From Muribaculaceae bacterium (lineage in GTDB: Bacteria; Bacteroidota; Bacteroidia; Bacteroidales; Muribaculaceae), in contig JAFZSO010000063.1 in the NCBI GenBank assembly GCA_017619355.1, positions 1-41,474 on the forward strand: 41,474 bases of DNA, written 5' to 3'. The position numbers were made by a program, and so were the translations under genes. Shown one piece after another: positions 1 to 41,474 of this stretch. Under the pieces are notes generated by a model. It was given only the letters and a program-made list of their open reading frames with translations, had not been told where the DNA came from and made no database searches. Each line of letters opens with the position of its first letter. Position 1 is the stretch's first letter.

Positions 1-1252
<1,252 letters not shown>

Positions 1253-1255
1253 TTA

Positions 1256-4200
1256 TTATTCAAGTTTCACGCTTAAGCACAGGCCGCGCAACTCATGCAG
1301 CAGCACGTTGAGAGATTCAGGAATGTTAGGCACCGGCATGGGATCGCCCTTGACGATGGCTTCGTAGGCCTTGCTGCGGCCCACAACGTCGTCGCTCTTG
1401 ACGGTGAGAATTTCCTGGAGCACGTGAGAAGCACCGAAGGCTTCGATAGCCCACACCTCCATCTCACCGAAACGCTGACCACCAAACTGGGCTTTACCAC
1501 CCAGAGGCTGCTGCGTGATGAGGGAGTACGGACCAATGGAGCGGGCATGCATCTTGTCCTCGACCATGTGACCGAGTTTCAAGAAGTAGGTCACACCCAC
1601 TGTGGCTTTCTGGTCGAAGGGTTCGCCAGTGGCACCGTCGAAGAGCTGCGTGCGTCCACCACGAGGCAGACCGGCCTTGTCGGTCCACTCGTTGAGGTCG
1701 TCGAGCGAAGCACCGTCGAAGATGGGAGTAGCGAACTTCACGTCGAGTTCACGACCGGCCCAACCGAGCACAGCCTCGAAAATCTGACCCAAGTTCATGC
1801 GCGAAGGCACACCCAGGGGGTTCAGAACGAGGTCGACGGGAGTACCATCGGCAAGGAAGGGCATATCTTCCTGACGCACAACGCGCGACACGATACCCTT
1901 GTTACCATGGCGACCTGCCATCTTATCACCGACACCAATCTTGCGCTTCTTGGCAACATACACCTTGGCCATCTTCATGATGCCTGCGGGCAGTTCGTCG
2001 CCAATCGACTTATCAGTCTTCTTGCGGCGCAATTCGGTTTCAAGCGATTTGCTCTTGCGCAGATAGTTTATCACGCAGGTGCGAATCATGTCGTTGATGT
2101 GCTCATCGTCGGTCCAGCGGCTCACGTTAATCGACTCGTAATCGATTTCCTGGAGCACAGATGCGGCAAATGCCGAGTCGGCAGGAATCACCTCGGTCTC
2201 GAGGAAGTCTTTCACGCCGAGCGACTTCTTGCCCTTGGTGAGCGTGAGCAGCTTGTTCACGAGCTGGTTGCGGAGCTCGGTCTGAAGTGCTCCGTATTTC
2301 TCGTCAAGCTCTTCGATCTCGGGATCGCCGCCCCTGGTGCGTCTCTTCTTCATGGCACGCTCAAACAAGCGAGTGCCAATGATAACGCCCTTGAGCGAAG
2401 GATTGGCCTTGAGCGAGGCATCCTTCACGTCGCCAGCCTTGTCGCCAAAGATGGCGCGCAGCAGTTTCTCCTCGGGAGTGGGATCGCTCTCACCCTTAGG
2501 AGTGATTTTACCAATGAGGATGTCGCCAGGCTGAATGTGGGCACCCACACGAATGATACCACGCTCGTCGAGGTCCTTGGTGGCTTCCTCGCTCACGTTG
2601 GGAATATCGTTGGTGAGTTCCTCCATACCGCGCTTGGTCTCGCGCACCTCCAGAGTGTACTCGTCGACGTGCACGCTGGTGAGGATGTCCTCACGCACCA
2701 GGCGCTCATTGAGCACGATAGCGTCCTCATAGTTGTAACCCTTCCAGGGCATGTAGGCCACCTTCAGGTTGCGGCCCAGGGCGATTTCACCATCTTGGGT
2801 TGAATAACCCTCGGTAAGGATGTCGCCAGCCTTCACGCGCTGACCCACCTCGCACACCGGACGCAAGTCGATGGTAGTGCTCTGGTTGGTCTTGCGGAAC
2901 TTGGGCAGCTGGTAAGTGACCACGGGTTCGTCGAAGCTCACGAAGGCTTCGTCCTCGGTCTGGTCGTAGCGAATGCGAATCACATCGGCATCCACATACT
3001 CGACCACACCGGCACCCTCGGCCTGAATCTGCGTGCGGCTATCGTAGGCCAGACGCTCTTCAATGCCAGTACCCACAATGGGCGACTCGCTGCGCAGCAG
3101 AGGCACAGCCTGACGCATCATGTTGGCACCCATCAGCGCACGGTTAGCATCGTCGTGCTCCAGGAAGGGAATCATGGCGGCTGCAATAGAGGCAATCTGT
3201 TGCGGCGACACGTCCATGAGTTCCACACTTTCGGGAGCGACCACGGGGAAGTCGGCGTCGAGACGGGCTTTCACCTTCTGGTTGATGAAGGTACCGTTAT
3301 CGTCGAGTTCGGCATTGCCTTGAGCAATGATCTTGCCCTCTTCGCTCTCGGCGGTGAGATACACGATATCATCGTTGTTGAGGTCGACCTTGCAGTCCTG
3401 CACGGTGCGATAGGGCGTCTCAATAAAGCCAAGCTTATTGATCTTTGCATAGATGCAAAGCGACGAAATCAGACCGATGTTAGGACCTTCAGGTGTCTCG
3501 ATCGGGCACAGACGACCATAGTGGGTGTAGTGCACGTCACGCACCTCAAAGCCGGCACGCTCACGCGACAGACCGCCAGGACCCAGAGCCGACACACGAC
3601 GCTTGTGCGTGATCTCGGCAAGGGGGTTGGTCTGGTCCATGAACTGCGAGAGTGCATTGGTACCGAAGAAGGTGTTGATCACCGACGATATGGTTTTGGC
3701 GTTAATCAGGTCGATGGGAGTGAATACCTCATTATCGCGCACATTCATGCGCTCGCGAATCGTTCTCGCCATGCGAGCCAGACCCACGCCAAATTGATTG
3801 TAAAGCTGCTCGCCCACGGTGCGAATGCGGCGATTGCTCAGGTGGTCGATATCGTCAACATCGGTCTTGCTGTTGATCAGGCCAATGAGGTACTTGATAA
3901 TCTCAATGATATCTTCCTTGGTGAGCACACGCACGCTGTCGTCGGTGGTCAAGCCCAGCTTCTTGTTGATGCGGAATCGGCCCACGTCGCCCAGGTCATA
4001 ACGCTTCTCGCTGAAGAACAGGTTAGTGATTACTTCGCGAGCGCTGGCGTCATCGGGTGGTTCGGCGTTACGCAACTGCTTGTAGATGTAGTTGATAGCC
4101 TCCTTCTCAGAGTTACAGGTGTCTTTGTTGAGCGTGTTGAAGATAATCTGGTAGTCGCCGGTGTTCACATCTTTCTTATGTACAAGAATGGTCTGCACAC

Positions 4201-5062
4201 CCGATTCGAGGATTTCCTGAATGTTGTCTTCCTCGATCACGGTGTCGCGGTCGATGATCACATCGTTGCGCTCAATGGATACAACCTCGCCCGTATCTTC
4301 GTCGACGAAGTCTTCGTTCCACGACTTGAGCACACGAGCAGCGAGCTTACGCCCAACGGCTTTCTTAAGATTGGTTTTATTTACTTTGAGTTCTTCAGCC
4401 AGTCCGAAAATCTTGATGATGTCGTTATCGGTCTCAAGACCAATGGCACGCAGCAGCGTGGTCACCGGCAATTTCTTCTTGCGATCGATGTAGGCATACA
4501 TCACATTGTTGATGTCGGTGGCAAATTCAATCCAGGAGCCACGGAAAGGAATGATACGGGCAGAGTAGAGCTTTGTACCATTAGAGTGGATGCTCTGTCC
4601 GAAAAACACGCCTGGAGAGCGGTGAAGCTGAGAAACGACGACGCGCTCGGCACCGTTAATCACAAACGTACCCTTGTCAGTCATATAAGGGATTGCGCCG
4701 AGGTACACATCCTGCACTTCGGTAGCAAAGTCTTCATGATCGGGGTCGGTGCAATACAGCTTGAGCTTTGCCTTGAGGGGCACACTATAGGTGAGGCCAC
4801 GGTCAAGACATTCGTCGATGGTGTAACGAGGAGGATCAATAAAATAGTCAAGGAATTCGAGAACAAAGTTGTTGCGCGTATCGGCAATGGGGAAGTTCTC
4901 TGAGAACACCTTATAGAGTCCTTCGTTTTTTCTTTTCTCAGTTGGAGTATCTAATTGCAGAAAATCTCTGAAAGATTGTAATTGCACGTCAAGAAAGTCG
5001 GGATATGGATATGGATTCTTGACCCGTGCGAAATTTACTCGTGGTTTTTTTGAAACTGACAT
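1256..5062 (-). CDS. rpoB: RNA polymerase subunit beta
   Basis: Full-length beta subunit, 1,268 residues, a normal length for Bacteroidota. It starts [14 protein letters not shown] and ends [12 protein letters not shown]. The rifampicin-binding region is plain: the aspartate, histidine and serine equivalent to E. coli D516, H526 and S531 are D476, H486 and S491, all wild type, so no target-site rifampicin resistance is predicted from these positions. The [18 protein letters not shown] segment of the active-site region and the C-terminal [18 protein letters not shown] motif are intact. The gene lies between rplL (104 bases upstream, with a strong hairpin between) and rpoC (24 bases downstream). 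Several long open frames on the opposite strand are shadows of its biased codon use. Confidence 0.99.
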
Positions 5063-5102
5063 TGAAAAAATTTTTAAGTGAACTCAAAAGAAAATTATGA
5101 CA

Positions 5103-5143
5103 CAAAAGGTTAAGAATCGTCCTTTGGAGAGGATTCTTAACCT
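5103..5143 (-). terminator. Hairpin between rplL and rpoB, possible attenuator or processing site
   Basis: A perfect 12-bp inverted repeat, AGGTTAAGAATC at 5107-5118 pairing with GATTCTTAACCT at 5132-5143, with a further TCC/GGA pairing inside the loop. Read on the minus strand (the direction of transcription) the stem is followed by TTTTGTG, a short U-tract. It lies in the rplL-rpoB gap, where E. coli also has a partial terminator and an RNase III site. Inference: it lowers or processes read-through into rpoBC. The short U-run argues for partial rather than full termination. Confidence 0.7.
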
Positions 5144-5166
5144 ATTTACCTGATGTTCAGGCAATA

Positions 5167-5544
5167 TTATTTAAGTTCAACTTCAGCTCCGAGCTCTTCA
5201 AGTTGCTTCTTAAGACCTTCGGCTTCAGCCTTAGCCAAACCTTCCTTCACGGGGCTGGGAGCCTTGTCAACGAGGTCCTTAGCGTCCTTCAGGCCAAGAC
5301 CAGTGAGTTCCTTCACCAGCTTGATCACTTTAAGTTTGTCGGCACCGGGAGCCTTGAGGACTACATCGAACGAAGATTTCTCTTCCTCGGCCTCACCACC
5401 AGCAGCAGCGGGACCAGCAGCAACTGCAACAGCTGCAGCAGCGGGTTCGATACCATATTCATCTTTAAGAATTTGAGCGAGTTCGTTTACTTCTTTCACT
5501 GAAAGATTAACCAATTGCTCTGCAAAAGCTTTCAAATCTGCCAT
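5167..5544 (-). CDS. rplL: 50S ribosomal protein L7/L12
   Basis: 125-residue stalk protein of the large subunit, which recruits translational GTPases. The N-terminal dimerisation helices ([19 protein letters not shown]...) lead into an Ala/Gly/Glu-rich flexible hinge at about residues 34-57 ([20 protein letters not shown]). The globular C-terminal domain carries the conserved [20 protein letters not shown] segment that contacts EF-Tu and EF-G. It follows rplJ by 28 bases, the usual L10-L12 pairing. A hairpin separates it from rpoB. Confidence 0.98.
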
Positions 5545-5572
5545 TTTAGTATGATTTAATGATTGTTTTTAA

Positions 5573-6094
5573 TTATTCTTTGTTTGATAAGGTTTCCAGG
5601 ATTCCGTGGAGCTTGTTACCACCGCTCTGGAGAGCGCTGATCACGTTCTTAGCAGGCGACTGCAGCAGAGCCACAACGTCGGCAATAAGTTCGTTCTTGC
5701 TCTTGATAGCGGTGAGGGCCTCGAGCTGATCGGCTCCGAGATAAACTGTCTCCTCAACGAAGGCAGCCTTCAGAGCGGGCTGAGCCTCTTTCTTCTTGCG
5801 GAATTCCTTGATAAGTTTAGCAGGCGCGTTACCCGTGTTGCTCAGCATCAGGGTAGTGTTGCCCACCAGTGCGGGATAAAGACCCGAGTAGTCGATGTCG
5901 GACTGCTCCATGGCCTTCTTCAACAAGGTATTCTTTACAACGAGCATCTTCACGTCGGCCTTGAAAGCGGCACGGCGCAAATCAACGGTCTTCTCGGCAT
6001 TCAGAGCGGTAGTCTCGGTGAGATACACGCAGCTGTATTGTGCGAGGGTGTCCTTGATTTTCTCAATAAGTATTGCTTTATCTTCTTTTCTCAT
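5573..6094 (-). CDS. rplJ: 50S ribosomal protein L10
   Basis: 173-residue protein that anchors L12 dimers to the ribosome. The N-terminal MRKEDKAILIEKIKDTLAQYSCVYLTE and KNTLLKKAMEQ motifs are typical of the RNA-binding domain. The C-terminal helix (about 145-173, ADVVALLQSPAKNVISALQSGGNKL) is the L12-docking segment. Only 20 bases separate it from rplA, so there is no room for the long L10 leader seen in Proteobacteria. Any autoregulation must act elsewhere in the operon. Confidence 0.98.
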   Translation of the reverse strand: MRKEDKAILIEKIKDTLAQYSCVYLTETTALNAEKTVDLRRAAFKADVKMLVVKNTLLKKAMEQSDIDYSGLYPALVGNTTLMLSNTGNAPAKLIKEFRKKKEAQPALKAAFVEETVYLGADQLEALTAIKSKNELIADVVALLQSPAKNVISALQSGGNKLHGILETLSNKE

Positions 6095-6114
6095 GTTGCC
6101 TTAAAGTTTTAAAA

Positions 6115-6810
6115 TTAATCGTCGATGGATTTTGTATCGACCTTAATACCTGGACTCATGGTAGAAGAAAGATAAACGCTCTTGATATAAGTGCCCTTAG
6201 CGGTGTTGGGTTTCAGCTTGATCAGGGTGTTGATGAATGCCTGGGCATTCTCCTTGATCTGTTCAGGAGTGAACGAAACCTTACCGATCGAGGTGTGTAC
6301 TATACCTTTCTTGTCGACTTTGAAGTCGATCTTACCTTGTTTCACTTCTTTCACAGCCTTAGCCACGTCTTGAGTAACGGTACCGCTCTTGGGGTTGGGC
6401 ATCAGGCCACGGGGACCCAGAATGCGGCCCAAGGGACCAAGTTTACCCATATTCTGTGGCTGAGTTATGATCACATCAATGTCGGTCCAGCCGCCTTTAA
6501 TCTTTTCGATATATTCGTCGAGACCTACATAATCGGCACCGGCTTCCTTGGCTTCTGCTTCCTTGTCGGCAGTGCAGAGAGCGAGGACGCGCACGATTTT
6601 ACCAGTTCCGTGGGGCAGGGAAACCACACCACGAACATTCTGGTCAGCCTTACGAGGATCAACACCAAGACGTACGTCTATGTCGGCCGATGCGTCGAAC
6701 TTAGTGAAAGTGACTTCCTTCACAAGCGCAGCGGCTTCAGCAAGGGTGTAGCTTTTCCCAGCTTCAATCTTCTCGTTAGCTAACTTCTGATTTTTTGTAA
6801 GTTTACCCAT
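6115..6810 (-). CDS. rplA: 50S ribosomal protein L1
   Basis: L1-stalk protein, 231 residues from the preferred ATG at 6808-6810 ([16 protein letters not shown]). An in-frame TTG two codons upstream is possible but less likely. The signature [33 protein letters not shown] region at roughly residues 115-148 is intact, as is the C-terminal [21 protein letters not shown]1 binds 23S rRNA at the E site and in many bacteria represses its own operon. It lies between rplK (14 bases upstream) and rplJ. Confidence 0.98.
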
Positions 6811-6824
6811 TGTCAATTGAAGTT

Positions 6825-7268
6825 TTAAATGTTTTCAGGGAATTGACCCTTTACAGTGATGCCCATACTTCTGGCTGTTCCTGCGACCATCTTCATAGCC
6901 GAGGCCAATGTAAAACAGTTCAAATCAGGCATTTTGTCTTCAGCAATCGCCTTCACTTGATCCCAAGTGACCGAACCCACCTTGTTACGGTTGGGTTCGC
7001 CAGAACCACTCTTGAGCTTGGCAGCCTCTTTGAGCTGCACGGGAACGGGAGAGGTCTTGACCACGAAGTCAAAGCTCTTGTCGGCATAATACGAGATAAT
7101 GACCGGCAACACCTTTCCAGCCTTCGACTGAGTGCGGGCGTTGAATTGCTTGCAAAACTCCATGATGTTGATACCCTTAGAACCCAGAGCGGGACCTACT
7201 GGCGGTGAAGGGTTTGCAGCTCCACCTTTAATCTGCAATTTGATCTGTCCAGCAATTTCTTTAGCCAT
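6825..7268 (-). CDS. rplK: 50S ribosomal protein L11
   Basis: 147-residue protein of the GTPase-associated centre. The N-terminal domain carries the conserved [21 protein letters not shown] motif (residues 15-35), including the prolines at the thiostrepton-binding face. The C-terminal RNA-binding domain ends [14 protein letters not shown]. It heads the rplK-rplA-rplJ-rplL string, 86 bases after nusG. No separate promoter is obvious in that gap, so transcription probably continues from upstream. Confidence 0.98.
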
Positions 7269-7354
7269 TGTTTTTAATTTAATAAGGGAATAACTAAATT
7301 GAGCTCAGAGTGTGTGAGTGCGAATGCGTAACCTATCGCACCGTGCAACACTCA

Positions 7355-7909
7355 TTACTCGCGTTCAACTTGCGAATTGTCCAATTCGAGCGGGGTTTTG
7401 CGTCCAAACACCTTGACCGAAACCTTGAGCTTGCGCTTCTCCCGGTTCACTTCTTCGATTTCGCCGGTAAATCCGTTGAAAGGTCCGAAGGTCACCTTAA
7501 CCGTTTCACCCACGATGAAGTCGTTGGCCACATCATCGGCGGCCGCGACATCGTCGGTCTGCGCTGCTCCAAGCATGCGTGAGATCTCGGCTTCACGAAT
7601 GGGCTCCGGCTTGCGGGCCGCATCGCGTGAGCGCACGAAGTCGATCACGTTGGTAGTGTTTCGCAACAGGTCTTCAACCTCCCCAGTGAGATGAGCCTGG
7701 ACAAACACATAGCCAGAGAAAAGGTTTTTCTCTTTGAGCACCTTTTTCCCGCCACGCGTTGCATAGACCTTCTCAGTGGGTATCAAAACTTGAAAAAGAT
7801 AGTCACCAAGATGCGAATTCTTGCATGCGGCATCGAGCAGCTCTTTCACCTTCTGCTCTTTACCCGATATGGCACGAAGCACATACCACTGTTTCTTTTC
7901 TTCGTTCAT
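7355..7909 (-). CDS. nusG: Transcription termination/antitermination factor NusG
   Basis: 184-residue NusG. The NGN domain (about 1-110) begins KQWYVLRAISGKEQKVKELL, includes the FSGYVFVQAHL strand and binds the RNA polymerase clamp. The KOW domain lies at about 134-160 (GETVKVTFGPFNGFTGEIEEV). Compared with E. coli the linker is longer and acidic/Ala-rich (DDVAAADDVAND, 119-130). The gene follows secE by 62 bases, the universal secE-nusG-rplK order. The standard KOW motif and this housekeeping context favour genuine NusG over a paralogue such as UpxY. Confidence 0.97.
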   Translation of the reverse strand: MNEEKKQWYVLRAISGKEQKVKELLDAACKNSHLGDYLFQVLIPTEKVYATRGGKKVLKEKNLFSGYVFVQAHLTGEVEDLLRNTTNVIDFVRSRDAARKPEPIREAEISRMLGAAQTDDVAAADDVANDFIVGETVKVTFGPFNGFTGEIEEVNREKRKLKVSVKVFGRKTPLELDNSQVERE

Positions 7910-7971
7910 CGATTGGAAGCTAAGATTGAAGACGTTAATTGATTATAGCGCTTTTTGCGGTTCGCTCCTGA

Positions 7972-8172
7972 TTAGAAGTGAATGCTGTAAACGCCGTGCA
8001 TCACCCAGTCGATAATTGTGTCGATCAGCCAAATAACAAGCGCCATGAGTATGGAAGCCACCATGACAATGATTGTGCTGTTGACCAATTCCGTTTTGGT
8101 TGGCCAGGAAACCTTATGAACGAGTTCGTTATAAGATTCCTCGATATCCGTAAGTATTTTGTATTTTTTCAT
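7972..8172 (-). CDS. secE: Preprotein translocase subunit SecE
   Basis: 66-residue SecE of the short, single-span type. An amphipathic cytoplasmic helix with the family motif ELVHKVSWPTKTELVNSTI precedes one membrane helix (about 33-53, IVMVASILMALVIWLIDTII). SecE clamps the SecY channel. It lies between tRNA-Trp and nusG, as in most bacteria. Confidence 0.96.
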   Translation of the reverse strand: MKKYKILTDIEESYNELVHKVSWPTKTELVNSTIIVMVASILMALVIWLIDTIIDWVMHGVYSIHF

Positions 8173-8193
8173 CTCTCTATTTTAGATAATTAG

Positions 8194-8267
8194 CACGGGA
8201 AGTAAGACTCGAACTCACGACCTACGGTTTTGGAGACCGTCGTTCTACCAACTGAACTATTCCCGTG
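8194..8267 (-). tRNA. tRNA-Trp (anticodon CCA)
   Basis: The minus strand folds as a tRNA. The acceptor stem is CACGGGA/TCCCGTG, the D arm is AGTTCAGTTGGTAGAACG, the anticodon stem ACGGT/ACCGT encloses the loop CTCCAAA (anticodon CCA), and the T loop is TTCGAGT. The CCA tail is not encoded. It lies between tuf and secE, the usual Bacteroidota position, and is probably cut from the tuf-secE transcript. Confidence 0.95.
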
Positions 8268-8320
8268 TATATCGGCTGGAGCCGCAAGGCCCCAGCCGAG
8301 CAGTATTTCAATCCTTCAGA

Positions 8321-9508
8321 TTAGTCGATAATCTTTGTGATCTGACCCGAACCTACGGTGCGGCCACCCTCACGGATTGCGAAACGCAGACCCTCAGAGC
8401 AAGCTACCGGCTCGATGAGCTTCACATTGATTTCCACGTTGTCACCAGGCATCACCATCTCTACGCCTTCGGGGAGAGTGATCTCACCAGTCACGTCGAG
8501 AGTGCGGATGTAGAACTGAGGACGATAGTGGCTGCGGAACGAGGTGTGACGGCCACCCTCTTCTTTCTTCAGGATGTAAACCGAAGCAGTGAATTCACTG
8601 TAAGGCTTCACAACTCCAGGATGGCAGATCACCATACCGCGCTTGATTTCGTTCTTGTCGATACCACGGAGGAGCAGACCTACGTTGTCACCAGCCTCAC
8701 CTTCGGGGAGAATCTTGCGGAACATCTCAACACCGGTAACCACCGACTTGAGGTCAGCGCCAAGACCCATGATTTGAACAGCGTCGCCAACTTTCACGAC
8801 ACCAGTCTCGATACGACCAGTAGCAACAGTACCACGGCCAGTGATTGAGAACACGTCTTCAACGGGCATCAAGAAGGGCTTGTCGATGTCACGGGGAGGA
8901 AGGGGAATCCAAGTGTCAACAGCTTCCATCAGTTCAACAACGGTCTTAACCCACTTCTCGTCGCCATTGAGAGCGCCAAGAGCAGAACCCTTGATGATGG
9001 GAGTGTTCTCACCGTCATATTCATATTCGTCGAGCAGTTCGCGAACGTCCATTTCAACGAGTTCGATCATCTCCTCGTCAACATCGGGAGAGTCGCACTT
9101 GTTCAGGAAGATCACCAGCTTGGGCACGTTTACTTGGCGAGCCAAGAGGATGTGCTCACGGGTCTGGGGCATCACACCGTCGGTAGCGGCAATCACAACG
9201 ATTGCGCCGTCCATCTGAGCAGCACCAGTTACCATGTTCTTCACATAGTCAGCGTGTCCCGGGCAGTCTACGTGTGCGTAGTGACGGTTAGCGGTTTCAT
9301 ACTCAACGTGAGCAGTGTTGATAGTGATACCACGCTCTTTCTCTTCGGGAGCGTTGTCGATAGAATCGAACGAGCGAACTTCGGAAAGACCCTGCTTAGC
9401 CAGCACAGTGGTGATAGCGGCGGTCAAGGTAGTTTTACCGTGGTCAACGTGACCGATAGTACCGATGTTCACATGCGGTTTGGTTCTTACAAATGTTTCT
9501 TTTGCCAT
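8321..9508 (-). CDS. tuf: Translation elongation factor Tu
   Basis: 395-residue EF-Tu, which delivers aminoacyl-tRNA to the ribosome. GTPase motifs: GHVDHGKT (19-26), the switch [20 protein letters not shown] (81-85) and NKCD (136-139). Domains 2 and 3 are complete, ending [13 protein letters not shown]. It lies between tRNA-Thr(GGT) upstream and tRNA-Trp downstream and is probably co-transcribed with the tRNAs. Codon use is strongly biased, as expected for a very highly expressed gene. Confidence 0.99.
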
Positions 9509-9563
9509 AACTTAGTTGTTTTTTATTTGAATGATAAATTTCGTTACTTATTTACACATTTCA

Positions 9564-9608
9564 CTTCGCCCCCAAAGCGGCCAGCGGGCCAACTTTTAGC
9601 GGGCGAAG
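9564..9608 (-). other. Structured tuf leader hairpin
   Basis: Between tRNA-Thr(GGT) and tuf an 8-bp perfect inverted repeat, CTTCGCCC (9564-9571) and GGGCGAAG (9601-9608), encloses a GC-rich 29-base loop that can fold further (GGCC repeats). Its position suggests a spacer that helps release the tRNA 3' end or protects the tuf mRNA 5' end. No U-run follows on the minus strand that would make it a clear terminator. The role is inferred. Confidence 0.45.
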
Positions 9609-9627
9609 ATCCACATTTATTTCTTTG

Positions 9628-9699
<72 letters not shown>

Positions 9700-9712
9700 A
9701 ATAAAATCTTTG

Positions 9713-9785
9713 AGCGGAAGACGGGACTCAAACCCGCGGCCCTTAGCTTGGAAGGCTAATGCTCTATCGACTGAGCTACTTCCGC
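9713..9785 (-). tRNA. tRNA-Gly (anticodon TCC)
   Basis: Acceptor stem GCGGAAG/CTTCCGC and anticodon stem TTAGC/GCTAA around CTTCCAA (anticodon TCC). The D arm (AGCTCAGTCGATAGAGC) and T arm (GCGGG TTTGAGT CCCGT) are canonical. It is separated by 11-13 bases from the tRNAs on either side, consistent with one polycistronic tRNA precursor. Confidence 0.95.
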
Positions 9786-9796
9786 ATTCCGTCCTG

Positions 9797-9879
9797 TGGG
9801 TAGAGATGGATTCGAACCACCGAAGCGATGACGCAGCAGATTTACAGTCTGCCCCATTTGGCCACTCTGGAATCTACCC
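9797..9879 (-). tRNA. tRNA-Tyr (anticodon GTA)
   Basis: An 83-base class II tRNA with a long variable arm. Acceptor stem GGGTAGA/TCTACCC with discriminator A; anticodon stem GCAGA/TCTGC around CTGTAAA (anticodon GTA); T loop TTCGAAT. The extended variable arm (GCGTCATCGCTTC region) fits bacterial tRNA-Tyr. Confidence 0.95.
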
Positions 9880-9896
9880 AAGCCATAATTTTTTTG

Positions 9897-9970
9897 AGCC
9901 TCTTGTCGGATTCGAACCAACGACCCCGAGATTACAAATCACGTGCTCTGGCCAACTGAGCTAAAGAGGC
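9897..9970 (-). tRNA. tRNA-Thr (anticodon TGT)
   Basis: Acceptor stem GCCTCTT/AAGAGGC is perfect. The anticodon arm CGTGA/TCTCG encloses TTTGTAA (anticodon TGT) and contains one U-U apposition. The T loop is TTCGAAT. It is the promoter-proximal tRNA of the cluster, 44 bases downstream of the -7 box at 10014-10021. Confidence 0.93.
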
Positions 9971-10013
9971 GTTTGCTCGCCCGAAGCGAAGCCGTATTGC
10001 TTGTTAGCGGGTG

Positions 10014-10044
10014 CAAAGTTACGCATAATTTTTAAACCAGCAAA
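10014..10044 (-). promoter_or_regulatory. Promoter of the tRNA-tuf-secE-nusG-rpl-rpo cluster
   Basis: On the minus strand a perfect Bacteroidota promoter: -33 TTTG (10041-10044), 19-base spacer, -7 TAACTTTG (10014-10021). The first transcribed bases are probably CACCCGC. The -7 box plus discriminator (GTAACTTTGCACCCGCTAA) is identical over 19 bases to that of the rpsU promoter at 12106, which suggests shared growth-rate control. Confidence 0.85.
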
Positions 10045-10084
10045 CATTCGTACACTTTTTTTTCAAAAATTTTCTTTTGGGGCG

Positions 10085-10115
10085 AAAAAGGCTGGCCCCC
10101 ACATGAGAGCCAGCC
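10085..10115 (-). terminator. Terminator after hpf
   Basis: A GGCTGGC (10090-10096) / GCCAGCC (10109-10115) stem is followed on the minus strand by TTTTTCG. It sits 27 bases after the hpf stop and just before the tRNA promoter, so it ends the xerC-hpf unit. Confidence 0.8.
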
Positions 10116-10142
10116 ATGGCATCACATCTTTATTATTAAGTG

Positions 10143-10436
10143 TTATTTGTCCTTTTTGAGTTTCTCGAGCTGACGTTTCAGGGCGTCGCAGCACAGGTCG
10201 ACGGCCTCCTCGAAGGTGTCGGCCACCTTGCTGGCAAACAGGTCTTCGCGCTGAGGCAGGGCGAGCTTGATGCTGGCCTCCTTGTTCATAGCGGTTTCAG
10301 GCTTCACAACTTTGAGTGTCACCTCAACTAGAGAGATTTCTTCATGATGCTTAATGAGTTTATCGGTCTTCTTGTTGATAAACTGGTTGAGTTTCTCAGT
10401 TGCATCGAAGTGGATGGATTTGATTTTAACTTCCAT
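10143..10436 (-). CDS. hpf: Ribosome hibernation-promoting factor, short form
   Basis: 97-residue HPF/RaiA-family protein (MEVKIKSIHFDATEKLNQFINKKTDKL...), the ribosome-binding fold only, without the C-terminal dimerisation domain of long HPF. It binds the 30S decoding region and inactivates ribosomes in stationary phase. Basic residues cluster at the C-terminus (KRQLEKLKKDK). Its ATG lies 2 bases after the xerC stop, and a strong Shine-Dalgarno sequence lies within the end of xerC, so translation is probably coupled but independently initiated. Confidence 0.93.
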   Translation of the reverse strand: MEVKIKSIHFDATEKLNQFINKKTDKLIKHHEEISLVEVTLKVVKPETAMNKEASIKLALPQREDLFASKVADTFEEAVDLCCDALKRQLEKLKKDK

Positions 10437-10438
10437 GG

Positions 10439-11335
10439 TTAACCTCCTTTTTTTTGAGCCCTGGGATGGGCGAGTTTGTAATTATTTTTCAGTTCACTAA
10501 ATGTCACATGGGTATAGACCTGCGTGGCGGCCAGCGACGAGTGGCCCAGCAGTTCCTTCACGCTGTTGAGCTGAGCGCCGTGGTTAAGCATGCTGCTTGC
10601 AAAGGTGTGTCGCAGCACGTGCGGGCTCAGCTTGCTGCCGCCACCCACCTGGGCCAGCGACTCGTGCACGATGCGGTACACGATCGAGGGGTAGAAGCGG
10701 CGCCCTTTAGGTGTCACGAAGAAGGCGTCGGTCGAGCCGCACTGTGCCTGGCGCAGGTCGCGATACTGCTCGATGAGCGAGCCCAGCTCGGCGCCAAAGG
10801 GCACTATGCGGTGCTTGTTGCGCTTGCCCAGCACCTTGAGCGAGGCGGCACGAGTGTCGACATCGGCATCCTGCAGACCTATGAGCTCGGCGCGCCTGAT
10901 GCCCGTCTCATAGAGCATCATCACCACCAGCCGGTTGCGAACGTCAACAAAGTCGGCACCGTCGAGCGGCGAGTCGAGCAGCGAGTCGAGATTCTTCTCG
11001 CGCACCATGGCGGGCAGCTGCTTGGGCAGCTTCGAGAGTTCCACATCGGCGGCGGGGTTCTCCTGCACCACCCCCTCGCGCTGCAGCCAGCGGAAATAGG
11101 CACGCAATGCCTGCACCTTGCGCCTGATGGAGCGCGATGCGAGGCCCTGCCGCGAGAGGTCTACAATCCAGGCACGCACGTCGACCGTCGTGGTCGACGC
11201 CACATCCCACTCGCGCTTGCCGTGGCCGGTGACAAAGTCGCGAAACTGTTCCAGGTCGCGCTTGTATGATGTCACCGTGTGGGGCGAGAGTCGCAGCTCA
11301 TAGCCAATATATTGCAGAAACTTCTCGATTGTCAT
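10439..11335 (-). CDS. xerC: Tyrosine recombinase, XerC/XerD type
   Basis: 298-residue integrase-fold recombinase. The N-terminal SAM-like DNA-binding domain covers about 1-90. The catalytic domain has all six active residues at family spacing: R147 (TGIRRAEL), K171 (GKRNKHR), H239 and R242 (SPHVLRH), H265 (LLGH) and nucleophile Y274 (TQVYTHV). Length and housekeeping position between rpsU and hpf point to chromosome-dimer resolution at dif rather than a mobile-element integrase. Whether it is the XerC or XerD orthologue cannot be decided from sequence alone. It has its own promoter just upstream. Confidence 0.9.
   Translation of the reverse strand: MTIEKFLQYIGYELRLSPHTVTSYKRDLEQFRDFVTGHGKREWDVASTTTVDVRAWIVDLSRQGLASRSIRRKVQALRAYFRWLQREGVVQENPAADVELSKLPKQLPAMVREKNLDSLLDSPLDGADFVDVRNRLVVMMLYETGIRRAELIGLQDADVDTRAASLKVLGKRNKHRIVPFGAELGSLIEQYRDLRQAQCGSTDAFFVTPKGRRFYPSIVYRIVHESLAQVGGGSKLSPHVLRHTFASSMLNHGAQLNSVKELLGHSSLAATQVYTHVTFSELKNNYKLAHPRAQKKGG
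10443..10450 (-). promoter_or_regulatory. Strong Shine-Dalgarno sequence of hpf
   Basis: AAAGGAGG on the minus strand, ending 6 bases before the hpf ATG. It is formed by the last xerC codons (Lys-Gly-Gly then TAA). Other genes in the window lack such a sequence, the usual condition in Bacteroidota, where the anti-Shine-Dalgarno is known to be masked on the ribosome. A chance effect of the Lys-Gly-Gly codons is the alternative. Confidence 0.7.
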
Positions 11336-11384
11336 GTTATATATAAAATAGGTGTGTCGCTCATGGGCTACCTACACTCGGTTA

Positions 11385-11416
11385 CGAAAATAGACATTTT
11401 TCGCGAAAAAAACAAG
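11385..11416 (-). promoter_or_regulatory. Promoter of xerC-hpf
   Basis: Minus-strand -33 CTTG (11413-11416), 20-base spacer, -7 TATTTTCG (11385-11392). Each box has one deviation from consensus. It lies about 50 bases before the xerC ATG, downstream of the rpsU terminator. Confidence 0.55.
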
Positions 11417-11500
11417 AAAAACACAAGAAATTTGCAAAAAATTATTAGCAAAATATGCTTTCACCCTAATTTTCAGCCACAAATGGCGGTTCCATGAAAA

Positions 11501-11540
11501 GCATAAAAAATGTGTGCCACACCGCAGGGCATGGCACACA
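11501..11540 (-). terminator. Terminator after rpsU
   Basis: A 9-bp perfect stem, TGTGTGCCA (11511-11519) and TGGCACACA (11532-11540), followed on the minus strand by TTTTTTATGC. It ends the rpsU transcript 54 bases after the stop codon. Confidence 0.85.
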
Positions 11541-11594
11541 TTATTATTATAAAAAGGTGAATTCTTGCGAAGTCACCTCACGAGAGAAGCGAGA

Positions 11595-11786
11595 TTACTG
11601 CTCAGCCTGACGAAGCTGCTGAACATACACAGCCTTCATCATCTTCTTGCGGTTGATCACCGAAGGTTTCTGGAAGGCCTGACGGGCACGCAATTCCTTC
11701 ACGATACCGGTCTTCTCATATTTTCTCTTGAATTTCTTGAGGGCGCGTTCAATGTTTTCGCCTTCTTTAACGGGTACTACGATCAT
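11595..11786 (-). CDS. rpsU: 30S ribosomal protein S21
   Basis: 63-residue bS21, starting MIVVPVKEGENIERALKKFKRKYEKTG and basic throughout. In Bacteroidota ribosomes bS21 helps hold the 3' end of 16S rRNA so that the anti-Shine-Dalgarno is occluded. The bases before this ATG (AAACAACACTATT) contain no Shine-Dalgarno sequence. It is preceded by a leader of about 310 bases and followed by its own terminator, so it is a separate unit at the head of the cluster. Confidence 0.96.
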   Translation of the reverse strand: MIVVPVKEGENIERALKKFKRKYEKTGIVKELRARQAFQKPSVINRKKMMKAVYVQQLRQAEQ

Positions 11787-12105
11787 AATAGTGTTGTTTA
11801 ATGAGTTGTTTGTTATTATTTTGTTTTGAATTTTTTTCGGTTTTTGTCCGTCCTTGCTCTTTAGAGGGGGCAGTGGCTACTCACTTGAGCGCACGCAGCG
11901 CCTCGCGTGAACAAGAACGGGTATATATAGAGTTGTGTGTAGTGATTGCCTGCTTCAGTTTTTTGCCCTCGAGCGGCACTCACTTTGTGAGCGCCTCAGG
12001 CACGGCAGTGCAGGCTCTGCTGCCTCTGCTAATGGGTGATATGTGTCCTTTATTGTTTCTCTTAAAATAGGTGTATCAAACCCCCTTTCAGTTTTTTAGC
12101 GGGTG
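11787..12105 (-). other. Long untranslated leader of rpsU
   Basis: About 310 bases lie between the predicted rpsU promoter and its ATG. The stretch holds no convincing gene. It contains a 9-bp hairpin with an AAA loop, at 11975-11983 pairing with 11987-11995 (one G-U pair), and other GC-rich segments. The last 50 bases before the ATG are A-rich and unstructured. It may be a regulatory leader; no known ribosomal-protein leader class could be assigned by eye. Confidence 0.45.
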
Positions 12106-12136
12106 CAAAGTTACAAAACTTTTTTCAAACTGCAAT
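12106..12136 (-). promoter_or_regulatory. Promoter of rpsU
   Basis: Minus-strand -7 TAACTTTG (12106-12113) with -33 ATTG (12133-12136), 19-base spacer. The sequence TTAGCGGGTGCAAAGTTAC (plus strand, 12096-12114) recurs exactly at the tRNA promoter (10004-10022). Confidence 0.75.
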
Positions 12137-12164
12137 ATTTCAGCGCTTTTTTTGAAAAAAAACG

Positions 12165-12692
12165 TCATTTGTCGTCCTGGGGGCCGTACCAGGTGGAGTA
12201 CATGAGGTAGTTTTTGGCTATCTTCACGTTGATTTCCTTGGCCTGTGCAGGATCTACCATCTTCTTGAACTTGGCTGGACTGCCCGCCCAGAGTTCGTGA
12301 GGACCTATCTTGGTGCCGCCAAGCACCACACTGCCGGCCGCCACAATGGCGCCCTCGCCCACCTCGGCGTGGTCAAGGATGATGCTGCCCATGCCAATGA
12401 GCGCCATGTCGCAAATCTTGGCGCCATGCACCACCACATTGTGGCCGATGGAGACGTCGTTGCCAATCTCGGTGACCGACTTCTCGTAGAGGGTGTGTAT
12501 CACGGCATTGTCTTGAATGTTCACACGGTTGCCAATGGTGATGGTGTTCACGTCGCCACGCAGCACAGTACCAAACCAGATGCTGCAGTCGTTACCCATG
12601 GTTACATCGCCCACCACTACGGCGTTCTCGGCAAGGAAGCAGCCCTCGCCTATCTTGGGGACGAAGCCCCGCACTTTTTGAATAATAGCCAT
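12165..12692 (-). CDS. Gamma-carbonic-anhydrase-like hexapeptide-repeat protein
   Basis: 175-residue left-handed beta-helix protein of the gamma-CA/YrdA/PaaY group. Hexapeptide repeats run from about residue 12 to 130 (VVVGDVTMGNDCSIW, GTVLRGDVNTITIGNRVNIQDNAVIH, SIGHNVVVHGAKICD, LIGMGSIILDHAEVGEGAIVAAGSVVLGG), followed by a C-terminal helix. The zinc-ligand histidines of the family are H66, H84 and H89, the last two five residues apart as in known members. Whether it hydrates CO2 is uncertain, since many YrdA-like proteins are inactive or need activation. It is the last gene of a unit with the aminopeptidase and phosphatase genes. Confidence 0.85.
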   Translation of the reverse strand: MAIIQKVRGFVPKIGEGCFLAENAVVVGDVTMGNDCSIWFGTVLRGDVNTITIGNRVNIQDNAVIHTLYEKSVTEIGNDVSIGHNVVVHGAKICDMALIGMGSIILDHAEVGEGAIVAAGSVVLGGTKIGPHELWAGSPAKFKKMVDPAQAKEINVKIAKNYLMYSTWYGPQDDK

Positions 12693-12725
12693 ATCTTGTT
12701 ATTAAAATTTCGAGTGATTGAAAAA

Positions 12726-14507
12726 CTACAAAGGTTGACATTTGTCCTTGAGCCAGGCAGCCTCGTCGTCGTTTAGCAGAGGTAGCAGTCGGTCAAGCAC
12801 CATAGCATGATAGTCGTTGACCTGCTTCACCTCTTCGGGACTGAGCATCGACACATCGATGAGACAGCGGTCATAGGGGAAGAGCGTGAGCGTCTCGAAC
12901 TTGAGGAAATCGCCAAACTGCTCGGTCTTGGGACCCTCGACGCAGAGCAACAGGTTCTCGGTACGGATGCCGTACTCGCCGGCGCGGTAGATGCCGGGTT
13001 CGTCGCTGGTGATCACGCCGGGGCGCAGAGGCGAGGGATTGAGGTCGAGGCGAATGCTGTGAGGACCCTCGTGGCAGCCCAAGAAGTGCCCTACCCCATG
13101 GCCAGTGCCGTGCAGATAGCCCAAGCCCTCGTTCCAGAGCGGCATACGGGCAAGTGCGTCGAGCTGCACACCACGAGTGCCCACGGGGAACTGCGCCCGA
13201 GCAAGCGACAGGTGGCCCTTGAGCACGAGTGTGTAGTCGTGAATCTCGCTGACAGTGGGATTGCCCAGGGTGATGGTGCGGGTGATGTCGGTGGTACCGT
13301 CGAGGTACTGACCACCTGAGTCGATGAGCAACAGGCCCTCGCCCTGCAAGGTGGAAGCACTATCCTCGGTAGCCTGATAGTGGACGATGGCGCCATGCTC
13401 GCGATAGCCGCAAATCATGGCGAAACTGTCGCCACGATAGAGGTCGCTCTTGGCGCGTTCCTCTCGGCCGCGAGTCCAAACGTCGATCTCGTTGATGGTG
13501 CCGGTGGGAGCGGTCTGCTCGATCCACATCATGAGACGCACCAGAGCAGCGCCGTCGCGCTCCATGGCATGGCGGAAGCCCTCGATCTGCACCTCGTTCT
13601 TGACCGCCTTGATGGCGATAACGGGCGAGGGAGTGTAGGTCTTCTGGCAGAGCAGGGACTGACCCAGCGTGTCGCTCACGCGGTTGGGGTCGAGGATGAT
13701 GACTTCGCGCTCCTTGCGGTGCTCAAGGAACTTCTCCACATCGTCATAGTCCTTGATTTTCACATCGCAGTCCTTGAGGTGTTGCTTCACTTCCTTGGTA
13801 ATCTTGTCTTCATCGATGAAAAGCACGCGGTCGTGCAGCGAGATATAGGCAAAGGCTATCACCACCGGCGTGAACTCCACATCGCTGCCGCGCAGGTTGA
13901 AGAGCCACGCAATCTCATCGAGAGCGGTAACCAGCAAGCTGTCGGCACCGACGGCCTTCACGGCCTGCATCACGCGCTGCATCTTGCTCTCGACATCCTC
14001 GCCGGCATACTGCACATCGTGCACAAAGGCGGGAGCCGAGGGCAGAGCCGGACGGTCGGGCCACACGCGATCCTCGGGATAAAAGTCGGTGACGAACATG
14101 AAGCCGTTCTCGCCACAGAACACCTCCAGGCGGTTAGCCTCGAGCAGGGAAAACAGACGACCGTTAATGGCAATCACGGCATCTTCTTCCATCTCCTGAG
14201 CGAGCCACTGATGTATGTCGGGTTCGCCTGCAATGCCCTCTTTCACCAGTTCAAAGCCGCTGTCCTGCAGTTGCTCGGCAGCTTGCAGAAAATAGCGGGA
14301 GTCGGTCCACAGGGCAGCCTTGTCGAGGGTGACCACGGCGGTACCGTAGCTGCCGGTGAAGCCCGACACATAGTCGCGGAACTTCCAGTGGGGGCTGGTG
14401 TATTCACTCTGGTGAGGGTCGGTGCCGGGGATGATGAAGGCATCGACATTGTTCTGGCGCATGAGGTCGCGCAGAGCTTCAAGGTGTTGATAGGTTTCTT
14501 TGCTCAT
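12726..14507 (-). CDS. Xaa-Pro aminopeptidase (M24B family)
   Basis: 593-residue cytosolic aminopeptidase P of the long, three-domain type. Two N-terminal creatinase-like domains (about 1-310; TDPHQSEYTSPHWKFRDYVSGFTGSYG near the start) precede a C-terminal pita-bread catalytic domain. Metal ligands are visible: D396 and D407 (DSGGQYLDGTTD), the GTGHGVGH histidine, the SDEPGIY glutamate and the RTENL glutamate. It releases N-terminal residues preceding proline. There is no signal peptide. It lies 13 bases after the phosphatase gene and 33 before the hexapeptide gene, an evident operon. Confidence 0.94.
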   Translation of the reverse strand: MSKETYQHLEALRDLMRQNNVDAFIIPGTDPHQSEYTSPHWKFRDYVSGFTGSYGTAVVTLDKAALWTDSRYFLQAAEQLQDSGFELVKEGIAGEPDIHQWLAQEMEEDAVIAINGRLFSLLEANRLEVFCGENGFMFVTDFYPEDRVWPDRPALPSAPAFVHDVQYAGEDVESKMQRVMQAVKAVGADSLLVTALDEIAWLFNLRGSDVEFTPVVIAFAYISLHDRVLFIDEDKITKEVKQHLKDCDVKIKDYDDVEKFLEHRKEREVIILDPNRVSDTLGQSLLCQKTYTPSPVIAIKAVKNEVQIEGFRHAMERDGAALVRLMMWIEQTAPTGTINEIDVWTRGREERAKSDLYRGDSFAMICGYREHGAIVHYQATEDSASTLQGEGLLLIDSGGQYLDGTTDITRTITLGNPTVSEIHDYTLVLKGHLSLARAQFPVGTRGVQLDALARMPLWNEGLGYLHGTGHGVGHFLGCHEGPHSIRLDLNPSPLRPGVITSDEPGIYRAGEYGIRTENLLLCVEGPKTEQFGDFLKFETLTLFPYDRCLIDVSMLSPEEVKQVNDYHAMVLDRLLPLLNDDEAAWLKDKCQPL

Positions 14508-14520
14508 AGTTTTATTGTTG

Positions 14521-16023
14521 TCAGTTATTGTTAGCGGGTGATTCGGTGATTTCGAGGACGGGGGTGCCGATACAGGCGCTGGGCATCTGGATGTGGAGCA
14601 TGGCGCAAATGGTGGCGGCGATGTCGGTCATACCCGTGTGTCGAGCCGTTTCGCCATGAGGCACATGCCAGCCCATGAACACCATGGGGATGTGCGAGTC
14701 GTCGTTGCTCCAGGTGCCATGGTTGGAGCCAGGCTTGTCGTTCTCGCCGGCATAGCGACCAGGCTTGAGCACCAGGAAGAGTTCGCCGCTGCGCTCACAA
14801 TGGAAGCCCTTGATAATGCGCTCCTTGAGAGGCTGCGGAACGGGCTCGTTCTGGATATTCTCGATATCTACCACACGGTCCACATAGTCATCTTGAAGCA
14901 GAATCTTGATAGCCTCTTTCTTCACCATCTCCCGGTCAAGACCGGCACTGTCGATAGCCTCGTTGTTGAGGTAGATACTATACTCGTTCACATCCTTGAT
15001 AATCTTATTAAAGGGGAGGCCAAAGCGGCGCATCGACTCATCGTCCATCGACTTTTTCATGGCATCGGTCCAGTAGGCCCAACCGCCAGTGGGTATGTGG
15101 TGGCTGGCAGAGTATTGGTAGTTGTTGGTGCCTGCGTGGTCGGCCGTGAGGAAGAGCAAGTAATTGCCCTTGCCCACAGTGGCATCGAGGGTTTTGAAGA
15201 ACTTGGCGAGCTCTTGGTCGAGACGAATGTAGGCGGCATCGGTTTCAGGCGAGCGGGTGCCGTAGGTGTGCGCAATCATGTCGGTGCCCGACACGCTGAT
15301 GGCGAGCATATCGGTGGCACCCATCTGGCCCAGACGCTCGTTCTTGAGCACTTCTGTAGCCAGTTCAAAAGTGAGCGAGACGCCCTCAGGTATGCTATTG
15401 AGGTTATTTTTCATCACCTCGACATTGCGGCTGTTGAAGGCCTGCACATAGGGGGGCAGTTGCTGCATGTAGTAGTTACTGGTGATAAAGCAGCCGCCCT
15501 TGCGATCATACCAGAAAGCCCCGTTAGCCGAGTGGCCGGCGGGCAGAATGGCTGCACGGTCCTTGAGTGCCACGCCATAGACGCGCGAATTGAAAGAAGT
15601 CGCGAGCCGCAACTCATCGCCAATGGTGGTGGCGAGCAGGTTGCGCGGCGAACGCTTGCCAGCAGTAGTGGTTGAACCAACCGTGGCCACCTCGTCATCC
15701 TGCACGCTCGAAACGTGCTTGCCGTAAATGAAATAACTGTTGCCGGCAATGCCGTGGAAGGCTGGAGTAGAGCCTGTATATACCGAAGCATGGCCACAGG
15801 CGGTGACCGTGGGCACATAGTCTATGATGCAGTTATTGCAACTGTAACCCTCGGCGAGCAAGCGGTCGAAGCCGCCAGCGTTGAAGCGGTCTTGATAATA
15901 GAACATGTAGTCCCAGCGCATCTGGTCGACCACGATGCCCACCACCAGTTTTGGGCGGGCGGGCTGCGCAAGCGCTAAAAGGGTAGCGGCAACAGCAAAG
16001 ACGAGTGAAGTGATTCGTTTCAT
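14521..16023 (-). CDS. pafA: PafA-type alkaline phosphatase, periplasmic
   Basis: 500-residue alkaline-phosphatase-superfamily enzyme from the ATG at 16021-16023, which begins a clean signal peptide (MKRITSLVFAVAATLLALAQ). A longer in-frame start 14 codons upstream would bury that signal and is rejected. PafA hallmarks: catalytic threonine T74 in TVTACGHAS, the asparagine in GIAGNSYF, the Lys/Arg pair in LKDRAAIL that contacts phosphate, and zinc ligands in VDQMRWDY, SGTDMIAH, TADH and DDSHIPM. The Lys/Arg pair points to a phosphomonoesterase rather than a diesterase. PafA enzymes scavenge phosphate and are not necessarily Pho-regulated. It is the first gene of the operon and has a good promoter. 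Confidence 0.93.
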   Translation of the reverse strand: MKRITSLVFAVAATLLALAQPARPKLVVGIVVDQMRWDYMFYYQDRFNAGGFDRLLAEGYSCNNCIIDYVPTVTACGHASVYTGSTPAFHGIAGNSYFIYGKHVSSVQDDEVATVGSTTTAGKRSPRNLLATTIGDELRLATSFNSRVYGVALKDRAAILPAGHSANGAFWYDRKGGCFITSNYYMQQLPPYVQAFNSRNVEVMKNNLNSIPEGVSLTFELATEVLKNERLGQMGATDMLAISVSGTDMIAHTYGTRSPETDAAYIRLDQELAKFFKTLDATVGKGNYLLFLTADHAGTNNYQYSASHHIPTGGWAYWTDAMKKSMDDESMRRFGLPFNKIIKDVNEYSIYLNNEAIDSAGLDREMVKKEAIKILLQDDYVDRVVDIENIQNEPVPQPLKERIIKGFHCERSGELFLVLKPGRYAGENDKPGSNHGTWSNDDSHIPMVFMGWHVPHGETARHTGMTDIAATICAMLHIQMPSACIGTPVLEITESPANNN

Positions 16024-16090
16024 CTTGATAATAAGTGTTATGGCGAGCCTCGATTGTGACTTCAAGTTGCACTCGGCTCGAGTTTCTGCA

Positions 16091-16122
16091 CAAATTTACA
16101 CATTATTTTCCTCACTCCCAAA
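16091..16122 (-). promoter_or_regulatory. Promoter of the pafA-aminopeptidase-hexapeptide operon
   Basis: Minus-strand consensus promoter: -33 TTTG (16119-16122), 20-base spacer, -7 TAAATTTG (16091-16098). The predicted start lies about 60 bases before the pafA ATG. Confidence 0.8.
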
Positions 16123-16172
16123 TCTGCCCCCATTTTACCCATCCCGAATTAGGTTTTATTGAAAAAAATATA

Positions 16173-16180
16173 TAACTTCG
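16173..16180 (+). promoter_or_regulatory. Possible -7 box for the DUF3307 gene
   Basis: TAACTTCG lies 40 bases before the ATG, in an AT-rich stretch, with one mismatch to TAnnTTTG. No good -33 box is seen at the usual distance, so this is tentative. Confidence 0.35.
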
Positions 16181-16219
16181 CAGTCGTCAAATCAAAATCA
16201 AACCGAAACTCAAATTGCC

Positions 16220-16597
16220 ATGCCATACTTGTTGCTTATATTGCTGATTGTGTGCCACTTCGTTGCCGACTACTGCCTGACTACGCGACAGATGCTGGAG
16301 GCAAAGGCGAGTGGTAAACGAGTGCATTACATTGCGCTTCACGCAGGTGTGCACGCAGTGCTCATGAGCGGGGTGCTCCTAGCCTTCAGAACTGACCTGC
16401 AACTGGTGGCGCTCCTCTTCGCCATAGAACTTGTTTCACACTTCATTATCGACTATGCGAAGGGGCTAGTAGGCAGGCGTTTTCCTGCGTGCGCCAATGT
16501 GCAGAAGAAGGCGTTTTGGGTGGTGTATGGCCTTGACCAACTGTTGCACATGCTTGTGATTGTAACCATGGTTTGGCTGGCAACCAGGCAAGGCTGA
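16220..16597 (+). CDS. DUF3307 family membrane protein
   Basis: 125-residue hydrophobic protein with about four membrane segments (start MPYLLLILLIVCHFVADYCLTT). DUF3307 signatures are present: HFVADY near the N-terminus, the HAGVHAVL helix, HFIIDYAKGL in the middle and YGLDQLLHMLVI near the end. The conserved His and Asp residues within membrane helices suggest an active or ion-handling site, but the function is unknown. It is a stand-alone gene, divergent from pafA and upstream of manA. In some bacteria DUF3307 genes lie beside SatD-type genes, but none is seen here. Confidence 0.8.
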   Translation: MPYLLLILLIVCHFVADYCLTTRQMLEAKASGKRVHYIALHAGVHAVLMSGVLLAFRTDLQLVALLFAIELVSHFIIDYAKGLVGRRFPACANVQKKAFWVVYGLDQLLHMLVIVTMVWLATRQG

Positions 16598-16728
16598 TGC
16601 GATAATCGTCACTTGGGGCATGATTAAGCGGTAAAAAAACGTAAGCAAAAACGGCTGAATCACACCCGCTTGCGAAGCTTTTGACGTTTTTTGGCACATT
16701 TGAGAATGATTTTTCAGGAATTTTATCG

Positions 16729-16736
16729 TAAATTTG
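16729..16736 (+). promoter_or_regulatory. -7 box of manA
   Basis: TAAATTTG followed by CACCC, matching the Bacteroidota -7 consensus, 18 bases before the manA ATG, so the leader would be very short. No clear -33 TTTG is found 19-21 bases upstream. Confidence 0.55.
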
Positions 16737-16754
16737 CACCCCTGAAAGAAGATA

Positions 16755-17732
16755 ATGGCAGCGAAACTGAAACCATATAAATTCACACCCATCCTGAAAC
16801 CGGTGCTGTGGGGAGGCGAGAAAATTGCCGCCCTGAAAGGCATTGAGTGCAGCATGAATAACGTGGGCGAAAGCTGGGAAATCTCGAGCATCGAGGACAA
16901 TGTGTCGGTAGTGGCCACAGGCGACGAGGCCGGCACCTCGCTCGAAGAACTCATTGCGCGCCACGGCGAAGCACTAGTGGGTGCCAAGGTACTGGCACAG
17001 CATGGCACCCAGTTCCCGCTGCTGGTGAAGTTCATCGACGCTGCCGGCGACCTCTCGGTGCAGGTGCATCCCACCGACGAGATGGCGCTACTCCACGACG
17101 AGCCCAACGGCAAGAGCGAGATGTGGTATGTGATTGAGGCCGAAGAAGGCGCATCGGTTATTAACGGACTGAAGCAAAGCATCTTGCCCATCACCTTCGA
17201 CGAGAGCGTGGAAAGCGGCAACATCACCGAACACACTGCCCAGTTTGCCACCCATGCGGGCGACGTGTTCTCACTGCCCGCCGGACAGATTCACAGCATC
17301 GGAGCTGGCAATCTCATTGCCGAGGTGCAGCAGGCATCGGTCACCACCTATCGCATCTATGACTGGGACCGCACCGATGCCAACGGCAAGCCCCGCACAC
17401 TGCACACCCGCCTGGCCCGCGAAGCCATCGACTTCGACCGCAAGCACGACGGCGCCCCCATCGACTATGACCGTCACACCATCAACGAGTTAGTACCACT
17501 GGTGCGCAACGAGCACTTCACCGTGAGCCGCGTGGTGGTGGATGACCGTTTCGGAATGACGCTGCCGCAGTCGTTCGTGATTTTCATGTGCATGAGCGGC
17601 GAAGCAAGCCTCACCGACAACTGGGGCAACATCGTGACGCTGCATCAGGGCGAAACCGTGCTTGTGCCAGCCAGCACACGCCAGGCCTCGCTGCACGGCG
17701 ATGCCACATTGCTGGTAGTATGGGTTGATTGA
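16755..17732 (+). CDS. manA: Mannose-6-phosphate isomerase (class I)
   Basis: 325-residue zinc cupin enzyme that interconverts fructose-6-phosphate and mannose-6-phosphate. It starts MAAKLKPYKFTPILKPVLWGGEKIA. Zinc ligands are visible as Gln and His in SVQVHPTDE, Glu in GKSEMWYV and His in PAGQIHSIGAG. The short, Bacillus-like form lacks the large helical insertion of eukaryotic enzymes. It is monocistronic, convergent with the lacI gene 44 bases away. No copy of the starch operator lies upstream, so its closeness to the starch locus may be incidental. Confidence 0.93.
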   Translation: MAAKLKPYKFTPILKPVLWGGEKIAALKGIECSMNNVGESWEISSIEDNVSVVATGDEAGTSLEELIARHGEALVGAKVLAQHGTQFPLLVKFIDAAGDLSVQVHPTDEMALLHDEPNGKSEMWYVIEAEEGASVINGLKQSILPITFDESVESGNITEHTAQFATHAGDVFSLPAGQIHSIGAGNLIAEVQQASVTTYRIYDWDRTDANGKPRTLHTRLAREAIDFDRKHDGAPIDYDRHTINELVPLVRNEHFTVSRVVVDDRFGMTLPQSFVIFMCMSGEASLTDNWGNIVTLHQGETVLVPASTRQASLHGDATLLVVWVD

Positions 17733-17776
17733 TTTCCTATTTTTTTGGATTATTGACAGTTAAGACGCCCCATTGC

Positions 17777-18829
17777 TCAGGCTTTGGGCTCTTCGACTGC
17801 ATTGTTGCGAGTTGTGTTGCGCAGCACAAGGCGGGTCTTGATGATGCGTTTCTCCACGTGATGAATGTCGTATTTGCCCTCAACCGTGTCGATAAGCACA
17901 CCGGCCGCCTCGATGCCCACATCCACACCACGCTGTTCAACGGTGGTGAGGGCGGGGTCACAGGCACGGGAGTTGTAGCTGTTAGTGAATCCACACACCG
18001 ATACCTCCTCGGGCACCTTGAAACCCATGCGCTTAGCGGCATAGAGTATGCCAATGGCGGTCTCGTCGTTCACAGCAAAGAACGCGTCGGGACGGTCGGG
18101 ACGGCTGAGCAACTGGGGCGCCAGCGTCTCGGCATCGGAATGCGTGTCGCAAATGCAGATGAGGTCTTCGTCAACCTTCATGCCATGACCGTAAAGCGCG
18201 TCCTTGTAGCCGTTGAGGCGGTTCTTGCCTATCTCCATGTTCATGGAAGTGCCAAAGAATGCCACCCGCTTGCACCCCGAGTCAAGGAGGTGCGACACCG
18301 CTTTCATCGACCCCTGGTAGTCATCGACCACCACGCGGCTGGCATTGATACCGGCGCAAATGCGGTCGTAGAACACCAGCGGCACGCCATTGTCGAGCAG
18401 ATAGCTGAAGTGGTTGTAGGTGGTAGTGTCCTTGGCCTGCGAGACGATGATGCCGCATACCTTGTTCTGGTAGAACGACTTGCATATCTGCACCTCGCGC
18501 TCGTGGAGCTCGTTGCTCTGCGCCACCAGAATGCGGTAGCCACGACGTGAAGCTTCCTGCTCAATGCCACTCAACACCGACGAGAAATAGTAGTGGATGA
18601 ATTGCGGCACAATCACACCAATCACCTTGCCGGCACTCTTGCGGCTGTTGCGCAACTGCTCGGCAATGACGTTAGGGAAATAGTGGTGTTCCTGCGCAAA
18701 TTTCTTGATTTTTTCACGTTGGGCACGGCTGATGCTCGGATTGTCTTTCAAGGCACGCGAAACTGTTGCCACCGACACGCCCAGCATGGCAGCTATATCC
18801 TTCATCGTCAGTTGACTCTTTGGTTCCAT
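17777..18829 (-). CDS. LacI-family transcription regulator, probable regulator of the starch locus
   Basis: 350 residues. An N-terminal LacI helix-turn-helix (about 8-30, TMKDIAAMLGVSVATVSRALKDN) and hinge helix (FPNVIAEQLRNSRK) are followed by a periplasmic-binding-protein-like sensor domain from about residue 65 (VIGVIVPQFIHYYFSSVLSGIEQEA) to the C-terminus. The HTH recognition helix VATVSRAL is typical of family members that bind centrally CG-containing palindromes. Such a site, CGCAAACGATTGC, lies at 19004-19016, overlapping this gene's own -33 box, and the core recurs before both amylases. Inference: it senses a maltose- or starch-derived ligand and controls susCDEF, both amylases and itself. 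Bacteroides uses the unrelated SusR for this. Confidence 0.9.
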   Translation of the reverse strand: MEPKSQLTMKDIAAMLGVSVATVSRALKDNPSISRAQREKIKKFAQEHHYFPNVIAEQLRNSRKSAGKVIGVIVPQFIHYYFSSVLSGIEQEASRRGYRILVAQSNELHEREVQICKSFYQNKVCGIIVSQAKDTTTYNHFSYLLDNGVPLVFYDRICAGINASRVVVDDYQGSMKAVSHLLDSGCKRVAFFGTSMNMEIGKNRLNGYKDALYGHGMKVDEDLICICDTHSDAETLAPQLLSRPDRPDAFFAVNDETAIGILYAAKRMGFKVPEEVSVCGFTNSYNSRACDPALTTVEQRGVDVGIEAAGVLIDTVEGKYDIHHVEKRIIKTRLVLRNTTRNNAVEEPKA

Positions 18830-18877
18830 CTTTGATTAAAAAAATGTCGCCATTCACCGTTTCTTACATTGAAAACC

Positions 18878-18907
18878 ATAGGGCTGGATTGCTGCATCCA
18901 ACCCTAT
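18878..18907 (-). other. Hairpin in the lacI leader
   Basis: A near-perfect 12-bp inverted repeat (ATAGGG...TGGAT pairing with ATCCA...CCCTAT, one C-A mismatch, 6-base loop), followed on the minus strand by GGTTTTC. It lies between the predicted lacI start site and its ATG, so it could attenuate lacI or mark the mRNA 5' region. Function inferred. Confidence 0.45.
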
Positions 18908-18977
18908 AATCTTACCCATCGCCCTACGGGTTCTGGCAGTTCTTTATGGTTAAAACATATTAGTTAGCAATCCGCGA

Positions 18978-19009
18978 CAAAATTAAGCATTTTTCATGAA
19001 ATACGCAAA
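18978..19009 (-). promoter_or_regulatory. Promoter of the lacI gene
   Basis: Minus-strand -33 TTTG (19006-19009), 20-base spacer, -7 TAATTTTG (18978-18985), a full consensus match. The -33 box is inside the operator-like palindrome at 19002-19017, which implies autorepression. Confidence 0.8.
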
Positions 19010-19017
19010 CGATTGCA
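19002..19017 (+). promoter_or_regulatory. LacI-type operator, susC/lacI intergenic
   Basis: TACGCAAACGATTGCA contains the imperfect palindrome GCAAA-CG-ATTGC, the general form bound by LacI/PurR-type regulators. The 12-base core CGCAAACGATTG recurs upstream of both amylases. Its centre is about 61 bases before the susC -7 box. A further inverted repeat, GCGAA-AA-TTCGC, lies at 19027-19038. Confidence 0.75.
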
Positions 19018-19070
19018 CAAAAATTAGCGAAAATTCGCAATAAAATAGGTGTTTACAAGTAAAAAAAAAC

Positions 19071-19078
19071 TAATTTTG
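19071..19078 (+). promoter_or_regulatory. -7 box of the susCDEF operon
   Basis: TAATTTTG followed by CAAAG, identical to the lacI -7 box. The -33 region 19-21 bases upstream (TAGGTG) is poor, which suits a promoter that needs an activator. The leader to the susC ATG would be about 86 bases. Confidence 0.65.
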
Positions 19079-19170
19079 CAAAGTTAAAGCACTCCAAAGT
19101 AGTGTATACGTTGAAAAGCATACTTACTAACTAATTAGTTAAATAATTTAATTTTTAAAACAAACAAAAG

Positions 19171-22100
19171 ATGAAACAGGTAAACTTCAGAATTCCCTCG
19201 CGGATTCTTGCTCTCCTGATGGGATTGTTTATCTCCATCGGAGCCTATGCACAGATTACTGTGAATGGTATTGTCAAGGATGCTACGGGCGAACCTGTTA
19301 TCGGCGCAACAGTGCAAGTTGTTGGAACACAAAACGGCACTGCGACCGACCTTGACGGTCTCTTCGTTTTGAGGAACGTCAAAGAAGGTTCCCAGATCCA
19401 AGTTACCTATGTGGGTGCAAAAGCACAGACACTGACTGTGGCCCCCAACATGGAAATCACCCTTGAAGACAACACCACCGTTCTCGACAACGTGGTGGTA
19501 ATCGGTTACGGTCGCGCCAAGAAGAGCGACTTGACCGGTTCTGTTACAGCCATCAACCCCGACTCCAAGAACAAGGGTGTCGTGGTGAGTGCACAAGACG
19601 CATTGGCAGGAAAGATAGCCGGTGTGAACGTTACCAACGGCGGTGGTACTCCTGGTGGAGGCGCTACCATCCGCATCCGTGGTGGCTCGTCATTGACCGA
19701 AAAGGGAAACGACCCTCTTATCGTGATTGACGGTGTGCCCATGGACAAAGAAGGTGTGAAAGGTCTTGCCAACGGCCTTTCGATGGTGAACCCTCAGGAT
19801 ATCGAGACCTTCACCGTGCTGAAGGATGCTTCGGCAACGGCAATCTACGGTTCTCGTGGTTCTAACGGTGTTATCATCATCACCACCAAGAAAGGTAAGA
19901 AAGGCCAGCCCATCCATGTATCTTACAATGGAAGCTTGACCATCAGCACCAAGAAGAAAACTATTGATGTGATGACTGGCGACGAGTATCGCGCCTACGT
20001 GGCCGACCTCTATAAGGACAACGACCGCTACGACGATGCCATTGCAGCTCTGGGCGACGCCAACACCGACTGGCAGAACGAAATCTACCGCACTGCCATC
20101 AGCCACGACCACAACGTGACCCTGTCGGGTTCGGTTGGCACCGTTCTGCCCTATCGCCTCTCTCTGGGCTACACCGACCAGCAAGGTATCCTCAAGACTT
20201 CAGACTTCAAGCGTTACACCGCTGCTCTGAACTTGAACCCCACATTCTTCCAAGAGCACCTGACCATGAACTTGAATGCCAAGTACATGTTTGCCAAGAG
20301 CCGCTACGCTGATGGTGGCGCCATTGGCAACTCGGTGCGCATGGATCCCACACAGCCTGTCCACAAAGATGGTGGCCTGTATGAGAACATGGGTGGCTAC
20401 TTCGCATGGTTTGCCAGTGCCGATGCACTGAAGGATCCTGCTTGGACCAGCAAGCAGAACACCAATGCCCCCTACAACCCCGTGGCAATTCTTGATCTCA
20501 AGAACGACCGCGCACGCAGCCACGCCTTCATTGGCAATGCCGACATCGACTACAAGATTCATGGCTTCGAAGACCTGCGACTCCACCTCACACTGGGTGG
20601 CGACTTCTCAGGCGGTAAGCAGCTCACCGACGTGGACAACACCAGCCCTCTCGCCAACTACTACGGCAGCTTCGGCTGGACCAAGGAAAGCAAGGAGAAC
20701 TTGACCCTGAGTGCCTATGCACAGTACTACAAGGACTTCACTACCAAGCACCACTTCGACATCATGTTCGGTTACGAGTGGCAGCACTTCTGGCGCAAGA
20801 ACAACAGCGAGTATCGCGACTACTATCCTCTGAATTCTGGTAAATACTTAGAAGATGATGATGGCAACTATATTGATTTAAATGGCAATATTGTTGATGA
20901 AGAACATAAAGTTTCGATGGCTGGAATGGTTCACAACACCACGCTGCAGAACAACGGTCTCGGTTATCGCACCGAGAGCTTCCTGGTATCGTTCTTCGGT
21001 CGTGCCAACTACATCTACGACGAGAAATACTTCCTCACCTTCACCATGCGTGACGACGGTTCATCGCGTTTCCGCAAGCACTGGGCTCTGTTCCCCTCAC
21101 TGGCATTTGCATGGCGCATCAAGAACGAAGACTTCCTGAAGGACAACAACACACTGAGCGACCTCAAGTTGCGTCTGGGTTGGGGTAAGACCGGTCAGCA
21201 GGAAGGCATCGGCGACTATTCCTATTTTGCCAACTACGTGATGAGCAATGGCGTTCAGGGTTCGTTCTACGACCTGCTCGGCGACGGTTCTATGGCTCGT
21301 CCTAACGCTTACAACATGGACCTCAAGTGGGAGACCACCACTACTACCAACGTGGGTATCGACTTTGGTTTCCTGAACCAGCGCCTGACCGGTAGCATCG
21401 ACTGGTACTACCGCAAGACCACCGACCTGCTCAACTATGCCAACGTGGCTGCTCTGAGCAACTTCCGCAACCAAGTGCAACAGAACATCGGTTCGTTGAA
21501 GAACACGGGTATTGAGCTATCTCTGAACTGGAAAGCCATTCAGACCAAGGACTGGTACTGGACCATCGACTACAACTTCACATACAACAAGAATGAAATC
21601 ACTGAGCTTCTCGACGATGACCCCGACTACAAGGTTCTCACCGGCGGTATCTCCAGTGGTACAGGTAACACCTGTCAAGTACACGCTGTGGGACATCCCG
21701 CAAGCTCTTACTATGTTTACCAGCAGGTTTATGACCAGAATGGCATGCCCATCGAAGACCAGGTGGTGGACCGCGATGGTGACGGTGTGATTTCTGAAAG
21801 CGACAAGTACTTCTACAAGTGCCCCATGGCTCCCATTACTATGGGTCTGGCATCTCGCCTGGAATACAAGAACTGGGACTTCGGCATGAGCTTCCGCGCA
21901 AGCATCGGCAACTATGTGTTCAACGATGTGATGAACAGCTACCACAACGTGGGTAAGGCCGCTATCTTCGAGTCGGTATCGGGTAACTACCTGAACAACC
22001 GCCCCGTTGAAGCTATCGCCTACGGTTGGCAGACCTACGACAACCCCGCTTGCTTGAGCGACCGCTGGGTACAGAACGGCTCGTTCCTCAAGTGCGACAA

Positions 22101-22302
22101 CATCACGCTGGGCTACAGCTTTGCCGGACTGTTCAAGAGCGGCAATTGGGACGGTATGGGCGGCCGCGTTTATGCAACTGCATCAAACGTGTTCACCATC
22201 ACCAAGTATAAAGGCATTGATCCTGAAGTTTACGGCGGCATCGACAACAACATCTATCCGCGTCCCTTCTCGTTCATCCTTGGTTTGACATTGAATTTCT
22301 AA
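19171..22302 (+). CDS. susC: SusC-like TonB-dependent starch-oligosaccharide transporter
   Basis: 1,043-residue outer-membrane receptor. Signal peptide 1-27 (ending GAYAQ), CarboxypepD_reg-like domain about 29-105 (VNGIVKDATGEPVIGATVQV), a TonB-box-like LDNVVVIGYGRAKKSDLTGSV, the plug (GKIAGVNVTNGGG, IRIRGGSSLTEKGNDPLIVIDGVP, DASATAIYGSRGSNGVIIITTKKG), then a 22-strand barrel ending in the aromatic FSFILGLTLNF. It imports oligosaccharides captured by SusD across the outer membrane using TonB energy. At about residues 554-588 there is an Asp/Asn-rich loop (LEDDDGNYIDLNGNIVDEE) written in AT-rich codons unlike the rest. It leads the susCDEF operon, 21 bases before susD. Confidence 0.96.
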   Translation: MKQVNFRIPSRILALLMGLFISIGAYAQITVNGIVKDATGEPVIGATVQVVGTQNGTATDLDGLFVLRNVKEGSQIQVTYVGAKAQTLTVAPNMEITLEDNTTVLDNVVVIGYGRAKKSDLTGSVTAINPDSKNKGVVVSAQDALAGKIAGVNVTNGGGTPGGGATIRIRGGSSLTEKGNDPLIVIDGVPMDKEGVKGLANGLSMVNPQDIETFTVLKDASATAIYGSRGSNGVIIITTKKGKKGQPIHVSYNGSLTISTKKKTIDVMTGDEYRAYVADLYKDNDRYDDAIAALGDANTDWQNEIYRTAISHDHNVTLSGSVGTVLPYRLSLGYTDQQGILKTSDFKRYTAALNLNPTFFQEHLTMNLNAKYMFAKSRYADGGAIGNSVRMDPTQPVHKDGGLYENMGGYFAWFASADALKDPAWTSKQNTNAPYNPVAILDLKNDRARSHAFIGNADIDYKIHGFEDLRLHLTLGGDFSGGKQLTDVDNTSPLANYYGSFGWTKESKENLTLSAYAQYYKDFTTKHHFDIMFGYEWQHFWRKNNSEYRDYYPLNSGKYLEDDDGNYIDLNGNIVDEEHKVSMAGMVHNTTLQNNGLGYRTESFLVSFFGRANYIYDEKYFLTFTMRDDGSSRFRKHWALFPSLAFAWRIKNEDFLKDNNTLSDLKLRLGWGKTGQQEGIGDYSYFANYVMSNGVQGSFYDLLGDGSMARPNAYNMDLKWETTTTTNVGIDFGFLNQRLTGSIDWYYRKTTDLLNYANVAALSNFRNQVQQNIGSLKNTGIELSLNWKAIQTKDWYWTIDYNFTYNKNEITELLDDDPDYKVLTGGISSGTGNTCQVHAVGHPASSYYVYQQVYDQNGMPIEDQVVDRDGDGVISESDKYFYKCPMAPITMGLASRLEYKNWDFGMSFRASIGNYVFNDVMNSYHNVGKAAIFESVSGNYLNNRPVEAIAYGWQTYDNPACLSDRWVQNGSFLKCDNITLGYSFAGLFKSGNWDGMGGRVYATASNVFTITKYKGIDPEVYGGIDNNIYPRPFSFILGLTLNF

Positions 22303-22323
22303 TTCTTAATATCGACTACAACA

Positions 22324-24126
22324 ATGAATAAGATTTTTAAATATTTCGTGCCTGCAGCAGCTCTGCTGCTCACAGCAGGATTCACATCATGCGTTGGTGA
22401 TCTTGACGTGGAGCCCATCGATCCCGGTCTGCAAAGCTCCATCGATGCTGAACAGCTCTTTAACAAGTGCTATGCCAACTTTGCCGTGGCCGGTAATGGC
22501 GGTGCCAACGGCGACAGTGACGTGGATGGTATCGACGGTGGTACGTCGGGTCTGTTCCGTCAAATGTGGAACTCGAATGAATTGACATCTGACGAGGCCA
22601 TCTGCGGTTGGGGCGACGAAGGTATCAACACCTTCTGCTACAACAGCTACGATGCTTCTCATCCTATGCTGCGCGGTTACTACTACCGCTTGTGCGCCGG
22701 TATTGCATTCTGCAATCACTACATTGATGAATTTGGCGAATATAACGCTACCATGACGGCTGAGGTTCGCTTCCTGCGTGCCTTCCAGTACTACCTGCTC
22801 ATGGATGCATTCGGAAATGTTCCTTTCGCAACCAGCGTGAGCACCGAGAAACCGGTTCAATATAGCCGTGCTGAAATGTACGAGTGGATTGAGAAAGAAC
22901 TTAAGGCCGTTGCTGGTGAAGATGGCGAAGACAACGCTACCGTTCTGAACGAGCCTCAAGCCAAGAAGAAAGGCGATGCTAACTGGGGCCGCGTGGACAA
23001 GGCTGCCGCCTGGATGCTGCTGAGCCGCCTGTACCTGAACGCTCAGGTTTATATTGGCACTGCTCACTGGCAGGAAGCCGCCGACTATGCCAAGAAGGTG
23101 ATTGACTCGCCTTATCAGCTGCTCACCGAAGGCTCTTCAAAGGAAGTGCACCGCAAAGAGGCTCTCGCCTACTGGGATGCCGACAAGAAGGAGAAAGTGC
23201 CCGCCGATCCCGCTATCTATGAAGAATGGGACGAAGTGTGGGATTTCACTCCCTATCAGATGCTGTTTATGGGCGACAACGCCAAGACCGACGCCGCCTA
23301 TGAGGCTATCTTCCCGCTCATTCAGGATGGTAAGCGCACCACCTCTTGGGGTGTATCGCTCTTCCTGATGGCTTCGACCCACGATGGCGACATGCACCCG
23401 CTCGTGTATCGCACTACCGACTACGCAATGTCTCCACAAGAAGTTGATGGCGTTCTCTATGACCGCTATGTGGCCGATCCCGCTGTGAATGGTGTGGCTG
23501 GTCAGGCTTGGGGTGGTAACCGTGCACGTCCCGACCTCATCCGTCTGTTCTTCCCCGCCGACGATGCTCCCGAAGTTCAGGCCTATGACATGTATCTGGC
23601 TGCTGGCGACGACCGCGCCCTGTTCTGTTCTGAAGGCCGCTCGTTCGACGTGACCGACGTGACCGTGTTCAAGAACGGTTACGGCGTGTCGAAGTTCAGC
23701 AACTTCACCACCGACAACAGTGCTACAAGCGATGCAACCTTCCCCGACACGCACACCTTCCTGTTGCGCAAGGCTGAGGCTTATCTGACCTATGCCGAGG
23801 CTCTCACTCGCATAGCTGGTGGTTCTGCACCCGCCGAAGCTCTGAATGCCCTGAATATCATTCGTGACCGCGCTCACGCTGCTCCGCTGTCGAACGCCAG
23901 CCTGCAGACCATTCTGGATGAGTGGGGACGTGAATTCTACTTTGAAGGCCGCCGTCGTGTCGACCTGATTCGCTTTGGCAAATTTGGTGGCAACACCGAC
24001 TATAAGTGGCAATGGAAGGGTGGCGTGTTTAGCGGCCGTGACTTCCAGGCTTACCGCAATGTGTTTGCCATCCCGACGACCGACATCATTGCCAATAAGA
24101 ATCTGGTACAAAACCCCGGTTATTAA
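22324..24126 (+). CDS. susD: SusD-like starch-binding lipoprotein
   Basis: 600-residue SusD/RagB-family surface lipoprotein. The signal peptide ends at lipobox cysteine C23 (LTAGFTSC), followed by acidic residues typical of surface-exported lipoproteins. The N-terminal SusD-like domain has tetratricopeptide-like helices (RFLRAFQYYLLMDAFGNVPFAT; KAAAWMLLSRLYLNAQVYIG). The C-terminal RagB/SusD signature is FLLRKAEAYLTYAEAL...NIIRDRAHA...WGREFYFEGRRRVDLIRFGKF. It forms the lid on SusC and binds starch at the cell surface. Confidence 0.96.
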   Translation: MNKIFKYFVPAAALLLTAGFTSCVGDLDVEPIDPGLQSSIDAEQLFNKCYANFAVAGNGGANGDSDVDGIDGGTSGLFRQMWNSNELTSDEAICGWGDEGINTFCYNSYDASHPMLRGYYYRLCAGIAFCNHYIDEFGEYNATMTAEVRFLRAFQYYLLMDAFGNVPFATSVSTEKPVQYSRAEMYEWIEKELKAVAGEDGEDNATVLNEPQAKKKGDANWGRVDKAAAWMLLSRLYLNAQVYIGTAHWQEAADYAKKVIDSPYQLLTEGSSKEVHRKEALAYWDADKKEKVPADPAIYEEWDEVWDFTPYQMLFMGDNAKTDAAYEAIFPLIQDGKRTTSWGVSLFLMASTHDGDMHPLVYRTTDYAMSPQEVDGVLYDRYVADPAVNGVAGQAWGGNRARPDLIRLFFPADDAPEVQAYDMYLAAGDDRALFCSEGRSFDVTDVTVFKNGYGVSKFSNFTTDNSATSDATFPDTHTFLLRKAEAYLTYAEALTRIAGGSAPAEALNALNIIRDRAHAAPLSNASLQTILDEWGREFYFEGRRRVDLIRFGKFGGNTDYKWQWKGGVFSGRDFQAYRNVFAIPTTDIIANKNLVQNPGY

Positions 24127-24168
24127 TGAATTGATTGGTTTCACATTATTATAATGACAACAACGATT

Positions 24169-25380
24169 ATGAAAAAGATAATGAAGTCAACATTGCTGCT
24201 GCTTGGCGCTCTCGTCATGTTCACAGCATGCTCCGACGACAGAGATTCGAACCCGACGCTCGTTCAGCCCGACTCGTTCGTGCTCAACGCTCCTGCTTTC
24301 GCAACCTCTGACATCGACCTGGCAAGTTCAACTGCCATTCCGTTCACATGGTCGCAGCCCGACTACGGCGGCTTCCCTGTGGCTGCTGAATATCAGTTCC
24401 AAATTTCGACTACCGGTAACTTCACCACCTCGGTGGAAGAAGCGATTGCCGACGAAACCGGCGAGACCGTGGCCGACTATGCCCTGCTTGAAGACGTGTT
24501 CACCGAGTGCAAGGGTGGCATACTTGCCGCTCACATTGCCAAGGCTCTGCAGCAACTCGAGAAATGGCCTGAGGGCGAAGTTCCTGCCTCTCAAGTAGTT
24601 TACCTACGTGCTGTTGCCAAGGCCATAGGTGCTCAGCCCGTCTATTCTAACGTGATTAAACTCGACAACGTGATTCCCTACTATGTGGAACTCAAGGATG
24701 CTCCTATCGTGCTGTGGTACCTCATTGGTAACTGCATTGGCGACGGTTCTTGGGGCAACTCTCCCGACAACGTGGGTACAGCTCTTATCCCACTGCTTCC
24801 CGACCCGAATGCCGAGTTCAACAAGGTGGATGGCACCGGCATCATCGTTTATGCCGGCTATTTCCCCGCAGGCGGTCAGTTCAAGCTGGTCAAGGTTCCT
24901 GGTTCTTGGGATGATGATAAACAAATGAACTTCACACACGTGAAGGGCAGCGACGGCATCGTGAGCGATGAAGAAAACCACAACATCGGCATCCTCAACG
25001 AGGGCTACTACAAGATCATCGTTAACACTGAGAAGAACGAGATTGAAGTAACTGCAATCGAATCGAGCGACGAGTATGGCACCATCAGCATGCCGGGTAC
25101 TTACCAGGGATGGAATCCTGCTGAAAACTACATGACTCCTATGGCTGGTGCACGCGTGAGCGAGTGGATGGCAACCATAACATTCGACGCAGACGCTAAT
25201 GTGGATGCAGACGAAGGTATGAAGTTTGCCGCCGACGGCGCTTGGGACACCAACTGGGGTGCTGAAGCCTTCCCGTTAGGCATTGGTACTCAGGGTGGCA
25301 AGAACATCCGCTACAAGAAGGGTACTTACACTGTGTTCTTCAACGACATTCTGGGTATCTACTACTTTATTGAGCAATAA
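24169..25380 (+). CDS. susE: SusE-like starch-binding lipoprotein
   Basis: About 403 residues from the ATG at 24169 (MKKIMKSTLLLLG); an upstream in-frame ATG at 24154 is the alternative. Lipoprotein signal with lipobox MFTAC. An N-terminal SusE domain (about 30-175, PDSFVLNAPAFATSDIDLASSTAIPFTWSQPDYGG) is followed by two starch-binding modules, one at VLWYLIGNCIGDGSWGNSPDN and one at TISMPGTYQGWNPAENYM, ending KGTYTVFFNDILGIYYFIEQ. Tryptophans in each module are probable sugar-stacking residues. It has two binding modules, like SusE of Bacteroides. Both are very close in protein and DNA to the last two modules of the next gene. Confidence 0.9.
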   Translation: MKKIMKSTLLLLGALVMFTACSDDRDSNPTLVQPDSFVLNAPAFATSDIDLASSTAIPFTWSQPDYGGFPVAAEYQFQISTTGNFTTSVEEAIADETGETVADYALLEDVFTECKGGILAAHIAKALQQLEKWPEGEVPASQVVYLRAVAKAIGAQPVYSNVIKLDNVIPYYVELKDAPIVLWYLIGNCIGDGSWGNSPDNVGTALIPLLPDPNAEFNKVDGTGIIVYAGYFPAGGQFKLVKVPGSWDDDKQMNFTHVKGSDGIVSDEENHNIGILNEGYYKIIVNTEKNEIEVTAIESSDEYGTISMPGTYQGWNPAENYMTPMAGARVSEWMATITFDADANVDADEGMKFAADGAWDTNWGAEAFPLGIGTQGGKNIRYKKGTYTVFFNDILGIYYFIEQ

Positions 25381-25450
25381 ACAATCATGATGGAGCGGGC
25401 TCCATCCCGTGGCAGTCCGCTCCTCATTAAAACGAAAAAATATTACAGAC

Positions 25451-26950
25451 ATGAAAAAGATATTTTCAATTTTCGCATTTGCATTGCTCTTGGCAAGCTG
25501 CACCGACGATTATAAAGACTGGGCCGACCCGCAGTCATATCTGCCCGACGACGCCATCTCGTTCGCCGGCTTCGCAGCAAGCGGAGTTGATGCCATCGAA
25601 CTGGGCAAAGTTGAAGAAGACTCTGTGAACATCTTCACGCTCAGCAATGCAACGATTCCCGAAGGATACGAGCTCACTAACGCTCGCGTCTATGTGTGTC
25701 CTACCGAGATGACTGGTGTCGTGCCTCAAATCATCTCGACCGACCTTACCGGTAAGGCAAGCGTGGCCGACGTGCAGGCCTACATCCAATCAGTGTTTGG
25801 CGCTCGTCCCGAATTGCGCTCCATGGTGGGTCACGTCTATTACAATGCTGTGAAAGACGGTCTCTCGGTGCTGCTCGACGCTGGCGAAATTCCCCTGAAC
25901 ATCGCACCTGCAGCTCCCATCATCGACGACTACTACTACCTGGTGGGCAGCATGAATGGCTGGAGCTCCGAAAACACCGACTATGAGATGGCCAATGGCG
26001 GCGGCGATGTGTATGACGATCCCGTCTTCAACATCATCATTCCCGCTACCAGCGAAGACATTTACTTCAAGGTGGCTCCGAAGAGCGCTATTGGCGATGC
26101 CAACTTCTGGGACCTCATCATCTGCGCTGTGACTGAAGAAGACGATGATGCAATGGCAGGCACCTTCGCTGTGGGCAACAACGGTAAGGCATTCAAGATT
26201 CCTTCCAACCCCGCCTACGTACAGTATAAGATTTCGTTCAACATGCTCGACCTCACCTACGAGATTGTTGGTCTTACCGGCGACGCAGATATGTGGTACA
26301 TGGTAGGTAATTGCATTGGTAACGGTTCTTGGGGAAACTCTCCCGACAATGTTGGTACAGCTCTTATCCCACTGTACCCCGATCCAGAAGATCCCACCAT
26401 GCTCCACTATATAGGCATGTTCCCTGCAGGCGGTCAGTTCAAGATGATCCACACTCCTGGCGAATGGGATCCACAGATGAACTACAACAACATCATTAGT
26501 CCTAACTCTGACATCGTGAGTGATGAAGACGGTGACAACCACAACATTGGTATCATCAATGAGGGTCTCTACTACATCACCGTGAACACTGCTAAGCAAT
26601 CTATCACCATTGAGGAGTACCCCGAAAGAGCATTGATCTACTCAACCATCACCATGCCTGGCACTTATCAGGGTTGGAACGTGAGTGGCAATGCTATGAC
26701 AGCCATGAGCACCATGGTTGCCGAAAACCACGACTGGGTAGCTAAGGTGACCTTCGACGCCGATGCTAACACTGCACTTGCCGATCCTGAAGGCTTCAAG
26801 TTTACCAACGGTACTTGGAGCGTCAACTGGGGCGGCAGCGGCTATCCCTATGGCATCGGCACGCAAGATGGTCCTAACATCCCCTACAAGAAGGGTACTT
26901 ACACCATCTGCTTCAACGACATTCTGGGCGCTTATGTCTTCATCAAATAA
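25451..26950 (+). CDS. susF: SusF-like starch-binding lipoprotein
   Basis: 499 residues from the ATG at 25451 (MKKIFSIFAFALLLASC, lipobox cysteine C17). A longer reading frame upstream lacks a signal and is rejected. An N-terminal SusE/F-type domain (about 30-155) is followed by three starch-binding modules: DDYYYLVGSMNGWSSENTDY, ADMWYMVGNCIGNGSWGNSPDN and STITMPGTYQGWNVSGNAM. Three modules is the SusF arrangement in Bacteroides. It is the last gene of the operon, 70 bases after susE and followed by a strong terminator. Confidence 0.9.
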   Translation: MKKIFSIFAFALLLASCTDDYKDWADPQSYLPDDAISFAGFAASGVDAIELGKVEEDSVNIFTLSNATIPEGYELTNARVYVCPTEMTGVVPQIISTDLTGKASVADVQAYIQSVFGARPELRSMVGHVYYNAVKDGLSVLLDAGEIPLNIAPAAPIIDDYYYLVGSMNGWSSENTDYEMANGGGDVYDDPVFNIIIPATSEDIYFKVAPKSAIGDANFWDLIICAVTEEDDDAMAGTFAVGNNGKAFKIPSNPAYVQYKISFNMLDLTYEIVGLTGDADMWYMVGNCIGNGSWGNSPDNVGTALIPLYPDPEDPTMLHYIGMFPAGGQFKMIHTPGEWDPQMNYNNIISPNSDIVSDEDGDNHNIGIINEGLYYITVNTAKQSITIEEYPERALIYSTITMPGTYQGWNVSGNAMTAMSTMVAENHDWVAKVTFDADANTALADPEGFKFTNGTWSVNWGGSGYPYGIGTQDGPNIPYKKGTYTICFNDILGAYVFIK

Positions 26951-26988
26951 ATGATGAAGGGATAAACCCATCCTTTTACAACATAGCG

Positions 26989-27026
26989 CGGGCTGCACTC
27001 CACACCGAGTGCAGCCCGCCTTGCTT
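26989..27026 (+). terminator. Terminator of susCDEF
   Basis: A perfect 12-bp stem, CGGGCTGCACTC (26989-27000) and GAGTGCAGCCCG (27007-27018), with a 6-base loop, followed by CCTTGCTTTT. It lies 38 bases after the susF stop and separates the operon from the amylase unit. Confidence 0.9.
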
Positions 27027-27103
27027 TTCCACCCCCAGAGGTCTCTAACGAGGAATCCGAGATCTCAGAGAACTCAGAGAACTCGGAGTGTGCGGCATTG
27101 TTT

Positions 27104-27117
27104 CGCAATCGTTTGCG
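27104..27117 (+). promoter_or_regulatory. LacI-type operator before the first amylase
   Basis: CGCAATCGTTTGCG, a 14-base palindrome with one mismatched pair; its reverse complement contains the same CGCAAACGATTG core as the susC site. Its centre is 62-63 bases before the -7 box at 27173. Confidence 0.75.
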
Positions 27118-27148
27118 TTTATTTTCCATTGAAAAACGTAGCACCAAT

Positions 27149-27180
27149 ATTGTTTATTATAAGAATTATTCATATATTTA
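27149..27180 (+). promoter_or_regulatory. Promoter of the first amylase
   Basis: -33 ATTG (27149-27152), 20-base spacer, -7 TATATTTA (27173-27180). The -7 departs from consensus in its last base. Position, spacing and much of the surrounding sequence (TAAGAATTATT) are conserved before the second amylase. Confidence 0.65.
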
Positions 27181-27232
27181 CCCGTTCTATAACCAAATGC
27201 TAATTAAATAATAAACTATAAACTTGAACAAC

Positions 27233-30200
27233 ATGAAAAAGAAACTACTTACTTTAGCAACTGCCTTGATATTGCCACTGTTGGCAATGGCTCAAGGCTG
27301 GCCCGCCAACTATGGCGGCGTGATGCTGCAGGGCTTCTTCTGGGACTCGTGGACCCCGAACCCCATCAACAGCCCGCGTGGCGGTGCATTAAACTTCCTT
27401 GACGCCAACACCTTCGGGCTTCAAGACGGTTATACATGGGCTACCATATATGGTGCCGGATGGTCAACAGGCGAAGAGTGGCAAGTTCCCTTGACCACAT
27501 GGAACAGCCTGATAGCTCACAAAGACGAGATTGCTCCCTACATCGACCTGCTATGGCTCCCGCAGAGCGGTTCTACCATCTGCCCGCCCACGACCAAGTT
27601 CAAAAAAGAACAGGATACCAGTGGACGAAATGCATGGCGTGCCTGGCGAAACGGTCAATACTATGAGTTTACCAACGACATGTACATCAACCAGCCCGAC
27701 TGTATGGGCTTTGTGCCTGTGTTCTACTTCCACCACGGTGAACCTGGTGATGGAACCACCTATGACTACACCTACTATTTCACCGATAATGAAGGTTCAC
27801 AGCAGAGAACCTTCGTACCCAAGAGCTACTTTGGCACTGAAGCCGAGTTGCGTCAGCTCATCAGCGAATACAAAGCTGCTGGCACAGGTGCTGTAGAAGA
27901 TGTGGTGGCTAACCACCGTGGATGCTTCGGCACTTGGGATTTCGAATACACCAACAGCAATGGTGGGAACACGAAAATCTATGAGGCTTTTAAAGGAAAC
28001 CTCGACTTCCCAACCGAGTATTACTTCGGACAATTCCGAGGCAAGAACTGGGAGCAGATTCGCAACGGCGAGACAGTTGCCGGGCAAGGTTTCTACCCAG
28101 GCGACTGCGAGGAAATTTCCTGGAACACCGCCGATGTGTGTAGCGATGACGAGAGCGCCTCTTACGGTGGCAACCCAACTGGCGGCCCCGACTGCGGCGG
28201 TCAAGGTGAATGGGCACGCGACATCCAGCACCATAACCCCGTAACCCGTGCCAAGGTGGTGAAATACCTCGACTTCCTGAGAAACGACTTGGGTTATCTT
28301 GGTTTCCGCTACGACTATGCTATGGGTTTCGAGGGCGTGCATTATGCCGAGTACAACACCACCCTGCGCCCTCCCTTCAGCGTGGGTGAATACTGGGGTG
28401 ATATCGCAAACATCACAAGCTGGATTGGCAGCACCTCGATGGAAGGCAACTACCAGAGTGCCGCCTTCGACTTCCCGCTGATGAGCAAAATCAACGAAGC
28501 ATTCAACGATGGACACTTCCGCTGGCTGAGAGACGCAGGACTTATTGGCGACCACGATATGCGCCGCTATGCCGTGACCTTCGTCGACAACCACGACACC
28601 TTCAAGGATCTGCCCACCGACGGTTCTAACTACAATTACCAGCACCGCACCAATCATAATATCGAAGAGGCCAATGCCTTTATCCTTGCTATGCCTGGCA
28701 CACCCTGCCTCTTCTATCCGCATTTCATGCACCCGCAGTGGCATGAGCATATCTGTAACATGGTGAAAGCCCGCCGCGCTGCTGGCGTTCACAACATGAG
28801 CGAAATCCTGTCGGTTACCGAGTCTGGAAACAACGGCATCACCTGGATTGTGGAAGGCACTCATGGCAATGTATGTCTGCAGTTAGGCGATGCAGCTGGT
28901 GGCGACACTCCCAAAGATTATCAAGAAGTGTTCCACTCCAGCATCTGCCGTTACAGTATCTCCACTGGACTTGACTGGCAGAACAACAGCAAGTCGCCAT
29001 TAATCACAGGTTATCCCATCATCAGCAGAGGAACCTGCGCCTTTAGCAACAATATCACCATTAATGTGAAGCCCTCGTTGAGCGATATCACCTTGGTTTA
29101 TACCACTGACGGCAGCAACCCGACCAGCGCAAGTGCAACAATTCCTGCTGGCGGCAAGGATTTCACCTTCACTGATAATACCCAACTCAAGGTAGGTGTG
29201 CTCACGAACAATGTAGTACAGAGCATCGTGTCGAACACCTATTCCAAGACCGATGATGCCAACCTGGCTACTATCTATGTGCAGGCCTCTGATGCTCCCA
29301 ACCTGTATCTGTGGAGCAACACCAAAGATTTCAAGCCTAACGGCGGTTGGGCTGGCAACAAGACCACCGAGATGAAGACCGTGAAGGGTATAAACTGGCA
29401 TTGTAAATCTTTCCCATTACCCGATTATTCCAATGGTGAATACTACAACCTGATTATTAACTGGGACGGCGGCTCGCAGTCGCACCCCATTACGGGCATT
29501 ACCAGCGACCGCTATTTCAAATATGTTAACGGTCAACCCGTCGATGTCACTGAAGAATACATAGGCACTGTGCTCAAACTCACTGCCGACAAAGAAGACG
29601 GCATGTACGACGGTCCCTTCGATGTGACACTCAAAGCCAATGACCCCAGTGTAACCATCGTCTACACCACCGATGGCAACGCACCCACTGCCAGCAGTGC
29701 AACACTCACTGGAGAAGGCAAGGTGACCATTAGCGGAGAAGGCAATCATGTGCTGCGTGCTGGACTTCTTGTTGATGGCCAGGTCATCAACGAGATTACA
29801 CGCACCTATGTCATCCAGAATGTCGCCCACACTGGCACACACATCTTTGTGCGCAGCCAGATTGGAGCACCCTGGCTCTTCATCTATAATGCTGTAACAA
29901 GTGACCAAAGCAGTCAGAACTGGCCAGGTATGCAACTCACTGAGACCGTTCAAGACGAAGATGGTTTCACATGGTACTACTATGAAAATGATAATCTCCA
30001 ATCTTGCGACATCGTGCTAAGTGACGGCACAACTGGACTCAGCAATGACCAGAAACCATATCACCAGACCGAGGACATTACCGGTGTAAGCGGCGACTGC
30101 TACCTCGTTTGGTACAATAATGAAGGTGCAGGAAACAAGAAAGGATACCTCAATGTCACCAATATGGTTGATAACTCTTACTTGTTATTCGAACCTGACA

Positions 30201-31486
30201 AAAACTCCTGGGACTCGGATGGTGCAATCCAAAAACTGTTTATATCAGGTGTAGGAAACTTTATGGACTTTACCCGCATTGGCGGCACCAATGGCGGTAA
30301 TAGTGTGTATCTGTGGAAAAACAGTGCAACTGTGAACAATGGTACCGAGATTTGCTTCAAGCGCATGAATCCAAATAATCCGTCAAGCGACGCAGGCCAG
30401 TGGAACTGGTCAAGTTCTGCCAATGGTCAACCAACCCAAGGCTATGTCAAGGGTGGCTATTACTACAATGACCTTAGTGTAAACAATGGTCAATGGGACA
30501 AGACTGTAGTGCTTGGCACTGTAAGCTATAACAACTTCAAGTATCCCAGTGTTACTCACAAGATTGGCAACATCACGAGAGCATTGCTCGCTGAGGTGGA
30601 GAAGAATGGTACAACGGAGACCAACTACACCATCGACGAAAACCTCACCGTGGGTTACATCGACAATAATGTCATCTATGCTTTCAACGCCCAGGTTGAT
30701 GCCAGTGAATGGCAGCAACCCAGCGATGGCAATGTCGACTATGTACAGCTCACTTGGGGTAATTCGGGTAAGACCACACAGCACAACTGGGTGAAGATTA
30801 CAGGTTCTAACAACATCAACAATTATCAACCAGGCTCCGTGCTGAGCAATGTTACCGGTGAACTCACTGATGACATCAACACCACAATCAACCTGATGCT
30901 TGAACCTATCAAGGAGAGAGATGGTAGCGCACCCAATCTGAACATTTACACGCCTTGTAACTTCGGAGCTGTAGGAGAAAGCCAGACTCAGACAAGCACT
31001 CAGAACGGCCAGACCTACTTCTTCTACCATCCGCAAATCAATGAGATAGCACATATCAAGGGGGCTGTCTACAAAGGCAATGGTGTGTTTGAAGTACCCG
31101 CAAGAGAATTTGTTCAGAATGATCAGTATCCTGATGGACACTGGGTTAATGGTGCCGCACTCACGGGAAGCATCACGGTAGACCTTAGCACAAATAACAT
31201 AGATCTTCCCAGTAGTGCCATTGGTATGGCTGTTGACTTCGATGTGCTCATCACCCACGAAACGAGCAAGGCAAGCGATAACTACGACATCACTGTCATC
31301 TCCGCTGGCACTCCTTACGGAGTCACTACAGCAGTGACTGATGTGAAGCAAGCTGCGAAAGTGACGAGTGTGCGCTTCTTCAACCTGCAGGGCATGTCGA
31401 GCGACAAGCCGTTCAGCGGTATCAACATCGTAGTAACCACTTACGACGATGGCAGCCGCACCAGCAGCAAGCAACTGTTCAAATAA
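27233..31486 (+). CDS. Secreted multidomain GH13 alpha-amylase with T9SS-like C-terminal tail
   Basis: 1,417 residues from the ATG at 27233, about twice the size of Bacteroides SusG. The signal peptide MKKKLLTLATALILPLLAMAQ has no lipobox, so it is not a lipoprotein. The GH13 barrel (about 22-560; GGVMLQGFFWDSW start) has all four motifs: DVVANH (D223, H228), GFRYD with nucleophile D361, VGEYW with acid/base E386, and VDNHD (H454, D455). Then come a chitobiase-type/Fn3-like module (about 610-672), a CBM26-like starch module (about 678-765, IYVQASDAPNLYLWSN), a second such pair (790-965) and two unassigned modules (about 980-1085 and 1100-1300). The tail (about 1377-1417, VRFFNLQGMSS...YDDGSRTSSKQLFK) resembles type IX secretion sorting domains. 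It probably degrades starch outside the cell. Confidence 0.93.
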   Translation: MKKKLLTLATALILPLLAMAQGWPANYGGVMLQGFFWDSWTPNPINSPRGGALNFLDANTFGLQDGYTWATIYGAGWSTGEEWQVPLTTWNSLIAHKDEIAPYIDLLWLPQSGSTICPPTTKFKKEQDTSGRNAWRAWRNGQYYEFTNDMYINQPDCMGFVPVFYFHHGEPGDGTTYDYTYYFTDNEGSQQRTFVPKSYFGTEAELRQLISEYKAAGTGAVEDVVANHRGCFGTWDFEYTNSNGGNTKIYEAFKGNLDFPTEYYFGQFRGKNWEQIRNGETVAGQGFYPGDCEEISWNTADVCSDDESASYGGNPTGGPDCGGQGEWARDIQHHNPVTRAKVVKYLDFLRNDLGYLGFRYDYAMGFEGVHYAEYNTTLRPPFSVGEYWGDIANITSWIGSTSMEGNYQSAAFDFPLMSKINEAFNDGHFRWLRDAGLIGDHDMRRYAVTFVDNHDTFKDLPTDGSNYNYQHRTNHNIEEANAFILAMPGTPCLFYPHFMHPQWHEHICNMVKARRAAGVHNMSEILSVTESGNNGITWIVEGTHGNVCLQLGDAAGGDTPKDYQEVFHSSICRYSISTGLDWQNNSKSPLITGYPIISRGTCAFSNNITINVKPSLSDITLVYTTDGSNPTSASATIPAGGKDFTFTDNTQLKVGVLTNNVVQSIVSNTYSKTDDANLATIYVQASDAPNLYLWSNTKDFKPNGGWAGNKTTEMKTVKGINWHCKSFPLPDYSNGEYYNLIINWDGGSQSHPITGITSDRYFKYVNGQPVDVTEEYIGTVLKLTADKEDGMYDGPFDVTLKANDPSVTIVYTTDGNAPTASSATLTGEGKVTISGEGNHVLRAGLLVDGQVINEITRTYVIQNVAHTGTHIFVRSQIGAPWLFIYNAVTSDQSSQNWPGMQLTETVQDEDGFTWYYYENDNLQSCDIVLSDGTTGLSNDQKPYHQTEDITGVSGDCYLVWYNNEGAGNKKGYLNVTNMVDNSYLLFEPDKNSWDSDGAIQKLFISGVGNFMDFTRIGGTNGGNSVYLWKNSATVNNGTEICFKRMNPNNPSSDAGQWNWSSSANGQPTQGYVKGGYYYNDLSVNNGQWDKTVVLGTVSYNNFKYPSVTHKIGNITRALLAEVEKNGTTETNYTIDENLTVGYIDNNVIYAFNAQVDASEWQQPSDGNVDYVQLTWGNSGKTTQHNWVKITGSNNINNYQPGSVLSNVTGELTDDINTTINLMLEPIKERDGSAPNLNIYTPCNFGAVGESQTQTSTQNGQTYFFYHPQINEIAHIKGAVYKGNGVFEVPAREFVQNDQYPDGHWVNGAALTGSITVDLSTNNIDLPSSAIGMAVDFDVLITHETSKASDNYDITVISAGTPYGVTTAVTDVKQAAKVTSVRFFNLQGMSSDKPFSGINIVVTTYDDGSRTSSKQLFK

Positions 31487-31509
31487 AAAATTGTTGAACC
31501 CATAAAAAC

Positions 31510-31547
31510 AGAGGGTGGAGGCTTCACAGTCCCCGCCCTCTTCTTCT
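31510..31547 (+). terminator. Terminator of the first amylase
   Basis: GAGGGTGG (31511-31518) pairs with CCGCCCTC (31533-31540; one G-U pair), followed by TTCTTCT. It is near-identical to the terminator of the second amylase. Confidence 0.8.
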
Positions 31548-31610
31548 ATGACCCTGCAGCACCTCTCGACCCAATTTCCAGCCAGAAAGACGACTCGTTT
31601 GCGGGATTGT

Positions 31611-31626
31611 CACGCAAACGATTGTG
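31611..31626 (+). promoter_or_regulatory. LacI-type operator before the second amylase
   Basis: CACGCAAACGATTGTG carries the CGCAAACGATTG core; its centre is 62-63 bases before the -7 box at 31682. A partial inverted copy, TCGTTTGCG, lies just upstream at 31595-31603, so two regulator dimers could bind here. Confidence 0.75.
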
Positions 31627-31657
31627 TTTACTCCCCATTGAAAAAAGTAATGCAAAT

Positions 31658-31689
31658 ATTGTTAATTCTAAGAATTATTTATATTTTTA
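31658..31689 (+). promoter_or_regulatory. Promoter of the second amylase
   Basis: -33 ATTG (31658-31661), 20-base spacer, -7 TATTTTTA (31682-31689). It is homologous to the first amylase promoter, including TAAGAATTATT in the spacer and CGTTCTAT after the -7 box. Confidence 0.65.
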
Positions 31690-31752
31690 CACGTTCTATG
31701 AACAATTTGCCAAAAATACATTAACAAAAAACCTCATAAAACTTCACATGGC

Positions 31753-34700
31753 ATGAAAAAGAAATTACTTACTTTAGCAAGTGCCTTGCTGTTGCCCGTG
31801 CTGGCAATGGCGCAAGGCTGGCCCGCCAACTATGGCGGTGTGATGCTGCAGGGTTTCTTCTGGGATTCATGGACTCAGACGCCCATTAATGGTCCTCAAG
31901 GAGGTGCTCTCAATTACTTGATTAATCCCGAAATGGCTCCTGCTGAAGGCTATACCTGGGCAACTATGTACGGTGCCGGATGGCCCACAGGCGAAGAGTG
32001 GCAAGTGCCCTTGACGACATGGAACAGCCTGCTGGCACACATCAACGACATCGCTCCCTACATCGACCTGCTGTGGCTGCCACAGAGCGGTTCAACCATT
32101 TGTCCACCGACATCCCTATTTAACAAGAGTCAGGACACCAGTGGGCGTAACGCTATTCGTGCTTGGCGAAACGGCACCACATTCGAGTTCCAGAACGACA
32201 ACATCATCAACCAACCCGACTGTATGGGTTTTGTGCCGGTATTCTATTTCCACCACGGCGTAGACGATGTGGACAATCCCTGGACCTATACTTACCACTG
32301 GGGAAGTTATACCGACGAGAACCCGACAAATGAGATTCGCACATTCACGCCCAAGTCTTACTTTGGCACTGAATCGGAATTGCGTGCCCTCATCAGCGCC
32401 TACCGTGTCGCTGGCACAGGTGCAGTTGAAGATGTGGTGGCAAATCACCGCGGATGTTTCGGAACCTGGACCTTTACCAGCGACGACGGCCAAATCACCT
32501 ATGTTTCCACCAAGGCTAATCTGGATTTCCCCACCGAGCTGTATACTGGACAGTTTGCCGGATTGGATTGGGAGCAGATTCGTTCAGGACAAACCGTTGA
32601 TCCCAACTCCAACGAGTACATCTCTTGGAATACCGACGACGTTTGTAGCGATGACGAGAGCGCTTATTTCGGTGGAAACCCGACTGGTGGCCCCGACTGC
32701 GGCGGTAAGGGCGAGTGGGCACGCGACATCCAGCACCACAACCCCGTGACACGCGCCAAGGTTGTGAAATACCTTGACTTCTTGAGGAACAACCTGGGCT
32801 ATCTGGGCTTCCGCTACGACTATGCCATGGGCTTTGAAGGCGTGCATTATGGCGAGTACAATACCACCCTGCGCCCCCCCTTCAGCGTGGGTGAATACTG
32901 GGGTGACATCGCAAACATCACAAGCTGGATTGGCAGCACCTCGATGGAAGGCAACTACCAGAGCGCGGCCTTCGACTTCCCGCTGATGAACGCCATCAAC
33001 CAGGCATTTAACTACGGCAATTACCGCTGTCTGGAAGATGCTGGCATGATTGGCGATAAAGACATGCGCCGCTATGCCGTGACCTTCGTAGATAACCACG
33101 ACACCTTCAAGGATCTGCCCACCGACGGTTCTAACTACAATTACCAGCACCGCACCAACAGCAACATTGAAGAAGCAAACGCCTTCATCCTTGCCATGCC
33201 TGGTACGCCCTGCTTGTTCTATCCACACTTCATGCACGGTATCATTGATGGTGACAACGGCTGGCACCACAACATCTGCAACATGATCAAAGCTCGCCGC
33301 GCTGCCGGTGTGCACAACATGAGCGAGATTGTTGAGGTACGCAAACCGGGTAACAATGGCATCGCTTGGGTTGTACAGGGCACTAACGGACAAGTTTGCT
33401 TCCAGCTTGGCGATGCTGTGAGCATGGAGGGTGTTCCTGAGGGATTCCAAGAGATTTTCTGCACTAATGTAGGCCGCTATAGCATCACCAGTGGAATTGA
33501 CTGGCAGAACAACACCAAGTTGCCATTGATTACAGGTTATCCCATCATCAGCAGAAGTACCTGTGGATTTAGTGGAGATATTACCGTGAATGTGAGACCC
33601 TCGATGAACGACATCACTCTGGTTTACACGACCGATGGTACCGAACCTGATGTCAATAGTGCTCAAATCACTGGTATCAATGGCCAAGATTTCAACTTTA
33701 CCGAAACCACACAACTTAAAGTAGGTGTGCTCACAGGCAATGTGGTGCAGAGCGTGGTATCGAACACCTATGCCAAAACCGGCGATGCCAATTCGGTGAC
33801 CATTTATGTACAGGCCGACGATGCTCCCAACCTGTACCTGTGGAGCAACAACAAAGACTACAAGCCTAATGGCGACTGGGCAGGTAACAAGACCACACAG
33901 ATGAAAACTGTGGGCGGCATCCGGTGGCACTGCAAGACTTTCCCACTGCCTGATTATTCCAATGGCGAATACTACAACCTGATCATCAACTGGGACGGCA
34001 ACTCGCAGTCGCACCCCATCACCGGCATTACTGGCGACCGTTACTTCAAATATGTTAACCACCAACCCATTGATGTGACCGAAGAGTTCATAGGCACAGT
34101 GCTCACTCTTACCGCTGACAAGGAAGATGGCATGTACGACGGTCCCATCGATGTGACACTCACAGCAAACGACCCCACCGTGGCCATCGTTTACACGATT
34201 GACGGGGCAGAACTCACTCCTGAAAGCCCGCAAGCGACCACAAACGACGGTAAGGCCACAGTCAGGATCACTGGCGATGGCGAGCATGTGCTGCGTGCGG
34301 GAATTCTCGTCGACGGACAGGTCATCAATCCCATCACATGCAACTATCTCATTCACCAAAGTGCATATCCGGGCACTCGCATCTTTGTGCGCAGCGCACG
34401 CAATGGCGCACCTGCTCCACACCTGTTCATCTGTGATGTGGTGGGCACTGCTCCCGACAGCACCTATACCACATGGAGCGGCAGAGTGATGGATCAGGCT
34501 GTGCAAGACGACGATAATTACACCTGGTACTATGTCGAATTCCCTGGTCTGGATTCCTGCACGGTTATTTTGAACAACGGCAACAGCGGCGATGCCAACC
34601 AGACCGAAGACATTACCGGACTGAGCGGTGATGTGTATCTCTCATGGGATAGCGACAACCGCTATATGAATGTCACGGGGCTCAAGAACCACAAGGCGTT

Positions 34701-36030
34701 CTTCTTCTTCGAACCCAGCAACAACAACTGGAACACATGGGTTACCGACGGTAACGACGATGGCGGCGTTGACGGCCGAGCCGACTTCCGCCTCTATGAC
34801 AAGACCGTGAGCTTAGCCACTGGAGACTACTTCATGACAATGACCCGCATTGGTGGAATCAAGGGAGGTAACAGCATATACAAGTGGAGCAACGACGAAT
34901 ACAATGTCGAGAACAACGATTCCATTACCTTCAAGCGTATGTGTCCGAACAATCCCACCGAACACCAGTGGAACTTCAGCAACAATCTCTATACCTACGG
35001 CGGTTACTACTATACCGACGACAACTGGGGTGGAGACTGGAACAACGCAGTGCAGATGTCACCTTATGTTGACTTCTCTGACTTCAAGTATCCATTTGTG
35101 ACACATCAGATTGAAGACATCACCAAGGCTTTGCTCGGCGAGGTTGAGAAGGGTGAAAAGAACAAGTACTACAATGTTGACGAAAACCTGACCGTGGGCT
35201 ATGTGCTCGACAATGCACTCTATGCCTTCAACATCAGTGTTGACGCCAACGATATGCAGCATCCCAACAATGGTCTGCAAGGCGACAGCCTGGTTGTATA
35301 TGAGGATTATGTGAACAATGTATGGGGACCCACCAAACAGCGCGACTGGGTGAAACTGACAGGTCTCACCAACATTGAAGACTATCCTGTGGGTTCAGTG
35401 CTGAGCAATGTGACAGGCCGACTCATCGACACTGCCAATCCTACGCTGGATCTGATTGTGAATCCCATCCTGGAAAATTCGGTTGACTCTATTGAATTCA
35501 ACACCTACACGCCTTGCAGCTTCGCTGAAGAGCAGACGCAGATGGGTCCCGACAGCCTGATCTACTTCTTCTATCGCCCGCAGGTGAACGAGGTGGCTCA
35601 CATCACTGCCACCAGGTATTTAGGCAATGGCATGTTTGATGTATCTGACAGAATCGAGCCGACATTTGAAGCCGGAATAAGGGTCGACATCAGTGCTGTA
35701 GATTCACTTCTGGCAACAGCCGTAGGTGAAATCGTTGACTTCGATGCGCTCATTACACGCGGTATTCCTGTCAATGGTGATGAAAACCCACGCATCACAG
35801 CCGACAGCTATTCCATCAAGGCTCTCAATGCCACTGTTATCCCGACGCTTCCTGGCGATGTCAATGGCGACGGCAAGGTAGATGTGCTTGATGTCACTGC
35901 CATCATTAATCACATTCTGGGCAACAATCCCACTCCGTTTGATTTGAGAGCTGCCGATGTGAATGATGATGACAGCATCAATGTGATGGATGTGACCTTA
36001 GTTATCAACATCATCCTCGGCATAGAGTAA
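31753..36030 (+). CDS. Secreted multidomain GH13 alpha-amylase with C-terminal dockerin
   Basis: 1,425-residue tandem paralogue of the preceding gene. Signal peptide MKKKLLTLASALLLPVLAMAQ without lipobox. GH13 catalytic residues: D227/H232 (DVVANH), nucleophile D356 (GFRYD), acid/base E381 (VGEYW), H449/D450 (VDNHD). The same order of chitobiase-type/Fn3-like and CBM26-like modules follows (IYVQADDAPNLYLWSN; RIFVRSARNGAPAPHLFICD), then the two unassigned modules. The end differs: residues about 1366-1425 form a type I dockerin with two calcium-binding repeats, DVNGDGKVDVLDVTAIINHIL and DVNDDDSINVMDVTLVINIIL. This suggests attachment to a cohesin-like partner or a folded C-terminal cap. Regulation appears shared with the first amylase through the same operator. 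Confidence 0.93.
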   Translation: MKKKLLTLASALLLPVLAMAQGWPANYGGVMLQGFFWDSWTQTPINGPQGGALNYLINPEMAPAEGYTWATMYGAGWPTGEEWQVPLTTWNSLLAHINDIAPYIDLLWLPQSGSTICPPTSLFNKSQDTSGRNAIRAWRNGTTFEFQNDNIINQPDCMGFVPVFYFHHGVDDVDNPWTYTYHWGSYTDENPTNEIRTFTPKSYFGTESELRALISAYRVAGTGAVEDVVANHRGCFGTWTFTSDDGQITYVSTKANLDFPTELYTGQFAGLDWEQIRSGQTVDPNSNEYISWNTDDVCSDDESAYFGGNPTGGPDCGGKGEWARDIQHHNPVTRAKVVKYLDFLRNNLGYLGFRYDYAMGFEGVHYGEYNTTLRPPFSVGEYWGDIANITSWIGSTSMEGNYQSAAFDFPLMNAINQAFNYGNYRCLEDAGMIGDKDMRRYAVTFVDNHDTFKDLPTDGSNYNYQHRTNSNIEEANAFILAMPGTPCLFYPHFMHGIIDGDNGWHHNICNMIKARRAAGVHNMSEIVEVRKPGNNGIAWVVQGTNGQVCFQLGDAVSMEGVPEGFQEIFCTNVGRYSITSGIDWQNNTKLPLITGYPIISRSTCGFSGDITVNVRPSMNDITLVYTTDGTEPDVNSAQITGINGQDFNFTETTQLKVGVLTGNVVQSVVSNTYAKTGDANSVTIYVQADDAPNLYLWSNNKDYKPNGDWAGNKTTQMKTVGGIRWHCKTFPLPDYSNGEYYNLIINWDGNSQSHPITGITGDRYFKYVNHQPIDVTEEFIGTVLTLTADKEDGMYDGPIDVTLTANDPTVAIVYTIDGAELTPESPQATTNDGKATVRITGDGEHVLRAGILVDGQVINPITCNYLIHQSAYPGTRIFVRSARNGAPAPHLFICDVVGTAPDSTYTTWSGRVMDQAVQDDDNYTWYYVEFPGLDSCTVILNNGNSGDANQTEDITGLSGDVYLSWDSDNRYMNVTGLKNHKAFFFFEPSNNNWNTWVTDGNDDGGVDGRADFRLYDKTVSLATGDYFMTMTRIGGIKGGNSIYKWSNDEYNVENNDSITFKRMCPNNPTEHQWNFSNNLYTYGGYYYTDDNWGGDWNNAVQMSPYVDFSDFKYPFVTHQIEDITKALLGEVEKGEKNKYYNVDENLTVGYVLDNALYAFNISVDANDMQHPNNGLQGDSLVVYEDYVNNVWGPTKQRDWVKLTGLTNIEDYPVGSVLSNVTGRLIDTANPTLDLIVNPILENSVDSIEFNTYTPCSFAEEQTQMGPDSLIYFFYRPQVNEVAHITATRYLGNGMFDVSDRIEPTFEAGIRVDISAVDSLLATAVGEIVDFDALITRGIPVNGDENPRITADSYSIKALNATVIPTLPGDVNGDGKVDVLDVTAIINHILGNNPTPFDLRAADVNDDDSINVMDVTLVINIILGIE

Positions 36031-36063
36031 AACGCCATCTCTAATTGTTGAATGCATAAAACA

Positions 36064-36100
36064 GAGGGTGGAGGCTTCACAGTCCCCACCCTCTTCTTTT
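36064..36100 (+). terminator. Terminator of the second amylase, probably bidirectional
   Basis: GAGGGTGG (36064-36071) pairs perfectly with CCACCCTC (36086-36093), followed by TTCTTTT. On the minus strand it is followed by TGTTTTATG, so it can also end the portal-like gene, whose stop lies about 20 bases away. Confidence 0.8.
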
Positions 36101-36120
36101 ATGACACGAACAGAAAAAAA

Positions 36121-37527
36121 TCACACTTCCAATATCTTCTGGTCGCGGGCTGAGCGGAAGGTGTTGAAGGTCTCGAAAATGTCGGCCAGCGCTATGCTCG
36201 AATTGTCGGCCTGACTCTGGTAGAGCGAGGCACTGCCCGATGTGTTCACATTGCGGCCCTGCAACGCACCCGACACGCCCGAGATTTCCTCCAGCAGCTT
36301 CATCTGCAGCTGTATCATGTCGTAGGCACCAATGTTGGTAGCATTGGTCGAAATCTGCTCGGGCTTGGCATCGGTCATGCCGGGAGAGTATGGCAGCACG
36401 CCATTGCTGCTGCGCCACACGGCACGCACATCGTCCCATGTGAAACCATTGGGAATGGCGGTCTCAGGATAGAGGAGCACCCCCTTGGCGCTGGCATCCA
36501 TAATGTGGTCGACAAGCGTAACGAGGCGATTCAGGTACTTCTGCTGGTCAATCACATCTTCGACGAAGCTGTGCACCTCGCCATCGGTCAGGGGATAGAA
36601 CTTCATGATGAAGGGGTGAGCACCATGCGCAAAGGGCGACTCGTAGCTGTGGAGCAACTCACCGCTGGGCGCATACCAGCGGCAACGCCAGCAGTTGGCT
36701 ATGTCCCAGTGCACCTTCACATCGGGCATATTTTTCAGTTTCTTGTAGTCGCTCACCGGCAGCACATAGAGTTTTGCCTCGCGGGTGTCGTGGCACACCA
36801 GCACCTCACGGCTCTCGAGTGTCCACACCTCAATGGCGCGGCACTTGCCCGTGCGGCAGAACCAGAAGTCCTGCCCCGACTGCGTGTCGGCTCCAATGCT
36901 GGCGACGAACGAGGCGGTGCGGTCGTGCAGGTCGCCGGTGTAGATGCGGCGCACCCACTCGGCCTTCTTGCGCGAATGCTGAGCCACACAACGCAGGAGG
37001 TCGGCGATGCTCAGGTCGTGCACCTGACCAATGATCTCGCAGTCGCGACACAGGGGGTCGAGCGGCGCATTCATGAAGAATCGGTTCAGGTTCACCTGGC
37101 TCACAGCCACTTGCCGCTCGCACAACTCCTCCTTGAGGTCGACGCGCTGTACGCAGTAGCCCGAAATCAGGAATTCCTCAAGAGTGCGACTGTCGAGTTC
37201 ATCAAGCAGATTCTGCTGCCGCACCTGTTCAAGGCGTGACTCGACAGGCGGCTGGTTCATGTGCTCGGAGCGAAAGCGGCCCACGATGGTCTTGACCAAC
37301 TGCCGCAACACATTATTAGTTATAGGAGCGTTCCGACCGTCGGCACAATAGCGTTGCCACTCGGTCACGGTGCGACCTTGTGCATCGAGCGTGGGGTCGG
37401 CCCACTGGTCGCCATAGGTAAAGCGCTTGTTGCGCAAACGGCTGCTGCGCAACGCATGGGCGGCACTCCATGCCTTGTAGGCGGCCTGCAGCACCGCTGC
37501 ATTTTGGTTTTTCAAGTTGTTTTCCAT
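36121..37527 (-). CDS. Orphan P22-type phage portal-like protein
   Basis: 468 residues from the ATG at 37525-37527 (MENNLKNQNAAVLQAAYKAW); the open frame extends upstream without a better start. The N-terminal part has the look of P22-family portals: FTYGDQWADP...TEWQRYCADGRNAPITNNVLRQLVKTIVGRFRSE (about 37-87), and the central VEDVIDQQKYLNRLVTLVDHIMDASAKGVLLYPETAI resembles the stem region. It ends at ...FNTFRSARDQKILEV, shorter than typical P22-like portals, so the C-terminal part may be missing. It is rich in cysteine for a capsid protein. No terminase, capsid or tail genes are nearby; only an M15 peptidase gene precedes it. Likely a prophage remnant or a domesticated pair; family assignment is by motif resemblance. 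Confidence 0.65.
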   Translation of the reverse strand: MENNLKNQNAAVLQAAYKAWSAAHALRSSRLRNKRFTYGDQWADPTLDAQGRTVTEWQRYCADGRNAPITNNVLRQLVKTIVGRFRSEHMNQPPVESRLEQVRQQNLLDELDSRTLEEFLISGYCVQRVDLKEELCERQVAVSQVNLNRFFMNAPLDPLCRDCEIIGQVHDLSIADLLRCVAQHSRKKAEWVRRIYTGDLHDRTASFVASIGADTQSGQDFWFCRTGKCRAIEVWTLESREVLVCHDTREAKLYVLPVSDYKKLKNMPDVKVHWDIANCWRCRWYAPSGELLHSYESPFAHGAHPFIMKFYPLTDGEVHSFVEDVIDQQKYLNRLVTLVDHIMDASAKGVLLYPETAIPNGFTWDDVRAVWRSSNGVLPYSPGMTDAKPEQISTNATNIGAYDMIQLQMKLLEEISGVSGALQGRNVNTSGSASLYQSQADNSSIALADIFETFNTFRSARDQKILEV

Positions 37528-37579
37528 GGGAATAGTATAATAGTAAACGAGTAAACAAGGAAACAAGCTAACGAGGGAA

Positions 37580-37978
37580 CTATCGCAAGGCCAGGTAGTG
37601 GCGGCGGTGGCGCGGGCCGTGCGAAAGGTGAATCCAGGCAAAGTCGTGTTCGTTGATAGCCTGGTCAACTGGCAACTGTAATTGCATGAGCAAGTGATAA
37701 AGGCGGGCATTGTCGAGGCGGCTGCCTACCGTGATGTCGGCGGCCTCGCCACGCATGTGCTGGCTGTGAGGTGCTCCACCCACGGCACGGTTCAACGCCG
37801 GACTGCGATATCCGCTGTTCACATGAATGGGACCGCCCCATGCCTCGCGCAGGGGGTCAAGCACCTGCTCCACAAGGCGGTGCAGATTGGCAACTGCATC
37901 GGCTGGCGGGGTGTTGTCGATGCCCAGCCGGTGGGCAGTGGCCGAGCGAGTGAGTTCTTCAAGGGTAAAATGTTTCAT
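37580..37978 (-). CDS. M15-family peptidoglycan peptidase, phage endolysin type
   Basis: 132-residue D-Ala-D-Ala/L-Ala-D-Glu-type peptidase. A short N-terminal segment (MKHFTLEELTRSATAHRLGI) is usual for phage-derived M15 proteins. The zinc site is complete: H74 and D81 in SQHMRGEAADI and H117 in WIHLSH, with R58 in GYRSPALN. There is no signal peptide, as expected for an endolysin that needs a holin or lysis to reach peptidoglycan. It precedes the portal-like gene by 52 bases on the same strand and probably shares its transcript. The active site is intact, unlike a decayed remnant. Confidence 0.88.
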   Translation of the reverse strand: MKHFTLEELTRSATAHRLGIDNTPPADAVANLHRLVEQVLDPLREAWGGPIHVNSGYRSPALNRAVGGAPHSQHMRGEAADITVGSRLDNARLYHLLMQLQLPVDQAINEHDFAWIHLSHGPRHRRHYLALR

Positions 37979-38013
37979 GGTGTGAGTATTTTATGAGTTA
38001 ATGCTTGATGCCA

Positions 38014-38021
38014 CAAAGGTA
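38014..38021 (-). promoter_or_regulatory. -7 box upstream of the M15-portal pair
   Basis: Minus-strand TACCTTTG matches the -7 consensus, 35 bases before the M15 ATG. No -33 TTTG is found at the usual distance. Confidence 0.45.
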
Positions 38022-38075
38022 GGCTCACAGCAGCTCACACCGCCATGTCAATTACACATATATCATGCAAAGCGA

Positions 38076-38960
38076 CTATCGCCCGTAGCCCATCTCGCTG
38101 CGGAACTTGTTGGGTGACACACCCAGATGCTTACGCACATATTTCCCGAAGAACGACAGATTGTCGAACCCCATCTCATTAGCGATTTCCTTGATGCTCT
38201 TGTCGCTATAGAGCAGCAACTGCTTGATGCGGCCCACCACGCTCAGTGTGATGAGTTCGCTCGCCGTCTTGCCCGACTTCTCGCGGCTGATGCTCGTGAG
38301 ATACTTGGGTGTGACATAGAGTTCGTCGGCAAACGACTGCACACTGCGCTTCACGCCCCGGTTCTCGGCAAGCATGATGATGAAGCGGTGAAACAGTTTG
38401 TCGGCCTGACGCAGCATCTTGCGGTCGGCCATGTGGCGACTGATGCTCGACAACAGGTCGAGGGCATAGCAGCGGAATATCTCCACCAGCGTCTCTTTGC
38501 CATAGTTCACACTGGGGTGCTCTATCTTGAAAATGGCAAGTTCGTAGTATCTCACCATCAGGTTTATTTCGTCTTCAGTAAACTGAATCACAGGATTTTC
38601 AGCCATGTGCGTGATAGCCTCGAAGATGGTCTTGCTGATGAAGTTGAGTCCGAAGTCGGCCGACACTGCAATGATCTTGCAGTTGAAGTCGGCACTGTGC
38701 TCAATGTCGCTCACCACGGTGTTGGTGCCCACAAACAGCGCATCATGCGCATTGAGCTCATAGGCGGTGCCATTGAGTTTCAGGCTCAGGCTGCCCTCCA
38801 GGCAGAACACAAAAGCCAGAAAATTGACCTTGAATGTGCTCTGCAATGAGGGCACGGTCATGATGTGGTCGGCAAATGCCACATCGCCATCAAAGTACTT
38901 CAACCCGGCAGACAGGTTGGGCACATCGGTCATATTGATTTCCTTGATATTGCTTGCCAT
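38076..38960 (-). CDS. AraC-family transcription regulator
   Basis: 294 residues. An N-terminal cupin-like sensing domain (about 15-150; LEGSLSLKLNGTAYELNAHDALFVGTN) precedes a C-terminal double helix-turn-helix (about 190-290). The first HTH is SVQSFADELYVTPKYLTSISREKSG; the second is KSIKEIANEMGFDNLSFFGKYVRKHLGVSPNKFRSE, the classic AraC signature. It follows the alcohol dehydrogenase gene by 40 bases on the same strand, so the two may be co-transcribed and the regulator may control that enzyme. The gap holds a short AACCC/GGGTT hairpin without a U-run. The ligand is unknown. Confidence 0.92.
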   Translation of the reverse strand: MASNIKEINMTDVPNLSAGLKYFDGDVAFADHIMTVPSLQSTFKVNFLAFVFCLEGSLSLKLNGTAYELNAHDALFVGTNTVVSDIEHSADFNCKIIAVSADFGLNFISKTIFEAITHMAENPVIQFTEDEINLMVRYYELAIFKIEHPSVNYGKETLVEIFRCYALDLLSSISRHMADRKMLRQADKLFHRFIIMLAENRGVKRSVQSFADELYVTPKYLTSISREKSGKTASELITLSVVGRIKQLLLYSDKSIKEIANEMGFDNLSFFGKYVRKHLGVSPNKFRSEMGYGR

Positions 38961-39000
38961 CGCTTGTCTCCTGTTCTAACCCTGAGAGGGTTCTGCGTAA

Positions 39001-40170
39001 TTATCTGTAAGACTGATAGTAGATGTCGATGAGTTCCTCCTTGTTCAGGAATCGCGGATCATAGTCAAACTTGGCTCCGCCTGTGGCAATGGCGCACTCG
39101 GTGAAGCGTCCGAAGTCGGCAGGAGTGATGCCCCACTCGCTGAGCCTTATCTTATCAACATTGCACTCGCGCTGCATGATGGCCAGGGCATCCAGGAAGT
39201 CGCTGGGACGGGCGGCCTTCTGCATGGTCATTTTCTCGGCCATCTTCATGTAGCGTTTCATGCTGTCGTTCTTGAAGGTCTTGAAATAGGTTTGCGACAG
39301 CGCTATCAGTGCTGCTCCATGCGGCAGTTTGGGATAGAAGGCGCTCATGGCATTGCCCAGCGCATGCTGTCCCGTGGTGCGGCTTGTGCTCTCGACCATA
39401 CCCGCCAGACTGCTCGCCCACGCTACCTTGCATCGGGCGTGCACATCACTGCCATCGGCAACGGCGGCTGGCAAATACTTGTAAAGCAAACGGATGGCCT
39501 CGAGGGCATAGAGGTCGCTGATGGGTGTGTGGCATGTGCGGTTAATGTAGCCCTCGGCAGCGTGGAAGAAAGCGTCGAAGCCTTGGTAGGCCGTGAGCTT
39601 GGGAGGCAGCGAGAGCATCATCACGGGATCGACAATGGCGATTTGCGGTATGGTCTGCTCAAAGCCGAAGCTCACCTTCTCCTGCAGGTCCTCGTCGGTA
39701 ATCACCGCCCAGGGGTCAATCTCGGTTCCCGTGCCTGCTGTGGTGGGAATGGCCACAATGGGCAGCGCATGGTCGAAGGGTTTGCCCTTGCCCGAACCGC
39801 AGGGCACATAGTCCCACAGGTCGCCCTCGTTACAAGCCATCACGGCAATGGCCTTGGCGGTGTCGATGGAACTGCCGCCACCCAGACCAATGACGAAGTC
39901 GCACTGCGCCTCGCGGCACATTTTAGCACCCTCTATCACATGGCGCTTCACAGGGTTGGGCAGCACCTTGTCAAACACTTCACATGCCACACCGGCGCTC
40001 CACAACTGCTCCTTCACGGCATCGAGATAGCCGTGCTTGCGCATCGAGCCGCCCGCCGAAATCACAATCAGCGCGCGCTTGCCGGGTAATTTCACCTTCG
40101 AGAGTTGACGCAGTTCGCCTGCGCCGAATATGAAACGCGTAGGGATAAAAAGCGAGAATTTTGTCATCAT
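39001..40170 (-). CDS. Iron-containing alcohol dehydrogenase
   Basis: 389-residue group III (Fe-dependent) alcohol dehydrogenase. The NAD(P)-binding half has GLGGGSSIDTAKAIAV (95-110) and PTTAGTGTEIDPWAVI (142-157). Predicted metal ligands are D199 and H203 (GFDAFFHAAE), H269 (TTGQHALGN) and H284 (LPHGAAL). The second histidine of the usual HxxxH motif, a catalytic residue in several family members, is N273 here. Family members act on butanol, lactaldehyde, 1,2-propanediol or long-chain aldehydes; the substrate cannot be told. It has a consensus promoter, is followed by an AraC regulator, and is divergent from slyD. Confidence 0.92.
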   Translation of the reverse strand: MMTKFSLFIPTRFIFGAGELRQLSKVKLPGKRALIVISAGGSMRKHGYLDAVKEQLWSAGVACEVFDKVLPNPVKRHVIEGAKMCREAQCDFVIGLGGGSSIDTAKAIAVMACNEGDLWDYVPCGSGKGKPFDHALPIVAIPTTAGTGTEIDPWAVITDEDLQEKVSFGFEQTIPQIAIVDPVMMLSLPPKLTAYQGFDAFFHAAEGYINRTCHTPISDLYALEAIRLLYKYLPAAVADGSDVHARCKVAWASSLAGMVESTSRTTGQHALGNAMSAFYPKLPHGAALIALSQTYFKTFKNDSMKRYMKMAEKMTMQKAARPSDFLDALAIMQRECNVDKIRLSEWGITPADFGRFTECAIATGGAKFDYDPRFLNKEELIDIYYQSYR

Positions 40171-40225
40171 AGCTGTTTAAGATATTAGAAGACCCTTTGA
40201 GGGCAGTTAGTTTTATTATTTTGCG

Positions 40226-40257
40226 TAAAATTAGTGATTTTTACCCGCTTTTCCAAA
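40226..40257 (-). promoter_or_regulatory. Promoter of the alcohol dehydrogenase gene
   Basis: Minus-strand -33 TTTG (40254-40257), 20-base spacer, -7 TAATTTTA (40226-40233). An inverted repeat ATCACA-N5-TGTGAT at 40271-40287 lies upstream, between this promoter and that of slyD. Confidence 0.7.
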
Positions 40258-40308
40258 CATTCGGCCAAAAATCACACCAGCTGTGATGTGCCTTTAGAAA
40301 AAAAACTG

Positions 40309-40316
40309 TAAATTTG
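40309..40316 (+). promoter_or_regulatory. -7 box of slyD
   Basis: TAAATTTG followed by TAC, a consensus -7 box about 45 bases before the slyD ATG. The -33 region reads TGTG at 18 bases and overlaps the right half of the ATCACA/TGTGAT inverted repeat, so a protein bound there could affect this promoter. Confidence 0.6.
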
Positions 40317-40360
40317 TACACTCTAAATCGATTATAATCACTCAATAACCTCATTTTTAT

Positions 40361-41029
40361 ATGGAAACTATCAAATTCGGAAAATATGTAGAGTTGGCCT
40401 ACGAAATTTTCATCGTCGATGTTGATGGCGAGGCTTCAGTGTTCAAATTCACTCCCGAGCGCCCCGACGCCTTCGTTTTCGGGCTCGACCAGGGCATGAT
40501 CGAGGGTTTCATGAAGCGCATCGAGAATCTGGAGCAAGGCGCCGCCTTCGACTTCGCCCTCGCCCCCGAAGAGGCCTTTGGACCCAAAGACCCCAACATG
40601 ATTATGGAAATCGACAAGGACATCTTCAAGGTGAACGGCGAGTTCGACAGCGAGAAGGTGTTTGAGGGCGCCATGGTGCCCATGCAGACGGCCGACGGCT
40701 ACCGCATCGATGGACTCGTGGAGAAAATCACCGACGACAAGGTGACCATTGACTTCAACCACCAGCTCGCAGGCGAGACCGTGCGCTATGCCGGCACCGT
40801 GGTCACGGTGCGCGACGCCACCCCCGAGGAACTCAATCCGCCCAAACACCACCACTGCGGCTGCAGCTGCGAAGACTGCAACCACGACGACTGCGATGGC
40901 GGCCATCACCACCATCACGAGCATGGCGAAGGCTGCTGCGGCGAAGGTCACGGACACCATCACCACGACTGCGACGGCGGACACCACCATCACCACGGCG
41001 ACTGCTGCGGCCACGATCATCAAGACTAA
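40361..41029 (+). CDS. slyD: SlyD-type FKBP peptidyl-prolyl isomerase with metal-binding tail
   Basis: 222 residues. The FKBP domain with inserted chaperone flap covers about 1-160: VELAYEIFIVDVDGE at the start, then FVFGLDQGMIEGFMKRIENLEQGAAFDFALAPEEAFG, then the IF-domain region (EGAMVPMQTADGYRIDGLVEKI) and VTIDFNHQLAGETVRYAGTVVTV. The last 60 residues hold 22 His and 10 Cys, with a repeated DCDGGHHHHH unit. SlyD tails bind nickel and supply hydrogenase maturation; this tail is longer and richer in Cys than most. It is cytosolic and monocistronic with its own terminator. Confidence 0.94.
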   Translation: METIKFGKYVELAYEIFIVDVDGEASVFKFTPERPDAFVFGLDQGMIEGFMKRIENLEQGAAFDFALAPEEAFGPKDPNMIMEIDKDIFKVNGEFDSEKVFEGAMVPMQTADGYRIDGLVEKITDDKVTIDFNHQLAGETVRYAGTVVTVRDATPEELNPPKHHHCGCSCEDCNHDDCDGGHHHHHEHGEGCCGEGHGHHHHDCDGGHHHHHGDCCGHDHQD

Positions 41030-41062
41030 ACAGCGCCATAATTAACTGAGAAAGAACTATAT

Positions 41063-41100
41063 AGGGCGGAAACCTCACACCGAGGTCCCGCCCTACTTTT
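41063..41100 (+). terminator. Terminator of slyD
   Basis: AGGGCGG (41063-41069) pairs with CCGCCCT (41088-41094), with an inner ACCTC/GAGGT stem, followed by ACTTTT. Confidence 0.85.
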
Positions 41101-41109
41101 CATATATCC

Positions 41110-41202
41110 ATTAGTCCTTAGCCTTCAAGAGCCTGGAGCACATTCTGGTGGAGGATGCCGCCTGGGGCGGTGAGGCGCTCGTTGATGCGGTGGCCTATCA
41201 TG
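41110..41202 (-). pseudogene. Possible short gene relic
   Basis: A minus-strand frame ending TAA reads MIGHRINERLTAPGGILHQNVLQALEG, 27 codons from its only ATG. Codon use is like the neighbours, and the frame stays open for some 30 codons upstream of that ATG before reaching a stop. It could be the 3' end of a decayed gene. No family is recognised and it may be chance. Confidence 0.2.
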
Positions 41203-41474
41203 TCGGTGGGCGGGAAGCGGTGGAAGGATGGGAACGGTGCAACTTTTGGGAAAAGTGGGAAATTTGCGGATAAATATCGTAATTAATTGATTTTAAGCGC
41301 ATTGATTGTTTTAGCATTATACTGCATTCGTTCTAGATTGTGTACTATCGTTATTTATTATATACTTTCGTCAAAGTTCATACTGCTAATGTTGAGTCGA
41401 GTGTTGATGCCCTTTGGGCACCGCACGCCACGCAAGCGTGACTCGTGCTTCAACATCGCCTCGAGCCCTTCGGG
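41203..41474. other. Intergenic stretch with palindromic end
   Basis: No gene is seen. About 41260-41380 is AT-rich. From about 41388 to the window end the sequence is rich in short inverted repeats (GTTGA...TCAAC, CCCTTTGGGC, CACGCcacGCAAGCGTG), which could form a folded RNA or a REP-like repeat. It continues beyond the window, so its identity is open. Confidence 0.3.

What the first reader, a model, noticed from the sequence alone, without database searches (positions are those of the whole stretch)
19002..31626. One LacI-type operator core placed at the same distance from three starch promoters
The 12 bases CGCAAACGATTG occur upstream of susC (19004-19015), the first amylase (27106-27117, opposite strand) and the second amylase (31613-31624). 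Each palindrome centre lies 61-63 bp before the -7 box, about six helical turns. Such constant spacing at about -75 is more typical of an activator or upstream co-regulator than of a simple blocking repressor. The adjacent LacI-family gene is the natural candidate. This would be a LacI-run starch regulon replacing SusR.
Basis: partly seen in the sequence, partly recalled or inferred. Interest (0 to 1): 0.75.

Follow-up and report, generated by a model that had tools for sequence, protein, structure and literature searches.

The report
LacI-type activator of starch genes
Rumen and gut bacteria of the Bacteroidales type appear to switch on starch-eating genes with a relative of the classic lac repressor that binds one DNA palindrome a fixed number of helical turns before the promoter, which suggests that it works as an activator; no bench test has been done.

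Summary
CGCAAACGATTG occurs three times in the window and nowhere else in the 2.63 Mb genome. It is the core of a 14-bp palindrome found at eight promoters of this genome, all before starch-type genes or their neighbours in the pathway. In 14 genomes of the genus, 60 of 62 full-consensus sites (56 with a perfect match) have the -7 box TAnnTTTG 60.5-63.5 bp from the palindrome centre. These promoters lack the -33 element: TTG at -23 in 2/131 against 21/95 controls. No second operator is near.

New: homologs of this lacI across the order (39-63% identity) have the same palindrome upstream in 54 of 73 loci. There the box distance is quantised: 16 at 60.5-63.5, none at 64-72, 10 at 72.5-74.5, none at 75-84, 4 at 84.5-85.5, 4 at 91.5-96.5. 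This is what face-of-helix contact predicts.

Best reading: a LacI-family, class-I-like activator of a maltodextrin regulon. Binding, ligand and sign of regulation are inferred. Replacement of SusR holds for this genome (89% complete); 41 of 61 relatives keep a SusR-family protein.

The parts
17777..18829 (-). lacI: LacI-family regulator, 350 aa
   Evidence: Pfam LacI HTH 1.3e-14 and Peripla_BP_3 3.9e-29; ortholog in 59 of 61 genus genomes, own included
18978..18985 (-). -7 box TAATTTTG of the divergent lacI promoter, 25.5 bp from the operator centre
   Evidence: sequence; a box with <=1 mismatch at 24.5-25.5 in 12 of 13 lacI sides
19006..19009 (-). TTTG inside the operator, 24 bp before the lacI -7 box, i.e. 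at the -33 position of lacI's own promoter
   Evidence: sequence; in control promoters TTTG is commonest at the same -24 (10 of 95)
19004..19017 (+). operator CGCAAACGATTGCA between lacI and susC, centre 19010.5
   Evidence: conserved in relatives
19071..19078 (+). -7 box TAATTTTG of susC, 60.5 bp from the operator centre
19171..22302 (+). susC-type TonB-dependent transporter, 1043 aa
   Evidence: Pfam
22324..24126 (+). susD
   Evidence: Pfam SusD_RagB
24154..25380 (+). susE
   Evidence: Pfam SusE, SusF_SusE
25409..26950 (+). susF
   Evidence: Pfam SusF_N
27104..27117 (-). operator CGCAAACGATTGCG before amylase 1, centre 27110.5
27173..27180 (+). -7 box TATATTTA of amylase 1 (one mismatch), 62.5 bp from the operator centre
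27233..31486 (+). amylase 1 (GH13-type amylase with CHB_HEX_C repeats)
   Evidence: residues 1-600 match barley alpha-amylase in the PDB, 8.2e-24; Pfam's own alpha-amylase model did not reach 1e-3
31613..31626 (+). operator CGCAAACGATTGTG before amylase 2, centre 31619.5
31682..31689 (+). -7 box TATTTTTA of amylase 2 (one mismatch), 62.5 bp from the operator centre
31753..36030 (+). amylase 2 by likeness to amylase 1; has a weak CBM26 match and a dockerin type I domain
   Evidence: Pfam Dockerin_1 3.1e-13, CBM26 1.2e-4 below its cut-off; promoter spacer 79% identical to amylase 1

Best explanation
The palindrome YGCAAWCGWTTGCR is the operator of the adjacent LacI-family protein, which runs a starch/maltodextrin regulon as an activator, in this genus and, with the same operator, in many families of the order. 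A dimer bound with its centre about 62 bp before the first T of TAnnTTTG (about -73 from the start of transcription, if that T is at about -10.5) stands on a constant face of the DNA and recruits or stabilises RNA polymerase, most likely through the alpha-subunit C-terminal domain, at promoters that lack the -33 element. In other families the same contact is kept one or two turns further out (about 74 and 85 bp). In many relatives, among them named Prevotella, Hallella and Segatella, one operator sits midway between divergent lacI and susC promoters, about 62 bp from each, and would activate both. In the window's genus the operator's TTTG is the -33 box of lacI, so the bound protein should activate susC and repress its own gene. 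Shown by sequence: sites, spacing, whole-turn steps, missing -33, single operator, the two layouts. Inferred: that this LacI binds, the sign of regulation, the polymerase contact, the ligand (probably a maltodextrin or a sugar made from it).
For: Genus: 3-8 core sites in each of 25 of 25 genomes, reversed pattern 0-2. Of 76 sites fetched from 14 of those 25 genomes (74 exact core hits plus two one-mismatch sites of the own genome), 62 have the full consensus and 60 of these have a box with <=1 mismatch at 60.5-63.5 bp, 56 perfect; of the 14 others 5 do. By gene side: 58 of 81 non-lacI gene sides, unrelated divergent neighbours included, have a perfect box there (0.6% expected from the background rate); sides without a gene 2 of 58; lacI sides 0 of 13. 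Spacers of different genes in the own genome are mostly no more alike than shuffles except amylase 1/2. Missing -33: TTG at -23 in 2/131 vs 21/95 controls, p=3.2e-7; TTTG at -24 in 1/131 vs 10/95, p=9e-4. One operator only: second-best scores like shuffles, 1 of 58 >=8. Named records: operator within 1 mismatch in 56 of 59 loci, perfect far-side box at 61.5-63.5 in 49. Order: 54 of 73 lacI homologs have the operator within 1 mismatch in 700 bp (chance about 0.005 per locus), in 29 families; 34 perfect boxes at 50-100 bp fall at 60.5-63.5 (16), 72.5-74.5 (10), 84.5-85.5 (4), 91.5-96.5 (4), with 0 at 64-72 and 75-84; periodicity p below 1/2000 against uniform positions, also with the 62-bp group held fixed and with one entry per family and spacing; TTG at -23 in 1 of 34. 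Of 10 next genes tested there, 7 are SusC-type, 1 a cyclomaltodextrinase-type GH13, 1 SusE/F-like, 1 without match. Within the family: 63 sites in 11 genus genomes, 67 in 106 genomes of 25 other genera (reversed pattern 2 and 25).
Against: No binding, expression or ligand data. Most characterised LacI proteins repress, and sugar normally releases them; an inducible activator needs another allosteric logic. Upstream contact can also repress (GalR at OE; PMC4693257). Boxes are predictions without mapped starts. The steps (group means 61.7, 73.8, 84.75) are nearer 11.5 than 10.5 bp, so the two-turn group is about 2 bp out of ideal phase, and the 91.5-96.5 group is loose. In the order set 19 of 73 loci have no operator within 1 mismatch, and 20 of the 54 with one have no perfect box at 50-100. 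Exceptions nearer home: L100 (G042) has the full consensus but no box, L108 has it at 64.5; L175, L211 (Xylanibacter ruminicola) and L219 lack the operator within 600 bp of lacI; three lacI-side boxes lie at 55.5. The lacI box of the window's genus is often TAnnTTCG. The listing was cut, so 11 of 25 genomes were counted but their sites not examined. Core columns of the motif were fixed by the search pattern.
Confidence: 0.77

Rival explanations
1. Contact repression: LacI bound upstream touches RNA polymerase and holds it inactive, as GalR at OE (-60.5) does at gal P1; sugar releases it. Fixed spacing and whole-turn steps then reflect a repressing contact.
For: GalR represses P1 and activates P2 from one upstream operator (PMC4693257, passages). 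S. pneumoniae MalR, a repressor, binds nearly the same sequence (PMC4451989, passages). Whole-turn spacing fits any face-dependent contact.
Against: A promoter that only needs release from repression should have an intact core; these lack -33 (2/131 vs 21/95; 1 of 34).
Confidence: 0.12
2. Ordinary repression by blocking, or by a DNA loop between two operators.
For: Commonest mode in the family (general knowledge); in the window's genus the operator does overlap the -33 position of lacI itself.
Against: At target genes the operator centre is about 38 bp upstream of the -33 position, and no second operator is present within -300..+200.
Confidence: 0.03
3. Another protein, not this LacI, binds the palindrome.
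For: No binding data; genomes of other genera hold occasional sites (67 in 106, reversed pattern 25).
Against: The palindrome lies beside this lacI in 56 of 59 named and 54 of 73 order-wide loci, and MalR, a LacI-family protein, binds nearly the same sequence.
Confidence: 0.03
4. LacI is a helper that works only with another activator bound nearer the promoter.
For: A T-rich stretch lies at -50 to -47 from the box in 58 aligned promoters.
Against: No other clear conserved motif besides A-rich positions near the box in that alignment.
Confidence: 0.05

Closest known systems
MalR of Streptococcus pneumoniae and other Firmicutes (LacI family)
   Same: Near-identical operator (CGCAAACGTTTGCG at amyA2, CGCAAACGTTTGCGT at malM) and matching target functions (PMC4451989, passages)
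   Different: MalR is a proven repressor there; LacI proteins of other phyla in the capped list are only 28-34% identical; here the site is at fixed whole-turn distances before promoters without -33
SusR of Bacteroides thetaiotaomicron
   Same: Activator of susC-type starch operons (PMC3878776, passages)
   Different: [quoted passage not shown] here a LacI-family protein and a single palindrome
GalR at OE of the E. coli gal operon
   Same: LacI-family protein acting on RNA polymerase from one upstream operator, on a given DNA face (PMC4693257, passages)
   Different: One operon with a second operator and a loop; here a whole regulon shares one geometry
CcpA and Cra (FruR)
   Same: LacI-family proteins that also activate (Cra: PMC4052901 passage; CcpA: recalled). 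CcpA chains are among the best PDB matches of the alignment, top E 2.9e-50
   Different: Global and dual regulators; no NCBIfam equivalog cut-off is reached (ccpA 163 of 442 bits, CytR 204 of 436)
Bacteroides LacI regulators UxuR, UxaR, UxmR, KdgR
   Same: LacI family in the same phylum (PMC3878776, passages)
   Different: They control uronate pathways; the passages seen name no starch regulon under LacI control

Membership tests
LacI/GalR family of transcription factors | LacI HTH domain plus periplasmic-binding-type ligand domain | tested here: met
   PF00356 1.3e-14, PF13377 3.9e-29
LacI/GalR family of transcription factors | Palindromic operator with central CG near its own gene | tested here: met
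   found upstream of lacI in loci fetched by protein, not by motif: 56 of 59 and 54 of 73 within 1 mismatch
MalR (Firmicutes maltose repressor) | Operator CGCAAACGTTTGCG-type | tested here: met
   this very 14-mer stands beside lacI in e.g. L181, L202, L228, L289; MalR site from PMC4451989
MalR (Firmicutes maltose repressor) | Orthology to MalR | tested here: inconclusive
   non-Bacteroidota hits 28-34% in a pattern-limited, capped list; no named MalR sequence was compared
MalR (Firmicutes maltose repressor) | Represses targets | not testable with these tools
   site position and missing -33 argue otherwise
Class I transcription activator | Single site upstream of the core promoter, distance fixed or changed by whole turns | tested here: met
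   60 of 62 at 60.5-63.5; groups at 62, 74 and 85 bp with empty gaps; no second site
Class I transcription activator | Weak core promoter that needs help | tested here: met
   TTG at -23: 2/131 vs 21/95
Class I transcription activator | Contact with RNA polymerase alpha-CTD and stimulation of transcription | not testable with these tools
   needs in vitro transcription or genetics
SusR family | Match to NF058541 / DUF6377 | tested here: not met
   the window protein is LacI; own genome has no SusR match better than 8e-4

The most novel reading that the evidence does not exclude
A LacI-family protein is a dedicated class-I activator of a polysaccharide regulon throughout an order of Bacteroidota: its target promoters have lost the -33 element and depend on one operator held at 62, 74 or 85 bp, whole helical turns apart, before the -7 box. 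One palindrome can drive two divergent promoters symmetrically, and autoregulation has opposite signs in two lineages because the lacI promoter lies 62 or 25 bp from it. Nature has thus run the spacing experiment that defines a class I activator, for a family known mainly for repressors.
Probability: 0.62. Interest if true: 0.7.

Novelty: new variant of a known kind. Interest (0 to 1): 0.64.

Why it matters
Starch use in Bacteroidota is the textbook model of glycan capture, with SusR as its regulator. Here a LacI-family protein appears to run it, instead of or beside SusR, in many families, and in a mode (activation from a fixed DNA face) that is unusual for its family. The finding gives direct predictions (sign of a knockout, spacing changes, ligand), a regulon for naming many surface starch proteins, and natural lineages in which the spacing jumps by a turn or autoregulation changes sign.

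Tried and rejected
Chance: rejected. Blocking or looping repression: disfavoured by position and by the absence of a second operator. Descent of one promoter as the cause of equal spacing: clear only for amylases 1 and 2.

Led nowhere: operators at 25-35% LacI paralogs of other genera of the family (my HTH pattern failed, the proteins have another HTH region, not pursued). AlphaFold model of the LacI (mean pLDDT 64, pTM 0.52) too weak, no fold search run. SusD similarity led to a SusR beside a susC in a sister genus (L268) but not to a sure starch locus.

Mistakes of mine, mended: lacI strand of L018 and L021 guessed wrongly. One search looked only 60 bp into the lacI side and missed boxes found. 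The Prevotella claim came from one search, which is pattern-limited and keeps the best 80; one search shows homologs across the order, and followed. Because of the whole-turn spacing found then, I raised the confidence from 0.72 to 0.77, the novel case from 0.60 to 0.62 (its interest from 0.66 to 0.70) and the interest from 0.58 to 0.64; the first-reader verdict went down.

Literature: searches that could have shown a prior report were (listings only; none shown by title or abstract start). Passages were read in PMC4052901, PMC3878776, PMC4451989, PMC11784079, PMC10766802, PMC4693257 and PMC7366714; no whole text. Subscription papers and preprints are not covered. Recalled only: CRP class I positions other than -61.5, CcpA as activator and its co-effector logic, MalR as activator in Lactococcus or Enterococcus (looked; its listing did not show it), LacI regulators at alpha-glucan loci of Flavobacteriia.
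Full report
What is there. The window holds lacI(-), then susCDEF(+) and two large amylases(+). The 12-mer is at the stated places and nowhere else in the 2.63 Mb assembly. It is the core of a 14-bp palindrome, generalised as YGCAAWCGWTTGCR. From the palindrome centre the -7 boxes of susC, amylase 1 and amylase 2 start at 60.5, 62.5 and 62.5 bp. The two amylase promoters are duplicates (spacer 79% identical, shuffles 32%).

Organism. The genome is an unnamed assembly, 89% complete. Named Prevotella, Hallella, Segatella and Xylanibacter records carry 59-65% orthologs, and the order scan places a 63% ortholog in another family. I leave the genus open.

Own genome. Two mismatches allowed give 11 places. 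Eight are promoter sites with boxes at 60.5-62.5 bp, five perfect and three with one mismatch: susC, amylases 1 and 2, an amylase-like gene (C58), malQ (C58; GH77 with CBM20), an aldose 1-epimerase (C19), and two CBM-type proteins (C58, C49; named by eye, not by Pfam). C48 lies in an ORF; C27 and C41 were left out.

Genus. The LacI ortholog is in 59 of 61 genomes, 61-86% outside the own. The core GCAAWCGWTTGC occurs 3-8 times in each of 25 genomes, reversed pattern 0-2. The listing was cut, so I fetched sites of 14 genomes: 76, of which 74 exact and two one-mismatch sites of the own genome. Sixty-two have the full consensus; 60 have TAnnTTTG with at most one mismatch at 60.5-63.5 bp on one side, 56 perfect. 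Of the 14 others 5 do; of the 9 that do not, 6 lie in called ORFs. Of 92 perfect boxes within about 140 bp on either side, 60 lie at 60.5-63.5 (6, 10, 31, 13) and 9 at 23.5-26.5. By gene side 58 of 81 have the perfect box there, against 0.6% expected; sides without a gene 2 of 58; lacI sides 0 of 13, of which 12 have a box (<=1 mismatch) at 24.5-25.5. The downstream genes include amylase/CBM proteins, susC, an MFS transporter, aldose epimerase and malQ.

Named records. Of 59 loci (L175-L233; one, L232, is a 36% paralog), 56 hold the operator within one mismatch and 49 have a perfect far-side box at 61.5-63.5 bp. At least five are the same contigs as genus genomes.

Two layouts. In the 54 loci of L175-L231 with the operator, 38 have a perfect lacI-side box at 60.5-63.5 bp, 32 of them with the susC-side box as well: the operator is midway between divergent promoters. 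Twelve others have the lacI box at 24.5-25.5 bp (<=1 mismatch), four neither; three boxes lie at 55.5. At 25.5 bp the operator's TTTG or ATTG falls on the -33 position of lacI. In a tree of 69 LacI proteins the layouts need 4 changes, against a mean of 27 for shuffled labels (12 of the genus loci were used, L225 was dropped as a broken frame). The direction of change is not settled.

The order. At E<=1e-80, 74 of 295 genomes in 51 of 178 genera have a homolog. I fetched the upstream stretch of 73 of the 76 listed places, leaving out the own genome and second copies in G339 and G251. In 54 of 73 the operator is present within one mismatch in 700 bp, in 29 families; chance would give about 0.005 per locus. 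In the other 19 it is not. On the side away from lacI, 34 perfect boxes lie at 50-100 bp: 16 at 60.5-63.5, none at 64-72, 10 at 72.5-74.5, none at 75-84, 4 at 84.5-85.5, 4 at 91.5-96.5. With one entry per family and spacing: 10, 6, 4 and 4. The best period is 11.3-11.6 bp; none of 2000 uniform draws, and none of 2000 draws with the 62-bp group kept, was as regular. Families f50, f57 and f25 hold members that differ by one or two turns. The steps are somewhat longer than 10.5 bp. Of ten next genes tested, seven are SusC-type, one a cyclomaltodextrinase-type GH13, one SusE/F-like, one without match.

Why activation. Control promoters in the same loci show -33 at its usual place (TTG at -23: 21 of 95; TTTG at -24: 10 of 95). 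Promoters with the operator at 62 bp lack it (2 and 1 of 131; p=3.2e-7 and 9e-4; searches agreed on a smaller set); in the order set TTG stands at -23 in 1 of 34. No second operator lies within -300 to +200. The TAnnTTTG and TTTG elements of the primary sigma factor are described in PMC7366714 (passages), which also says the -33 motif was not found in Flavobacterium johnsoniae. A site at whole-turn distances before a core without -33 is what a class I activator needs. GalR shows that a LacI-family protein can act on RNA polymerase from upstream with either sign (PMC4693257, passages), so contact repression is the main rival.

Who binds. The site lies beside lacI in loci fetched by protein alone. 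Within the family, 63 sites lie in 11 genus genomes and 67 in 106 genomes of 25 other genera (reversed pattern 2 and 25), where the LacI matches found are 35% or less or absent. MalR of S. pneumoniae binds CGCAAACGTTTGCG-type sites at maltose genes, as a repressor (PMC4451989, passages). CcpA chains head the PDB matches; CcpA binds DNA with a co-effector (recalled), and an inducible activator would need such logic.

SusR. The SusR model finds nothing better than 8e-4 in the own genome, none in G005 and G050 and 4.8e-4 in single-contig G060; 41 of 61 genus genomes have a match below 1e-100, 25 over the cut-off; 33 of 117 family genomes are over the cut-off. So the LacI system stands in some genomes without SusR and in most beside a SusR-family protein. 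Segatella copri DSM18205 is reported to have an incomplete Sus and not to grow on starch (PMC11784079, passages), so it is no test.

Limits. All is sequence evidence from mostly incomplete assemblies; relatives are not independent. Binding, ligand, sign and promoter starts are untested.

Noticed in passing
window 36121-37710 (-): A phage portal-like protein (P22_portal 4.7e-16; phrog_156 7.2e-38) lies directly after amylase 2; its neighbours were not examined for other phage genes beyond.
   Followed up: partly
window 31753-36030; L145, L094, L092, L122: Amylase 2 has a dockerin type I domain, and several regulon proteins end in similar-looking repeats (by eye).
   Followed up: no
L269 (G060) 3929-5023: A transposase-like gene (HTH and integrase-core domains) sits between lacI and susC; two operators 68 bp apart lie before susC and only the inner one is 62.5 bp from the box.
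   Followed up: partly
L091 (G046:C72): An operator-like site without full consensus lies 23.5 bp before TAACTTTG of an OmpA-like gene (named by eye), the layout expected for repression.
   Followed up: no
L211, L219: Xylanibacter ruminicola isolate SIG140 and a close relative keep the lacI ortholog but have no operator within 600 bp upstream.
   Followed up: no
L289, L290, L296, L303 (f55); L337, L343, L344, L348: In these families the operator stands about 74 or 85 bp from the box; whether all promoters of one genome keep the same turn class was not examined.
   Followed up: partly
window 8193-9970 and 10439-11335 (-): Five tRNA genes around an EF-Tu gene, followed by an integrase-type gene.
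   Followed up: no
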